Of a stretch of DNA of 64,000 nt, positions 1 to 64,000 are shown piece by piece. The stretch is taken from assembly GCA_029945445.1 (NCBI GenBank), contig JAQSCO010000049.1:51905-115904 (forward strand), read 5' to 3'. The notes below the pieces were generated by a model. That model saw only the letters and a program-made list of their open reading frames with translations. It did not search any database and had not been told where the DNA came from. The stretch is from Lacunisphaera sp. (GTDB taxonomy: Bacteria; Verrucomicrobiota; Verrucomicrobiia; Opitutales; Opitutaceae). Every line of letters starts with the position of its first letter. The stretch's first letter is position 1. The position numbers and the translations under genes are program-made.

Positions 1-8
1 GAGGGGGA

Positions 9-707
9 TCATTTCTTCACTAGGCGAGGCCTGCGCTTGTATAGCCGAGCCTTCAGTTTCTTTCGATTCTGCGAATAGTGACAGGCTCGATGGCAATTTG
101 GGCATAACGCAACGGCATTTTCGATCGTATCCTCTCCATGGTCTGCAAGAAACCTGACGTGATGTAGTTCAAGAAATGGGACGCCATCAAAGTCTTCGAA
201 AGGGGCCGGCTTCCCGCAGAGGTCGCACTCCCCTTGAGCGTTCTGCAGGACCCAGGCCTTTACAGCAGGATCTCGCTCAATTTGGGTAACCGTTGTCTTT
301 ATTCTCCCCGGTATTTTTTGACCCGGCGGAGGCGGCAGGGGGCCCATTTTCCGAAGGCGCTTTACCTTCTTCTCAAGCTTTTCCGACGGTGGCTCAGGTT
401 GAAGCAAGCTCTTCATTTTCGCCTCGGCAAACTTCTCTCTGAGCATCGCGTCAAGGAGACTTACGAAATATGATCGGCTCCAAAGGTCCTTGGGAAACTT
501 GCCAGGCTGGAATGAATGGTGCCGATTGAAGGCTGCTACATAGCGTGGCAGCTGCGGTTTGAAGTGCCGTCCGCTACTCGGGACAAATATCAACTGGCCG
601 TCCTCGACGAGAATCTTAAAAGGCCTCTTGTGTGTAAGTGTTCGCAATTTGCTTCCAGCTTTCAGCTTTGCGAACCGGTAGACGGCTTGGGCTGTGATGT
701 CTTTCAT
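9..707 (-). CDS. HNH endonuclease
   Basis: 232 aa. The C-terminal ~75 residues form an HNH nuclease module with a zinc knuckle: C161-x2-C164, the catalytic H182-H183 in LELHHVRF, N197, and C202-x2-C205-H206. The N-terminal ~130 residues are basic and unassigned, with a proline-rich linker near 123-134. It lies 31 bp downstream of hsdM in the same orientation and is probably the last gene of the restriction operon. HNH genes are common accessories of type I R-M loci. It may cut foreign DNA directly or be an independent defence gene; the target cannot be read from sequence. Confidence 0.85.
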   Translation of the reverse strand: MKDITAQAVYRFAKLKAGSKLRTLTHKRPFKILVEDGQLIFVPSSGRHFKPQLPRYVAAFNRHHSFQPGKFPKDLWSRSYFVSLLDAMLREKFAEAKMKSLLQPEPPSEKLEKKVKRLRKMGPLPPPPGQKIPGRIKTTVTQIERDPAVKAWVLQNAQGECDLCGKPAPFEDFDGVPFLELHHVRFLADHGEDTIENAVALCPNCHRACHYSQNRKKLKARLYKRRPRLVKK

Positions 708-738
708 CGCAAGTAGAAGGCAATCTGTCTCGGGAGTC

Positions 739-2262
739 CTATTCTTTCAGGTCGGATTCGATTTCGCGGAATTGTTCAAGCGCGGCTTCGAGGTCGGCGA
801 CGATGTCGATGGCGATGATGCCGGGGGCTGGAAGATTTGCGCTATCTTCGAGGGCTTCGTCCTTGAGCCAGAAGATGTCGAGGTTGGCTTTGTCGCGTTT
901 GGTCAGCTCCTCGTAAGTAAAGCTCTTGAAGCGTTCGGTTTCGACGCGGTGCAGGCGGTCCCGGTAGGGGCGCGCCTTGTGCGCGCCCGTCTTTCCGGAA
1001 CGGGCGCCGTCAAGCGACGCCCCTACATTCCCGAAATAGCAGGCGACGAACTCATCGAGGTGCTCGCGCTTGAGGGTGCTCTCCTTGAGGGTGAAGTGCT
1101 GGTTGGTGCGAAGGTCGTAGATCCAGAGCTTCTGGGTCCAAGGTCTCTCCTGCGCGGGTTTACGGTCGAAGAAGAGGACGTTGGCCTTCACCCCCTGCGC
1201 GTAGAAGATGCCGGTGGGCAAGCGAAGGAGCGTGTGGCAGTCGGCTTGCTGGAGGAGTTGGCGGCGGATGGTCTCCCCCGCTCCGCCCTCGAAGAGGACG
1301 TTGTCTGGGACGACGACGGCAGCGCGGCCGTGTTGCTTGAGGATGGTGAAGATGTGCTGGAGGAAATTGAGCTGCTTGTTGCTGGTCGTGGCCCAGAAGT
1401 CATCACGGTTGATCGTGAGTGACTCCTTGGACTGTTCGCCATCGGCTCCGATGACCGTGACACTGCTCTTCTTGCCGAAGGGAGGATTGGCCAGGACCAT
1501 GTCGTATTCGCCATGCTTGCCGGCGAGGGCGTCCTTGGTGGTGACCGGCAGGTCGTCGTCGGAATCGCCACCAATACCATGGAGGAGCATGTTCATCGCG
1601 CAGAGGCGCGTGACGCTGTCGACCAGCTCGATGCCATGGAAGGTGCCGCTTTTGAGTTTCTTCTTTTGGGCGCGGTCGAGGTCGGGCTGTTTCGAGAGAT
1701 AGGTGTAGGCCGCCAGAAGGAAGCCGCCGGTGCCGCAAGCCGGGTCGCAGATGGTTTTCCCCAGCTCCGGGGCCATGACATCGACAATGGCAGCAATAAG
1801 GGAACGAGGCGTGAAGTATTGCCCTGCCCCGCCTTTCACGTCGGCCGCGTTCTTTTCGAGGAGGCCCTCGTAGGCATCGCCCTTCACGTCCACTTCGAGG
1901 GAGGTCCAAGTCTCCTTGTCGATGAGGTCGGCGATCAGGCGACGAAGCTTGGAAGGATCCTGGATCTTGTTCTGCGCCTTGCGGAAGATGACGCCGAGCA
2001 TGCCCGGGCGCTTGCCCAGCTCCTCGAGCGTATGTCGGTAGTGGGTTTCGAGATCGTCGCCATCGAGCTTCACCAGCACATCCCAACCAAAGCCCTTCGG
2101 AATGGGCGACGGCTTCTTGAATGGCGGCCGGCTCTGCTCGTCTGCCATCTTCAGGAACAGCAGGTAAGTAAGCTGTTCCACATAATCCCCATATGAGAGA
2201 CCATCGTCTCTCAGGATATTACAGTAGTTCCACAGTTTCTGGACTAATGCGGGAGCGGTCAT
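739..2262 (-). CDS. hsdM: Type I restriction-modification DNA methyltransferase, M subunit
   Basis: 507 aa, normal length for HsdM. It transfers a methyl group from S-adenosylmethionine to adenine N6 at the site chosen by HsdS. The N-terminal helical domain starts MTAPALVQKLWNYCN. The SAM-binding motif is DPACGTGG (173-180) and the catalytic motif is NPPF (259-262). Residues 413-433 (nt 964-1026) look like a foreign in-frame insertion: they are encoded by an imperfect palindrome and interrupt the usual run from the FVACYFGN segment to the ETERFKSFTYEEL segment. hsdM is separated from hsdS by ~4.5 kb of accessory genes, and two broken copies of its 5' end lie upstream at 3123-3299 and 4945-5205. 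Confidence 0.95.
   Translation of the reverse strand: MTAPALVQKLWNYCNILRDDGLSYGDYVEQLTYLLFLKMADEQSRPPFKKPSPIPKGFGWDVLVKLDGDDLETHYRHTLEELGKRPGMLGVIFRKAQNKIQDPSKLRRLIADLIDKETWTSLEVDVKGDAYEGLLEKNAADVKGGAGQYFTPRSLIAAIVDVMAPELGKTICDPACGTGGFLLAAYTYLSKQPDLDRAQKKKLKSGTFHGIELVDSVTRLCAMNMLLHGIGGDSDDDLPVTTKDALAGKHGEYDMVLANPPFGKKSSVTVIGADGEQSKESLTINRDDFWATTSNKQLNFLQHIFTILKQHGRAAVVVPDNVLFEGGAGETIRRQLLQQADCHTLLRLPTGIFYAQGVKANVLFFDRKPAQERPWTQKLWIYDLRTNQHFTLKESTLKREHLDEFVACYFGNVGASLDGARSGKTGAHKARPYRDRLHRVETERFKSFTYEELTKRDKANLDIFWLKDEALEDSANLPAPGIIAIDIVADLEAALEQFREIESDLKE
964..1026. repeat. 63-bp palindromic element inserted in frame in hsdM
   Basis: The element starts GTAGGGGCG and ends CGCCCCTAC. Its outer 9-bp arms match perfectly, the next ~10 bp pair imperfectly (CGCCTTGTGC against TCGCTTGACG), and an inner GCGCCCGT/ACGGGCGC stem closes on a CTTTCCGGA loop. 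At 63 bp (21 codons) with no stop in the hsdM frame, it leaves the gene open. Confidence 0.8.
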
Positions 2263-2363
2263 GATTGGTCTTGAGAACTAGGCCCGGATGGATTGTGTTT
2301 TGTCACGGATTGGGAATTCCCGGTCGGCAAAGGGTCTCGGTGAAAGCCGGGGCCTTTCGTTTT

Positions 2364-3119
2364 TTAGGGGAAGATTTTAAGGCCATAACCGTTGATCTGT
2401 CCACCCGAGCCCCGGCGAAACTTCGGCTCAAGAATAGCGTAGGCCCGGTTTTCCTGCGCTGGATCGATGACATGCCGTCCTATGGGACGCGCAACCAAAT
2501 CAGCGATCTGCAGACCAGGCAAGTTGGCCTTCTTGTCCACGAACCTGATGTCAAAGCCCGCTACGCGGGTGGCAACACGTCGGAATTCGAGTTCGAGGCT
2601 GTCATCCTCCCTCCGCCCCCGGCTCTCACAGATCAGCGGCGTGACTTTACCGGCCTGTCCATGGGCCAACAGGCATTTGGCCACCCGTTCGAGGCCATAC
2701 TCCAAAGCAATATGGTAAGGATTGGCCGGTTCAGAGTATTGCGCCTTCAACTTGTCCTTGCGGATGACAACGGCCACCAGCGTCATCGGCGTTCCTTCCA
2801 TCAAGGCGTTGAGGTCGGGGAAAAACACCTCGCGCTTTGCCGGCACGAGCAGGAAGGCGAATTCACCCTTGGCCTTCTTGATTTCGTTCTCATGCAGGAC
2901 TACTAGGTCGTGGCCAAAGTGCTTGAACTTGAAGCGCTGCACTGCCGGCGTGATGACGTCGATATACTCGCTTTTGCGAATGATGCAGAATGCCAACACA
3001 AAGACCGGATAGGTCGGGTCGCAAGGGTCCAATCCATGGTCCCCGCTTTCGTCCACGAAGACCATGAAGTCGCCGTAGACGGGCGGAGGGACGACAGGAG
3101 GCTGGCTTTCCGGCGTCAT
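2364..3119 (-). CDS. DUF3800 domain protein
   Basis: 251 aa. The DUF3800 signature is present: FVDESGDHG at residues 21-29 with the first acidic residue D23, and a late LQIADLVA segment that supplies a second conserved Asp. The family is widespread in bacteria, often beside restriction or phage-defence genes, and has been suggested to have an RNase-H-like fold; its activity is not established. The gene starts 3 bp after the stop of a broken hsdM start (3123-3299) and ends ~100 bp before the intact hsdM. It appears to be a cassette inserted between hsdS and hsdM. Confidence 0.85.
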   Translation of the reverse strand: MTPESQPPVVPPPVYGDFMVFVDESGDHGLDPCDPTYPVFVLAFCIIRKSEYIDVITPAVQRFKFKHFGHDLVVLHENEIKKAKGEFAFLLVPAKREVFFPDLNALMEGTPMTLVAVVIRKDKLKAQYSEPANPYHIALEYGLERVAKCLLAHGQAGKVTPLICESRGRREDDSLELEFRRVATRVAGFDIRFVDKKANLPGLQIADLVARPIGRHVIDPAQENRAYAILEPKFRRGSGGQINGYGLKIFP

Positions 3120-3122
3120 GGG

Positions 3123-3299
3123 TTATCGCTGGTCGCCGTCATGTCGCGCCGATGCTGAGCGAAGGCGGACCGACAGACCATCATCCCGCCCTGTCCGCCG
3201 TAGCCTTGGCGAAGGAGGAAGGATGTTGCAGCATGCCGGGTCGTAGTAGGGCGAAAGCTGGTAATTCCAGAGCTTTTGAACGAGAGCGGGAGCAGTCAT
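3123..3299 (-). pseudogene. hsdM 5'-end remnant 2 with palindromic insertions
   Basis: A 58-codon reading frame starts MTAPALVQKLWNY, exactly like intact hsdM. It is then broken by a ~30-bp insert (QLSPYYDPAC), resumes as CNIL, is broken again by a GC-rich palindrome-like segment (LPPSPRLRRTG), resumes as RDDGLS, and then loses homology. It begins 6 bp after the stop of the HEPN gene and ends just before the DUF3800 start. It cannot encode a methyltransferase. The second insertion is at the same codon as in remnant 1 (4945-5205), so the two remnants share ancestry. Confidence 0.85.
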
Positions 3300-3305
3300 G
3301 GTTTT

Positions 3306-3812
3306 TCAGCGGCGCATACAGCTTGCTAAACAGGTCATTACAACCTTACCGCAGTCAAAGGCCCGCTTTACCTCAGCATAACTAGCGGTAACTGGCACGT
3401 TGCCTTCGTGCGCGAACTCGTTTCTCCAGGTAATAAGATTCCCGTAGGAAGCCTTAATGCTAGCTCCCGCAGCGACTAAATGTTGTTGCTCCAATTTCTC
3501 AAGAGCGCGTTGAAAACGCAGTTCGTATCGGGCGCCAAATCTTGGCAGGTAGTCATCCCTGATTGGCCGGAGCCCGATACGGCCGTTTATTCGATCGAAA
3601 TATTTTGCGCAGAAATTCCCTAAAACCTTGTGCTTTGCCAAAGCGAAATCACAGAAAATTGTTTTCATGGCTAATTCCAGCACGGTGACAGAACTAACGG
3701 CTAAGAATCCAGTGTAACGCGATTCAATGAATGGATCATTCAAGCCAGCCAATATTGGATCCAGATGCTGGATCAGATCATCAGTCAGCTTGAAGTGATC
3801 GGAATACGCCAT
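3306..3812 (-). CDS. HEPN-domain protein (putative RNase)
   Basis: 168 aa, mostly helical. A clear HEPN Rx4-6H motif is seen at R130-x4-H135 (WRNEFAHEG), the catalytic signature of HEPN ribonucleases. The overall pattern (early SRYTGF, LELAMKTIF helix, late RNEFAH) resembles the RiboL-PSP/MAE_28990-like HEPN groups. It starts 3 bp after the stop of the DUF262 gene, so the pair is very likely one operon and one functional unit. The gene is clearly more A+T-rich than hsdM. The expected role is an abortive-infection or toxin-like RNase; this is inferred from the motif and setting. Confidence 0.75.
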   Translation of the reverse strand: MAYSDHFKLTDDLIQHLDPILAGLNDPFIESRYTGFLAVSSVTVLELAMKTIFCDFALAKHKVLGNFCAKYFDRINGRIGLRPIRDDYLPRFGARYELRFQRALEKLEQQHLVAAGASIKASYGNLITWRNEFAHEGNVPVTASYAEVKRAFDCGKVVMTCLASCMRR

Positions 3813-3815
3813 CGC

Positions 3816-4901
3816 TTACCCGAGAAGATGATTTTTAGTCGCTTCAAATCGCCGATTTACCACGGACAAGTCACTCGTGCTATAGAATGTGGTTTCGCTA
3901 AAGTCGGGATCCGCTTTGAGGCGGATGTATCTCTCGGCCAAATCACCGGGTAGTTTGCTACTGTTGCCTAGCAGCGTCGCAAAGACCGCATCGAGCGCCG
4001 AGGAATTCAGAGGCCCCCGTATATGGAATGGACGATCTCCCAGGGTTGTAATGATCGTTTCTGCGGTTTGTGCGAAACGCTTCACAAGCGTTTGGACCTG
4101 AATCGATGTGCCGCCTTTCTCCCGATTCATAGTCCTATTTAAGAACTCCTTCATAGGCTTATTGTAGTCCTCATAAAAATATGTGAGCCCGAAAATTCTG
4201 AGGATTAACTCCACGTCCTTCTGGTGACGGTCGAACGTCGTCTTACCTACAATCTTTCTCCAATTCTTGTCCTTATTAAGGTCGCGCAAAATACGGACTA
4301 AGTCCCCGCGAAATACACAGTTTCTTATTTCCTGAGGTTTAAGAGGTGTGCCCCCAGTATTCAGACGCTCAAATATGTGGTAAATACTCGTGGTTTCGTT
4401 CCTTGGCTTGAGCTGCCTGATGTTGATCGCGCGAAGAACGGCAGATTTAAGCTTTCGCTGCTGCACCTCACTTAAATCCTCAAAACGTTTTTTTGCATAC
4501 GGGCTGTTCTCATCCAACCCCTGAAGCCGAAATACTTGTTTCTTCCCCTGCAGGCTTTCTGAACCAAAATAGCCATCAAGAAAGTAAACTACACTGGTTA
4601 GCCGCTGTTGCCCGTCGATTACCTGATTCTTATTCGCCTCATCGACGTAGAAAAAGACCTGGGGAACTGGTAAGCCGATTAAGAAAGATTCAATCAGCAA
4701 AGAAGCCTGCTTAATGCTCCAAACAAAGTTTCTCTGAAAGTCAGGGATAACAATATCCCCGGCCTTCCACATTTCATGCACGACACTTAGAGTTAAGTCT
4801 GAGGGGTATGAGGCAATATCGTAAGCGATGTAGACCTCGTTATCTTCCGTCTCTTCCTGAACTTCCAGAATGTCGTCTGTGCTGTGTGGTTTAGCGCTCA
4901 T
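3816..4901 (-). CDS. DUF262 (GmrSD-N/ParB-like) domain protein
   Basis: 361 aa. The N-terminal DUF262 domain is recognisable by IPDFQRNFVW (52-61) and the DGQQR motif (96-100), which in this ParB/Srx-like fold is tied to nucleotide binding or hydrolysis. GmrSD-type enzymes carry a C-terminal DUF1524 HNH nuclease; no HNH motif is visible here, and the C-terminal ~150 residues are helical and unassigned. The nuclease role may instead belong to the adjacent HEPN protein encoded 3 bp downstream. The gene is A+T-rich relative to hsdR and hsdM, consistent with transfer. Likely an anti-phage gene, mechanism unknown. Confidence 0.85.
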   Translation of the reverse strand: MSAKPHSTDDILEVQEETEDNEVYIAYDIASYPSDLTLSVVHEMWKAGDIVIPDFQRNFVWSIKQASLLIESFLIGLPVPQVFFYVDEANKNQVIDGQQRLTSVVYFLDGYFGSESLQGKKQVFRLQGLDENSPYAKKRFEDLSEVQQRKLKSAVLRAINIRQLKPRNETTSIYHIFERLNTGGTPLKPQEIRNCVFRGDLVRILRDLNKDKNWRKIVGKTTFDRHQKDVELILRIFGLTYFYEDYNKPMKEFLNRTMNREKGGTSIQVQTLVKRFAQTAETIITTLGDRPFHIRGPLNSSALDAVFATLLGNSSKLPGDLAERYIRLKADPDFSETTFYSTSDLSVVNRRFEATKNHLLG

Positions 4902-4944
4902 GTATTATGTTTGGTTTTCTAAGCTTGATATTGATGGGTTCTGG

Positions 4945-5205
4945 TTATGCGAGCCCTCCTGTAAGAGCTTTTTGAGGGACGGACTGCCGATGGCGGGTGG
5001 CGCGCCTGAGATTGGTTTGCACGAAGGTTTCCAGTTCATCCACCATGCTCAGGCGGCGCTCCACTTCCGCCATGATGCGCGTTTGCTCTTCGTAGTCGCC
5101 ATACGACAGGCCGCCGTCCCGGCACATCTCGCCATAGCATGCAGGCGAAGGCGGAAGTATGTTGCAGTAATTCCAGAGCTTTTGGACAAGAGCGGGAGTG
5201 GTCAT
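4945..5205 (-). pseudogene. hsdM'-'hsdS fusion remnant 1
   Basis: An 86-codon frame. Residues 1-17 (MTTPALVQKLWNYCNIL) and ~32-40 (DGGLSYGDY) match the HsdM N-terminus, with a GC-rich palindrome-like insert (PPSPACYGEMC) between them. Residues ~43-85 (RIMAEVERRLSMVDELE...) match the last ~43 residues of the HsdS encoded at 6822-8066. The order M-start then S-end is the reverse of the present operon and fits an internal deletion in a tandem or recombined S-M array. Its ATG overlaps the stop of the ATPase gene (TAATG), so it may be translated as a short peptide. Confidence 0.85.
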
Positions 5206-6800
5206 TAGAATTGCAGACCAAATAATTCGGTCAATATGGCTTCGATCACCTGACGATAGTTGTCGATGTCCTCTTGAGGGATTCCAACGGTTGCCCGCTC
5301 GTGGATGAGCTTGTTCCTTACGTCGTAATAGTGCCGCGCTCGTTCCAGTAAACCGGATTGCAATGGCATTTTATCTATCACCGTTTGGATCACTTTGTGC
5401 CGAGATTTAAAGATTTCCGCGATTTTGGAATCGTTGAAAACTCGCGAATCATAGAGATCGGTCCGGTGAACAATGAACTCCTTAAGTGCTATCTCGAAAT
5501 TGCTATCGAGCAGTATCATCGCGATCCGATTGCCGGTCGTCAGACGTTGGCGTCCGATGAAATCAACCGCCGCGACAGCCTCGACCAAGCCGAGTGTCCA
5601 TGGCTTTTCTTCGATCTGCTTTCTGTTTTTTGCTTTGAGTTGCTCAATATGCGGTTTTTGCACTCGCGGTAACGGCGGTAGCACCAATTTTCTGCCTGAT
5701 TCGGCTTCGGACGGAGGTATCTCTTGAATATCACCTACAGTGTGACGGAATACTTTGGAGGCCCAGTCGTCCTTTAGGCGCCGCGAGAGAGAACTGAAGT
5801 GGCTGACAAGTTGGATCAACGTCGGTCGGACCTGCAAAAACGCAGTGTGTCCATAGTTGATGCCTGTCTTGCTACTATTCCACGGCATCAACTTCGCGGC
5901 ACCATTCAGCCTCACGATCACGCGACACAATGAAGCGTCCGGATGTGGAACACCTGCTTCTGAACCTACGTAGTATCCGACTTCGCGTGTTCTAAGCTCC
6001 TTAACAACGAGCCGGTTGTTACAGTAGACGTAAGCACCGTAATTATCCTTCTCTGGATCACGGTCTAGAATTAAGCCCGCTGTGATGTCGACTCCAAGTT
6101 TCCCAGCACCATCAGGTGCAATTTGAAATGTAGCATTACGCGGTGGGAAATCTGGCGGATAGGCCCAACTGTCGAATGCTCGCGGCAGAACATCGACGCC
6201 GTTCACAACGATCCTGCAATCGTCGATCTTAAGGAACCATTCATAAGATTCGCCAAAATGAATCAGCGCAACCGCAGCATCAGAGGCAGCCAGGGGCTTT
6301 CTAAGATGAGAAAGTTCTATTCTTGTCGTGCCGGCATCAATTTCTGGAATTTCGTAAGCCGGCAATTCCCAATCGGGGGATTCAAGCCACTCTTTATCAA
6401 TGTCGATTTGAAAGCTCCCGTCACCCACATGGTGCGTCTGAATGGTAACGCGCTCGGCAACCGCAACAACGGCTCGTTTGCTGCCGACTCCAAAGATACC
6501 AATCGATTCGCCATCGGGCGAATTCATGCTGCCTCCTGGCGCAATCAAGAGTCGAAGATTCTCCCTTGGAACCCCTCCAGCATTGTCTCTCAGTGTCACG
6601 ATTTGCCTGTCTGCGTCTAGGGTAAGCTCTATAAGAAGAGGCTTTCTGTTTTTAGTTCCAATCCAAATATCCAAGGCATTATCCACAAGTTCCGTCAGTC
6701 CCGTCTTAAGGTCGTAGTCACTGATGATCGACCAAAACATTCGCTTCTCGGGCATCCCATTGAGAGGCGCAATTTCAGTTTTACGGGTAACTGTGCTCAT
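5205..6800 (-). CDS. GHKL-type ATPase with C-terminal HEPN-like motif
   Basis: 531 aa. The N-terminal ~200 residues carry an HSP90/MORC-like GHKL ATPase: the N-box ELVDNALD (37-44), DNAGG (72-76) and GIFGVGSK (101-108). The middle region (~200-380) is unassigned. The C-terminus is helical and contains R495-x4-H500 (VRNKLIHERA), which matches the HEPN RNase signature. Start ATG lies 21 bp after the hsdS stop, and its TAA overlaps the ATG of the hsdM remnant. The gene is A+T-rich against hsdR and hsdM. Best read as a defence protein in which ATP binding controls an RNase-like domain; the ATPase call is strong and the HEPN call moderate. Confidence 0.8.
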   Translation of the reverse strand: MSTVTRKTEIAPLNGMPEKRMFWSIISDYDLKTGLTELVDNALDIWIGTKNRKPLLIELTLDADRQIVTLRDNAGGVPRENLRLLIAPGGSMNSPDGESIGIFGVGSKRAVVAVAERVTIQTHHVGDGSFQIDIDKEWLESPDWELPAYEIPEIDAGTTRIELSHLRKPLAASDAAVALIHFGESYEWFLKIDDCRIVVNGVDVLPRAFDSWAYPPDFPPRNATFQIAPDGAGKLGVDITAGLILDRDPEKDNYGAYVYCNNRLVVKELRTREVGYYVGSEAGVPHPDASLCRVIVRLNGAAKLMPWNSSKTGINYGHTAFLQVRPTLIQLVSHFSSLSRRLKDDWASKVFRHTVGDIQEIPPSEAESGRKLVLPPLPRVQKPHIEQLKAKNRKQIEEKPWTLGLVEAVAAVDFIGRQRLTTGNRIAMILLDSNFEIALKEFIVHRTDLYDSRVFNDSKIAEIFKSRHKVIQTVIDKMPLQSGLLERARHYYDVRNKLIHERATVGIPQEDIDNYRQVIEAILTELFGLQF

Positions 6801-6821
6801 TGATATTCACCTCGGTTTGAT

Positions 6822-8066
6822 CTAACTCCCGGTAAATGCTTGTTGAAGTATTGACTGGCGGAGGCGGCTGGCACGCTGGAGGTTGGTTTGCACGAGGGTT
6901 TCCAGTTCCTCCACCACGCTCAGTCGGCGCTCCACTTCTGCCACGATGCGCGTTTGCTCGACGAGGGGTGGGAGCGGAATGAGCAGTTGGCCGAAACCCT
7001 TCTGCGTAAGATTAACGCCACTGTCACTGATACCCGTCTTGAGCTTGTTTACAGCGTCAACGATGCGCGGGGCGTTTAGGACCACTTCCAGGAAGGCGGC
7101 ACTAGCAACCATTGGCTTGCAGCGCAGTCGGTAGGCTTTGTCACAAAGCATTAGCCGAGGACGTGTGATTTTTACTAAACAGGCGATACCAACCCGGGAA
7201 CGCGGTCCGGCACGTGTCACTAGCAGGTCTCCGGACATCAGCTCAAGATGCACCCGTGGTTTTAATCCTAGTGGCAGCGCCTTGTTTTCCGCATCAATGT
7301 AACGGAGGTTCTGAATCGCTGTGGTCTTAATGACGGCCCATTTGGTGTCACTATCTGATGGTTCGCTTTCGCATTTCGGGCTCCAGCCTTGATCCATTGA
7401 AAGAATCGCACTCGTGATTGGTTTCTGTGGCCAGATGGCGTCCGTGGGGACGAGGCGTCCTTCGCAGGCGGCATTGAGGACGGCGGCGCGGTAGCGTTTG
7501 AGGTTGGCTTGCACGCGGCGCAACGCGGCGACCCCGACATCCAGGCGCGTGAATTGCTTCTCGATCTCCGCCACGATCCGTCGCTGGTCGGGAATCGGCG
7601 GAAGAGGAATCGGTTGTTGGGCTAGATAATTCTTGGGCACTCTACGCAAACCCACGGCCCCAGTCATGTTCGCTGCCGCTGACCGCCGGAAGCTCTCTTG
7701 ATTGATAAAGAAAAAAAGAAATTTCTGCAGCAACTTAGCTTTGGGCCGAAGCGCGAAGAGTTCCGTTGAACCGAAGCCAATGCCATTTGTAAGGCCGGTC
7801 ACAACCGCTGCTTTTCCGTTTTCCATGCAAGGAGTCACCTTTGCAAAGAGAACGTCGCCGTCTTTGAACGGTGTATAGCCTTTACGGACTTCTTTTATTT
7901 TCCGGTCTCCCAAGGATCTAAAACGCCCGCTTTCTTCCTCAACGCATTTCATCGGGACAAAAGACACCAACGCGTCGCCGCCTAACTCATCAAGTTCAGG
8001 CCGAGGATTGATGTCTACCACGTCCGAGAATCGGACCACTGACCAGTTGTTCGCGCGAATACTCAT
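6822..8066 (-). CDS. hsdS: Type I restriction enzyme specificity subunit
   Basis: 414 aa with the usual two-half design. The first target-recognition domain (~1-140) is followed by a conserved helical spacer RRIVAEIEKQFTRLD... The second recognition domain (~200-365) is followed by a matching spacer RIVAEVERRLSVVEELE... It sets the bipartite DNA sequence recognised by HsdM and HsdR. Its ATG overlaps the TAA of the cyclase-like gene by one base, indicating translational coupling. The last ~43 codons are duplicated at 4945-5205, a plausible site for recombination that could reshuffle specificity. Confidence 0.95.
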   Translation of the reverse strand: MSIRANNWSVVRFSDVVDINPRPELDELGGDALVSFVPMKCVEEESGRFRSLGDRKIKEVRKGYTPFKDGDVLFAKVTPCMENGKAAVVTGLTNGIGFGSTELFALRPKAKLLQKFLFFFINQESFRRSAAANMTGAVGLRRVPKNYLAQQPIPLPPIPDQRRIVAEIEKQFTRLDVGVAALRRVQANLKRYRAAVLNAACEGRLVPTDAIWPQKPITSAILSMDQGWSPKCESEPSDSDTKWAVIKTTAIQNLRYIDAENKALPLGLKPRVHLELMSGDLLVTRAGPRSRVGIACLVKITRPRLMLCDKAYRLRCKPMVASAAFLEVVLNAPRIVDAVNKLKTGISDSGVNLTQKGFGQLLIPLPPLVEQTRIVAEVERRLSVVEELETLVQTNLQRASRLRQSILQQAFTGS

Positions 8067-8905
8067 TACTTGGTAGCTACCTTGCTTTCGGTGAGTTCGT
8101 GGAGCCTAAAATACTCGATAGCCAAACTCTTGTGACGACGCATTGCATCCAGGTCGTATTGGGCAGAAACGGAGTTCTTCTCCAACCAGTCAAAGTGATG
8201 GACCAGCGTTCGCCGCGTTGCCCAAGTCAAAGCGTCCTCATTTTCAAACCAGCGCCAGAGATTAACGCGGTATGGGTAGGCGTCCTTTCTCCTGGGTGCA
8301 AACGCACGAGCGGATTCGTGGATATAGACCCCGAATGGAGGAGCAAGACCCTCTGCTTCGTAAGCGTGGGAGATGCCCATGCCTATTGCTGTCCCTCCGA
8401 GATAGCGTGTGTTCTGTTGGAGAATTGTAGAGCCCGCCGCCAGAGAGCTACCTGGAATAAGCGGACCAAAAGCAACGCCCGCCCGCACCATGAATCGACT
8501 GCTGGGCACGCGCTCTTGAACAAACACGTTTGCCAATCCAGCCAAGATTTCAGTGAGGCATGTTTCCAGCAAATCGCGGTTGCTCACATATCCGTAAACT
8601 CCATCCATGACCGGGTTTATCTCTAATTCAGGATGTCGCTGCTTCACAAAGAGTGCAGCCGCGTGAATTTTCATTACTGACCGGGCCGCTCTGGGAAGCG
8701 AGAGCTTCATCAAGTTCCTCGCCCCCATGAGATCCAACCAAAAAACGTAACGATAATCACGTATGTCTGTATTCTGCTCGACTGTGCTGAACATGTATTT
8801 CGGCAATGCGTCACCCCTCGCTTTCAGAAGCCTTTTCAATTGCGGCAAATCCATTTCGGATGTCAGGACATCTGCGGATGATTTGGTTGTGCTTTTAGCT
8901 TTCAT
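8066..8905 (-). CDS. Class III nucleotide-cyclase-like protein within the R-M operon
   Basis: 279 aa. The order of motifs follows the class III adenylate/guanylate cyclase fold: metal Asp D58 in FWLDLMGARN, second metal Asp D101 in MDGVYGYV, RAGVAFGPLIPG (141-152) in the place of the family's R-[IV]G-x3-GP element, and YLGGTAIGMGISHAYEAEG (168-186) where canonical cyclases have G-x2-VN-x-AAR. The usual Asn and Arg of the last motif appear replaced, which could mean altered substrate choice or loss of activity. It sits 5 bp after hsdR and overlaps hsdS by one base. Pycsar cyclases (PycC) are class III-related, so a cCMP/cUMP-type alarm role is possible, but no known Pycsar effector is adjacent. 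Confidence 0.6.
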   Translation of the reverse strand: MKAKSTTKSSADVLTSEMDLPQLKRLLKARGDALPKYMFSTVEQNTDIRDYRYVFWLDLMGARNLMKLSLPRAARSVMKIHAAALFVKQRHPELEINPVMDGVYGYVSNRDLLETCLTEILAGLANVFVQERVPSSRFMVRAGVAFGPLIPGSSLAAGSTILQQNTRYLGGTAIGMGISHAYEAEGLAPPFGVYIHESARAFAPRRKDAYPYRVNLWRWFENEDALTWATRRTLVHHFDWLEKNSVSAQYDLDAMRRHKSLAIEYFRLHELTESKVATK

Positions 8906-8910
8906 AGACG

Positions 8911-11706
8911 TTACGCCGCAAGCACCTCGTTAAGTTCATCGAGCAGCTTGGACAGTTGCTCGCCGAAGAGTTGATGGGCTTTGCCGAGGCCGCCGCGCTG
9001 GGAGAATGGCGCGAATTCGAAATCGTCGGTCTCTATACTACACGTTGTAGCAATGTGATCGCGGATGAGTTCGAGCCAAGAGAGCTGCTCGGGAGCGAAC
9101 GCCTGTCCTTTACGCTGGGCGAGCCAGGAACCGAACCGAGTTTTCACAGAATCAGCAAAGGGTTCGAGGACTGGCTGTTGTTCGAGAGAGAAACGCACGA
9201 GGGCAACAAGATCGGCAAAGCGGCCGGCTTGCGAGCGGCCTTTGACTTTTTCCGGGGCGGTGGCGGCGTAGGCCCGCCAGAGGGTGTCCTCGGTCCAGGT
9301 GGCGTTGGTTTCGCTGAGCTTCTTCTCCAGCTCCTTGAGCATGGGCTCGGTCAGGCGCTGTTTGTAGGGACGCGAATAAAGAATCTGGAGGGCGGTGATC
9401 TCGGCGCGGTTCTTTTCGACGTATTCGCGGAAGGTTTGAACCAGACTCTGGGCTTTAGCTTTCGCCGCGGCGTCAAAGCCGGAGAACTGGACGGTGTCGA
9501 TCGTGACGGTGTCGATGGTCTGCTCGGCATCCTGCTTGGCCTTGGCGAGGGCGTCGCGCAGGGCGGGCAGATCGAAGGGTGCGCAGGCGGCGTCAGCGAG
9601 AGTCTTGCGGGCGGCGGTCATGGCCTCGGGCAACACCTCGGCGGGGCTGGCGCCGGGTTTGCCGGAGGCTTTCTCGGCGATGACGTCGGGATCGAGGGCC
9701 TGCAGCAGCGAGGCGGATAGCTCCGCGACGGTCTTCCCGCCGGCGAGTTCCTTCAGTTCCTTGCGCTGGGGTGCGGAGAGTTCGCGGTCGAGGCGGGCGA
9801 GGCGGCCGGCAAGGGTCGTCAGGGTGTCTTCGTCGCGTTTGCCGAGAGCGACGCCGAGGAGAAGGGCCGGAAAACCGACCGTGCGCTGGCGCTCCAGGGG
9901 ATGGGAGTCGGTCTTGTCGCTCTCGCACACACCGACGGCATCGACGATGACGAAGTGCGTCTTGGCCCGGGCATCGGCACCGGAGACGGCCTGCAGGTCG
10001 GTGGGCGTGAGGACGCGCGTGCCGCGACCTTTCATCTGCTCAAAATAGGTGCGGCTGCGGGTATCGCGGAGAAAGAGGAGGCACTCAAGCGGCTTGATGT
10101 CGGTGCCGGTGGCAATCATGTCCACGGTGACGGCGATGCGAAGCGTGGGCGAGGTGCGGAATTCCTGAATGAGCGTCTCGGACTTCTCGTAGCGCTTGGT
10201 CTCGGGGTTGTAGGTCTTGTAGGTGATCTTCTTGGCGAAATCGTTGCCCTTGCCGAAGACCTCGCGGACGAGATGCACGGTGTCCTCAGCATGGGAGTCG
10301 TCCTTGCAGAAGATGAGGGTCTTGGGGACGAGGGTGCGGCCGGGGAAGAGCTCGGTGAAGAGGGCGTCTTTGAAGGCTTGGAGGACGGTGCGGATTTGGG
10401 ACTTCACGACGACGGAGCGGTCAAGGTCCTTGGCGTCGTAGGTGAGATCCTCGTCGAGGCGCTCCCAACGGACGGCGCGGGTCTCCTTGCTGCGGCGGTC
10501 GACGTAGAAGCCCTTCTCCACTTTGCCGCCCTGCGCAGTAACCTGGGTCTTGATGCGGTAGACCTCGTAGCCGACGTTGACGCCATCGACGACGGCGCGC
10601 TCGTGGTTGTATTCCATCACGAGGTTCTGGTTGAAGAAACCGATGGTCTGCTTGGAGGGCGTGGCGGTGAGGCCGACGAGGTAGGCGTCGAAGTATTCGA
10701 GCACCTGCCGCCAGAGGCCGTAGATGGAGCGGTGGCACTCGTCGGTGACGATGAAGTCGAACGCCTCCATGGGGACAGCGGGATTGTAGGCGACGTCCTT
10801 GGGACGGTCGTCGGCGGTGGCGATCTCGTAGCCGGACTTCTCGTCGAGGTCCTCGTCGTAGGCGGCCTCGCCGCGCAGGATCGAGTAAAGGCGCTGGATG
10901 GTGCAGATGGTGACGCGGGCAACGGAATCGAGCTGGTTGGAGGTGAGGTGCTGGACGTTGTAAACCTCGGTGAACTTGCGGCCGGTGTCGGGCGCGACGA
11001 ACTGCTGGAACTCGGCCATGGCCTGCCGGCCGAGGTTGGCGCGGTCGACGAGGAAGAGGACGCGTTTGGCCCCGCTGAATTTGATGAGCCGGTAGGCGAA
11101 GGCGCAGGCGGTGTAGGTCTTGCCGGCGCCGGTGGCCATCTGGATGAGGGCGCGGGGGCGGTCGGCGGCAAAGGACTTTTCGAGACCGGTGATGCCCTCG
11201 ACCTGGCAGGCGCGAAGATTCTGCGCCGGGAGCGGATGGGCGGTGGGCATGACCGCGAGACGGGCGCGGAGGGTGTCGGACTGGGCCAGCCAGTCGGCGA
11301 GAGTCTCAGGACGATGGAAGGAGAAGACGCGGCGCGAGCGAGGCTCGGGATCGCGCTCGTCGCGGAAGAGGGTTTCGACGCCGGTTGATTCGTAGAGGAA
11401 CGGGAGGCCGGAGATGCCCGCGGGCAGGAGATTGGCAAAAAAATCGGGCAGGTTCTCGGCGTAGTTGGCCGACTGGTCGGCGACGCCGGAGAGGGTCGTG
11501 CCGAATTTTTTGGCCTCTATGACACCCACCGGACGGCGATCCACGAGGAGCAGGTAGTCGCACGGGCCGGTCTTGAGGGGAACTTCGCGGATGGCGATCC
11601 CCTGCCCTGCGCCCAGATTCAGCTGCTTGTAGTTCTGGATGACCCAACCCGTGGCGATGAGCATCTCATCGATCTTCTCACGGGCGATGGCTTCCGGGGT
11701 GGGCAT
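8911..11706 (-). CDS. hsdR: Type I restriction enzyme endonuclease/translocase subunit
   Basis: 931 aa. The N-terminal nuclease domain has a PD-(D/E)xK core: D50 in GPCDYLLLV and E64-x-K66 in GVIEAKKFG. The SF2 translocase follows, with Walker A MATGAGKT (191-198), a DECH box in FIVTDECHRS, and helicase motif VI-like KGRGTRV. The C-terminal ~330 residues are of the EcoEI-type HsdR C-terminal class. HsdR translocates and cuts unmethylated DNA in complex with HsdM2S. It is the first gene of the operon; the promoter must lie in 11,707-11,760, but no convincing -35/-10 pair was identified. Confidence 0.95.
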   Translation of the reverse strand: MPTPEAIAREKIDEMLIATGWVIQNYKQLNLGAGQGIAIREVPLKTGPCDYLLLVDRRPVGVIEAKKFGTTLSGVADQSANYAENLPDFFANLLPAGISGLPFLYESTGVETLFRDERDPEPRSRRVFSFHRPETLADWLAQSDTLRARLAVMPTAHPLPAQNLRACQVEGITGLEKSFAADRPRALIQMATGAGKTYTACAFAYRLIKFSGAKRVLFLVDRANLGRQAMAEFQQFVAPDTGRKFTEVYNVQHLTSNQLDSVARVTICTIQRLYSILRGEAAYDEDLDEKSGYEIATADDRPKDVAYNPAVPMEAFDFIVTDECHRSIYGLWRQVLEYFDAYLVGLTATPSKQTIGFFNQNLVMEYNHERAVVDGVNVGYEVYRIKTQVTAQGGKVEKGFYVDRRSKETRAVRWERLDEDLTYDAKDLDRSVVVKSQIRTVLQAFKDALFTELFPGRTLVPKTLIFCKDDSHAEDTVHLVREVFGKGNDFAKKITYKTYNPETKRYEKSETLIQEFRTSPTLRIAVTVDMIATGTDIKPLECLLFLRDTRSRTYFEQMKGRGTRVLTPTDLQAVSGADARAKTHFVIVDAVGVCESDKTDSHPLERQRTVGFPALLLGVALGKRDEDTLTTLAGRLARLDRELSAPQRKELKELAGGKTVAELSASLLQALDPDVIAEKASGKPGASPAEVLPEAMTAARKTLADAACAPFDLPALRDALAKAKQDAEQTIDTVTIDTVQFSGFDAAAKAKAQSLVQTFREYVEKNRAEITALQILYSRPYKQRLTEPMLKELEKKLSETNATWTEDTLWRAYAATAPEKVKGRSQAGRFADLVALVRFSLEQQPVLEPFADSVKTRFGSWLAQRKGQAFAPEQLSWLELIRDHIATTCSIETDDFEFAPFSQRGGLGKAHQLFGEQLSKLLDELNEVLAA

Positions 11707-11969
11707 GCGTAGGGTGCAGAACAGCGAATAGTCCGCTGCACGGCAAGCGCTCAGCGGGATGGGCCCGGCAGCACGCTAGGCGTGCATGGAACCAAGTGAC
11801 AAGGGACAAGTGGAGGCGGCGGGTGCCGCCGCAGTTGAGCGTTGAGAGACCTAGAGCAGACAACTTAAACCTTAAAACCGAGCCTGGCGCGGCGCGGGCG
11901 CAACCAAGCGGCCGGCCGGGGGTCCTTATCCCTGCAATCCCGCACCATTACCCCCGAGGAGTTATCACC
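11707..11969. other. Divergent intergenic region between hsdR and a secreted-protein gene
   Basis: 263 bp without a gene. It must carry the promoters of hsdR (minus) and of the small secreted protein (plus). A short inverted repeat, GGCGGCGGGTGCCGCCGC, lies at about 11,815-11,832, and TGACAAGGGACAAGTGG just before it is repeat-like. No confident promoter boxes were found. Confidence 0.5.
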
Positions 11970-12410
11970 ATGAAAAGAATCCTGACCGCCCTGTTCGTCT
12001 CCACCTGCTGCTTCACCGCCACCGCCCGCGCCGATGGGCTCGACGACTTCCTCAACAGCATCAACGTCGAGGCCCGGCTCGATCAGGATGGCTTCTCCGC
12101 GAGGGTGAGCGCCCAGTTCGGCGTGCCCGAGGCCCGCGTCAAGGTGGTCCTCAGCACCGTCAGCGAGCCCGCCGATGCCTTCATGGTCTTTCAGCTCGGC
12201 CAGATGACCCAGCAGCCCCCGGAGAGAGTCGTGGAGGTCTACCAGACGCAGAAAGGCAAGGGCTGGGGCGTGATCGCCAAGGAACTCGGCATCAAGCCCG
12301 GCTCGGCGGAATTCCATGCCCTCAAGAACGGCAACTTCCATCTCGGCGGCAAGTCGGACGCAGGCTCCGACAAGGGAAAGGGGAAGGGAAAGGGGAAGTC
12401 GGGGAAGTAG
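11970..12410 (+). CDS. Small secreted protein with Gly/Lys-rich tail
   Basis: 146 aa, family not recognised. The ATG at 11,970 is preferred over in-frame upstream codons because a GAGGA ribosome-binding site sits ~10 bp upstream and the protein then begins with a clean signal peptide (MKRILTALFVSTCCFTATARA, cleavage after residue ~21). The mature part is a compact ~100-residue domain (FSARVSAQFGVPEARVKVVL ... GWGVIAKELGIKPGS). It ends in a flexible GKGKGKGK-type basic tail that may bind DNA, polyanions or the envelope. The pattern VYQTQKGKGWGVIAKELGI suggests a conserved periplasmic family, but no function can be given. Confidence 0.75.
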   Translation: MKRILTALFVSTCCFTATARADGLDDFLNSINVEARLDQDGFSARVSAQFGVPEARVKVVLSTVSEPADAFMVFQLGQMTQQPPERVVEVYQTQKGKGWGVIAKELGIKPGSAEFHALKNGNFHLGGKSDAGSDKGKGKGKGKSGK

Positions 12411-12708
12411 GAGACGGAAGAGGAACCTTCAGCCTTCGGACCTATTGTTCATCGTTCAGTGTTGTGACTGCTGCCGCCCACAGAGGGCACCCGCCATCAG
12501 TCACCCTGCGCTTGCGCTTCGGGCTGTTGCTCTACACTTCACGACGCCATCTCCGCGCTGCCGCGCTCCGTCAATTTTCATTGTTCATCGGGTCCGGAAA
12601 TGGCCAATGAACAATGAACGTTGGACGATGAACGATTTGCCTGGGCTGTCATCGCGGGGTGAGGGCACCCCGCCTCCACCCCTAGCCTCATGCCTCTAGC
12701 CTCGCGCC
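12411..12708. repeat. Intergenic inverted-repeat region with ATTGTTCAT element, copy A
   Basis: 298 bp with no gene. It contains a partial arm at 12,444-12,463 (ATTGTTCATCGTTCAGTGTT) and an element at 12,572-12,634. That element has left arm CAATTTTCATTGTTCATCG, centre GGTCCGGAAATGG and right arm CCAATGAACAATGAACG. A GCCTC-rich run (12,681-12,708) abuts the stop codon of the zinc peptidase gene. Related elements are at 13,631-13,717 and 15,997-16,065. Confidence 0.8.
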
Positions 12709-13413
12709 TTAATCGCTCCTGCGATTTCCCGAGAGGATCATGAGGAGGTAAAGCAGGTTGCCCATCGTGGCGACGAAGGCGGCGACGTAGGTCAGCGCGG
12801 CGGCATCGAGGGTCTCGTTGACGCCTTTCATCTCATCCTGGCCGACGATGCCGAGGTTGACGAGCTGCAGCTTGGCGCGGCGGCTGGCGTCGAACTCGAC
12901 GGGGAGGGTCACAAACTGGAACAGGGCGATGATCGCGAGCGCCGCGACGCCGAGCTGGAGGATGACGAGGCCGAAGGCCTTCATGCCAAGGAGCGAGGCG
13001 AGGACGATACCGAAGCTGAGGACGCCCCAGGCCACCGGCTGGGCGAACTGCATGGCGGGCACGAGCACCTGCCGGAAGTTCATCATGGCATAGCCCTGCT
13101 TCTGCTGGATGGCGTGGCCGGCCTCGTGCGCCGCGACGCCGAGGGCCGCGAGGCTGGTGCCGCGGTAGTTGGGCGAGGAGAGCGCGAGCTGCTTCTTGCT
13201 GGGATCGAAGTGGTCGGAGAGGTCGCCCTCGATCTCGACGATCTCGACGTCGTGGATGCCGGCGCTCTCCATGACGGCGGCGGCGGCCTCGCGGCCGGTG
13301 ATATGGCCGCGCGAGGGGATCAGGATGTTCTTGCTGTAGGCGCTGCGGACGCGCATCTGCGCGTAGAGGCCGAACAGGAACGGGACGATGAGGAGGGCGA
13401 CGTAGATGAGCAT
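12709..13413 (-). CDS. Membrane zinc metallopeptidase (YugP-like)
   Basis: 234 aa. The zinc-binding HEAGH motif lies in GVAAHEAGHAIQQKQGYAM (~residues 94-112), the hallmark of Zn_peptidase_2 (YugP) proteins. Hydrophobic segments occur at the N-terminus (LIYVALLIVPFLFGLYAQM) and three times in the C-terminal half, so it is an integral membrane protein. Length agrees with the family. The substrate is unknown; a role in membrane-protein turnover is usual speculation. It stands alone between two repeat-rich gaps. Confidence 0.85.
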   Translation of the reverse strand: MLIYVALLIVPFLFGLYAQMRVRSAYSKNILIPSRGHITGREAAAAVMESAGIHDVEIVEIEGDLSDHFDPSKKQLALSSPNYRGTSLAALGVAAHEAGHAIQQKQGYAMMNFRQVLVPAMQFAQPVAWGVLSFGIVLASLLGMKAFGLVILQLGVAALAIIALFQFVTLPVEFDASRRAKLQLVNLGIVGQDEMKGVNETLDAAALTYVAAFVATMGNLLYLLMILSGNRRSD

Positions 13414-13752
13414 GGTTGGTAAAGTGGTTAGGAGGAAGGTTGTCAGGAGGGCGGGATTTTCAAGCGGACAATGGCGGGATGGAAAGGGGGGAGCCCGTTG
13501 TAAACCGGCGGGAGGCGAGAGGCGAAGGCGAGAGGCGGAAGGGGAAAGGCGAAGGGCGATCCGTGGAGGGTCGGTCTCCCGACCGACCGCGGTCCGTCAA
13601 GAGACGGGCCGTCCAACAAACGAACCGCGGAATTGTTCATCGTTCATTGTTCAATGTTCATTATTCATCGGGTTTCCGAAATGGCCAATGAACGATGAAA
13701 GTTGGACAATGAACAATCGGCAGCTTGCGCCTCGTGCCTCTCGCCTCATGCC
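13414..13752. repeat. Nested inverted repeats between two peptidase genes
   Basis: 339 bp without a gene. An outer arm of GAGGCGAGAGGCG-type sequence (about 13,508-13,545) faces a GCGCCTCGTGCCTCTCGCCTC run (about 13,728-13,748). Inside lie the 52-bp hairpin 13,564-13,615 and the ATTGTTCAT element copy B at 13,631-13,717 (left arm AATTGTTCATCGTTCATTG, right arm CCAATGAACGATGAAAG). The whole gap is repeat material; no promoter was identified. Confidence 0.75.
13564..13615. repeat. 52-bp hairpin element, copy 1
   Basis: It starts TGGAGGGTCGG, has the centre ACCGCGGTCCG at offset 23-33, and ends GGCCGTCCA. The arms pair imperfectly. A second element of the same length, layout and centre lies at 50,455-50,506. 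Confidence 0.7.
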
Positions 13753-15936
13753 TTACCCGAGCCCCGCTCGGGCAAGCAGCGCCGCCTGGTCCGGCGGGCG
13801 GCCCATGAAGTCGACGAAAAGCTGCATTGGGTCGGCGGAGTTGCCGCGGCTGAGGATCTTCGCCACGAACTCGGCGCCGGTGGCGCGGTTGAAGATGCCT
13901 TCGCGCTTGAAGCGGGTGAACGCGTCGGCATCGAGCACCTCCGCCCACTTGTAGGAATAGTAGCCGGCGGCGTAGCCCGTGGGGTCGGAGAAGATGTGGG
14001 TGAAGCGGTTCTCGATCGTCGGGGCGGGCGGCTCGGTCGGCATGAGGTAGCTGCGGAGGAGCGCCTGCAGTTTCGGGGAGACCTCGCCGTCCACGTAGGC
14101 GGCGGGGTGGAGGTGCAACTCGAGGTCCATGCGGGAAAACGCGAGCTGGCGCATCGTGGCGGAGGCGCTGCGGAAGTTCTTGGCGGCGACGAGGCGCGAG
14201 AAAAGTTGTTCGGGAATGGCCGCGCCGGTCTCGTGGTGGCGCGCGAAGAGGTCGAGGCTGGCGCGTTCCCAGCACCAGTTCTCCATGATCTGCGAGGGCA
14301 GCTCGACGAAGTCCCACGCGACGTTGGTGCCGTTGAGCGACTTGATCTCCCCCTCGCCGAGGAGGTGGTGCAGCAGGTGGCCGAATTCGTGGAAGACCGT
14401 CTCGACCTCGCGGTGGGTGAGCAGCGCGGGCTTGCCGTCCATGGGCGGCGTCATGTTCCCGCACATGAGGCCGAGGTGCGGCGCGCGCGTGCCGTCGGGG
14501 CGGCGGCCGCCGGTGATCAGGTAGTTCATCCAGGCACCGCCGCGCTTGGACTCGCGCGGGTGCCAGTCGGCGTAGAACGAGCCGAGGTGCCGGCCGGCCT
14601 CGTCGTGCACGTCGTAGAATTTCACCTCGGGATGCCAGGTCTCGACGGCGCCGGCCGGGCGCTCGGTGACGCGGATGCCGAAGACGCGCGAGGTGATCTC
14701 GAACATGCCGGCGAGCACGCGGCTCATCGGAAAATACGGCCGCAGCTGCTCCTCGTCGAAATCGTAGCGCGAACGACGCAGCCGCTCGGCCCAGAAGGCG
14801 GTCTCCCACGGGGCCAATGGGCCGGTAGCGGACTTGGTCTGCTCGGCCTTGAACGCGGCGAGTTCGCTCGTCTCGCGGGCGAAGGCCGGGGCGACGCGGG
14901 CATGGAGGTCCTCGATGAAGGCGAGGGCCGTGGCGCCGCTCTTGGCCATGCGGCGTTCGAGCACGAGGTCGGCGAAATGCGGGCGGCCGAGCAGCGCGGC
15001 CTTTTCCTGGCGGAGCGCGAGGATGCGCTTGATGAGGTCGCGGTTGTCCTGCGGCGCCGTCACGCCGACGGCGGCGGAGGCGCTCCAGACCTCGCGGCGC
15101 AGTGCCGCATCCTCGGCGTAAAGCAGGACCGGCTCAAGCGAAGGCCCGTGCAAGGTGAAGCGCCAGGCGGGGGCGGCGGCGGTCCCCTGCCCTTTCTTGA
15201 GCGCATTCTGGCGGGCCGACTCGCGCGCGTGCGGCGGCAGGCCGCGCAGGCGCGTCTCGTCGCGGAGGACGAGTTCCCAGGCGTTGGTGGCATCGAGGAC
15301 GTTCTCGGAATACTTCTGCGTGAGCGAGGCGAGTTCGGCCTGCACGGCCTCGAGGCGGGCCTTCTTGTCGGGCGGGAGATCGGCGCCGTTTTGGCGGAAC
15401 TCCGCCATCGTCTCATCGACGAAGCGCCGGTGCTCGCCGCGCAGGGGGGCGCCGGTGCCGGCTGCCGGCCCGGTGTGCCCCGTTGATTCCTGCTGGAATC
15501 CCGGGAATCGTCCACCGGCCTGCGCCGGGGCGTTTGTCCCGGGAACTCCGTGCTCCGCCGGATTCCCGGGCAAAGCGACGGAAGGATGCGCGGCCGCGGC
15601 CTTGAGGCGCAGCCAGAGGTCGGGGTTCAGCGGGATGCGGGCGAAGAAGGCGGAGACCTTCGGCAGCATGGCGTTGTGGGCGTCGCGCAGCGCCGGCGAG
15701 TCGGAGACGGACGTGAGGTGCGTGACCTTGGCCCAGGTTTCATTGAGGAGGTCGCTGGCGTCCTCGAGGGCGAGGAAGGTGTTGGCATAGGCGGCCGCGG
15801 CGGGGTCGAGGCGGGTGATGGCGGCGATGGCCTCCCCGGCGGCGGTGAGCGCGTGCTCGACGGCGGGCACGACGCGGTCGGGCGTCAGCTGCGACCAGCG
15901 GATGAGGAAGGAGCGGTCGAGAAAGGGATGGTCCAT
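13753..15936 (-). CDS. prlC: M3-family oligopeptidase (oligopeptidase A-like)
   Basis: 727 aa. The zinc site HEFGH lies in [15 protein letters not shown], and the C-terminal catalytic region contains the typical M3 run [18 protein letters not shown]. It cleaves short peptides in the cytoplasm after proteolysis; no signal peptide is seen. Residues ~123-164 (nt 15,445-15,570) are a Pro/Gly-rich segment absent from the usual pattern, where the N-terminal helical domain runs directly into [17 protein letters not shown]. The DNA there holds CCCGGGA-centred inverted repeats, so it looks like an in-frame repeat insertion. The start [12 protein letters not shown] is well placed. Confidence 0.9.
15445..15570. 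repeat. In-frame palindromic insertion in the M3 peptidase gene
   Basis: About 42 codons. The segment contains GGAATCCCGGGAATC facing TGTCCCGGGAACTCC, and a further GGATTCCCGGG. The encoded stretch is Pro/Gly/Ala-rich and out of character with the helical domain around it. Borders are approximate. Confidence 0.6.
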
Positions 15937-15996
15937 CGGCCGCGTAATGACCGCGCGCAGGGCGGGGGTGTCAAATTAATACAAGGCGCGCGGAGG

Positions 15997-16065
15997 ATTG
16001 TTCAATGTTCATTGTTCATTGGAGTGCGGTCCGAAATGGCCAATGAACAATGGACGTTGAACATT
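15997..16065. repeat. ATTGTTCAT inverted-repeat element, copy C
   Basis: The left arm ATTGTTCAATGTTCATTG faces the right arm CCAATGAACAATGG/ACGTTGAACATT, with centre TGCGGTCCGAAATGG. It is followed within ~20 bp by the displaced receptor-gene tail at 16,082-16,129. Confidence 0.8.
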
Positions 16066-16081
16066 AGCCAGGGCCAGCAGG

Positions 16082-16129
16082 TAGCCTCCCACCGATACGC
16101 GGCGCCGAGGGAGAACTGGCGGCGGGCGG
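16082..16129 (-). pseudogene. Displaced copy of the TonB-receptor 3' end
   Basis: 48 bp matching 17,216-17,263 at 41 of 48 positions. In the receptor frame it reads ARRQFSLGAAYRW, against ARRQFAVGAAYRW in the intact gene; the stop TAG has become GAG. It lies on the far side of the inserted gene 16,179-17,174, so the receptor gene seems once to have ended here. Confidence 0.75.
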
Positions 16130-16178
16130 GCAATACAGGCTTGTCACCCACCCTCGGCGAAATAGCCCTTGGGGCGCA

Positions 16179-17174
16179 ATGAACGTGCGCCCTCGACTGA
16201 TTCTGGTGCGATGCCTCCTCAGCTTAGGCGCGGTCTCGCCCGTTTTGCTCCCGGCCAAGTCGGCCAAGGATGGCGCGGAAAGCTTTGTCGCACCGTCGGC
16301 CTTCCAACTCGCGAAAGTGCAGGAAGAGCATGGCATCGCGCTCATCAGCCAGCGGGTCGTGCGGGAATGGCGCGATCCTTTCGGAACACGACTTGGGCTT
16401 GGCGTGGACGACACCAACGTGATCTCCCCCGCTTTGCTCTCGTCGCAATTTGCGAGTATCGTCGAGCAGGCGACAAAGTCTTATCCACTGGAGAAGATCG
16501 AGCTGGCCCACATCTTTAACGTCAAGGGCCACGATTGGATCGTGCTGCGTCTGCGGGGCAGCAAGGGCGACCAAAAGCATTTGCGCATCGTCGCCGTGGG
16601 CGAATTCCGGGGATTTCTCGTGCAAATCGAGCTGGTGGGTCCCGAACCCAACGCGAGCGACATCGGCCGCTATCTCAAGTGGATTCTTGAGGACAACAGT
16701 CCAGCGAACCCGGCGGCCAATGCCAGCCAGCCAGCGCCAACCATCATCCCCAAACCTGCGGCGGAAAAGGCCCTCACACCGGAGGACGCCATCCACCTCG
16801 CCGCGGCCGCCGCGCCCGATGGAGTCGACGGCATCTTTGAATTAACGGTGCGCGCAACGGGTCGCGATAACGACGTCATCTACCTGAACTCGGAGAACAA
16901 TTATCGCGACCAACGATGCCTCACGATCCAGATTCCGACGGTGGTCGTAACGGAATATGTCAGAAAATTCGGCCTCGCTCCCGATGTCGCGCTCAAGGGG
17001 AAGCACATCCGGGTGAATGGTGAAGCCCGCCGGGCTACCATTTGGATTACCCAATATGGGCTCAAGACCCAAAATTACTACTATCAAACCCACGTGAAGC
17101 TGGTTGATCCTAGGCAAATTGAAGTAGTGCCAGCCGACGACGCACTCAGCCTTGAAACAACCCGCAAACCGTAG
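16179..17174 (+). CDS. Secreted protein of unknown function
   Basis: 331 aa, family not recognised. An N-terminal signal segment (RLILVRCLLSLGAVSPVLL) is followed by a ~140-residue domain (ALISQRVVREWRDPFGTRL ... SDIGRYLKWILED), a Pro/Ala linker near 175-195, and a C-terminal ~130-residue domain. The last resembles an OB-like fold by pattern (FELTVRATGRDNDVIYLNSE ... LKGKHIRVNGEARRATIW). It is the only plus-strand gene between minus-strand neighbours, is more A+T-rich than the flanking receptor gene, and is bracketed by duplicated receptor 3' sequence, so it was probably inserted here. Confidence 0.75.
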   Translation: MNVRPRLILVRCLLSLGAVSPVLLPAKSAKDGAESFVAPSAFQLAKVQEEHGIALISQRVVREWRDPFGTRLGLGVDDTNVISPALLSSQFASIVEQATKSYPLEKIELAHIFNVKGHDWIVLRLRGSKGDQKHLRIVAVGEFRGFLVQIELVGPEPNASDIGRYLKWILEDNSPANPAANASQPAPTIIPKPAAEKALTPEDAIHLAAAAAPDGVDGIFELTVRATGRDNDVIYLNSENNYRDQRCLTIQIPTVVVTEYVRKFGLAPDVALKGKHIRVNGEARRATIWITQYGLKTQNYYYQTHVKLVDPRQIEVVPADDALSLETTRKP

Positions 17175-17219
17175 CTTCCCGATTCGCGCCCTTTGCGGTC
17201 ACTTTGGCCGGAAAACAGC

Positions 17220-19088
17220 CTACCACCGATACGCCGCGCCAACCGCGAACTGGCGGCGGGCGGCGGGGACGGCGGGGATTTCCTGAAAAGTGCTGTCCCA
17301 GAGATTGTCCACGAGCAGCGAGAACTCGAGGCCGCGTACGGCGGGCGGCAGGTAGTAGAGGCCCACCGCGGAAACGAAGGCCTCGTTGCCGCCGATGGTG
17401 CGGAGGAAGTTTTTCTCCTGCACGCGATATTCGTGGTCGAGGCGCGCCTCGAAGCCGGCGCCGAGGCGGAGCACGACCGCCGCGGTGAAGCGGTGCCGGG
17501 CGAAGTTCAGCGCGTAGAAACTGGCGTCGACCGTCGCGAGGCCGTAGTCGGCGGTCTTGTCGAGATAGGTGTAGCCGAGGATGAGGTCGCAGCGCGGCGT
17601 GCGGCGGGTGGTGACGACCTCGAAGCCGAGCGTGCCGGTGTCGACGCGGTTGGCGGTGCGGGCGGTGATGCCCTTGGCAAAGGTCCAGTCGGTGAGATGG
17701 TCGTCCCAGCGGTAGAACAGCGCGGTCTCGACAGACCAGCCGGCGGCCTGGAAGGCGGCGCCGGTCTCGAGGTTGCGGCTGGTGGCGCGGCCGAGCTTGG
17801 GGTTGCCGCGGAAGAGGCCGGCGGCGGGATTGGACTTGAGGGCGGTGTAGGTCGGCACCTGCGTGGTCTCGGCGTATTCCGCGTAGAGGCACGTGCCGTC
17901 GGGGCGGGTCAGCGCGGCGGACACGAGCGGTGAGACGGCGGAGGCGTCACGGTTGGTGTCGTCGTAGGTCGCACCGGCGCGGAGAAGGAGCTGGCCGGCG
18001 GAAGTGTCGAGGCTGGTCTCGGGCACGACGCCGAGCTTGAGGAAGGAGCGCGTGTGGTAGGGGCCGAAGGTGAGCGACGTGGACGCGAGGCTATCGTGCA
18101 TGGCCTGCGCGTTGTAGGCGACGGCCCAATCGCCGAACTGCTGGTGGCCGTCGAAGGAGACGGCGCTCACGTGCGTGGTGTGCTGGAAGGGATTGGAGGC
18201 ACCCGGGACGGCGCGGTTGAACTCGTAGTCGTCGTCGTTGCGCCGGTAGTAGGCGCCGAGCTCCCAGTAGTTTTCGGGCGAGGTCCAGGCGCGGTGGTGG
18301 AAGGCGTAGAGCGTGGTGCGCAGGTCCTCCGTTTCGTTGAAGCCGAACGGCGTGTAGAGATTCGGCCAGCCGAAGAACTTGTGCTGCCAGCCGGCGAAGA
18401 GATCGGTCTGGCTCTGCGCGCCGCGCAACTGGAGGCGGCCGGCCGCGCGCCGGAAGTTGTGGTCGCCGAACGGCACGGAGCCCTCGGACTCGGAGCGCGC
18501 CAGCTCGGCGTCGGCCGCGAGGGTCTGGCCGCCCACGCCGGTCTTCGCCACGACGCCCTGGTAGAGGCTCTGGCGGTTGGTCGCGAAATCGCCGACGGCG
18601 ACGGCCGCCTCGCCGCGCGGCTCGATCGGCCGCCAGCCGTAGGCGACGGTGCCGACGCCGGCGTTGAGGCCCGCGAGGGCGTTGGCGGCGCCCGTGAGAA
18701 TCTTCGGCGACTGCAGCATCGCGGGAGGAATGGGGATCTCGGCGAAGTAATGACCGGTCTGCGGGTCGAAAAGCGAGAGGGCGCCGAGCTTGAAGCCCGT
18801 GTTCTCAAACACCCCGCCGCGGATCGCGAGGTCGGCCTGGCCCTCGGCGAGGTTGCGCGCCTGCACGTCGACGCGCGGCTCGAAGCGCAGGCCGGATACG
18901 GGCATCGCGAAGGTGTTGACCGGAGTCTGGTTGGCGACCTGCTCAGAATAGACGGCGACCTTCGGCAACTCGTAGGCCGAATCGTCCGCGGCGCGGGCGA
19001 CGGGGCCCGCGGCCGCGAAGGCGAGCGCACAGCCGGTGAGGGCGGCGCGGAGCAAGGAACGGGCGATGACGAGACGCGAAAAAGCCAT
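17220..19088 (-). CDS. TonB-dependent outer-membrane receptor
   Basis: 622 aa from the ATG at 19,088 (an in-frame TTG lies 33 bp upstream). A signal peptide is present (LLRAALTGCALAFAAAGPVARA). A TonB-box-like LPKVAVYSE is followed by a plug domain (RNLAEGQADLAIRGGVFENTG) and a beta-barrel rich in alternating aromatic/polar strands, ending in a C-terminal aromatic (GAAYRW) as needed for barrel assembly. The ligand is unknown: iron chelates, vitamin B12 or carbohydrate are all possible. It is short for the family but complete. Its last ~48 bp are duplicated at 16,082-16,129. Confidence 0.9.
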   Translation of the reverse strand: MAFSRLVIARSLLRAALTGCALAFAAAGPVARAADDSAYELPKVAVYSEQVANQTPVNTFAMPVSGLRFEPRVDVQARNLAEGQADLAIRGGVFENTGFKLGALSLFDPQTGHYFAEIPIPPAMLQSPKILTGAANALAGLNAGVGTVAYGWRPIEPRGEAAVAVGDFATNRQSLYQGVVAKTGVGGQTLAADAELARSESEGSVPFGDHNFRRAAGRLQLRGAQSQTDLFAGWQHKFFGWPNLYTPFGFNETEDLRTTLYAFHHRAWTSPENYWELGAYYRRNDDDYEFNRAVPGASNPFQHTTHVSAVSFDGHQQFGDWAVAYNAQAMHDSLASTSLTFGPYHTRSFLKLGVVPETSLDTSAGQLLLRAGATYDDTNRDASAVSPLVSAALTRPDGTCLYAEYAETTQVPTYTALKSNPAAGLFRGNPKLGRATSRNLETGAAFQAAGWSVETALFYRWDDHLTDWTFAKGITARTANRVDTGTLGFEVVTTRRTPRCDLILGYTYLDKTADYGLATVDASFYALNFARHRFTAAVVLRLGAGFEARLDHEYRVQEKNFLRTIGGNEAFVSAVGLYYLPPAVRGLEFSLLVDNLWDSTFQEIPAVPAARRQFAVGAAYRW

Positions 19089-19130
19089 TGGGTTACAAAG
19101 CCGCTGAACCTTGCTTAACAAGGCTGGCCC

Positions 19131-19156
19131 TAAAAAAGCCGCCCGGGGGAGCGGCT
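19131..19156 (-). terminator. Rho-independent terminator of the ferredoxin gene
   Basis: On the minus strand AGCCGCTCCCCCGGGCGGCT is followed by a T6 tract. It lies 10 bp after the ferredoxin stop. Confidence 0.8.
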
Positions 19157-19165
19157 GCGGGAGGA

Positions 19166-19402
19166 TTAGCCCTCGCCGTCGTTGCCGATGGCCTCGACGG
19201 GGCAGCCCTCGAGAGCCTCGGTGCAGAGGGCGATCTCTTCCTCGGTGGTCGGCTGGGTATGGACGAAGGAGTAGCCACCCTCTTCATGCCGCTTGAAGAA
19301 CGCGGGGGCGGTTTCGCGGCAGAGGTCGCAGTCGATGCACTGCTGATCGACATAGAATTTACCGCCGGCGTTGTCTTTCCATTTTTCTGCTTTGTTGGCC
19401 AT
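19166..19402 (-). CDS. 4Fe-4S ferredoxin
   Basis: 78 aa from the ATG in MANKAEKWKDNAGG; a longer frame to 19,438 exists but adds an atypical stretch. Cluster ligands are C-x2-C-x2-C in QQCIDCDLCRETAP plus the downstream Cys in EGCPVEAIG, typical of a single-cluster bacterial ferredoxin that carries electrons in the cytoplasm. An additional Cys in ALCTEALEGC may form a disulfide or cluster contact as in similar proteins. It has its own terminator just downstream. The partner enzyme is not evident. Confidence 0.9.
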   Translation of the reverse strand: MANKAEKWKDNAGGKFYVDQQCIDCDLCRETAPAFFKRHEEGGYSFVHTQPTTEEEIALCTEALEGCPVEAIGNDGEG

Positions 19403-19524
19403 TTGAACCAACTCAAAGGCAATCCGCGGACCTGTCAAGAATAGGCCGGGCGTATGTCAGCCCGGACGCCCCGCGAACAAGAGCCGGACTTGTCTTTACC
19501 CGATCGCGGCATAGCTTGGCCGCA

Positions 19525-20412
19525 ATGCTGTCCGACCGACCCTACATGCGCAACGACTACGATTCGCGACCGACCTCGGTCCTGACCTGGATCCTGTCGG
19601 CGCTGATCGCGGGCTTCCTGCTGCAGAATATTTTCGGCCTGGATATGGTCCGGGGGCGACTGGGCTCAAACGTGGTGGAGACCCTGTTTGCCCTCACGCC
19701 CGGGCAATTGATGCAGGGCCACTTCTGGACGTTGGCCACCTATCCCCTGCTCCACGCCAACATCCTCCACCTCCTGTTCAATGCGCTGGGCCTTTTCCTG
19801 CTCGGGCGGGAGCTGCTGCCCCTGGTCGGAACGCGGCGGTTCCTGGCGATCGTCGCGGCCGCGGTGCTGACCGGCGCGGGCCTCTGGCTGGCGGTGCACT
19901 TCTTCAACGGCGGCGGGGTCCTGCTCGGCGCCTCGGGTTGCGTCATGGCCCTGTTCATCCTGTTCGCCTGCTTTTATCCCGAGCGCGAGATCACCTTCCT
20001 GCTGTTTTTTGTGCTGCCAGTGACCGTGAAGCCGAAGTATCTCGCCTGGATCCTCGTGGGGATCGATGCGTTCGGCTTCCTCTTCAGCGAGCTGCCCGGC
20101 CGGGACCCGGGCGTCGCCTACTCCGCCCATCTCGGCGGCATACTGGCGGCCTGGGTGTATTTCCGGTATTTCCACGCCAACAACGGCTGGGACCGCGCCG
20201 CCGGCATCGAGCTCCCGGCCTGGCTCCGCCGGCGCAAGCAGGCCAAGTCGGCCACGCCCTTCTTCAAGGTGAACCTCCGCCAACCCTCGGCCGAGCTGCG
20301 GGTCGAGGTCGACCGCATCCTCGACAAAATCAACAGCGACGGCTTCGGCGCCCTGACCGAGGAGGAGAAGCGGGTTCTCGACGAGGCCAAGGACCTGCTC
20401 AGCCGGCATTAA
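19525..20412 (+). CDS. Rhomboid-family intramembrane serine protease
   Basis: 295 aa from the ATG MLSDRPYMRNDYDSRP. Six or more hydrophobic segments lie between ~20 and 215. The catalytic dyad is visible: S137 in LLGASGCVMAL (the GxSG motif) and H202 in YSAHLGGILAAW. An HANILHLLFNALGLF segment matches the rhomboid loop/helix that carries the oxyanion Asn/His. A soluble C-terminal tail (~220-295) has a helical LRVEVDRILDKINSDGFGALTEEE motif of the kind found in many rhomboids of this phylum. Confidence 0.9.
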   Translation: MLSDRPYMRNDYDSRPTSVLTWILSALIAGFLLQNIFGLDMVRGRLGSNVVETLFALTPGQLMQGHFWTLATYPLLHANILHLLFNALGLFLLGRELLPLVGTRRFLAIVAAAVLTGAGLWLAVHFFNGGGVLLGASGCVMALFILFACFYPEREITFLLFFVLPVTVKPKYLAWILVGIDAFGFLFSELPGRDPGVAYSAHLGGILAAWVYFRYFHANNGWDRAAGIELPAWLRRRKQAKSATPFFKVNLRQPSAELRVEVDRILDKINSDGFGALTEEEKRVLDEAKDLLSRH

Positions 20413-20526
20413 GGCGGTTCTGCCGGCCCGGCGCGCCCGGGGTTTCATCGCGGTCGCCCGCCCCCTCGACTGGCCCCCGGTGCAATTCGGCCATTTGTAG
20501 AAACAATTCTCGTTTTTGCGCGACTA

Positions 20527-22764
20527 ATGCGTATCAAAATCACTCTCTCCCCTGTGAAATTCCCCGCCCGCTTCGCCGCCAAATTCGCCCTCCTTTCGCT
20601 GGCCCTGTGCGTCACCGCGTTCGCCGCGCCGGACCGCACCTTCAAGACCACGCCGGTCATGCGCCTCGAGACGCGCACGCTGGTGCAGATGCTCGAGTAT
20701 TTCCACTACAACAAGGACGCGGTCTCGTCGGCCGATTATCCAGAGCTCATTTCCGACTACCTGAAGGAACTGGACCCGCAGCACCTCTTCTTCACCGCGG
20801 TGGACGAGCAGGGCTTCCGCAAGCAATACGGCCCGCGCATCGAGACGGACCTCGCCTACCTCGGCAACATCGACACCGCCTTTGAGATTTACCAGGCCTA
20901 CGAGCAGCGCGTGAAGAGCCGCACGACCTGGCTCTTCGAGGAACTGAAGCACGACTACGACTTCACCACGAAGGATTCCTACACGCCCGATCGCAACAAG
21001 AGCCCCTTCCCGGCCAGCGCGGCCGAAGCCGACGACCTGTGGCGCCGCCGCATCAAATATGAAATCCTCCAGGACCTGCTCGCGAAGAAACCCGTCGAGG
21101 ACGCGAAGGCGACGGTCCGCAAGCGCTATGAGCGCATGCTGAAAAACCTCGGCGACATCGAGTCGCAGGACGTGCAGGAAATGTTCCTCTCCAGCCTGAC
21201 GCGGATGTATGACCCGCACTCGTCCTATTTCTCGGCCGACACGCTGCAGGACTTCAGCATCCAGATGAAGCTCTCGCTCGTCGGCATCGGTGCCGTGCTG
21301 AGCATCGAGGACGACGGCAACTGCGTGGTGCGCGAGGTCGTGCCCGGCGGCCCGGCCTACCACAGCGGTCAGATCCGCGTGAACGACAAGATCACCGCCG
21401 TCCAACAGCAGGGCGCCGAAAACATCGAGGTCATCGGCATGAAGCTCCGCCGCATCGTCGACATGATCCGCGGCGACAAGAACACCAAGGTCACGCTCAC
21501 CATCCTCCCCCACGACGCGCCCGACGCCACCAAGACCAAGCAGGTCGTCATCACCCGCGACGTCATCAAGCTCAACTCCGCGCGCGCCTCCGCCTCCATT
21601 TACGACCTGCCCGGGGAGAACAACCAGACGGTGCCCGTCGGCGTCATCACGCTCAACTCCTTCTACGGCCCCCCCGACGATTCCGCCGAGAACGCGGTCA
21701 AGAGCACGGCCACGCAGGACGTGGCCGAGCTGATCGGCAAGCTCAAGCAGCAGGGCATCAAGGCCCTCGTCGTCGACCTGCGGCGCAACGGCGGCGGCCT
21801 CCTCTCCGAGGCCGTCGACCTCACCGGCCTCTTCATCGGCCAGGGCCCGGTGGTGCAGGAGCGCGACTTCCAGGGCCAGATCACCGTCGACCGCGACACG
21901 AACACCGCGGTCACCTACAGCGGGCCGCTCGCCGTGCTGACCTCGCGCTTCAGCGCCTCCGCCTCGGAGATTTTCGCCGGCGCGCTGCAGAACTACGGCC
22001 GCGCCGTCATCATCGGCGACAGTTCCACCCACGGCAAGGGCACCGTGCAGGCCGTCCTCGAGATGAAGAACTACCTCCCCCGCCTGAGCCAGAACATCGA
22101 GAACACCGGCGCCGCCAAGCTCACCGTGCGGAAATTCTATCTGCCCAACGGCTCTTCCACCCAGAAGAAGGGCGTGATCCCGGACATCGCCCTCCCGTCC
22201 ATCGACGACTTCCTGCCCATCGGCGAGTCGAGCCTGCCGCACGCGCTCATGTGGGACGAGATCAAGTCCACCCCGTTCGAAGGCAAGGCCCTCGCCCAGA
22301 CCTTTGTCCAGCCGCTGCTCGCCGCCAGCAAGGAGCGGCAGGACAAGCTCGAGGAGTTCAGCTATCTCAAGAAGAACATCGACTGGTTCAAGGAGCGGCA
22401 GGACCAGAAGACCATCTCGCTCAACCTTGATCAGCGCCAGGCGCTCAAGCTCGCCGACGACGAATTCAAAAAGAAAATGGACGCCGAGCGCGACCTGCTC
22501 GCCAAGGCCAACTTCCCCACCCGCGAGATCAAGCTCGACTCCCTCCTGAAGGCGGAAGCCGACGGCCCGAAAAAGGAAGCCGTCGCGACCGTGGATGACG
22601 GCGACACCGACGCGCCCGACGCCGCGGCCCAGGCCAAGCTGGATGTGCATCTGCGCGAGACCCTGCGCGTCATGACCGACGCCCTGCGCCTGAATCAGGA
22701 TCCGCAGTATTGGGCCGACGGCCGCGCGCCGATCACCGCCGCGACCAGCCTAAACAAAGGCTAA
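20527..22764 (+). CDS. prc: C-terminal processing protease (Tsp/Prc family, S41)
   Basis: 745 aa. A signal sequence is followed by an N-terminal Tsp-like domain (DRTFKTTPVMRLETRTLVQML), a PDZ domain (~260-340: VGIGAVLSIEDDGNCVVREVVPGGPA) and the S41 peptidase core. Catalytic residues by homology to E. coli Tsp are S478 in FSASASE and K504 in THGKGTVQ. It degrades or trims periplasmic proteins by their C-termini. Length agrees with the Prc group rather than the short CtpA group. Its 3' end overlaps that of convergent prmC by 15 bp. Confidence 0.92.
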   Translation: MRIKITLSPVKFPARFAAKFALLSLALCVTAFAAPDRTFKTTPVMRLETRTLVQMLEYFHYNKDAVSSADYPELISDYLKELDPQHLFFTAVDEQGFRKQYGPRIETDLAYLGNIDTAFEIYQAYEQRVKSRTTWLFEELKHDYDFTTKDSYTPDRNKSPFPASAAEADDLWRRRIKYEILQDLLAKKPVEDAKATVRKRYERMLKNLGDIESQDVQEMFLSSLTRMYDPHSSYFSADTLQDFSIQMKLSLVGIGAVLSIEDDGNCVVREVVPGGPAYHSGQIRVNDKITAVQQQGAENIEVIGMKLRRIVDMIRGDKNTKVTLTILPHDAPDATKTKQVVITRDVIKLNSARASASIYDLPGENNQTVPVGVITLNSFYGPPDDSAENAVKSTATQDVAELIGKLKQQGIKALVVDLRRNGGGLLSEAVDLTGLFIGQGPVVQERDFQGQITVDRDTNTAVTYSGPLAVLTSRFSASASEIFAGALQNYGRAVIIGDSSTHGKGTVQAVLEMKNYLPRLSQNIENTGAAKLTVRKFYLPNGSSTQKKGVIPDIALPSIDDFLPIGESSLPHALMWDEIKSTPFEGKALAQTFVQPLLAASKERQDKLEEFSYLKKNIDWFKERQDQKTISLNLDQRQALKLADDEFKKKMDAERDLLAKANFPTREIKLDSLLKAEADGPKKEAVATVDDGDTDAPDAAAQAKLDVHLRETLRVMTDALRLNQDPQYWADGRAPITAATSLNKG

Positions 22765-23595
22765 GAGGTAGCGGTCGCGGCCGGTCAGGTCGCGCAAGGA
22801 TTCGGTGCGGGAGAAACCGGCCTGCGCCGCCAGCGCCAGCAACTGCGGATGCTGGGCAAGGCCGGTCTCGCACGCCAGCAGGCCGCCGGGCACCAAACGC
22901 GACTTCGCCCCGGTGATGATTTTCCCGAGTGCCGCGGCACTGTTCGCGCCGGCCGAGAGCGCCGTGAGCGGCTCGAAGTCCTTCACCTCCGGCTGCGCCG
23001 CGCGGGTCTCCTCGTCGGACAGATAAGGTGGATTCGCCACGATCAACTGAAATTGCGCGCCGGCCGGCAGGGCGGAAAACCAGTCGGAAACGAGAAAACT
23101 CACGCGGGTGGTCAGGCCCGTGGCCCCGGCATTCTCGCGCGCCAAGGCCAGCGCCGGCTCGCTCTGGTCGACGGCGGTCACGAGCGCCTCCGGATAGATT
23201 TTCGCGAGCGCGAGCGCGATGGCGCCGCTGCCGGTGCCGAGATCGAGGATGCACGCCGGCGGCGTGGTCAGCTTCTCCTGCAGGATCTCGATCAGGCGTT
23301 CCGTCTCGGGCCGCGGGATGAGGGCACGCGCATCGACCTTGAGCTTCAGGCCGGCAAATTCGGTCTCACCCGTGATGTATTGCAGCGGCTCGCGGTTGCC
23401 GCGGCGCTTCACCAGCGGACGGATCTTCTCCAACTCGGGCTCGGTCAGCGGGCGCTCGAACTGCAGGTAGAGCGCCATGCGCTTCAGCCCGAGCGAGTGG
23501 CCGATGAGCAGCTCGGCGTTGAGCCGGGCGGACTCGACGCCGCGTTTCTCAAAAAACTCGGTCGTCCGCTTGATGATCTCGAGGACGGTCAGCAT
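22750..23595 (-). CDS. prmC: Release-factor glutamine methyltransferase
   Basis: 281 aa from the ATG at 23,595 (MLTVLEIIKRTTEFFEKRG), 1 bp after the prfA stop, so the pair is an operon. It methylates the Gln of the GGQ motif in release factors. The N-terminal helical substrate domain is followed by the SAM motif ILDLGTGSGAIALALA and the catalytic NPPY in LIVANPPYLSDEE. The pairing with prfA is a conserved bacterial arrangement. Confidence 0.95.
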   Translation of the reverse strand: MLTVLEIIKRTTEFFEKRGVESARLNAELLIGHSLGLKRMALYLQFERPLTEPELEKIRPLVKRRGNREPLQYITGETEFAGLKLKVDARALIPRPETERLIEILQEKLTTPPACILDLGTGSGAIALALAKIYPEALVTAVDQSEPALALARENAGATGLTTRVSFLVSDWFSALPAGAQFQLIVANPPYLSDEETRAAQPEVKDFEPLTALSAGANSAAALGKIITGAKSRLVPGGLLACETGLAQHPQLLALAAQAGFSRTESLRDLTGRDRYLLAFV

Positions 23596-23596
23596 G

Positions 23597-24718
<1,122 letters not shown>

Positions 24719-24824
24719 GCGGAAAGTGAGGCGGGAAATTGCGAATTGCTTCAGCCGCGGGGCGCGGCATTTATCAAAGGCCAAACCAACGGCTGAACGA
24801 GCCGTCTAGTAAAACTTATCCGCG

Positions 24825-25850
24825 ATGGCCTCTACACTTTTCACTCAGAACATCATCGCCTGCGTCTGGGATTTTGACAAGACATTGATTCCGGACTACA
24901 TGCAGGGGCCGCTCTTCCGCCGCTACGGCGTGGACGAGGCGAGCTTCTGGGCGGAGACCAACGGCCTGGTCGAGACTTACCGCAAGCGAGGCTACCACAT
25001 CGCCCCAGAGATCAGCTACCTGAACCACCTGCTGACTTACGTCATGGCTGGCAAGATGGCGGGCCTGAGCAACCAGGTGCTCCGGGAGTGCGGCGCCGAG
25101 ATCAAGTTCTACCCCGGCCTGCCGAAGTTCTTCGAATCCTCCCGCGCCTGGGCCACGGCCAAGCCGGAATACGTGAAGCACGACATCACGCTCGAGCATT
25201 ACGTGGTCAGCACGGGCCTCGCCGAGATGGTGCGCGGCAGCGCGCTCGCGCCCTACATCGACGCCGTGTGGGCCTGCGAATTCATCGAGAACCCGCTGCA
25301 GCCCGGATTCCTCAAGCAGACCGATTTGTCCATCGAGGCCGCCTCCGAGATCGCCCAGATCGGCATCATGATCGACAACACGACCAAGACCCGCGCCATC
25401 TTTGAGATCAACAAGGGCACGAACAAGAACGCGGCCATCGACGTGAACGCCAAGGTCACCCCGGAGGACCGCCGCATCCCGCTGCAGAACATGATCTACA
25501 TCGCCGACGGCCCAAGCGACGTACCGAGCTTCTCGGTCGTCAAGAAGGGCGGCGGCAAGACCTACGCCGTCTACAATCCCGCCGTGCGCGCCGAGTTCGA
25601 GCAAAACGACCGCCTGCGCCAGGCGGGGCGCATCGACCACTACGGCCCGGCCGACTACACCGACAACAGTCCCACGGCGAACTGGCTCCATCTGCAGGTA
25701 GAGAAGATGTGCGACCGCATCGTGACGGACCGCGAGGCGGCCGTGGCGTCACGCATGACGCGCCCGCCGCGCCACCTGAACGCCTCCCCCGAGGAAGAGG
25801 CCGCCCGCAAGGCCGCCAAGCAGCCCAAGCAGTCCTCGTTCCTGGAGTAG
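24825..25850 (+). CDS. HAD-superfamily phosphatase
   Basis: 341 aa. Motif I DFDKT places the nucleophile at D16 and the acid/base at D18 (VWDFDKTLIP). A late IADGPSDVPSF segment is motif IV with the metal Asp residues. A helical cap lies between. The arrangement resembles phosphoserine phosphatase-like HAD enzymes, but the length and the extended C-terminus (to ~341, Lys/Ala-rich end) do not fit SerB. Substrate unknown. The gene faces the FecR gene across a shared terminator. Confidence 0.85.
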   Translation: MASTLFTQNIIACVWDFDKTLIPDYMQGPLFRRYGVDEASFWAETNGLVETYRKRGYHIAPEISYLNHLLTYVMAGKMAGLSNQVLRECGAEIKFYPGLPKFFESSRAWATAKPEYVKHDITLEHYVVSTGLAEMVRGSALAPYIDAVWACEFIENPLQPGFLKQTDLSIEAASEIAQIGIMIDNTTKTRAIFEINKGTNKNAAIDVNAKVTPEDRRIPLQNMIYIADGPSDVPSFSVVKKGGGKTYAVYNPAVRAEFEQNDRLRQAGRIDHYGPADYTDNSPTANWLHLQVEKMCDRIVTDREAAVASRMTRPPRHLNASPEEEAARKAAKQPKQSSFLE

Positions 25851-25901
25851 GCCACGGCGAGCCGGCGCGCCCAGCGGTCGCGCCTACCCGCAACCACCCA
25901 A

Positions 25902-25932
25902 ATAAAAAACGCCGCCTGGGAGGGCGGCGTTT
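25902..25932. terminator. Terminator between convergent HAD and FecR genes
   Basis: AACGCCGCC-TGGGA-GGGCGGCGTT hairpin. On the minus strand it is followed by a T6 tract, so it chiefly serves the FecR gene; on the plus strand only TTT follows. Confidence 0.8.
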
Positions 25933-25952
25933 CGTGTTGGAAGGATTAGACC

Positions 25953-27392
25953 TCAGCCCGAGCGGCTGACCGTGCTCGGGTCAATCGGCTGCGGCGTCGT
26001 GGTGGCCGGCGGCGTCGTGGTTTCTCCCGGCGTAGTCGTGCTCGGCGTCGTGGTGCTGGGCGTGGTCACCGGCGTCGTGTTGGTCGCGGTGCTGACCTGC
26101 TGGGTCACGACCTGCTGCTGGGTCGCGGTAGTGGCAGCCGCCGTAGAGGCCGTGTTGGCCGCGGTTTGAACCGTGGAGGAGCTCATGTCGGTTGTCAGGG
26201 TGGCGACCGAGGTGCCGGACGCCGTGGCGACGGCCGCAACGACCGCAGTCGCCGCGCTGGGCACCGTCTGCGAGACTGCAGCCGCGATCGTGGCCGAGGA
26301 AGTGGTGTTGCCGGCATTGGACGCGGCAGTGGTCACCGAAGAGGCAATCGCCGCGGCCTGGGTCGGCGCGACCGCCGCGGTGGAGGCGGCGATCTGGGCC
26401 GCAGCCGCGGGCGCCGCGGTGGTGGCGGTGGAAGCAATGGACGCGGCCTGGGTCGGGTTCGCGGTGGTGGCAGCAGCCGAAATCGTCGAAGCGGCGGCCG
26501 AGACACTCTCGGCCGTGGCACCGGTGGCGTTAGACGCCGTTGTCACGGCGGTCTGCACGATCGCGGTGGTCTGGCCGGGCGCGTTGGCGACGGCCGCCTG
26601 AACGACGGCCGACGTGGCGGCCGGCACCGATTGCACAACCGTCTGGACCACGTTGCTCAGTTCACCCTTGGCCGAAGCACTGGCATCGGCGTCAAACCGG
26701 CCGGTGGAGTTTTCAGCGACCGCGGCGACGGCCGCCGTCGCGACCGTCATCGCATTGGCAATCTGGGTTTGCACGCCGGCAAGCTGCGCATCGCCCGCGG
26801 GCAGGCTCGCACCGCCGGCAATGTTCGACACGGACACCTGACCGTTGGCAACGCTGACCGCCGCAATGTTGGGGTTGTCAGAAGTGATGAGAACGGTGCC
26901 CGCGCCCGTCGTGACGGTGTAGTTCACGCCGTTCACAGCGACGTGGTAGACCGTGCCGCGCGCCGCGGCCACGCCCTTCGGCGTGCGGACGCCGTAGTCG
27001 TTGATGCCCTTCTTGGACGGGTCGAGGGAGGAAACCAGGTTGCCGGACTTCAGATTCAGCAGCGCGCTCTGCTTCGTGATGCTCGCGCCTTCCGTCGTGA
27101 CCGAGAGCTTCTCCATCTCGACGCGGGTGTTGGCCTTGATCGTCGACACCGCGCCGCCCATCGGCCGGATGTAAACGTCGGTGCCATCGCCGGTGATGAC
27201 CGTGGCACCTTGGGGAAGCTCGTCACCGACGCTGAGCGCCGTGGGTGCGGCCGCACCTGGCAGCAGCACCTGCGCCGCGGTGCCCGTGATATTGAGAACC
27301 TTGGCCGTGGCTTGGGCCTCAGCGGCGAGGCCCGAAGCGGCGGAGAAGGCTGAAATTGCGCAAGAGAGGAGGAGTGCGAGTGTTTTTTTCAT
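25953..27392 (-). CDS. FecR-domain secreted protein with Ala/Thr-rich repeat region
   Basis: 479 aa. The signal peptide (MKKTLALLLSCAISAFSAASG) is followed by a FecR-type domain at ~45-190 (GDELPQGATVITGDGTDVYI, VRTPKGVAAARGTVYHV). A ~200-residue stretch of Ala/Thr/Ser/Val low complexity then has irregular copies of AASIASTATTAA/AAAIASSVTTAA. A Thr/Pro-rich tail (TTPSTTTPSTTTPGETTTPP) ends the protein. It lies upstream of no sigma factor but directly downstream of a CHASE2 adenylate cyclase gene in the same direction; FecR and CHASE2 proteins are often encoded together. Probably a surface or periplasmic protein that works with that sensor. Confidence 0.85.
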   Translation of the reverse strand: MKKTLALLLSCAISAFSAASGLAAEAQATAKVLNITGTAAQVLLPGAAAPTALSVGDELPQGATVITGDGTDVYIRPMGGAVSTIKANTRVEMEKLSVTTEGASITKQSALLNLKSGNLVSSLDPSKKGINDYGVRTPKGVAAARGTVYHVAVNGVNYTVTTGAGTVLITSDNPNIAAVSVANGQVSVSNIAGGASLPAGDAQLAGVQTQIANAMTVATAAVAAVAENSTGRFDADASASAKGELSNVVQTVVQSVPAATSAVVQAAVANAPGQTTAIVQTAVTTASNATGATAESVSAAASTISAAATTANPTQAASIASTATTAAPAAAAQIAASTAAVAPTQAAAIASSVTTAASNAGNTTSSATIAAAVSQTVPSAATAVVAAVATASGTSVATLTTDMSSSTVQTAANTASTAAATTATQQQVVTQQVSTATNTTPVTTPSTTTPSTTTPGETTTPPATTTPQPIDPSTVSRSG

Positions 27393-27497
27393 GAGACGGA
27401 AGTTGTGAAGCTAATGTGCAATAGTGAAACCCATGGTGCAGGGCAAGTAGGTATTAATGCTTATTTTTCATGGCCGAGGCCGGTACCCCCCGGCGTC

Positions 27498-29720
27498 TCA
27501 TTTCTCCTGCATGACGTAGTCGCCGTTCCAATCCACCCCCGGAGGGGTGACTTGATAACCGGCCACCAGCCCGGAGTAAACCAGCGAGGGGTTGCTGTGC
27601 ACGCCCGGGGTCTGGCCGGGAATATTCGGCTCCAGCGCCGCACTGCGGCGGAAGAGCACGAGCGCCCCCTCCCAATCGCGGGCGTAATAGCGCTGCAGGC
27701 CCTCGCTGAACAGCCGGAGGCATTCCCGCGTCTCAGGGGTGACCCATTCCTTCAGCCCGGTAAGCTCAAAGATCGGCACGGCCTGCGCCCGGCCCTTGAC
27801 CACGATGCGGCCGAGCGGGCGAAACACCACCCGGTCGCCGCCATGCTGCTCGCAGGCCAGCCGGGTCGCCTCGGTGCACATGGTGAAGGCGCCCCAGCTC
27901 TTCGCGCCCGATTCCATGCGCGCGGCCAGGTTCACATGGTCGCCCATCATGGTGTAATTGAAGCGCGTGCGACTGCCCATGTTGCCGATCACGCACGGGC
28001 CGGTGTTCAGGCCGATGCGTGACTGCATCTCCCAGACGATTGGCGGCCATTTGTCGCCCTCGCCCTTCCACTTCTCCCGCAATTCCGCCAGCCGGCGCTG
28101 GACCCGCGCGGTCGCCACGCACGCGCGGTAGGCGTGATCGCCGAGCGGGATGGGCGCGCCGAACATCACCACCACCGCGTCGCCGATGTATTTATCCAGC
28201 GTGCCGCCCTCCTCCTGCACGATGTCGGTGCAGACCGTGAGGTATTCATTCATCAGTTCAACCAAGCGATCCGGCGACAACTTTTCGGAAAAGGTTGAGA
28301 AGCCCTGGATGTCGCTGAAATACGCCGTGATTTCCTCCGTGTGCCCGCCGAGCTGGGGCGGCACCCCGGACTTGATCAGGCGATCGACCAGCTGGGGCGA
28401 GACATAGGCGCCGAACATGCCCTTGATCTCCTGCTTCGCCTTCTGCTCCTGCCAGACCCGCCGGCCGATGACGATGAATTGCAGCCCGACAAATCCCAGC
28501 GATGGCGCCACCCAGGGGATCCACCAGCTTTCCCATACCCACGCCCACAGCACCAGGGACGAATAGCTGATCAATCCCGCGACCGCTCCGCCGCAAAGCA
28601 CGAAGATCGACCGGTCGGCGATGAAGACGATGCCCCAGTAGCCCAGCAGGATGGCCGTCAGCCAGATGATCCCATCGGGCACCCGCCGCGCATAGTCTTC
28701 CGTAAGAACGTTGTTGACCAAGTTGGCGACCACGTAACTCAGCGGGGTCAACTCGCGCAAGGGGCTCGGACCCACGTCGGCCTTGCCCGTCACCGTCTGG
28801 CCGATGATGACGATTTTGCCTTTTAGATCCGGCGGGGCGACCGCTAGTTTTTTGTTCTCCAGATACACATCGCTCAATGCGACCAACAGCGAGCCGTAGT
28901 TGTAGAGGGGAATATCTCCGGCCTGGCCGCTCTGATCGAAGCGATAGTTGAGCAGAAAGCATCCGCGCTCATCAATGGGCAGTCGCCGGGTGCGGCCTTC
29001 CGCCGGAAAATACACGGCATCGCCCAGCCGCACACGCACGTCCTCCGGCTTGACGGCGAAATGCGCGAGCAGGATCTGCATGGAAATTGAAGGGTAGACG
29101 GCCTGGCCCACCCGCACGGCGAGGGGAATATTGCGCCGGATGCCATCCGGCCCCGGCGGCGTGTTGGCAAAGCCATACAGACTCACGGCCCGCAGCTGGG
29201 GAAAGGGAATGAAGGCATGCTCATCCCCGTCGAGCTTGGTGATATCGCCCTCGACCTGGAGCAGCGGCTTGGTCGGCCCCTCCTTGCCGGGCTCGACTCC
29301 CGTCGGTTCCGCATTGGTGACGGCGGCCGACAGGACCTTGGTGCCCGACTCGTTGGCCGCAGCGGCGACCTGCCCCATAATGTTGTCGCCGTCGCCTTCG
29401 CGCGAAGCATCGAGAATGACGTCCCAGGCGACCATTTTCGCCCCCGCCAGGGCCAGCACCTGGGTCAATTGCGCATGATACTGCCGGTCGACCGGCCAGG
29501 GTTGTCCCAACCGCGCCTCCGTATCGTCCTCGAAGAGCACGATGACCAGACGCGGGTCCGGTCCGGCTTGGAAATTGGTCCGGAATTTCGTCCGCAGATC
29601 AAGGGAATGCCACTCGAACTGCCGCAGCGAATCCGTGCGGCTCAGCGCGAAGGCCAGCCCGAAACAAGCCAGGGGCGCCCACCAAATCTGTCGAAGGGTC
29701 TTGCGATACGGGCGGCTCAT
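27498..29720 (-). CDS. CHASE2-domain adenylate/guanylate cyclase
   Basis: 740 aa from the ATG at 29,720. One N-terminal membrane segment (WWAPLACFGLAFALS) is followed by a periplasmic CHASE2 sensor (~35-340, ending VIIGQTVTGKADVGPSPL), three membrane segments (~345-425) and a cytoplasmic class III cyclase domain. That domain has metal residues in AYFSDIQGFSTFSE and YIGDAVVVMFGAP, then MMGDHVNLAARMES. A ~90-residue helical, TPR-like end (FSEGLQRYYARDWEGALVLF) follows. Canonical Asp and Asn/Arg motifs suggest an active cyclase. It probably forms an operon with the FecR gene downstream. Confidence 0.93.
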   Translation of the reverse strand: MSRPYRKTLRQIWWAPLACFGLAFALSRTDSLRQFEWHSLDLRTKFRTNFQAGPDPRLVIVLFEDDTEARLGQPWPVDRQYHAQLTQVLALAGAKMVAWDVILDASREGDGDNIMGQVAAAANESGTKVLSAAVTNAEPTGVEPGKEGPTKPLLQVEGDITKLDGDEHAFIPFPQLRAVSLYGFANTPPGPDGIRRNIPLAVRVGQAVYPSISMQILLAHFAVKPEDVRVRLGDAVYFPAEGRTRRLPIDERGCFLLNYRFDQSGQAGDIPLYNYGSLLVALSDVYLENKKLAVAPPDLKGKIVIIGQTVTGKADVGPSPLRELTPLSYVVANLVNNVLTEDYARRVPDGIIWLTAILLGYWGIVFIADRSIFVLCGGAVAGLISYSSLVLWAWVWESWWIPWVAPSLGFVGLQFIVIGRRVWQEQKAKQEIKGMFGAYVSPQLVDRLIKSGVPPQLGGHTEEITAYFSDIQGFSTFSEKLSPDRLVELMNEYLTVCTDIVQEEGGTLDKYIGDAVVVMFGAPIPLGDHAYRACVATARVQRRLAELREKWKGEGDKWPPIVWEMQSRIGLNTGPCVIGNMGSRTRFNYTMMGDHVNLAARMESGAKSWGAFTMCTEATRLACEQHGGDRVVFRPLGRIVVKGRAQAVPIFELTGLKEWVTPETRECLRLFSEGLQRYYARDWEGALVLFRRSAALEPNIPGQTPGVHSNPSLVYSGLVAGYQVTPPGVDWNGDYVMQEK

Positions 29721-29786
29721 CAATGGCCGTCAGCTTGGCGGGCGCGCCGCCGACAACCAAGCGCTTTCTCGGCCCCGGCCCGAAAC

Positions 29787-30344
29787 TCAGCCCGCCGCGA
29801 GCACGAAACGGGGCGCATCCTGCATGACGCGGAAGCGTAGCGTGTCGCCGCCTTGCTGCAGGGTCCATTGGTCGCTGTGCGCCGCGGGGAGTTTCTCCTC
29901 GGCCACGACGGGGCGAACCCGTTCCTTAAAGGTGTCGACCAGGTTGGTCACGCGCTCGGCGTAATTATAGCTGACGGACGGGGCCCGGCCACCGAGCACG
30001 GCCTCGACTCCGCAGTTCCAGGCCATGGCGATGTTGAATACGCTGGCCGCGACGCCGCGCTGTTCCAAGGTGCGCTTGATCCATTCGTAGTGCTTGACGG
30101 CGATCTCGTCGGCCACCGACCGCTGGACGGCCAGGCGGAAGGGCTTGTCGGTATGCATGCGCCAGGTCCCCGGGCGGAACTGGTAGGGTCCGAGTTCGCC
30201 AAAGCGACCGACGGAGGTCTGGTTCGTCGGGTTCTCTACCCAGTTGATGGCGCGCAAGGTCTCCCAACGGTCCGACGCCCCGGCTACAGATGTAAAGCCG
30301 AGGAGCGTGACGAAGAGCAGGATTTTTGTGAGCAGTTTATTCAT
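29787..30344 (-). CDS. Secreted lysozyme-like protein
   Basis: 185 aa from the ATG MNKLLTKILLFVTLLGF, which gives a clean signal peptide (cleaved near SVAGA). The early WVENPTNQTSVGRFGELGPYQF resembles the catalytic Glu helix and following G-x-YQ of lysozyme/transglycosylase folds, and NIAMAWNCGVEAVLGG fits the later helix that ends in a WN-x-G. I infer muralytic or peptidoglycan-binding activity; the family was not firmly identified. It lies ~65 bp upstream of the CHASE2 cyclase gene. Confidence 0.65.
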   Translation of the reverse strand: MNKLLTKILLFVTLLGFTSVAGASDRWETLRAINWVENPTNQTSVGRFGELGPYQFRPGTWRMHTDKPFRLAVQRSVADEIAVKHYEWIKRTLEQRGVAASVFNIAMAWNCGVEAVLGGRAPSVSYNYAERVTNLVDTFKERVRPVVAEEKLPAAHSDQWTLQQGGDTLRFRVMQDAPRFVLAAG

Positions 30345-30505
30345 ACCTAAGTGGCCGTGAAAAAGGCTATATCCTAGACCCCGACAAGTTGTTTTTTCTC
30401 CCAACTTTTTTACGCGGGACTCACTGTCTCAGTTTTTACCGGGCAGATTCGTAAGCCATTGAAACAGCTGCTTTTTACGCGCCGTTCTTGCCCAAAAATC
30501 TTTGC

Positions 30506-33196
<2,691 letters not shown>

Positions 33197-33239
33197 GCTA
33201 CACGCCGCCGCCGGCTTGGCACGGCAAAACTGGCCCGGC

Positions 33240-33980
33240 TCACAGCAACCGCTCCAACGGCGCGCGGCCCGACTTGCTGACCACCACGAACAGGTGCGAG
33301 GCGTCCGCCCACGAGGCGATGCTCGCGCCGCTCTTGTCGGCCAGCACCGGACTGAGCGCCGCCACCAGCGCGGGGAAGTCCGCCCGCTGCGCGATGTAAC
33401 AGTGGAACCACGCGCCGTCGCGCTTGAAGCACACCTCGAGCACCGGATGCTCCTGGAAATTCAAGGTGCGGCACCCCGCCTTGCGCAGGGCGGCAAAGTC
33501 GACCGGCAGGCCCCGGCTCAGCTGGTTTGCCGGCGAGCTCAGCATCGTCTGCAAGGCGGCCGTGTCCTCGCCGTGTCCGCCGTGGTTCTTGTCCAACATG
33601 GTGTCGTTCAGCGCGAACTCCATCAGTCCAGCGCTGGCCGCGGCGGACCGCGGCCACAAGGCGAGGCCCAGGGCGAACAGCACGGCGATGCTGGCGGCGG
33701 CCGCCAGGAACACCGACTGCTGCCACCAGCTGCGCTGCGTGGTCACGGGGGACGTCACGCGGCCGCCGGCGAGGATGGCCTCGCGCAAACCGGCGGGCGG
33801 CTGGATCAGGCCGAGCTTGGCGCTGATCGCGCGGTCAAAGGCCTGCTCGAGCGCGAACCACTCGTGCAGCGCCGGATCGGCCCGGGTCTGCTCGAGCGCG
33901 GCCGCAAACGTCGCGTCCCCGGCGTCGGCGCCGTCGGGGCGGTAGCCCTGCAGGATGAATTTTGCTTCCACGTTGTTCAT
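33240..33980 (-). CDS. Anti-sigma factor-like membrane protein
   Basis: 246 aa from ATG MNNVEAKFILQGYRPDG; the ATG overlaps the stop of the ECF sigma gene (ATGA), indicating coupling. A ~95-residue cytoplasmic N-terminal part is followed by one membrane helix (SVFLAAAASIAVLFALGLAL) and a ~140-residue extracytoplasmic domain with HPVLEVCFKRDGAWFHCYIA. The layout is that of a transmembrane anti-sigma factor holding the upstream ECF sigma factor inactive. No zinc-binding HxxxCxxC motif is visible. Signal unknown. Confidence 0.75.
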   Translation of the reverse strand: MNNVEAKFILQGYRPDGADAGDATFAAALEQTRADPALHEWFALEQAFDRAISAKLGLIQPPAGLREAILAGGRVTSPVTTQRSWWQQSVFLAAAASIAVLFALGLALWPRSAAASAGLMEFALNDTMLDKNHGGHGEDTAALQTMLSSPANQLSRGLPVDFAALRKAGCRTLNFQEHPVLEVCFKRDGAWFHCYIAQRADFPALVAALSPVLADKSGASIASWADASHLFVVVSKSGRAPLERLL

Positions 33981-34528
33981 GAGATTTTCTTGGCGGAGGG
34001 CTGGTTGAAGGGCACGACCTTGCTGCGGGCGCCCGCTTCCTTGCGGGCCAGCGCCGCGCGCAGCTGCGCCTTGCCGCGCGAGAGGCGCGACATCACGGTG
34101 CCGATCGGGACCTCCAGCATGTCCGCGATTTCCTTGTAGGAGAGTTCCTGCATGTAGAAAAGGGTCAGCGGGGCGCGGTAGACTTCGTCGACTTCCTGCA
34201 AGGCCTCGACCACGAGGCCGGCATCCATGCCCGTGACAACATCGACCGCCGGCGCGGGTGGATCGGCCTCGACGGGCCCGAGGTCCTCCAGGGCGGTCAC
34301 GCGCTCCGCCCGGCGGCGGCCGCGCAGGAACTCGCGATAGAGCGTCGTGAAGAGCCACGACTTGGCCTTGCCTTCCTCGCGCAGCGCATGGCCCTGTTTC
34401 GCCCAGATGAAGAACGTCTGCTGCGTAAGGTCGCCCGCGTCCGACGAGTTCCTCGTCAGGCTGAGGGCGAAGCGGAAGAGCGGCGTGTAATGCGCGTCCA
34501 CCAGCTGGTTGAAAATATCACCGGGCAT
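33977..34528 (-). CDS. ECF-type RNA polymerase sigma factor
   Basis: 183 aa. Region 2 covers ~5-80 (YTPLFRFALSLTRNSSDAGDLTQQTFFIWA) and region 4 covers ~105-165, with the helix-turn-helix YKEIADMLEVPIGTVMSRLSRG. It directs RNA polymerase to a small stress or envelope regulon. It is co-translated with the downstream anti-sigma gene through a 4-bp overlap. The regulon cannot be read from this window. Confidence 0.93.
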   Translation of the reverse strand: MPGDIFNQLVDAHYTPLFRFALSLTRNSSDAGDLTQQTFFIWAKQGHALREEGKAKSWLFTTLYREFLRGRRRAERVTALEDLGPVEADPPAPAVDVVTGMDAGLVVEALQEVDEVYRAPLTLFYMQELSYKEIADMLEVPIGTVMSRLSRGKAQLRAALARKEAGARSKVVPFNQPSAKKIS

Positions 34529-34563
34529 GCGGGGGTAAGAGTCTGCCTAAACGCGGCTTATTC

Positions 34564-34593
34564 CAACAAAAAGAGCCCCGTTTGCACGGGGCC
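34564..34593 (-). terminator. Terminator of the tRNA-Phe gene
   Basis: On the minus strand GCCCCGTGCAAACGGGGC is followed by TCTTTTTG. It starts 8 bp after the CCA end of the tRNA. Confidence 0.85.
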
Positions 34594-34600
34594 CTGAAAG

Positions 34601-34676
<76 letters not shown>

Positions 34677-34694
34677 AAAGCCGAAAGGGGGCGA

Positions 34695-34723
34695 GTTAAA
34701 AGGCCGGCGGAAGGACGCGTCAA
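34695..34723 (-). promoter_or_regulatory. Sigma70-type promoter of tRNA-Phe
   Basis: On the minus strand TTGACG (-35) at 34,723-34,718, a 17-bp spacer and TTTAAC (-10) at 34,700-34,695. This places transcription start ~11 bp before the tRNA 5' end. Confidence 0.65.
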
Positions 34724-34757
34724 CGGGGAATTTGAGGGAATTTCCGCCCAGACCTTA

Positions 34758-35984
34758 TTACCTCTCCTCGGGCGGTTTGACGGCCCGGAAGTTCCGCCAG
34801 AGCGTGAGGTCGTAGATGATCTTCAGCCCGCCGGCCACGAAGAAGGGCACGCTGGCCAGCGCCGCCGACGCCAGCAAGGGGCCGGCGAACAACGGCGCCA
34901 GGGATGTGCCGAGCTGCCGCGCCGTGCCGGTCACGCCATTCGCCGCCGAACGCTCGCCGGCCGGCACCACGGCGTTCACGTAGGACTGCCGCGTCGGCAC
35001 GTCCATCTGCGAGATGGTGTGGCGGAGCAGCAGGAGCGCGACGGCCCAGCCGAACGACGGCATCAGCGGCACGCCCATCAGCAGGATGTTTGAGGGCAGA
35101 TGCGTCCACACCATGGTGTTCACCAACCCGATGCGCCGGGCCAGCGGCACCGCGGCGAGCGCCGAAATGCCCGACAGCAGGTTCGCGCCGAAGAAAATTC
35201 CGCCCAGCGCCGCGTCCGTGACGCCGAAGCGCTGGTGAAACCAGTAGGCGAGGAAACTCTGCACGATGAAGCCGCCGCCAAATGAATCGATCCAGAAGAT
35301 CGCGCTGAGCTTGAAGACGGTGGAGCGCGACTCGTCCAGCCCAAGGAATTTTTTTGAAGGCTCGCCGCCCGCGGTCGCCTCCGGGGCCTCCACCTTCGCG
35401 TCCAGGCGCCAGCTCAACAGCCCGATCACCACGCCGAGCGCCCCGTAGCCGGTGAACAGCACTTGGTAACTGGCGAGCGCGGTCCAGCCGGACTGCTGCA
35501 GGCTGGCCGCGATCAAGCCCCCGGCCAGCGCGCCGACGGCGGTCGCGACGAAGCCCGCGACGTTATACCACGCAAAAATCCGCGTGCGGTCGCGGTCGTC
35601 GATCAGTTGCGCCAGGCAGGCCTGCTCGACCGCGAGAAACGGCCCGACCTCACTGCCGGTCGGGCTGATCACGCCGAGGGTCGCTCCGATCAGCAGCAGG
35701 GTGAAATCACCGGTCAACGCCATCACCCAGCCGCCGAGCGCCATCAGCGCCGCGCCAACCATCAAGGTGCGCCGCCGGCCCCAGCGGTCGGCGCGCGTGC
35801 TCAGCCCGAGTGAAATCGCGGCGTCGCCCAGGAAGGTGCACGTCAGCAGCAGGCCGATGCGCGTCTCCCCCAGCCCGGCGGCTGCGAGGTAAAGCACGAG
35901 CATGACGCCGATGATGCCGTAGGCGAACATCCGCACGATGCGCGTCGCGAAGAGCAGCCGCACGCTGGCTGGCCTGAAGGTCAC
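34758..35984 (-). CDS. MFS transporter
   Basis: About 408 aa from the GTG at 35,984 (TFRPASVRLLFATRIVRMF). The reading frame is open further upstream, but that part overlaps the lytic transglycosylase gene and lacks transporter character. Around 12 hydrophobic segments and the MFS loop 2-3 motif (STRADRWGRRRTLMVGAALMAL) are present. A charged central loop (SWRLDAKVEAPEATAGGEPS) separates the halves. Substrate unknown; drug, sugar or metal efflux are all possible. No regulator lies beside it. Confidence 0.85.
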   Translation of the reverse strand: MTFRPASVRLLFATRIVRMFAYGIIGVMLVLYLAAAGLGETRIGLLLTCTFLGDAAISLGLSTRADRWGRRRTLMVGAALMALGGWVMALTGDFTLLLIGATLGVISPTGSEVGPFLAVEQACLAQLIDDRDRTRIFAWYNVAGFVATAVGALAGGLIAASLQQSGWTALASYQVLFTGYGALGVVIGLLSWRLDAKVEAPEATAGGEPSKKFLGLDESRSTVFKLSAIFWIDSFGGGFIVQSFLAYWFHQRFGVTDAALGGIFFGANLLSGISALAAVPLARRIGLVNTMVWTHLPSNILLMGVPLMPSFGWAVALLLLRHTISQMDVPTRQSYVNAVVPAGERSAANGVTGTARQLGTSLAPLFAGPLLASAALASVPFFVAGGLKIIYDLTLWRNFRAVKPPEER

Positions 35985-36021
35985 GCGGCGATGCAGCCGC
36001 AGCCGGTTGGCCGCCGCAACG

Positions 36022-36534
36022 CTATTTCGGCGGCGGCACGGGCGCGAGGTTACCGCGCCAGAGGTCGCGATAGATCGGACTGTCGGGCACATCCAGCCGG
36101 TCGAGCGCGAAGCCCCGCTGCTCGACGTAATCCATGCCGTAGTGGAACGAGGCCAGTAGCAGTGGATAGGAGAACTTGTTTTTCCGGTGCAGGTAGCTCC
36201 GGCACCAGGCGAGGTAGTCGACGCCCGTCGCGAGGTTCTGCCGCCAGTCCCAGACCGCCGGGTCATAGGGTGTGCGGTTCACTTCGCGCCAGGCCGCCGG
36301 CTTGAGCTGCAGCAGCCCGCGCGCCTCGCCGTTGCGGGCTTGCGGATCGAAATTCGATTCGGCCGCCACCAACGCATAGATGAAGGCGGGGGCGATCCGG
36401 TAGCGGGCGGCATGCGGCTGGATCGCGGCCCACACGTTCTCGCGCGTGGCGGGATCGGGCGCGGCGGCCGGCTTGCGGCCGCAGCCAAGCGCGAGCAGGC
36501 ATCCTGCCGCGAGAACAATGACTGCCCGGTTCAT
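36022..36534 (-). CDS. Lytic transglycosylase lipoprotein (SLT domain)
   Basis: 170 aa from the ATG MNRAVIVLAAGCLLALGC, with a lipobox (LALGC) so the Cys at ~18 is lipidated. The SLT domain shows the catalytic Glu in YALVAAESNFDPQARNGEARGLLQLKP, the GLLQ motif and a later DWRQNLATGVDYLAW. It cleaves glycan strands of peptidoglycan at the outer membrane. It starts 22 bp downstream of the fabF stop in the same direction. Confidence 0.9.
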   Translation of the reverse strand: MNRAVIVLAAGCLLALGCGRKPAAAPDPATRENVWAAIQPHAARYRIAPAFIYALVAAESNFDPQARNGEARGLLQLKPAAWREVNRTPYDPAVWDWRQNLATGVDYLAWCRSYLHRKNKFSYPLLLASFHYGMDYVEQRGFALDRLDVPDSPIYRDLWRGNLAPVPPPK

Positions 36535-36556
36535 GCGGGAGCCAACTCCCACGGGC

Positions 36557-37807
<1,251 letters not shown>

Positions 37808-37827
37808 CGGAAAATTGGGTGATAAAA

Positions 37828-37875
37828 TGAAAAAGCGCCCTACCAGACCAGCACTAGGCCAGACGGTAGAACGCT
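37828..37875 (-). terminator. Hairpin with T-tract between acpP and fabF
   Basis: On the minus strand AGCG-TTCTACC...GGTAGG-GCGCT with a T5 tract after it. It could partly terminate acpP transcripts so that ACP is made in excess of FabF. Stem pairing is imperfect. Confidence 0.55.
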
Positions 37876-37893
37876 ATGGTCAAAAGCCAAAAT

Positions 37894-38157
37894 CTATTTC
37901 TTTCCAGCCTTGGCCTCGATGTAGGCCGTCACATCGCCCACCGTCTGAAGCTTCTCGGCGTCGGATTCGGGAATCTCGCCCTTGATCTCGTCCTTGAACT
38001 CTTCCTCGAAAGCCATGATGAGCTCGACGGTGTCGAGCGAGTCGGCGCCAAGGTCGTCGAGGAACGACGCCTGCGGGGTGATTTGCTCCTCGTTAACATT
38101 CAGTTGGTTAACGATGATTTCTTTGACGCGCTGGTCGATGGTTTTCTGGTCAGCCAT
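37894..38157 (-). CDS. acpP: Acyl carrier protein
   Basis: 87 aa, acidic and helical. The phosphopantetheine attachment Ser is S40 in [15 protein letters not shown]. It carries growing acyl chains for fatty-acid synthesis. It is followed by fabF and preceded by fabG in the same direction. Confidence 0.96.
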
Positions 38158-38196
38158 GAGATTGGAAAGTGGGTCTAAAACGTTTAGGAAGAGGCA

Positions 38197-38943
38197 TCAC
38201 ATCACCATGCCGCCGTCAACGGTAAAAACTTGCCCCGTAATGTAGCCCGCTTCTTCGGAGCAGAGAAAAGCCGTCATGTGCGCGATGTCCGCGGCCTCGC
38301 CGAGGCGCTTGAGCGGAATGACCGAGGTTATCTTCTCCGCGGCCTCGGGCGGCAGCGCAGCGGTCATGTCGGTCTTGATGAACCCGGGGGCGACCGCGTT
38401 CGAGGTCACGCCGCGGGCGGCGAATTCCTTGGCGATGGCCTTGGTGAAGCCGATGAGGCCGGCCTTGGCCGAACAGTAGTTGGCCTGGCCGGCGTTGCCC
38501 ATGAGGCCGACCACGGAGGTGATGTTCACGATGCGGCCCCAGCGCTTCTGCGTCATCGAGCGGCCGATGTGCTTCGTCCAGTGGTAGCAACTGGTGAGGT
38601 TGGTCGTGATGACCGAGTTCCAGTCGTCCTCGGACATGCGGAAGAGCAGGCCGTCCTTCGTGATGCCGGCGTTGTTCACGAGAATGTCGATCTGGCCGAA
38701 CTCGGCGAGCAGGTCGGCGCTGGCCTTGGCGACGGCGGCTCCGTCGGCCACGTCCACCGCAAGGGCCTTGGCCTTGCCGCCGGCGGCATTGATGGCGGCC
38801 GCAGTCGCGCCGCAGCTGTCGGCGGACTTGCTCACGCAGATCACGGTCACGCCGCTTTTCGCCAGCAGTTCCGCGATGGCTTTGCCGATGCCCCGGCCGG
38901 CGCCAGTGACAAGGGCCACTCGATTAGTGTAGGTCAGGCTCAT
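38197..38943 (-). CDS. fabG: 3-oxoacyl-ACP reductase
   Basis: 248 aa short-chain dehydrogenase. The NADP-binding motif is TGAGRGIG (13-20), the structural motif NNAG lies in VNNAGITKDGLLFRM, and the catalytic Y-x3-K is in YCSAKAGLIGFTKA, with the conserved Ser in INITSVVGLMGN. The GITKDGLLFRM run is typical of FabG. First gene of the fabG-acpP-fabF cluster. Confidence 0.96.
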   Translation of the reverse strand: MSLTYTNRVALVTGAGRGIGKAIAELLAKSGVTVICVSKSADSCGATAAAINAAGGKAKALAVDVADGAAVAKASADLLAEFGQIDILVNNAGITKDGLLFRMSEDDWNSVITTNLTSCYHWTKHIGRSMTQKRWGRIVNITSVVGLMGNAGQANYCSAKAGLIGFTKAIAKEFAARGVTSNAVAPGFIKTDMTAALPPEAAEKITSVIPLKRLGEAADIAHMTAFLCSEEAGYITGQVFTVDGGMVM

Positions 38944-38983
38944 GGGAGGAGGGCGCCATAGGTCGCCTCGGCCCGGACGTTTG

Positions 38984-40150
38984 TCAATACACGTCGCGCT
39001 GGTAGCGCTTGTCCTTCTTCATCTGCTTCACGTAGTCGGCCGCGGCCGCGGGATCCATTCCGCCTTGCTGGGCGATGATCTCCAGCAACGCCGCATCGAC
39101 GTCCTTCGCCATGCGGTGGGCGTCGCCGCAGACATAAAACACCGCGCCGCCCTTGAACCACGCCCACAGCTCCGCCGCCGCCTCGCGCATGCGGTCCTGC
39201 ACGTAGATTTTTTTCTGCTGGTCGCGCGAAAACGCCAGGTCGACGCGCGCCATCTTGCCTTCAGCGAGCAGCCGCTTCCATTCGTCGCCGTAAAGATAAT
39301 CGGTCTTCTCGTGCTGGTCGCCGAAGAACAGCCAGTTGCGACCGGCGGCCTTGGTCGCGATCCGCTCCTGCACAAACGCGCGGAACGGCGCCACCCCGGT
39401 GCCCGGCCCGACCATGATGATGTCCTTGCCCGGATCCTCCGGCAGGCCGAAGTGTGACGCGGCCACAAAGACCGGGATCGGCGTCCGGCGGCGCGTGACA
39501 CGGTCGGCGAGGAAGGTCGAGCAGACGCCGTAGCGCCGGCGGCCGTTGGACTCGTAGCGCACGGGCGCCACCGTCAGGTGCACCTGCCCCGGGTAGAGCG
39601 TGGACGAGGAGGCGATCGAATAGAGCCGCGGCATCAGCCGACGCAGGTGGTCGGCCAGTTCCTGCGGCGTCAGCTTGGCGCCGGGAAATTCCTCCAGCAA
39701 GTCGATGTATTCACGCTGTCCGAGGAAGGTCTCGCGGAGTTCCTCCGCGCCCGGCGCGAGCAAGGCCGCCAGCTGGGCCCGTTCCTTCTCGTCGCCGGTC
39801 TTGGCGGCGAGGGTGTCGAGGATCTTCTTGGTCGGCTGCGAGAGGGAAAGCTTGCTGGTCAGCGCGTCGCGCAAACTGACGGGCGCGGTCAGGCGCGGCA
39901 GCATCACCGGCTCGTTGCCCGTGGCGGCGAGCAACTCGATGATCTCGTCGACCAACTGCGGCCGGTTGGTGGCGTAGACTCCGAGCGAATCGCCCACGGT
40001 GTAGGTCAGTCCGCTGCCCGCGATGTCGACGACCAGGTGGCGGGTGTCCTTGCTCGAGCCGTCCTTGTTGAGCACCCGGTTCTCCAGCAATTTGGCGGAA
40101 AGCGGATTGTCCTTCGTGTAGGCACTGAACGGCGGAGTGGAAACATGCAT
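38984..40150 (-). CDS. CysJ-like FAD/NADPH reductase lacking a flavodoxin domain
   Basis: 388 aa from the ATG at 40,150 (MHVSTPPFSAYTKDNPL). It matches the FAD- and NADPH-binding parts of sulfite-reductase flavoprotein/cytochrome P450 reductase: FAD motif RLYSIASSS, NADPH motif GPGTGVAPFRAFVQERI, ribose region RDQQKKIYVQDRMRE, and the end KDKRYQRDVY. The usual N-terminal FMN flavodoxin domain is absent, and no separate flavodoxin or sulfite-reductase hemoprotein gene is in this window. It may feed electrons to a ferredoxin, a separate flavodoxin or a hemoprotein encoded elsewhere. Confidence 0.88.
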   Translation of the reverse strand: MHVSTPPFSAYTKDNPLSAKLLENRVLNKDGSSKDTRHLVVDIAGSGLTYTVGDSLGVYATNRPQLVDEIIELLAATGNEPVMLPRLTAPVSLRDALTSKLSLSQPTKKILDTLAAKTGDEKERAQLAALLAPGAEELRETFLGQREYIDLLEEFPGAKLTPQELADHLRRLMPRLYSIASSSTLYPGQVHLTVAPVRYESNGRRRYGVCSTFLADRVTRRRTPIPVFVAASHFGLPEDPGKDIIMVGPGTGVAPFRAFVQERIATKAAGRNWLFFGDQHEKTDYLYGDEWKRLLAEGKMARVDLAFSRDQQKKIYVQDRMREAAAELWAWFKGGAVFYVCGDAHRMAKDVDAALLEIIAQQGGMDPAAAADYVKQMKKDKRYQRDVY

Positions 40151-40257
40151 GCGCAACGATAATTAACGCCCCCCGGACGCCTGCTTGGCAAGCATGGTTT
40201 GCGTCACGGGGAATCTCGTTGCGCCACCCTGCGCCGCCTGCCATGCAGCCGGCTTAC

Positions 40258-41034
40258 ATGGAGCCTCTCCGCATTCAGAAATTTATCGCCGACTCCGGCC
40301 TGTGCTCGCGCCGCGCCGCCGAGGCCCTGATCGTCGCGGGCGAGGTCTATGTCAACGGCCAGAAGGCCTCCCTCGGCCAGAAGATCGAGCCGGACGCGGA
40401 CAAGGTCTCCGTCAACGGCAAGGCCGTCAGCCCCAAGGCCCAGCCGAAGCTCGCGCTCGTCATGCACAAGCCCCGCGGCGTCGTCTGCAGCAACAGCGAC
40501 CCGCACGCCGAGCAGACCATCTTCGACCTCCTGCCGCGCGAATGGGCCCGGCTGCGCCTCTTTTGTGCCGGCCGGCTCGACAAGGACAGCGAGGGTCTCG
40601 TCATCCTCACCTCCGACGGCGACCTCGCGCACAAGCTCATGCACCCGTCGAACCTGGTCGTAAAGCGCTACTACGTCTCGCTCGAGGAGCCCTTCCCCGC
40701 CGGCCGCCTGCGCCAGCTGCTCCGCGGCGTGGTCATCGAGGGCGAGCACCTGAAGGTCGAGCGCGCCAACCTCGTCAACCCCAAGCCCGACGGCGCCTCG
40801 ACCCAGCTCGATGTCCACATGCACCACGGCAAGAAGCGCGAGATCCGCCAGCTCTTCACCGCCCTCGGCTTCGAGGTCCGCCGTCTGCGCCGCTACCAGA
40901 TCGGCGCCCTCCGCCTGAAAGGAATTCCTTTGCGCGGCGTGAAACAACTTTCTACGAAAGAAATCCAATCCCTCTTCGCCGTCCCTCCCTCCCACTACCG
41001 CCAACCGGCGGGCACTGCCTTCGATGAAAACTAA
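40258..41034 (+). CDS. 16S/23S rRNA pseudouridine synthase (RsuA/RluB family)
   Basis: 258 aa from ATG MEPLRIQKFIADSGLCSRR; an in-frame ATG 15 bp upstream is possible. An N-terminal S4 RNA-binding domain (QKFIADSGLCSRRAAEALIV) is followed by the catalytic domain with the Asp nucleophile in AGRLDKDSEGLVILTSDG. The KKREIRQLFTALGFEVRRLRR segment is typical of the RsuA/RluB/E/F group. Which uridine it modifies (RluB-like 23S site most likely) is not certain. Its 3' end overlaps the next gene by 11 bp. Confidence 0.92.
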   Translation: MEPLRIQKFIADSGLCSRRAAEALIVAGEVYVNGQKASLGQKIEPDADKVSVNGKAVSPKAQPKLALVMHKPRGVVCSNSDPHAEQTIFDLLPREWARLRLFCAGRLDKDSEGLVILTSDGDLAHKLMHPSNLVVKRYYVSLEEPFPAGRLRQLLRGVVIEGEHLKVERANLVNPKPDGASTQLDVHMHHGKKREIRQLFTALGFEVRRLRRYQIGALRLKGIPLRGVKQLSTKEIQSLFAVPPSHYRQPAGTAFDEN

Positions 41035-41803
41035 AATCATCCTCCTCGCCCTCGCCTTCTCCGCCACCCGGCTCGCCGCCGACTTCCTCGCGACCGACAC
41101 GGCCGTGTTCATCCAGACCGACCCCAAGGCGCCGGTCATCGCCCGCCTCAAGGCGGGCACCACCGTGGTCACCGTGGGCGAAGCCCCGGCCGGCTGGCGC
41201 CGCATCGAGGTCAGCGGGCCGTTCGAGGCCTACGTCCTGAACCGCGATGTCACCAAGGGCCTCGATGTCCGCGAGGGCGCCAGCATCTACTCCGCCCCGC
41301 GCAAGGACGCGCCCGTCATGACTGTCGCCGCCGCGGGCGACAAGAGCGAGGTCACCGGCCTGCACGGCATCGACTGGGTCCAGATCAAGCTCGAGAAAAA
41401 GCTCCAGGGCTTCATCGCCATCGGTGAGACCGCCAACACCCCCGCGCCGGCCGCCCACGCGGTGCCCGTCACCGCCGCCCCCGCCGCGCCGGCCTCCGTC
41501 GGCTCGCTCGCGGCTCCCGGCCGCCCCGTGGCCATGACCGGCGACACCGCCGACCTGCCGCGGCTTTTCGCCGGCAAGCTCGTGCTCGCCCGCCGCCCCA
41601 TCTTCAACCCGAACCCGCCCTACGATTACCAGGTCGTCGACGCGAACGGCCGCCGCTTCGCCTACGTCGACACCCAGCGCCTGCGGCTGAACGAGAAGAT
41701 CGAGTCCTTCCTCGAGCGCGAGATCACCATCACCGGCACCGTCCGGAACACCGTCGACGGCAAGGACCTCGTCATTGCCGCCGAGGCGATGACGCTGAAA
41801 TAA
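41024..41803 (+). CDS. Secreted SH3-like protein
   Basis: 259 aa. Signal peptide [19 protein letters not shown]. Two SH3-type repeats follow: [22 protein letters not shown]-like near 25-75 and [18 protein letters not shown]-like near 87-140. An Ala/Pro linker (~143-170) leads to a C-terminal OB-like domain ([20 protein letters not shown]). SH3-like domains of this type often bind cell-wall or peptide ligands. Its start overlaps the pseudouridine synthase stop, so they are co-transcribed; a terminator follows. Confidence 0.75.
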
Positions 41804-41818
41804 ATTTTTTCTCCTTCC

Positions 41819-41845
41819 CCGCCGGCCGCGCGGCCGGCTTTTCAT
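41819..41845 (+). terminator. Terminator upstream of folD
   Basis: GCCGGCCGCGCGGCCGGC hairpin (41,821-41,838) followed by TTTTCATTTT on the plus strand. Confidence 0.75.
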
Positions 41846-41856
41846 TTTCCCGCACC

Positions 41857-42741
41857 ATGGAACTCATCGACGGTAACAAGATCGCCGCTGACATCATTGC
41901 CGAACTCAAGGCCGAGGTCGCCGCGCTCCCCGGCCGGCGGCCCTGCATCGCCCTCGTGCGCGTCGGCGAGGATCCCGCTTCCATCTCCTACGTGACGAAG
42001 AAGCAGAAGACCTCCGCCGAGATCGGCATCGAGAGCCGCCTCATCCTCCCGCCGGTCACGATTTCGCAGGCCGAACTCTTCGCGCTGATCGACGGCCTGA
42101 ACAACGACGAGGGTGTCGATGGCATTCTGGTCCAGTCGCCGCTGCCGAAGCACCTCAACGAGGTCGAGGTCTTCCGCCGCATCGCCGCGCACAAGGACGT
42201 CGACGGCTTCCACACGATGAACCTCGGCAAGCTCGCGCAGGAGGACGCCACCGGCTTCGTCGCCTGCACACCCGCCGGCATCATGGAACTGCTCCAGCGC
42301 TCCGGCGTGAAGCTTGCGGGGAAGCACGTCGTCGTCCTCGGCCGCAGCCTCATCGTCGGCAAGCCTGCGGCGTTGCTCGCGCTGCAGCGTCAGCCTTGGG
42401 CCAACGCCACGGTCACCGTCTGCCATTCGCAGACCGCGAACCTCCCCTCTTTCACGCGCCAGGCCGACATCCTCATCGCCGCGATCGGCAAGCCCGAATT
42501 CGTCACCGCCGACATGGTCAAACCCGGGGCGGTCGTCATCGACGTCGGCGTTAATCGCGTCGCTGATCCGACAAAGAAGTCCGGCTACCGGCTCACGGGC
42601 GACGTCCATTTCCCCACCGTGGCCCCGCTGTGCAGCAAGATCACGCCCGTCCCCGGCGGCGTCGGCCCCATGACCGTCGCCCTGCTCATGAAGAACACCG
42701 TCAAGGCCCGGCGGCAGAATTCCCTAGCTGACCGGGGTTAA
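41857..42741 (+). CDS. folD: Methylenetetrahydrofolate dehydrogenase/cyclohydrolase
   Basis: 294 aa. The start [18 protein letters not shown] is standard. Catalytic Tyr/Lys are in [16 protein letters not shown], the [12 protein letters not shown] motif is present, the NADP-binding site is [16 protein letters not shown], and the C-terminal [16 protein letters not shown] is diagnostic. It interconverts 5,10-methylene- and 10-formyl-tetrahydrofolate. Confidence 0.96.
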
Positions 42742-42811
42742 AATACTCCTGCCGCCCGCAAACAGGACACTTGCCACGCTCTGGCAAACCCACTTCTCTC
42801 CTGTAGACCGC

Positions 42812-43930
42812 ATGGCCGCACCCAAGATCCTCGTCGTCGACGACCAGCCCATCAACGTCCAGCTCCTGAAGCGCAAGCTGGAGCGCGAGGGCATGACTGT
42901 GGCCACGTCCTACTCCGGCCGCGAGGCGCTCGACCTCATCGCCGCCGACAAGCCCGACCTCATCCTGCTCGACGTCATGATGCCCGAGATGGACGGCATC
43001 GAGGTCTGTCAGCGCCTCCAGGCCAGCTCCGAGACCAAGTCCATCCCCGTCATCTTCATCACCGCGCGCACCTCCAAGGAGGGCAAGATCGAGGGCCTCG
43101 GCGTCGGCGCCGTGGACTACATCACGAAGCCCATCGATCTCGACGAGACCCTCGCCCGCGTGCAGACGCAGCTCCGCTTCGTCGCCATCAACCGCGAGCT
43201 CGTCGACCTGCAGCGCCGCCTCGGCGAATCCCGCCGCTCCGCCACCATCGGCGCCGTCACGCAGGGCATCGCGCATAACCTGAACAATCTCCTCGGCGTC
43301 GTCATCGGCTACGTCGACCTCATCAAGGCCTACAGCGAGAAGCCCGAGCTCGTCCGCAAGAACGCCCAGCACCTCGAGGACGCCGTCAACCGCATCGTCG
43401 TCATCATCAAGCAGCTCACTGGCCTGGTGGTGAAGAACAAGCCGCCGCTCATCCGCGCCAGCCTCGCCCGCATGATCGACAGCGGCATCCGCCGCTACCA
43501 GATCGACTATAAGATCGACCAGCCCATCACCGTCGAGAACGCGCCCGGCGACGTCCTGATCGAGACCAACGTCGAGGTGTTCGAGGAGGCGCTGGCCAAG
43601 CTCCTCGTCAACGCGTGGGAAAGCTACCACGACGAACCCGACGACAAGCGACCCATCAACATCCGCACCGAGGTCATCGAGCGCCCCGACGAGGGCCGCT
43701 TCGCCCTCGTGCATATCGAGGACAAGGGCCGCGGCGTCGACCCCGAGATCCGCGACCACGCCTTCGAGCCTTTCACGAGCACCAAGCACACCGTCGGCGT
43801 CGGCATGGGCCTGACCGTCGCGCGCCACTCGCTGCGGAACCTCGGTGGCGAGGTTTCCCTTGCGGATCGTCCCGGCGGAGGCTCGATCGCCACCATCCGC
43901 CACCCGCTCGACCGGAAAGCGAAGTCCTAA
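42812..43930 (+). CDS. Receiver-histidine kinase hybrid (REC first)
   Basis: 372 aa, cytoplasmic. The N-terminal receiver domain (~1-120) has acidic pocket D10-D11, phospho-acceptor D54 in ILLDVMMPEMDG, and K in YITKPID. A short helix leads to a HisKA-like segment with H155 in TQGIAHNLNNLLGVVIGY. The HATPase domain follows, with KLLVNAWESYHD (N-box), EDKGRGVD and GVGMGLTVARHS. The receiver-before-kinase order means that its kinase activity may be controlled by another kinase. No partner is encoded next to it. Confidence 0.9.
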   Translation: MAAPKILVVDDQPINVQLLKRKLEREGMTVATSYSGREALDLIAADKPDLILLDVMMPEMDGIEVCQRLQASSETKSIPVIFITARTSKEGKIEGLGVGAVDYITKPIDLDETLARVQTQLRFVAINRELVDLQRRLGESRRSATIGAVTQGIAHNLNNLLGVVIGYVDLIKAYSEKPELVRKNAQHLEDAVNRIVVIIKQLTGLVVKNKPPLIRASLARMIDSGIRRYQIDYKIDQPITVENAPGDVLIETNVEVFEEALAKLLVNAWESYHDEPDDKRPINIRTEVIERPDEGRFALVHIEDKGRGVDPEIRDHAFEPFTSTKHTVGVGMGLTVARHSLRNLGGEVSLADRPGGGSIATIRHPLDRKAKS

Positions 43931-43969
43931 GGTCGGGCGCGTCCGGCTCGGCGCGCCGCATCCCAGCCC

Positions 43970-44773
43970 ATGGCAAAAATCGCTTTCATCGGTGCCGGCA
44001 ACCTGGCCTCCGCCATCGTCCGCGGCCTGCTCGCGCAAAAGGTCGGCGCGCCCGCCGATCTCGCCTGCCTGAGCAAGAACGGCGCCACGGCGCAGAAGCT
44101 CGCGGCCGACACCGGCATCACCTTCGAACCCGACCTGGCGAAGCTGCTCGCGCATGCCGACACTGTCGTCGTTGCCTTCAAGCCGCAGTCACTCGCCGGC
44201 GCCGACCCGCGCCTCGCCGAACTCACCGCGGGCAAGCTCGTCCTCTCCGTCCTCGCCGGCAAGAAGCTGGCGCGGCTCGCGCAAGCTTTTCCGCAGGCCC
44301 GCAACCTCGTCCGCACGATGCCCAACACCCCCGCCGCCATCGGCGCGGGCATGACCTGCTGGTGTTCGCTCGCACCGCTCGCGCCGGCTGACCGGGCCAC
44401 CGTGGAAAAGCTCCTCGGCGCGCTCGGCCAGTTCCTCGAGCTCGGCGAGGAACACATGGATTGCGTCACGACCCTCGTCGGCAGCACGCCGGCGTTCCTC
44501 TTTGAATTCGTCGCCGCGCTGCGCGACGGCGGCGTCGCCGCCGGGCTGCCACGCGCCACCGCGCAGAAACTTGCGCTCGAGTCGGTGCTCGGCTCGGCGA
44601 AGCTCCTCGCCCAGACCGGCGGCGAGCCCGAGGAGTTGCGCGACAAGGTCGTGTCGCCCAACGGCACCACCTTCGCCGGCCTGCAGGTCATGGCCGCGCG
44701 CCAGTTCCGCGAGACGATCAAGGAAACCATCCTCGCCGGCACGCGCCGCGCCGGCGAGCTGTCGCGCGACTGA
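43970..44773 (+). CDS. proC: Pyrroline-5-carboxylate reductase
   Basis: 267 aa. Rossmann motif KIAFIGAGNLASAIVRGLL at the N-terminus. The C-terminal signature runs from EPEELRDKVVSPNGTTFAGL, matching the ProC DxVxSPGGTT pattern (here SPNGTT). The MPNTPAAIGAGMT segment is typical. It makes proline from pyrroline-5-carboxylate. It is followed 5 bp later by a membrane-anchored small protein gene, perhaps in one transcript. Confidence 0.94.
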   Translation: MAKIAFIGAGNLASAIVRGLLAQKVGAPADLACLSKNGATAQKLAADTGITFEPDLAKLLAHADTVVVAFKPQSLAGADPRLAELTAGKLVLSVLAGKKLARLAQAFPQARNLVRTMPNTPAAIGAGMTCWCSLAPLAPADRATVEKLLGALGQFLELGEEHMDCVTTLVGSTPAFLFEFVAALRDGGVAAGLPRATAQKLALESVLGSAKLLAQTGGEPEELRDKVVSPNGTTFAGLQVMAARQFRETIKETILAGTRRAGELSRD

Positions 44774-44778
44774 GCCGG

Positions 44779-45192
44779 ATGCCCTTCTGGCGGATCCTCA
44801 CCCTGCTGCTGGTGGTCGCGGTCGCGGGCATCAACCTGTGGCGCACCGCCGGGGACGGCCTGCGCACGCTCCGGCACCCGGTCGCCGACCCGGTCATGGC
44901 GCAGGAACAGCGTTTCGCGGCCCTGCGCCGCACGCTGCTGGAGCGCGGCATCAGCGGCACCGCGGGCTATTTCGCCGATGTGCCGAAGGAGAAGGTCTTC
45001 GCCGGGTTCGCGACCGTCTCCGAATACTACCAGATGCAATATGCGCTCGCCCCGCTGGTGCTCGACCTGAACACCGAGCATCACCCGTGGGCCGTCGCCA
45101 ACTTCCGGACGGCCGCGGCCATGCCACCGGGCTTCAAGGTTGTCCAGGACTTCGGCCAGGGTGTGTTCCTCCTGCAACAGGCCGCGCCATGA
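44779..45192 (+). CDS. Small membrane-anchored protein
   Basis: 137 aa, family not recognised. One N-terminal membrane segment (ILTLLLVVAVAGINLW) is followed by a ~110-residue extracytoplasmic domain with SEYYQMQYALAPLVLD and NTEHHPWAVANF. Its stop overlaps the ATG of the next membrane-protein gene (ATGA), so the two are translationally coupled and the product is probably an accessory of that membrane glycosyltransferase-like protein. Confidence 0.75.
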   Translation: MPFWRILTLLLVVAVAGINLWRTAGDGLRTLRHPVADPVMAQEQRFAALRRTLLERGISGTAGYFADVPKEKVFAGFATVSEYYQMQYALAPLVLDLNTEHHPWAVANFRTAAAMPPGFKVVQDFGQGVFLLQQAAP

Positions 45193-46613
45193 TGTCCGCC
45201 GTGTCCTCACTTTTCGCCGTCGCGTTCGCGTGGCTCATCGGCGCCCTGCTCACGGGATTGCTCTGGCCGCGGCGCGGTGAAGCCGCACTGGTGCTCTCGG
45301 TTGGCGCGGGCGTCGGGCTGGGCGTCACCTCGCTGATTTTCTTTTTCGCCTCGCTCGTCTCGGCCAATCCGTTCCCCGTGGCCTTTGCCGCGGAGCTGCT
45401 GCTGAGCTGCAGCCTGCTTTTTCTCTGGCTGCGGAAGAGGCGCACCCTGCCGCCCGCGCTGGTCGCACCGGCCCAGCCCGCGCGCTCGTGGCTGGGCGCC
45501 TTGGTGCGGTGGACCTTTGTCGCCGCGTGCGCCCTCGCGTTGTTCTCGACGGTGGCGGCCTGGCGCGTCGAGCCCTACGGCAGCTGGGACGGCTGGGCGC
45601 TCTGGAACATGAAGGCGCGCTTCCTCTACCGCGGCGGCTCCGCGGGATATTCCCAGATGGTCCAGCCGCCGCTCACGTGGACGCACCCCGATTATCCCCT
45701 GCTCGTGCCGGCGAGCGTGGCCCGCAGCTGGGCTTACACCGGCAGCGACTCGCCGTTCGCCACCGGCCTCGTCGCGACCGTCTTCGGGGTCGCGACCCTG
45801 GGCCTGCTCGTCGCCGGCGTGCACCGGCTGCGCAACCGCCTCATCGCGCTGACCGGCGGCCTGGTGCTGCTCGGCACGCCTTTTTTCGTCCGCTTCTCCT
45901 CGAACGAGCACGCGGACATCCCCGTCGGATTTTTCATGCTGGCCGCCACGGTCCTCCTCGGCATCGCCCGCGACGAGGGTGACCGCGGCGTCCTGTTCCT
46001 CGCCGGCCTGGCCACCGGGCTCGCGGCGTGGACGAAGAACGAGGGCTTGCTCTTCTGCGTGGTGCTGGGGTTGGTGTTCTCCACCACCCAGCTCGTCACG
46101 AAGCGCTGGCGCAACCTGCCGCCGCTGCTGGGCGGGCTGGCCCTGGCGTTGCTCCCGGTGCTCTGGTTCAAATTCGCGCTCGCCCCGCCGAACGACATCA
46201 TGGCCGGCCAGCACGCGGACGGACTCGCCAAGCTCGCCGACTGGTCGCGGCACCAGATCATCCTCAAGGCGTGGTGGCGCGACCTGCCCAAGTTCGGCGA
46301 ATGGTATTCCCTGCCCTTCCTCGTCATGCTGCTGCACCTGTTGGGCCCCGTCCGCGGCTGGTTCGATCGCCGCACGGTGGTCACCGGCGCGATCCTGCTG
46401 CTCATGCTGGCGGGCTACTACACCGTCTACCTGCTGAGCCCCTACGATCTGGCGTGGCATCTCGATTCATCGCTGGTGCGCCTGCTGATGCAGGTCTGGC
46501 CGGTCGCCGTGTTCCTGTGGTGCCTGCTGGCGGTCAGGGCCGGGCCGGCGGCCGCGCAAACGTCTCCGGCGGAATCGCCGGCGGGTTCGCCTCCATCCGG
46601 TCAATCAGCATGA
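45189..46613 (+). CDS. Polytopic membrane glycosyltransferase-like protein (GT-C/PMT-like)
   Basis: 474 aa from the ATG MMSAVSSLFAVAFAW that overlaps the preceding stop. About 11-12 hydrophobic segments. The extracytoplasmic loop YGSWDGWALWNMKARFLYRGG carries acidic and aromatic residues as in GT-C fold enzymes that use polyprenyl-phosphate sugars (PMT/ArnT-like). I infer transfer of a sugar outside the cytoplasmic membrane; the acceptor is unknown. Its last 80 bp overlap, in the opposite sense, the 3' end of the LolA-like gene. Confidence 0.75.
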   Translation: MMSAVSSLFAVAFAWLIGALLTGLLWPRRGEAALVLSVGAGVGLGVTSLIFFFASLVSANPFPVAFAAELLLSCSLLFLWLRKRRTLPPALVAPAQPARSWLGALVRWTFVAACALALFSTVAAWRVEPYGSWDGWALWNMKARFLYRGGSAGYSQMVQPPLTWTHPDYPLLVPASVARSWAYTGSDSPFATGLVATVFGVATLGLLVAGVHRLRNRLIALTGGLVLLGTPFFVRFSSNEHADIPVGFFMLAATVLLGIARDEGDRGVLFLAGLATGLAAWTKNEGLLFCVVLGLVFSTTQLVTKRWRNLPPLLGGLALALLPVLWFKFALAPPNDIMAGQHADGLAKLADWSRHQIILKAWWRDLPKFGEWYSLPFLVMLLHLLGPVRGWFDRRTVVTGAILLLMLAGYYTVYLLSPYDLAWHLDSSLVRLLMQVWPVAVFLWCLLAVRAGPAAAQTSPAESPAGSPPSGQSA

Positions 46614-47265
46614 TGTAGAGCGTGCGGCCGTTGGCCGTCGTCTCGATGCGGTGGGGCTGCAGCACGCCGCCGACCTCGCGAAAATCCTTGAAGAACGTGT
46701 CCACCGCCACGCGCTGGTTGCTGAACACCCGGTAGGCTGTGCGCTTCACGATCTCGTGGTTCTCCGCGTCCACCCAGAGGAAAAAGATGTTATCGCTCTT
46801 GTTCATGACGAGCAGCTTGAAGGCGTTGCGCCCGTCGATCGGCTCCTCGCCGGCGTAGTCGACCGAGTAGCCCTTCGCCGCGAAGTTGACCAGCGGGCCG
46901 TCGAAGTCGGCGTTGGCGACGAAATCATTCGCGTCGGCCGCGTTCATGTCCAGCGGCGCGCCGCCCTTCAGCTCCGAGTGGCTGGTCCAGGGCTTGCCCG
47001 CGCCATCGTAGGCCTGCACCACGCGCCGCAACGGCGTGAAGCTCTCGACGCGCAGCCGGCTCGGCCGCTGGGCCACCATCGTGAAGGGCACGACCTCCTC
47101 GTTGATGAAGGTGCGCCCCTCGGCCCGTAGCGCGGTCAGCGCCGCGAGCTTGTCGCCGGCCCGTTCCGCGTGTTTCCGGGCGATCTCATGCCCGAGCTGG
47201 GCCTGGACGATGGTTGCGGCCAGGAGGAAAGCCAGGGGAAGCAGTGGACGGATGAGCCTGACCAT
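46534..47265 (-). CDS. LolA-fold periplasmic protein (DUF2092-like)
   Basis: 243 aa. Signal peptide (MVRLIRPLLPLAFLLAATIVQA). The body has the concave beta-sheet pattern of lipoprotein-carrier proteins: FTMVAQRPSRLRVESFTPL, GAPLDMNAADANDFVANAD, NAFKLLVMNKSDNIFFLWVDAEN, and FSNQRVAVDTFFKDFREVGG. Closest in style to LolA/DUF2092-type proteins, which bind lipids or lipoproteins in the periplasm. The Pro-rich C-terminus overlaps the convergent membrane gene by 80 bp. Confidence 0.75.
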   Translation of the reverse strand: MVRLIRPLLPLAFLLAATIVQAQLGHEIARKHAERAGDKLAALTALRAEGRTFINEEVVPFTMVAQRPSRLRVESFTPLRRVVQAYDGAGKPWTSHSELKGGAPLDMNAADANDFVANADFDGPLVNFAAKGYSVDYAGEEPIDGRNAFKLLVMNKSDNIFFLWVDAENHEIVKRTAYRVFSNQRVAVDTFFKDFREVGGVLQPHRIETTANGRTLYIMLIDRMEANPPAIPPETFARPPARP

Positions 47266-47349
47266 GGAGTGCGGTTATCGTGCGCAAGTTCCGCGGGTCG
47301 TCTACCAGTAAAGATTGCCGCGGGCCCGGGAAGCGTTACCAGTCACGCC

Positions 47350-47589
47350 ATGGAATTCGGCTGGTGGGAAAAGGACGAGGAAGGCAAAAAGCGTCAGGTC
47401 TTTGTCGAGATCTTCGGCAAGAACATCACTTGGGCCCGGAAATACGGCCACAATTCCTCGTGGGAGCCCTTCACGAATCCCACGGACGCGGAATGGGACA
47501 AGCTCGTCGCCGAGGCCGAGCGCCGCGTGCCGCGCCGGCTTTTTTCCCAGAAGCAGTTCGAGTTTATTTTGAGCCAGCGGCCGAAATGA
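47350..47589 (+). CDS. Small conserved-looking protein
   Basis: 79 aa from the ATG MEFGWWEKDEEGKKRQVFVE. It is compact, soluble, and rich in Trp, Lys and Glu (NITWARKYGHNSSWEPFTNP, DWDK-like and AERRVPRRLFSQKQFEFIL). No known domain is recognised. Its last 26 bp overlap the 3' end of the convergent NUDIX gene. Codon pattern and domain-like composition favour a real gene. Confidence 0.65.
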   Translation: MEFGWWEKDEEGKKRQVFVEIFGKNITWARKYGHNSSWEPFTNPTDAEWDKLVAEAERRVPRRLFSQKQFEFILSQRPK

Positions 47590-48106
47590 GCCAGGGCCGC
47601 GCCTGCGGCCAGATGAGCATCAGCACGGGCGCCAGCTCCTGCGGCCGCTCCGCTAGCCAGCGGTCGATCTCCGCCGGCGTGAACCAGTCGCCGCGCTCGA
47701 TCTCATCCGCCTGCAGCGTGAACGGCCCCTCGGCCTCGACGCGGTAGACCCACAGGAATTCCTGGCCGGTCTGCTCCTGCGCTTCCAGCTTGAACAGCGG
47801 TTGCGGCGGCTTCACGGGCCGGCAGCCGAGTTCCTCCTCCAATTCGCGCACCGCCGTGCCGTCGTAGTCCTCGCCGGCGCCGACATGCCCGGCCGCCGAA
47901 GAGTCCCAGACGCCGGGAAACAAGTCCTTCTGCATCGAGCGCTGGTGGAGGAACACCTTGCCCGCCCGGTTGACCACGAGCATATGGACCGCCCGATGCC
48001 GCAGCTTGCGCCGGTGCACCTCGCGCCGCGGCAGCTGCCCGGTCACCCGGTCCCGCTCGTCCACCACGTCGAATAGCTCGTCCAGGTTTTGGCCCACGAA
48101 ATCCAC
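47564..48106 (-). CDS. NUDIX hydrolase
   Basis: ~180 aa. The NUDIX box is GHVGAGEDYDGTAVRELEEE (G-x5-E-x7-RELxEE) and the N-terminus LDELFDVVDERDRVTGQ matches isopentenyl-diphosphate-isomerase-like/YfcD-type NUDIX proteins. It hydrolyses a nucleoside-diphosphate-linked compound, exact substrate unknown. The start is uncertain: GTG at 48,106 or 48,097 lies inside a palindromic repeat (48,093-48,223), and the frame is open to an ATG at 48,196 through repeat sequence. I prefer the short form, because the residues beyond look like translated repeat. Confidence 0.85.
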   Translation of the reverse strand: MDFVGQNLDELFDVVDERDRVTGQLPRREVHRRKLRHRAVHMLVVNRAGKVFLHQRSMQKDLFPGVWDSSAAGHVGAGEDYDGTAVRELEEELGCRPVKPPQPLFKLEAQEQTGQEFLWVYRVEAEGPFTLQADEIERGDWFTPAEIDRWLAERPQELAPVLMLIWPQARPWLISAAGSK

Positions 48107-48223
48107 GAAAGGGCACGAAAATAACCCTGTCGAGAAATCATGTGCCCGGCCTGCCATTCTGAGCGAAGCGAAGAATCCATTCTTCTGGTTTGTCATTCGT
48201 GCCGTTTCGTGTGTTTCGTGGGC
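48093..48223. repeat. Composite palindrome between divergent genes
   Basis: The left arm (48,093-48,119) is CCCACGAAATCCACGAAAGG-type and the right arm (48,195-48,223) is TTCGTGCCGTTTCGTGTGTT-type. Apart from 3-4 mismatches they are inverse copies over ~28 bp. The centre holds CATTCTGAGCGAAGCGAAG followed by an inverse TTCTTC stretch. Confidence 0.75.
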
Positions 48224-48240
48224 GCTTCCCCCCTTTCCAT

Positions 48241-48723
48241 ATGGCCAAAATCGAAGTCAGTCAGGTCGCCGAGATCCTCAAGAAACACAAACTGGATCCC
48301 TCCATCCTCCGCGAAATTGTCGAGGAGATGAACGAAATCACCGCGCCCGCCGCGGACGAGGACCTCAAGCCGCCCGCGCCCAAGAAGCAGTTCGTCGTGC
48401 TGCTCTCCGACATGGACGGCAAGCTCCCGAAGAAGGACCTCACCGGCTGGGTCGTGCAGATCCCGGAGAACGCCAGCCCGTTCTCGACCACCGACCGCAT
48501 CTTCAAGGGCGCCTACGATTTCAACGCCTCCAAGAAGGGCCGCCTGCTGCCGGTCAAGTCCGTCGGCGAGGCGCTTGAGAGCGCCAGCGCCAAGTATTTC
48601 AAGGAGTCCGAGCTCTGGATTAAAACCAAGATGCCCGTCGCCGTCGTCGTCACCGACAACGTCCTCCCGAAGGATGAGTTCAAAGTCGAGAAAGTCGACA
48701 AGCGCCGTCGCGACGACGAGTAA
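48241..48723 (+). CDS. Conserved hypothetical cytoplasmic protein
   Basis: 160 aa from the ATG MAKIEVSQVAEILKKHKLDP. A helical N-terminus of ~45 residues (ILREIVEEMNEITAPAADED) is followed by a mixed domain with FVVLLSDMDGKLPKKDLTGW and a Lys-rich end (VEKVDKRRRDDE). No recognised family; no signal peptide or membrane segment. It lies 2 bp before the end of the convergent DUF192 gene. Confidence 0.7.
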   Translation: MAKIEVSQVAEILKKHKLDPSILREIVEEMNEITAPAADEDLKPPAPKKQFVVLLSDMDGKLPKKDLTGWVVQIPENASPFSTTDRIFKGAYDFNASKKGRLLPVKSVGEALESASAKYFKESELWIKTKMPVAVVVTDNVLPKDEFKVEKVDKRRRDDE

Positions 48724-48725
48724 AG

Positions 48726-49247
48726 TCAGCGCAGCCCCGCCTGCTCCGGCTTGAGCCCGCGGGCCTTGAGCGCCTCGGCCACGGCCTTGAGGTCGAGCAG
48801 CACGCCGGGCTTCACGCCGCGACGGGCATACCAGCCCTGGTTCATCTCCAGGCAGAACTGGATGCTGCGACTGCGCGCGCTGACCGGCCGCTCGTCGAGC
48901 GGATACATCGGGTAAATCTCCTTCAACTCACCCGTCGCCTCAAAATAGCCGATGTCGAGCGGCAGCGTGGTGTTGCGCATCCAGAAACCCTGCGGCTGCG
49001 GCGCCGTGAAGACGAACAGCATGCCCTCGTCCTCGCCCATCGTCTTGCGGAACATGAGGCCCTGCTGCAATTCCGCCGGCAATGCCGCGATCTGCATCTG
49101 CACGGTGCGGTCGCCAACCTTGATGGCGAAACGGTCGTCGACGGTCTTGGGCGCGGCGTCCCGGGCCGCATCGGAGCGGCCGCAGGCGGTGAGGAGCAGG
49201 GCGGCGGCGAGGGCGAGGGACGACAGGAAGCGGGGGCGGGAAAACAT
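48726..49247 (-). CDS. DUF192 lipoprotein
   Basis: 173 aa from the ATG MFSRPRFLSSLALAAALLLTAC, giving a lipobox (LLTAC) and a lipidated Cys at ~22. The DUF192 core is clear: ELQQGLMFRKTMGEDEGMLFVF, QPQGFWMRNTTLPLDIGYFE and SIQFCLEMNQGWYARRGVKPG. Length matches the family. It is a small beta-rich envelope protein; function is not established. Confidence 0.9.
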   Translation of the reverse strand: MFSRPRFLSSLALAAALLLTACGRSDAARDAAPKTVDDRFAIKVGDRTVQMQIAALPAELQQGLMFRKTMGEDEGMLFVFTAPQPQGFWMRNTTLPLDIGYFEATGELKEIYPMYPLDERPVSARSRSIQFCLEMNQGWYARRGVKPGVLLDLKAVAEALKARGLKPEQAGLR

Positions 49248-49310
49248 TTTTGCGTTTTGGAGGTGTTTCCTAGCTAATGGGCCTTCCGCACAACTCAACC
49301 CATCTCTCCC

Positions 49311-50447
49311 GTGAGCCAGAAATCCCCCGCCCCGCTCCTCTACGCCGACACCCACGCCAGCGCCGACATGCTCTATTTCGGGCGCGTCGAGGTGCACGAC
49401 CCGTTCATCGCCTTGGGCGTGGGCGGCCGGACCATCACCGTGCAAAGCGCGCTGGAGTTCGGCCGCGTGAAGAAGACGAGCGCGTTCGACGTCGTCCTGC
49501 CGCGCGAAAAATGGCTCGCCCGGGCCCAGGAGATCTACGGCCCGAAGGCCGGCGTGGCCGAGATTATCGCCACCCTCGCCGGCCACTACCGCCTGCGGCA
49601 CTTCCGCGTGCCGGACGACTTTCCCGGTTCGCTCTACGTGAAGCTCACCCAGCACGGCCTGAAGCTCGCGTTCGCCGATGGAATGATGTTCCCCGAGCGC
49701 GAGATCAAGACCGACTGGGAAGCCGCCTGCATCCGCGAGGGCAACCGGCTCTGCACGGTCGGCTATGCGGTCGCCGAAAGAATCCTGCGCGCCGCTCAGA
49801 TCAAGGGCCGCGCGCTCGTCCACCGCGGCAAGCCGCTCACGTCCGAGTCGCTGCGCTTCGCGCTCGAGACCGCCATCAGCGAGCAGGGCGGCAACCCGCA
49901 GGACACCATCGTCGCCGGCGGCAACCAGGCCTGCGACCCGCACGACCGCGGCTCCGGCCCGCTGCGGCCGCACGAACTCATCATCATCGATATTTTTCCG
50001 CGCGTCGTGAAGACCGGCTATTTCGGCGACATGACCCGCACCTACCTCAAGGGCCGCCCCTCCGAGGAGCAGCGCAAGCTCGTCGCCACCGTCCGCAAGG
50101 CGCAGCTCGCCGCGACCAGGACCATCCGCGCCGGCGTCGACGGCCGGGCGGTCCACAAGGCGTGCACCGACTGCTTCGCCGCCGCCGGCTACATCACACG
50201 ACAGACCAAGGACGGTGCCGTCGGCTTCATCCACGGCACCGGCCACGGGCTCGGCCTCGCCGTGCACGACCCGGGCCGCATGTCGCCGGCCGTGTCCTAT
50301 CCGCTGAAAAAGGGCTCCGTGATGACTGTCGAGCCCGGCCTGTATTATCCCGGCCTCGGCGGCTGCCGTTGGGAGGACGTCGTGCAGGTGACCGCCACCG
50401 GCACCAAGCCGCTCTCGAAGCATCCCTACAACTGGGAAATCCGCTGA
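49311..50447 (+). CDS. M24 family Xaa-Pro aminopeptidase-like
   Basis: 378 aa from the GTG at 49,311. The C-terminal 'pita-bread' domain contains the metal ligands in IIDIFPRVVKTGYFGDMTRTY (Asp, Asp), GFIHGTGHGLGLAVHDPGRM (His), VMTVEPGLYYPGLGG (Glu) and a final Glu in CRWEDVVQVT. The N-terminal domain is shortened compared with PepQ/PepP. It removes N-terminal residues before proline or acts as a related dipeptidase. Confidence 0.9.
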   Translation: MSQKSPAPLLYADTHASADMLYFGRVEVHDPFIALGVGGRTITVQSALEFGRVKKTSAFDVVLPREKWLARAQEIYGPKAGVAEIIATLAGHYRLRHFRVPDDFPGSLYVKLTQHGLKLAFADGMMFPEREIKTDWEAACIREGNRLCTVGYAVAERILRAAQIKGRALVHRGKPLTSESLRFALETAISEQGGNPQDTIVAGGNQACDPHDRGSGPLRPHELIIIDIFPRVVKTGYFGDMTRTYLKGRPSEEQRKLVATVRKAQLAATRTIRAGVDGRAVHKACTDCFAAAGYITRQTKDGAVGFIHGTGHGLGLAVHDPGRMSPAVSYPLKKGSVMTVEPGLYYPGLGGCRWEDVVQVTATGTKPLSKHPYNWEIR

Positions 50448-50454
50448 CGGTTTT

Positions 50455-50506
50455 TGGAGGGCTCGCGTCCCTGCGAACCGCGGTCCGCAGGGACGCGGAC
50501 CCTCCA
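50455..50506. repeat. 52-bp hairpin element, copy 2
   Basis: The arms are TGGAGGG-CT-CGCGTCCCTGCG and CGCAGGGACGCG-GA-CCCTCCA, pairing perfectly except for one 2-nt mismatch, around ACCGCGGT. Same length and centre as 13,564-13,615. It lies between the M24 peptidase stop and the start of the MutM-like gene. Confidence 0.85.
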
Positions 50507-50522
50507 GCCAACCGACACCCCC

Positions 50523-51347
50523 ATGCCCGAACTGGCCGAAGTTGAGTTTTTCCGCAAACGCTGGGGCGCCGGACATGGCGCCAAGGTGCTCGCTGTGCGG
50601 CTGCACGAGGGCAAGAAGGTCTTCCGCGGCACGAGCACGGCCCTCTTGAAGAAGAAGCTCACGGGCGCCATGCTCCTCGGCTCCGAAACTGCGGCCAAGC
50701 AGATGCTCTTCCGCTTCTCGGGCGGCGCCTGGCTGGGCATCCACCTCGGCATGAGCGGCGCGCTGCGCGTCGAGGCGCCGGACTACGTCGCGGCCAAGCA
50801 CGACCACTTCATCCTCGTGCAACGGCAGCGCCAGCTGGTCTTCAACGACCCGCGCATGTTCGGCGGCGTGCTTTTTGCCACCGGGCCAAAACCGCCGGCG
50901 TGGTGGACGCGCATCGCCCCGGCCATCCTGTCGAAGACCTTCACCGTCGAGGCAGTCGCGAATTTCCTAAAGCGCCGCGCCCGCGCCCCGCTCAAGGCCG
51001 TGCTGCTGATGCAGGAACGTTTCCCCGGCATCGGCAACTGGATGGCCGACGAGGTCCTCTGGCGCGCGGCAATCCACCCGAAGCGGCTCGCCGGCTCGCT
51101 CAAGCCGGCGGAGGTGCGCACGCTGCACCGCGAGTGCCGGAACCTCTGCCGGATCGCCCTCGACACCATCGCCGGCCAGGGCCGCTACCTGCCGCCCAAC
51201 CTCAACCACCACATCCCACCGTCGTGGTTGTTCTGGCACCGCTGGGAGAATGGCGGCCTTTGCCCGCGCACCAAGAAGCCGTTGGTCCGCGCGGAGGTCG
51301 GCGGCCGCACAACGTGCTGGTCGCCCGCCCGGCAGAAGCTACGCTGA
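50523..51347 (+). CDS. Fpg/Nei-family DNA glycosylase, zincless type
   Basis: 274 aa from the [18 protein letters not shown]; the N-terminal P-E after Met removal is the catalytic pair of Fpg/MutM. The helix-two-turn-helix region [20 protein letters not shown] is typical. At the C-terminus, where MutM has a four-Cys zinc finger (C-x2-C ... C-x2-C-Q), only the first Cys remains: GLCPRTKKP and TTCWSPARQ, with Ser and Arg where the last two Cys belong. The DNA-binding finger is therefore probably 'zincless', as in NEIL1-like enzymes. It should remove oxidised bases. Confidence 0.9.
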
Positions 51348-51351
51348 TCCC

Positions 51352-52098
51352 ATGGCCGCCAAGACCCGACTGGACGAACTGCTGGTGGCCCGCGGGCTGT
51401 CCCCCAGCCGTGCGCAGGCCAAGGCGCTCATCATGTCCGGCCGGGTGCGCCACGGCACCGAGCGGCTCGAGAAGCCCGGCAAGGAATTCCCCGCCGACTT
51501 CGAACTCACGGTCGACCAGCCGCCGCGCTTCGTCAGCCGCGGCGGGGAGAAGCTCGCCGCCTATCTTGAAAAATTTCCCGTCGACCTGACCGGCGCCCAC
51601 CTCCTCGACATCGGCGCCTCGACCGGCGGCTTCACCGACTGCGCGCTGCAGGCCGGCGTCGCGTCCGCCACCTGCGTCGACGTCGGCCACGGCCAGCTGC
51701 ACGAGAAGATCCGCCGCGACCCGCGCGTCACGAGCCTCGAAAAAACCAACGCCCGCCACCTCGCGCCCGGCGCCCTGCCCCGCGCCAGTTATGACGCGGT
51801 CGTCATGGACCTGTCGTTCATCTCCTTGAAAAGCGTGCTGCCCGCCGTGTGGCCGTTCCTGCGGCCCGGCGGCACCCTCGTCGCGCTCGTGAAGCCGCAG
51901 TTCGAGGCCGGCAAGACCGAGGTCGACAAGGGCGAGGGCATCATCCGCGACGACGCCGTGCGCGCCCGCGTGCTGGCCGAGGTGCGCGGCTTCGCCCTGC
52001 GTGAGCTGGCCGGCGCCGCGCTGCTCGGCGAAATGGAGTGCCCGGTCCACGGGGCCGACGGCAACCGCGAATACCTGCTCGGCCTGCGCAAGGCGTAG
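51352..52098 (+). CDS. tlyA: TlyA-family rRNA methyltransferase
   Basis: 248 aa from the [19 protein letters not shown], 4 bp after the glycosylase stop. An N-terminal S4 RNA-binding domain ([20 protein letters not shown]) is followed by an FtsJ-like methyltransferase fold: SAM motif [16 protein letters not shown], with [18 protein letters not shown] and VKPQFEAGK. TlyA enzymes methylate ribose 2'-O of rRNA; some were first named hemolysins. Confidence 0.92.
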
Positions 52099-52122
52099 GC
52101 CAGGATCGCCGATCCCGTCAAA

Positions 52123-52172
52123 GGTGGAGCGCGCTGACCCCGGCAAGCGTCCTGGGGTCAGGACGCTCCACC
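52123..52172. repeat. 50-bp hairpin element
   Basis: Arms GGTGGAGCG-CG-CTGACCCC and GGGGTCAG-GA-CGCTCCACC around a 12-nt loop. Like the 52-bp elements it has paired arms with one 2-nt internal mismatch. It lies between tlyA and nadK and is followed by a short ATCCGCG-based repeat (ATATCCGCGTTTATCCGCGT) at ~52,206-52,225. Confidence 0.8.
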
Positions 52173-52242
52173 CCGGGATGCCGACTGCTGATAATTGATT
52201 TCCAATATCCGCGTTTATCCGCGTAATCAGCGGAGCATCACC

Positions 52243-53085
52243 ATGCCTCCCTTCCGCAAACTGGCCTTTGTCTACAACTCGGAAAAACCGGGGGCGGCCG
52301 AGCTCGCGCAGGAACTGCTGGAGATCGCCCGCCTGGCCGGGGCGAAGAAGCTGAAGCTGTCCGGCGACCGCAAGCTGCCGCGCGGCTACTTCAAGGACTG
52401 CGACGCATGCTGCGTCATCGGCGGCGATGGCACGCTGCTCGGCGCCGTGCGCGGCGCGACCGCCGCCGACATCCCGATCATCGGCGTCAACCAGGGCAGC
52501 CTCGGCTTTCTTACCACCTTCTCCGCCGACGAGGCCCGCGCGCAGTTCGCCGCGCTGCTGGACGGCGACTACCGCATCGCCCGGCGCGAACTGCTCGATT
52601 GCAAGACGGGCCCGCGGCGCAGCGACATCGCCCTGAACGACGTGTTGATCAAGGACGCCAAGCCCTCGCGCATCGTCCGGCTCGAGGTTTTCGCCAACGA
52701 CCAGCTGGTCACCGAATACACCTGCGACGGCCTGATCTTTTCGACCCCGACCGGCTCGACGGCCTACAACCTCGCGGCCGGCGGCCCGATCATCCACCCG
52801 GCGGCCAATGTCATCGCCATGACACCCATCTGCCCGCACACGCTGAGCAACCGCACGATCATCTTCCGCGACGACGTGAAGCTGACGGTGCTCAACCGCA
52901 GCGAGCAGTCGCGGCTGCTGGTCGCCATGGACGGCCAGCGCAACATGGTCGTCACCCAGGGCACGCCGGTGGAGATCTCGAGCTCCACGCGCACCCTGCT
53001 GCTGGCACAGCGCCGCGACTACTCCCACTTTGAAGTCATGCGCGCCAAGCTCAAGTGGAGCGGCGGCCTGCTCGAGAAGAAGTAA
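52243..53085 (+). CDS. nadK: NAD kinase
   Basis: 280 aa from the ATG MPPFRKLAFVYNSEKPGA. The GGDGTLLGAVRG motif, NQGSLGFL and FSTPTGSTAYNLAAGGPI are the conserved NAD-kinase signatures. It phosphorylates NAD to NADP in the cytoplasm. The frame upstream is open, but the ATG matches the family start. Confidence 0.95.
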   Translation: MPPFRKLAFVYNSEKPGAAELAQELLEIARLAGAKKLKLSGDRKLPRGYFKDCDACCVIGGDGTLLGAVRGATAADIPIIGVNQGSLGFLTTFSADEARAQFAALLDGDYRIARRELLDCKTGPRRSDIALNDVLIKDAKPSRIVRLEVFANDQLVTEYTCDGLIFSTPTGSTAYNLAAGGPIIHPAANVIAMTPICPHTLSNRTIIFRDDVKLTVLNRSEQSRLLVAMDGQRNMVVTQGTPVEISSSTRTLLLAQRRDYSHFEVMRAKLKWSGGLLEKK

Positions 53086-53120
53086 GGTGGCGCGCGGCGG
53101 CCGGACGCGCCCCACCGATC

Positions 53121-53150
53121 AAAACAAAAACCCCGGCGTTTCGGCCGGGG
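53121..53150 (-). terminator. Terminator of the EF-hand protein gene
   Basis: CCCCGGCCGAAACGCCGGGG hairpin followed by TTTTTGTTTT on the minus strand, 23 bp after the EF-hand gene stop. Confidence 0.85.
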
Positions 53151-53173
53151 TCGGATAGCGGGAAACGTGACCG

Positions 53174-53539
53174 TTACTTCTTCTCCTTTTCCTTTTCCAT
53201 CCCGGCCTTCCTGGCTTCCTTCTCGGCCTTGGCCGCGGCCTTGTCGGCTTCTTCCTGAACCTTCTCTTCCTTGTCGATCTTGCCGTTCTTGTTCGTGTCG
53301 TATTTCGCGAGGCGGGCGGCCTTTTCGGCTTCCTTCTTTGTGTCGGCGTCGGCCTTCAGCTTGGCCGTCTCGGCCTCGTCCAGCTGCCCGTCGCCGTTGG
53401 CGTCGTATTTCTTGAGGTCGGCCTTGCTCGGGCCTTTTTCCTTCTTCGGCTCCTCCGCGCGCAGGGTCGAGACAGAGCACAGGAACACAAGCGCCAGAAG
53501 TCCCAGCGCGATTTGCAGAATGGATTTTTGAACTTTCAT
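53174..53539 (-). CDS. Secreted EF-hand protein
   Basis: 121 aa from the ATG MKVQKSILQIALGLLALVF. Signal peptide to ~28 (STLRA). Two EF-hand loops are visible, YDANGDGQLDEAE and YDTNKNGKIDKEE, each with acidic residues at the calcium-binding positions. The rest is Lys/Glu/Ala-rich coiled coil. Probably a calcium-binding envelope protein; its partners are unknown. Confidence 0.88.
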   Translation of the reverse strand: MKVQKSILQIALGLLALVFLCSVSTLRAEEPKKEKGPSKADLKKYDANGDGQLDEAETAKLKADADTKKEAEKAARLAKYDTNKNGKIDKEEKVQEEADKAAAKAEKEARKAGMEKEKEKK

Positions 53540-53609
53540 TGCGCGGCCACGATAGCCGGAATCCCCGGCGACGGGCAAGAGGCGGCCTTGGCCTAAAATC
53601 AGGTGCCTT

Positions 53610-56168
53610 TTAAGGTTTCACCACCAGCTGGACCCGCTGGGCCGCCTGGAAGTATTTCACCGCGAATGCCCGCACGGCGTCGAGCGACACGGCGTCGACG
53701 CGGGCGTCGTAGGTGCGCCAGTCGTTGACCGGCAGGCCGTAGACGGCGTTCAGCCCCGCCTGCATGGCGCGCGCGGAATTGGTCTGCAGGCTCATGCGCT
53801 TGCCGGCCTTGAGGCGCACCTGGCAGCGGTGCAGTTCCTCGGCACCCACCTTGCCCGCCTGCACGCGCGCGATCTCGAGGTTCAGTTCCGCGATGACCTC
53901 CTCGTAACGCTGCGGGCTGGTGCCGGCGTAGAAATAAAACATCCCGGACCCGAGCCCGACGATGCGGCTCGAACGCACAAAGTAGGCCAGGCTCTTCTGC
54001 TCGCGCACGCGCTCGAACAGGTGCGATGACATGCCGCTGAACAGCTCGTCCATGACCTCGCTCACCGTGTAATCCGGCGCGAGCAGGCCCGGCCCGGGAA
54101 ACGCCTGGAAGACGATCGCCTGCTGGCGGGGCTGGATCTCGGTGAAATCGCCGGCCTTGACCTTGAGCGGCGCCTTGGCCCGCGGCACCGCGCCCTTGGG
54201 CAACTGACCGAGGAAGGCCTTCAGCTTCGGCCCGAACGCCTTCGCGTCGAAGTCGCCCGCGACCGCCAGCACGGCGTTGCCCGCGACGGCCAGCCGGGCG
54301 TGCAGGGCGCGCAGGTCGGCGATCTGCATGGCCTTCAAGCCCGCCTCGTCGCCCCCGCTCTCGATGGCGAAGGGATGGGCGCCGAAGAATTTCTCGCGCA
54401 TCTTTTTCCGACCGACCGTGACGACGTCGTCGAGGCTCTCCTTAAGCGCGGCGAGGGCCGACTCGCGCTCGACCTCGAGCCGGGCCGGCTTGAACGCCGG
54501 CCGGAGCACGGCGTCGGCGATCAGCTCGAGCGCGAGGCTGGCGTCGCCGGGCAGCACCTCGGCGGCGAGGCCAAAGCTGTTGTTGCCCGAGAACTCGCCG
54601 AAGCTGCCGCCGACCTCCTCGATGGCGCGCGCGACCTCCTCGGCCGAACGGCGCGTGGTGTCCTTGGCGAGTAGCGCGGCCATCAGCGCGGTCAGCCCGC
54701 GGCAGCCGGCCGGCTCGATCATCGGACCGCCGGCGAAGGCGAGGCGAAGGTGGAGATTGGGCAGCTGCTTGTTCGGCTGGAGCAGGAGCTTCGCGCCGTT
54801 GGGCAGATCGATCTCCTCAAAGTCGAGGGCGGCGGCGGGTCCGGCGACCAGTCCTCCGGCCGCGACGACCGAGTCCTTGGGGTTCGACGACACGACCGTC
54901 AAACGCTCGGGCACGAGATAGGTGCGCATCACGCGCTGGAGCGCGGCGGGGGTCAGCGCGAAGAGGCGCTCGAAGTAGGTGCGGGTGTAGTTGATGTCGC
55001 CCACCACCACCTCGCCGGAACCGAGGCGCGAGGCCTGGCCGGACATGGTCTTGCGCATGTTGATCTCGGAAGTCACGGCCTGGCGCACGGCCTTCGCGAG
55101 CATCTTCGGGCTGATGCCCTTTTGCGCGATACGGTCGAGCTCGCGCCGGATGGCCGCCTCGGCGGCCACGCGCTTGTCCGGGTCGGCCAGGTAGGAAATG
55201 TAGAACAGGCCGCTCGTGCCGGGGCTCCAGCTCATCGCGTCGATCGTGTGCACCAGCCGGGCTTTCTCGCGGATGCTTTGCCAGAGCAGCGAGCTGTCGC
55301 CGTGGCCGAGCACCATCGAGAGCAGGTCGAGCGCGGGGGCGTCGGGATGCGTGAGCCCGGGGATCTGCCAGCCGAGGCCGGCGCGGGAGACCTGCACGTC
55401 CTCGGCCAGGTGCATGTCGCGGCGCGAGAGCTGCGCGGACTCGTCCGGCACGAGCACAGGCGCAAGGCGCCCGCGCGGGCTTTTGCCGAAATGCTCCGCG
55501 ATGGCCGCGCGCGTCGCCGCGGGGTCGAAGTCGCCGACGATGACCACCACGAGGTTGTTCGGCACGTAGCGGGCGCGGTAGTAGGCCAGCAGGTCGTCCC
55601 GCGTGCAGGCCGCAAAGACATCGCGGTGGCCGATGATGGGTTGCCGGTAGGGGTGCGTGCGGAACGCGGTCTCGAACAGCGCCTGCGCCAGGCGCTGGTC
55701 GGGATCGTCGAGGCACATGTCGATCTCGCGCAGGATGACTTCCTTTTCCTTGGCGACCTCCGCGGCGGGCAGCGTGGAGTGGAGCGTGGCGTCGGCGAGC
55801 AGGTCGAGGGCGACGGCGGTATGCGCGGCGGGCAAGTCGATGTAGTAGACGGTGCGGTCGAAGGTCGTGTAGGCGTTGATGTAGCCGCCGTGGGCCTGGA
55901 CGGTCGCGGAAATCTCGCGGCCGGCGCGGCGCTCCGTGCCCTTGAAGAGCATGTGCTCGAGGTAGTGCGAGAGCCCGGCGCCGAGCGCCCCGCCCTCGTG
56001 GATGCTGCCGGTCTTCACCCACACTTGCACGGAACTGACGGGCGCGGCGGTGTCGCGCTTGAGCAGGACCGTGAGGCCGTTGGGGAGCGTGTAGCGCTCG
56101 ATGGCTTCGCGCCAGAGGTTCTCGAGCAGGGCGAGGTCGCGCGAGCGGACGGACGTAGGCTTGGGCAT
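53610..56168 (-). CDS. M16-family zinc metallopeptidase
   Basis: 852 aa with two M16 halves. The inverted zinc motif H-x2-E-H is in GLSHYLEHMLFKGTERR, and the third ligand Glu lies ~76 residues on in the KEKEVILREIDMC segment. The second half (~430-852) lacks the motif, as in other pitrilysin/processing-protease-like fused proteins. No clear signal peptide was seen. It degrades peptides or processes secreted proteins. Confidence 0.92.
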   Translation of the reverse strand: MPKPTSVRSRDLALLENLWREAIERYTLPNGLTVLLKRDTAAPVSSVQVWVKTGSIHEGGALGAGLSHYLEHMLFKGTERRAGREISATVQAHGGYINAYTTFDRTVYYIDLPAAHTAVALDLLADATLHSTLPAAEVAKEKEVILREIDMCLDDPDQRLAQALFETAFRTHPYRQPIIGHRDVFAACTRDDLLAYYRARYVPNNLVVVIVGDFDPAATRAAIAEHFGKSPRGRLAPVLVPDESAQLSRRDMHLAEDVQVSRAGLGWQIPGLTHPDAPALDLLSMVLGHGDSSLLWQSIREKARLVHTIDAMSWSPGTSGLFYISYLADPDKRVAAEAAIRRELDRIAQKGISPKMLAKAVRQAVTSEINMRKTMSGQASRLGSGEVVVGDINYTRTYFERLFALTPAALQRVMRTYLVPERLTVVSSNPKDSVVAAGGLVAGPAAALDFEEIDLPNGAKLLLQPNKQLPNLHLRLAFAGGPMIEPAGCRGLTALMAALLAKDTTRRSAEEVARAIEEVGGSFGEFSGNNSFGLAAEVLPGDASLALELIADAVLRPAFKPARLEVERESALAALKESLDDVVTVGRKKMREKFFGAHPFAIESGGDEAGLKAMQIADLRALHARLAVAGNAVLAVAGDFDAKAFGPKLKAFLGQLPKGAVPRAKAPLKVKAGDFTEIQPRQQAIVFQAFPGPGLLAPDYTVSEVMDELFSGMSSHLFERVREQKSLAYFVRSSRIVGLGSGMFYFYAGTSPQRYEEVIAELNLEIARVQAGKVGAEELHRCQVRLKAGKRMSLQTNSARAMQAGLNAVYGLPVNDWRTYDARVDAVSLDAVRAFAVKYFQAAQRVQLVVKP

Positions 56169-56187
56169 GAAGGTCGGCGAACGGGAC

Positions 56188-56619
56188 TCAGGCGGTGGCG
56201 GGCAGGCCGCCGCGGCCGCGGCGCGGGCGCGCCGGCACGAAGGGTTTCACAAAGGCCTCGTCGAAATCGTAGAGATCCGCGAAGTCCTCGCGACGGTCGC
56301 TCTCGGTTTTGCTGAAGACATTATACTCGATCAGATTGAAGACGATGTCGCCGAAGTCCGCGCAGCGCGTGATGCCCCACAAGTTCAGCACGGTCTTGGT
56401 GAGCGGGCCGAACTGGTCGAGCGCATACGCCCGGATGCCCAGCAGCAACTCGGCGCCGGTGACATGCTGCGATTTGCCGGTGCGCTCGGGATTCTTCCGC
56501 TTCAGTTCCTTGACCGTGTGGTCGAGCGCCTGCCGCACAAAGGTGTAGGCCTTGCGGTCAAAACGGGCGTCCTCCTTGCAGATGAGCCCGACGATTTCGG
56601 AAAATTCCAAGTCTTGCAT
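56188..56619 (-). CDS. Minf_1886 family protein
   Basis: 143 aa from the ATG MQDLEFSEIVGLICKEDARFD; a TTG 15 bp upstream is less likely. The pattern DARFDRKAYTFVRQALDHTV ... GAELLLGIRAYALDQFGP ... LWGITRCADFGDIVFNLIEY matches the family named after a Methylacidiphilum protein, found mainly in Verrucomicrobiota and Planctomycetota. Function unknown. It is one of the better taxonomic clues in the window. Confidence 0.88.
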   Translation of the reverse strand: MQDLEFSEIVGLICKEDARFDRKAYTFVRQALDHTVKELKRKNPERTGKSQHVTGAELLLGIRAYALDQFGPLTKTVLNLWGITRCADFGDIVFNLIEYNVFSKTESDRREDFADLYDFDEAFVKPFVPARPRRGRGGLPATA

Positions 56620-56808
56620 GAATTTCAGGCCCAATAGCTAGCACAGCCGGCGGCGGCTCGCAACCCTGCAGCCCGGACCCGCGGGCCGGTCATTGGGTAA
56701 AAGGGGATTTCGCACCGCGTCATTTCCTCCATGAATTGTGCCATTCAGGAAAACTTCAACTCGCAATCTTACAGTTTTGCTGCATTAAGAAACAATCGCC
56801 CTCACCCC
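56620..56808. promoter_or_regulatory. Divergent intergenic region upstream of the Fur-family gene
   Basis: The section 56,740-56,808 is clearly A+T-richer than its surroundings (TTACAGTTTTGCTGCATTAAG) and probably holds the Fur-family promoter. No exact -35/-10 or Fur/PerR box can be asserted. Confidence 0.4.
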
Positions 56809-57336
56809 ATGATTGCCGCGACCCAGTCCAACCACCCCTTGGCTGCCAGCACCCAGCCGAGTCCTGCAGTTTCCCCCTTGGTCGAAGCCCGTGCCCGGAT
56901 CCGTCAGGCCGGTATGCGCATCACCAGGCCCCGCATCGCGATCATCGAATCACTGTTGCGGCACGCCGGCCCGATCAGCATCGAGCGCATTCACCAGGAC
57001 CTCGGCCCCACGATGTGCGACCTCGTGACGGTCTACCGCTGCCTGGCCGCGTTTGAGTCGCTCGACATGGTGCGCCGCAGCTACCTGCACAACGGCACCT
57101 GCCTCTACGAACTCACGCTCGGCTCGACCCGCCACTACCACATCGTCTGCAAGTCCTGCGGTAATACCGAGCGGGTGGATTACTTCTCCGTCGAGGGTAT
57201 GGAAGGCATCGTCAAGGAGCGCGGCTACATCCACGTCAGCCACATCGTGGAGTTCTTCGGCATCTGCCCCGCGTGCCAGCAGGCCCGCCAGGCGCGCGGC
57301 ACCAGCGTGACGGTTCCGGCCGAGAAGCGCATCTGA
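56809..57336 (+). CDS. Fur-family metal or peroxide regulator
   Basis: 175 aa from the ATG MIAATQSNHPLAAS; an ATG at 56,731 is in frame but would translate the A+T-rich presumed promoter. The winged-helix domain (RQAGMRITRPRIAIIESLL ... VTVYRCLAAFESLDMVRRS) is followed by the metal-binding dimerisation domain with HYHIVCKSCGN and CPACQQAR, two CxxC motifs that bind structural zinc. Whether it senses iron, zinc, manganese or peroxide cannot be told; a superoxide dismutase gene follows on the other strand. Confidence 0.92.
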   Translation: MIAATQSNHPLAASTQPSPAVSPLVEARARIRQAGMRITRPRIAIIESLLRHAGPISIERIHQDLGPTMCDLVTVYRCLAAFESLDMVRRSYLHNGTCLYELTLGSTRHYHIVCKSCGNTERVDYFSVEGMEGIVKERGYIHVSHIVEFFGICPACQQARQARGTSVTVPAEKRI

Positions 57337-57360
57337 GCCACCCCGTAAGTTCCGCCAGTG

Positions 57361-57386
57361 AGGCGCGGCCGAGGCCGCGCCTTTTT
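57361..57386 (+). terminator. Terminator of the Fur-family gene
   Basis: AGGCGCGGCCGAGGCCGCGCCT hairpin followed by TTTTTATTT on the plus strand; it touches the stop codon of the convergent ferredoxin gene. Confidence 0.85.
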
Positions 57387-57717
57387 ATTTCACCAAGGGA
57401 TTCACCGCCCGCACCCACTCCGCGACCGGGGTGCCGCCCTCGAGGTGCTCGCGGCGGATGCGGTCGAAGCGCTCGGGCGTAACCTGCGCATACCACACGC
57501 CGTCGGGATAGACCACGAGCCACGGGCCGTCGTGGCACATGCGCAGGCACGCGGCCTTGGTGCGCAGCGCGGGAATGGCGTGCTCCTTGAGCGAGGCCTT
57601 CAGGTGCTCCCACGTTGCCAGCCCCTGCCCGGGCGCGCAGCAGTCGGGCCCGGTGCACAGGAAAAGGTGGCGGCGGGCCGCCGGCCCGCCGATCTCCTCG
57701 AAGGTCTTGGCGCCCAT
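57385..57717 (-). CDS. Thioredoxin-like [2Fe-2S] ferredoxin
   Basis: 110 aa. Cluster ligands fit the thioredoxin-like ferredoxin pattern: Cys residues in LFLCTGPDCCAPGQG and in AACLRMCHDGPWLVVYP. The C-terminal part (PDGVWYAQVTPERFDRIRRE) is typical of the family. It lies 7 bp after the superoxide dismutase stop in the same direction, so the two are probably co-transcribed and linked to redox defence. The electron partner is unknown. Confidence 0.88.
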   Translation of the reverse strand: MGAKTFEEIGGPAARRHLFLCTGPDCCAPGQGLATWEHLKASLKEHAIPALRTKAACLRMCHDGPWLVVYPDGVWYAQVTPERFDRIRREHLEGGTPVAEWVRAVNPLVK

Positions 57718-57724
57718 GTCCGCC

Positions 57725-58480
57725 TCAGCCCTTCAGCGCGGCGGCGTAATTCGCCCCGGCCTGAGTCCAGTTCAGGACATTCCAGAACGCGGTGACGTAA
57801 TCGGCCCGGCGGTTCTGGTAGTGCAGGTAATAGGCGTGCTCCCACACATCGAGGCCGAGGACGGGCTTCGCGCCGTCGCTCAGCGGGGAATCCTGGTTGG
57901 CCGTCGAGTGAATCTGCAGCTTGCCATCCTTGAGGCTGAGCCACGCCCAGCCGCTGCCGAAGCGCTTCAGCGCGGCGTCGGTAAACGCCTTCTTGAAATC
58001 ATCGGCCGAGCCGAAGGATTTGGTGACCGCCTCGCTGAGCGCGCCCGCCGGCGCGCCGCCGCCCGGCGCCAGCAAGGGCCAGAAAAAGCTGTGGTTCACG
58101 TGCCCGCCCGCGTTGTTGCGGAGACCGGTGCGGAGGGGCCCTTCCGGCAGGCTCGCGAGATCGCGCACGAGCGCCTCGGGCCCGCGCGCGAGCAGGTCGG
58201 CGTGCCCCTCGAGCAGCTTCTGCGCGTTCGTGATGTAGGCCTGGTGGTGCTTCGTGTGGTGAATCTCCATCGTCTTCGCGTCGATGTGCGGCTCGAGCGC
58301 GGCGTAGGCGAAGGGCAGCTTGGGGAGCTCCCACCCGAGGGCGGGAGCGACCGCCGGGGCCTCGGCGGCGGCGGTTTTCGTCAGACCCAGACCGGCGACT
58401 AGCGCACCGGTCCCGATAATCTTCAACGCCTCGCGGCGGGACATGGGGGTATCATTGCCAGCATTCATGCCTGTCAGCAT
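57725..58480 (-). CDS. Fe/Mn superoxide dismutase with Tat-like signal
   Basis: 251 aa. The N-terminus carries [20 protein letters not shown], a twin-arginine-type signal, so the enzyme is probably exported folded. Metal ligands are His in [13 protein letters not shown], His in [14 protein letters not shown], and Asp/His in [18 protein letters not shown]. The start may also be at 58,468 or 58,444. It converts superoxide to peroxide and oxygen in the periplasm. It sits beside a redox ferredoxin gene and a Fur-family regulator. Confidence 0.93.
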
Positions 58481-58524
58481 GTCCGGAAATCCCGCCAGTG
58501 CAAGAGGCGGGATTGCGCCGGCCG

Positions 58525-59963
58525 CTAGCCAATCTGCTTGCGCACGATCTCGTCGACGAGCTGCGGGTTGGCCTTGCCGGCGGAGGCTTTCATGATGGCA
58601 CCCTTGATGGCGTTGAGCGCCTTCTCATTGCCGGTCTTGAATCCCTCGACGGCCTTCGGGTTCGCGGCAATGGCGTCGGCCACCCATTTCTCCAGCTCAC
58701 CCGTGTCAGTGGACTGCTGCAGGCCCTTGCGGCCCACGATGGCCTCCGGCAACTCGCCGGTCGCGAACATCTCTACGAAGACCTCCTTGGCGATGTTGTT
58801 GGAGATCACGCCCGTCTCAACCAGTTGCACCAGGCCGGCGACGTGCGCGGGCTTGATCTTGCTGCCGGCGAGCACCAGGTGCGCCGCGGTGAGCTCGCGC
58901 TGGAGGTCGTTGGCGATCCAGTTCGCCGCGGCCTGGGGCTTGCCGCACAGCCGGGCCGCTGCCTCGAAGAAAACGCCCAGCGGCAGCTGCGGCACGAGCA
59001 CGGCGGTGAGCGTGTAGGGCAGTTGGAACTGCTCCAGGTAGCGGCGCTGCCGGTCGAAGAGCCCCTCGGGCACGGTGGCGCGGATCGCCGCCAGCCAGGC
59101 GTCGTCCACCTTCACGGGCATCAGGTCGGGATCGGGGAAGTAGCGGTAGTCGTGCGCCATCTCCTTCGAGCGCATGGCGGTCGAGGTGCCGGCCTCGCCG
59201 TCGTATTGCCGGGTCTCCTGCACGATGGTGCCGCCGCCCTCGACGACGGCGGTCTGCCGGCGGATCTCGTGGGCGATGCCGTCGCGGACGAAAGAGATGG
59301 AGTTGAGATTCTTCAGCTCGACCTTCGTGCCGAGCTTGGTTTCGCCGACGGGGCGGATCGAGATGTTGGCGTCACAGCGGAGCTGCCCCTTCTCCATGTC
59401 GCAGTCGGAGACGTCGCCCTGCACCAGCGTGAGGCGCAGCACGGTCAGGAACGCAAACGCCTCGTCGGCGCTGTGCAGCGCGGGCTCGGACACGATCTCC
59501 ATCAGCGGCGTGCCGGCGCGGTTGTAGTCCACCAGCGACTCATGCGCGCCGTGCGTGAGCTTGCCGACATCCTCCTCGAGGTGGATGCGGGTGAGCGGGA
59601 TTTTTTTGTGCTCGCCCATGATGTTGCGCGCCGGACCGGGCAGCTCGATCTCGACGGCGCCGCGCCGGCAGATGGGCTGGTCGTATTGGGAGATCTGGTA
59701 GTTCTTCGGCGAGTCCGGGTAGAAATAGTTTTTGCGGTCCCATTTGCAGACCGGCGCGATATCGCAGCCGAGCATGAGCCCGGCCTTGATGATCTTGTCG
59801 AGCGCCTCCTTGTTCATCACCGGCAACGCGCCGGGCAGCGCGAGCACGACGGGGTCGGTCAGCGTGTTCTCCGGCTGGCCGTAGCCGGCGGCGACGCGGG
59901 TGAACATCTTCGACGCCGTGCGGAGCTGGACGTGGACCTCGAGGCCGATGACTGCTTCGTATT

Positions 59964-59967
<4 letters not shown>
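58525..59967 (-). CDS. gatB: Asp/Glu-tRNA amidotransferase subunit B
   Basis: 480 aa from the [23 protein letters not shown], overlapping the gatA stop by 4 bp. The signature [13 protein letters not shown], the [20 protein letters not shown] run and the C-terminal GatB/YqeY domain ([15 protein letters not shown]) are diagnostic. With GatA and GatC it converts misacylated Glu-tRNA(Gln) or Asp-tRNA(Asn) to the amide forms. Confidence 0.96.
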
Positions 59968-61436
<1,469 letters not shown>

Positions 61437-61439
61437 CGC

Positions 61440-61730
61440 CTACTCCACCACTTTGGGCACCACGATCAGGTTGTCCCGTTGCGCCGGGGCGTTCTGCAGG
61501 GCCGCCCCGACCGGCAGTCCGGGCTGCGCGACATCGGCCGCCCAGACGTTGTAGACCGGCGCGGCGTGGGCCATCGGCTCGACGCCCGTCACCTCCACCT
61601 GCTTGAGCTTCTCGACGTAGTGCAGGATGTCGCCGAGCTGCTGGGCAAACTTGCCCTTCTCGGCGTCGGTCAGCGCGAGGCGGGCGAGGTTTGCCACATA
61701 GTTGATGTCGAGGTCGGGGGCCGGGTTCAT
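61440..61730 (-). CDS. gatC: Asp/Glu-tRNA amidotransferase subunit C
   Basis: 96 aa from the ATG MNPAPDLDINYVANLARLAL. The helical pattern LARLALTDAEKGKFAQQLGD ... VEVTGVEPMAHA matches GatC, which tethers GatA and GatB. First gene of a gatC-gatA-gatB operon. The frame is open further upstream, but without GatC similarity. Confidence 0.94.
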   Translation of the reverse strand: MNPAPDLDINYVANLARLALTDAEKGKFAQQLGDILHYVEKLKQVEVTGVEPMAHAAPVYNVWAADVAQPGLPVGAALQNAPAQRDNLIVVPKVVE

Positions 61731-61842
61731 GGGAGGTCGGGTGCGCCCCTCAGGGATGCGACGGAACAGCGGGTTGGCAACCGGCAAAAAAAGCGGCGCG
61801 ACCAGACTTGAATACGGGCTATTTGTGCCGTAACGGTCTGCT

Positions 61843-62622
61843 GTGCTGCTATTCAAAAAGATCCTCAACTTCAGCAAGGAAGCGGTCGCGGCCGGCGACA
61901 AGCGCCAGGCTGAACGCTATGCCGTCGGCCAGAGTTTCCCCTTCAAGTCCGTGATGACCCTCGTCGGGCACGACGGCGATGGCAACCCCATCCCCAACTC
62001 GGACAAAAGCCAGGACTGGGCGGGCCGGCTGGCCAACATCTCCGCCACCGGCGCCAGCATGCAGATGCACTCCGCGGCCGTCGCCATCCGGGGCGAGCCC
62101 TGCCGTTTCAAGCTGAGTCTCGACAGCTACCTGATCGAGATCCCCAGCACCGTCGCCTTCTTCCGCTTCTATCCCCAATACGCACTCTGCGGATTCTCGT
62201 TCAACTTCCCGGACTTCGAGGTCCAGAAGTCCTACCTGCAGATCCTCGAGCCGGTGTCGCTCGGCGCCTCACTGGCCGTGGTGGATCCCAAGACGATCAA
62301 GCAGGACATCGAGGGCCTGACCAAGGAACAATATGCCGGGGACAAGGCCTCGCGGCTCACCGTCTGGCGCGACGCGGACGGCGGCATCAACAGCTTTGAT
62401 TTTCGGATGAACGATTACTCGGTGCGCTGGGCCCACGGCATGACCGAGGTGCAGACGGCGGCGGTCGAAATCAAGGCCAGCGGCAAGAAGGGCCTCTCCG
62501 GCCTGACCCCGACGCAGCGGGAGGAAGTGCACTGGCTGTTCTGCCTCGCGGTGCCCAACATCGCCAAGGCTGTGCCGCTCGACGTGCGCAAGTTCCTCAG
62601 CCAGCTGGTAACCGTCAGCTGA
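61843..62622 (+). CDS. PilZ-like domain protein
   Basis: 259 aa from a GTG. Residues ~20-110 carry a PilZ-like pattern: the charged RQAERYAVG stretch where PilZ has R-x3-R, and ANISATGASM matching the D/N-x-S-x2-G motif. Together these would form a c-di-GMP site. The C-terminal half (RLTVWRDADGGINSFDFRMN ... REEVHWLFCLAVPNIAKAVP) is unassigned. It lies between the gatCAB operon and pheT. The PilZ assignment is by motif only and c-di-GMP binding is uncertain. Confidence 0.6.
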   Translation: MLLFKKILNFSKEAVAAGDKRQAERYAVGQSFPFKSVMTLVGHDGDGNPIPNSDKSQDWAGRLANISATGASMQMHSAAVAIRGEPCRFKLSLDSYLIEIPSTVAFFRFYPQYALCGFSFNFPDFEVQKSYLQILEPVSLGASLAVVDPKTIKQDIEGLTKEQYAGDKASRLTVWRDADGGINSFDFRMNDYSVRWAHGMTEVQTAAVEIKASGKKGLSGLTPTQREEVHWLFCLAVPNIAKAVPLDVRKFLSQLVTVS

Positions 62623-62640
62623 ACCAACCGCGGTGCCCGC

Positions 62641-64000
62641 TCAGGCGCGCACGCTGAGCGTGCCGTCGGCGGCGATGTCCTGCTGGATCTTCACGAACGC
62701 CGCGTTCACCTCGTCGTCCGTCAGCGTGCGTTCCGCGGAGCGGAACGACAGCGAGAACGCCAGGCTCTTCTTCCCTTCCGGCAAACCGGCGCCGGTATAA
62801 AGGTCAAACAGCTCCACGGCCTCGACGCTGAACGTCGCGCCCGTGGCCGTCGCACTCGTCGCCGCCCGCGCGACCGTGAGCAGCTGGGCGCGCACCTCGC
62901 CGGCAGGGCGGGCGGCGGCGGCGACCAGCGCGATGTCGCGCAGCGCCGCGGGAAACAGGCTGAAGTTCTGGTAGCGCGGATGCGCGCCCGCCGCGGCGAG
63001 CTTGCCCGGGAGGATGGCAAACATGCCGGCCCACACCTGGCCCTCGACGCCGGCGGCGCGGACCATGGCGAGGTTCAGCAGGCCGAAGCGGGCGGTCCAG
63101 CCGTCCTTCATCTCGCCGGCGGCGGCCGAGTGGCCCTCCTGCCAGCCCCAGAACGCGCCGCGCACCGGCACGAGCTCGGCGCGGCCGAGGTCGATGCCCG
63201 CCGCCGCCGCGAGGATGCCCATCTGGTGCTTCACCGTGTAGAAATCCGGCGCGGGCCGCGCGAGCCACACGCGGTCCTGCGGGTTGTGGCAGAGGACAAA
63301 GCCGACGCCCACGCACTCCTGCACCGTGCCGCTGAGCTCCATGAACACGCGGCCGGTCTCGAACAGGCGGGACACCGCGACACCGCGCGACTGGTTCAGC
63401 TTGAGCGAATCGAGGATGCCGAGCACGAGCGTCGGCCGCAGGTGCGACTGGTCATCGACGAACGGATTGCTCAGTCCCAGCTCCTCCGCGGACGCGTCCG
63501 AAACCCAGGTGGCAAGCTCCGAGCGGGCGCGCAGCGTGTAGTTGACGACCTCGTGGAAGTCCTGGCCGACGAGATGGTCCGTGACCTTGCGGTTGAAGAG
63601 GACGATCGGGTCATCGTCACCGTCGATGAGCGCCGGGCCGGCGCAGGTCGCGGGCGGCACGCGGTCGGTGCCGTAGATGCGCAGGACTTCCTCGACGAGA
63701 TCGATGGGCCGGTCGAGGTCGGAGCGGTAGCTCGGGATCCTGACGGTCCACTCGATGCCTTTTGGCGTGTCGTGCTCGGCGGTGATGCGGAGGTTGAGGC
63801 CGATCAGCGCGTCGCGCATCTCGTCGTCGGTGATATCGAAGCCGATCTTCGCCCGGATGTAATTGGGCGTGACCTTGATCTCGCGCGACCAAGGCCGGTC
63901 GCGGCCGACCTTGAAGACGGGGCTGACCACGGTGCCGCCGGCGGTTTCGAGAATGAGGTCGAGGGCGCGGTAGGCCGCCTCGACCGTGCCGTGCGGATCC
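62641..64000 (-). CDS. pheT: Phenylalanine-tRNA ligase beta subunit (3' part)
   Basis: 453 codons visible; the gene runs off the right edge with its start beyond 64,000. The B5 domain (KVTPNYIRAKIGFDITDDEM), the catalytic-like core (LSNPFVDDQSHLRPTLVLGI, FETGRVFMELSG), and the C-terminal anticodon-binding ferredoxin-fold domain (SLSFRSAERTLTDDEVNAAF) are all present. It pairs with PheS to charge tRNA-Phe; the cognate tRNA-Phe gene is also in this window. Confidence 0.95.
   Translation of the reverse strand, partial: DPHGTVEAAYRALDLILETAGGTVVSPVFKVGRDRPWSREIKVTPNYIRAKIGFDITDDEMRDALIGLNLRITAEHDTPKGIEWTVRIPSYRSDLDRPIDLVEEVLRIYGTDRVPPATCAGPALIDGDDDPIVLFNRKVTDHLVGQDFHEVVNYTLRARSELATWVSDASAEELGLSNPFVDDQSHLRPTLVLGILDSLKLNQSRGVAVSRLFETGRVFMELSGTVQECVGVGFVLCHNPQDRVWLARPAPDFYTVKHQMGILAAAAGIDLGRAELVPVRGAFWGWQEGHSAAAGEMKDGWTARFGLLNLAMVRAAGVEGQVWAGMFAILPGKLAAAGAHPRYQNFSLFPAALRDIALVAAAARPAGEVRAQLLTVARAATSATATGATFSVEAVELFDLYTGAGLPEGKKSLAFSLSFRSAERTLTDDEVNAAFVKIQQDIAADGTLSVRA

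Follow-up and report, generated by a model that had tools for sequence, protein, structure and literature searches.

How a single gene came to stand between a receptor gene and its usual neighbour, with a copy of the receptor's own 3' end on its far side, is the question raised by the locus described here. The window, meaning the whole stretch of 64,000 nucleotides that was analysed, comes from Lacunisphaera sp. (GenBank assembly GCA_029945445.1, contig JAQSCO010000049.1, positions 51,905 to 115,904 of the forward strand). Contigs, gathered loci and genomes are designated by C, L and G numbers, respectively, and the contig of the window is C49; positions without such a number are those of the window. 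In the line of this genome, about 1.1 kb of DNA carrying one gene was inserted within the final codons of the receptor gene. That gene nevertheless has a complete end again, and its closing 41 coding bases are found a second time next to the gene of an M3 peptidase. The features are collected in Table 1.

Table 1. Features of the receptor-M3 peptidase interval and its two flanking genes (window coordinates).
Feature	Position	Strand	Basis
Peptidase M3 gene, usual receptor neighbour	13753..15936	-	PF01432, E 3.2e-136; adjoins the receptor in relatives
Conserved promoter-like block of M3 (TTGACA...GCGGTCATTACGCG..ATG)	15937..15998	-	similar intergenic sequence in relatives
Dispersed palindromic repeat, CAATGAA/TTCATTG type, ~65 bp	15999..16063		arms of 24 nt, 92% complementary
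Stub of the old receptor tail (left repeat copy)	16072..16129	-	stop position reads GAG
Inserted DNA, ~1,076 bp	16130..17205		not present between receptor and M3 in 14 of 16 close receptors
Cargo gene, 331 aa	16179..17174	+	ORF between the tail copies
Present receptor tail (right repeat copy)	17206..17263	-	41 final coding nt, TAG and 14 nt downstream
Outer-membrane receptor gene, 633 aa, complete	17220..19121	-	ORF; stop TAG at 17220-17222

In the initial annotation, the receptor's tail was said to recur at 16,082-16,129 with 41 of 48 matches and with the stop changed to a sense codon, and the gene between the copies was said to be A+T-richer than the receptor gene. These readings were borne out in the present analysis. 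An independent repeat finding in the window recovered the same alignment as part of a longer direct repeat of 58 nt (47/58 identical, 81%), and the protein reading of the stub ends in ...ARRQFSLGAAYRW-E, with GAG replacing the stop TAG. The G+C content of the cargo gene is 58.7%, against 69.1% for the receptor gene (fractions of 0.587 and 0.691, with 0.699 for the M3 peptidase gene). The encoded tails, ARRQFAVGAAYRW in the present receptor and ARRQFSLGAAYRW in the stub, represent about 13-14 codons of the receptor end; the copies differ at five coding bases, giving S/A, L/V and one silent change, and both residue changes are conservative. The edge of the alignment at the left junction is abrupt, as a sharp cliff in which 17 identical bases are followed by 11 mismatches in 41. 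From the stop onward the copies agree at 11 of 17 bases, in a part where relatives are variable. An 11-mer of the tail occurred twice in the window versus 0.11 times in shuffles. The name 'TonB receptor' is used here tentatively for the gene, for which NCBIfam gave a weak match to TIGR01785 (TonB-hemin, E 1.6e-4, 20 bits, cut-off 317) and Pfam gave no match at E 0.1; no relatives of the receptor were found among viral contigs.

A dispersed palindrome lies 8 bp from the stub, and the second tail might accordingly be a chance or dispersed repeat, the outcome by which the initial annotation would have been overturned. Against this, the stub's best match outside itself in its own genome (4.17 Mb) is the receptor end (E 1.8e-9), which is its only strong one; with 40 of the 65 first candidates scored, the remaining matches were two, of 16-17 bases and 30-32 bits. 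The dispersed-repeat reading of the tail was rejected on this sole strong match, and next to no credence is given to it or to chance. The palindrome itself belongs to a family with 13 copies in C49:39-68 kb; other contigs gave weaker matches, with 40 of 65 candidates scored, and eight loci of relatives, each of about 20 kb, gave none. The copy between the stub and M3 is a separate insertion. Palindromes of this family, ~65 bp long and with TTCATTG/CAATGAA heptamers, are intergenic at 12571-12626, 13646-13708 and 15991-16070 of the window and in C49:39515-49554.

The state of the site before the insertion was read from relatives. A receptor match was present in 28 of 38 genomes of the order, own genome included; 106 loci were gathered, among which 101 with a receptor end and stop represented 85 distinct receptors, as defined by the last 300 nt. 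Sixteen of these distinct receptors reach 60% identity or more; in 14 of them M3 stands 50-163 nt away, compared with 1,283 nt here. Relatives with the receptor and without the gene, for which the initial annotation had suggested a search, thus exist. Over all identities, M3 was seen within 250 nt in 30/85, further away in 2/85 and not at all in 53/85, one of these last having at least 60% identity to the receptor of the window. Two loci are exceptions: in L038, from the genome of L003, there is no M3 gene and the receptor is followed by yugP, and in L039 (same genome as L014, G003) the gap is 1,966 nt long and holds different cargo without a tail copy. A gene for a 604-aa protein of membrane type occupies L039 7728-9542 in G003 (PF10131, E 4e-4, below cut-off), and at the more distant locus L101 the receptor-M3 gap is 729 nt. 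The order prfA-prmC-ctpA-rhomboid-ferredoxin-receptor-M3-yugP, in which some of the gene names are read from the ORFs, recurs in all eight larger loci, although one of them lacks M3.

Since the site is empty in 14 of 16 close receptors, the cargo gene is taken as an insertion in the lineage of this genome, which the comparison of loci supports. Within the genus, the receptor-M3 gap has thus received cargo on two occasions, of which only one is accompanied by a tail copy. Tail copies in relatives were searched for with the last 63 nt plus 20 nt as the query, over up to 6 kb downstream of the receptor or to the end of the locus (minimum 137 nt). No comparable copy, with or without the gene, was found in the 101 relative loci, and the initial annotation was not contradicted by the tail copy without the gene that would have told against it. 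Apart from the trivial overlap with the query, weak matches were obtained in four loci, as 14-mers in L090 and L099 and as 30 nt at 83% about 3.7 kb away in L097 and L153; the same search on the window itself returned 47 nt (E 7e-13).

The two copies could be assigned by their position. The stub adjoins the promoter-like block of M3 that is found in relatives, and by position it is therefore the old tail. In its coding bases it matches the tails of 17 relatives at 26-35 of 41 positions, compared with 26-32 of 41 for the present tail. The stub is a true receptor tail and occupies the place expected of the old one. Both M3 and the promoter-like block before it are intact, and the insertion was accompanied by a duplication and not by a deletion of recipient DNA. 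That the stub is a bona fide receptor tail in the correct orientation would also be expected if it were the remnant of a second, tandem receptor whose body was replaced by the gene. However, a receptor query matched its own 4.9-kb locus once and each of the eight larger relative loci once; the tandem remnant was rejected, no further receptor piece being seen at the own locus, and is regarded as very improbable.

Cargo is enclosed here between direct copies of one gene end, with the receptor complete on one side; described from the receptor, a truncated homologous 3' end lies downstream of the intact gene with the cargo in between. Islands that use gene ends leave a restored tail and direct repeats at the 3' end of a gene, and both are seen at this locus. 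The receptor tail might thus have served as the attachment site of a small element, one without an integrase from the start or through later loss, the repeats being attL and attR. Seven matches to the integrase family PF00589 were obtained in the genome, on C12, C60, C56, C64 and C47, but none on C49, in a search confined to that family. Nor was the site reused in the 101 relative loci, the independent insertion of ~2 kb in the same gap of G003 came without a tail copy, and the other cases near the locus use unrelated sequences. The tail was rejected as an attachment site for lack of a PF00589 integrase on the contig and of reuse in relatives, and site-specific integration is considered improbable.

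The reading favoured on balance is that homology at the tail let in DNA that held the gene and, probably, a short receptor end, so that the receptor gene was rebuilt and the old tail was displaced. The incoming DNA would enter at the receptor end either as a small circle, made of the gene and a short receptor end, that would integrate by one crossover in the tail, or as a linear piece that would be joined homologously at the receptor and, immediately upstream of the crossover point, illegitimately by its other end. By either route the order tail-gene-tail would result, with the receptor gene rebuilt and the old tail displaced. The stub would afterwards drift and lose its stop. The palindromic repeat between the stub and M3 may have landed there earlier or later. 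A tail-cargo-tail order with a sharp left edge is the expected product of a circle carrying a gene end that integrates by a single crossover, and the data are fitted best by a single crossover or by a one-sided homologous event combined with an illegitimate joint. The genome encodes ComEC, by which DNA uptake is permitted and not thereby demonstrated. On the other side, a crossover within 58 bp at 81% identity would be inefficient unless the identity was then higher, and no donor for the tail or the gene was found among the genomes, plasmids and phages searched.

The main alternative to import is a duplication made locally during the insertion, in which a staggered break or a template switch was filled in around captured DNA, so that both tails were the recipient's own and diverged later. 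The receptor body bears on this choice. It remains close to its nearest relative, G017, up to its end, and no mosaic switch was found in 120-nt windows against 12 relatives; with this likeness unbroken, no imported stretch is visible in the receptor body, as local duplication would have it, and import of a longer receptor end was rejected. The reading of the initial annotation is thus supported as to the insertion and the old tail left beside the M3 block, whereas a receptor end carried in by the incoming DNA is no more than probable, since an imported short tail fits the unbroken body as a duplication during the insertion does. The agreement of the copies from the stop onward counts against the favoured reading and fits local duplication or a near donor, and a nearby case described below, at the end of a PIN gene, has copies as alike as 98%. 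On the other side, the residue differences between the two tails all occur in a set of 45 relatives whose identity is 48% or more; of copies given five random substitutions, 4.5% did as well on residues, a weak test over 39 nt only. This pattern hints mildly at two tails that may once both have been functional. Import of a short tail, with a near relative as its source, is preferred and was rated about twice as likely as duplication during the insertion, which is kept as a possible and less likely course.

The cargo protein is likely secreted, its N-terminus being signal-like as judged by eye, and the gene probably encodes an accessory secreted protein. The gene was not found in any of the 56 other genomes in which it was sought. 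Among 251 other genomes of the family, four gave partial matches only: in three the C-terminal domain (about residues 196-320) was matched with 34-45% identity, and in a fourth residues 126-236 were matched weakly. Searches with the protein against Pfam, NCBIfam and PDB returned nothing useful, those against plasmids and phages gave no match, and the single match in PHROGs (E 0.13) was disregarded. No donor was found in a collection of genome contigs by pattern search and tblastn. The single-sequence AlphaFold model (mean pLDDT 38.5) was too poor for use.

The initial annotation further compared the locus with duplications of hsdM and suggested a test of whether other cargo genes of the genome are flanked by duplicated ends of their neighbours. 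A survey of repeat pairs was done with the palindrome family and pairs below 76% identity excluded and with paralogues filtered out; the paralogue filter was adjusted after its first version had wrongly removed the receptor pair on account of an off-diagonal match, and the final calls were made by eye. On C49 (151 kb), five of six direct-repeat pairs were not explained by paralogous genes, and four of these five lie within 21 kb, at the tail of the PIN gene, the head of hsdM, the tail of hsdS and the tail of the receptor gene. At the 3' end of the PIN7/NYN gene, ~19 kb from the receptor case and outside the window, a direct repeat of 124 nt with 98% identity (C49:48241-48364 and 49571-49694; L034 8241-8364 and 9571-9694) encloses a nucleotidyltransferase gene and a HEPN-like gene, the HEPN match being below cut-off. 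The parallel with hsdM held, in that its first 39 bp (2224-2262) recur twice in the hsd locus, at 3261-3299 and 5167-5205, and the 3' end of hsdS (6829-6959) recurs once, at 4958-5088, with 83% identity. In this restriction locus (739-11706) these copies of the hsdM and hsdS ends are interleaved with cargo between hsdS and hsdM, and the cargo genes are HATPase-like, GmrSD_N, HEPN and DUF3800. The fifth pair (C49:147936-148006 and 150481-150551; L036 12936-13006 and 15481-15551), of 71 nt with 80% identity, lies near the contig end and surrounds four small genes of low GC3.

As a control, 720 kb of C57, C9 and C60 yielded 11 pairs, none of which was judged to be a gene end around cargo; flanking by neighbour ends was thus found within the same 21 kb and not in the control. 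Five of the 11 were read from the sequence as internal repeats at C57:82-85 kb, three were paralogues or repeats within a gene, which we take to be histidine-kinase-like, amidohydrolase-like and UvrA-like, and three were intergenic, two of them (C57:151607-152854 and C9:63024-64268) flanking a single gene without being copies of a gene end. Palindrome-bearing stretches elsewhere gave no pair in 20 kb of C60, none in 14 kb of C63 and one in 11 kb of C35. The C35 pair (L070 7897-7968 and 9398-9469; 72 nt, 98.6%, 1.5 kb apart) is seemingly the end of a short ORF. The contrast between C49 and the control is suggestive only, because the filter was changed after the receptor pair had been dropped and the calls rested on judgement by eye. 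That an integrase-free route would repeatedly add cargo at gene ends while rebuilding them, concentrated in the palindrome-dense region, is a doubtful generalization.

The locus shows in readable form how one accessory gene can enter a conserved gene row with neither neighbour broken, and the scar of the insertion is a complete gene end and a small stub. Stubs of this sort lend themselves to searches, by which gene gain without a recombinase could be counted across genomes, and the clustering in and beside the restriction locus suggests where to search.

The closest laboratory likeness is found in Escherichia coli recombinants obtained with DNA carrying a lacZ end. Of 60 such recombinants that were expected to be one-sided events, 56 yielded the PCR product diagnostic of a lacZ end present twice; the duplications, attributed to single crossovers, measured 109-950 bp in 14 sequenced recombinants (PMC3240628). 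In both cases the cargo lies between direct copies of a single gene's end; the lacZ duplications are laboratory products, whereas the present repeat of 58 bp is only 81% identical and is therefore old. The same paper states that one-sided recombination usually deletes rather than duplicates, and describes homology-facilitated illegitimate recombination (HFIR) as one homologous and one illegitimate junction, the latter mostly with 3-10 bp of micro-homology (PMC3240628). Like HFIR products, the present locus has ~1 kb of foreign DNA beside a homologous stretch and an insert without a recombinase, but those products usually carry a deletion and a short duplication is seen here.

One-sided homologous recombination with an illegitimate second joint was also proposed for displaced 3' ends in T6SS loci of Vibrio and CDI loci of Acinetobacter (PMC5361080, PMC6336857). 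In the orphan 3' ends of T6SS effector, CDI and Rhs genes, new DNA likewise enters beside a conserved part and thereby shifts the old 3' end further downstream (PMC5361080, PMC6336857). Those are polymorphic toxin loci with variable C-termini, whereas the 13 receptor codons here are near-identical, and no polymorphic C-terminal toxin or immunity exchange was found at the receptor tail, the encoded tails being nearly alike. In E. coli, S. aureus and S. pyogenes, 10-18% of the variable segments have direct repeats on either side, as the cargo has here, but 66-94% of those repeats are shorter than 30 bp, and section 10 of that source does not describe them as gene ends (PMC2884548). The event is of a known kind, that of orphan 3' ends and single-crossover duplications, and is a clean case of it.
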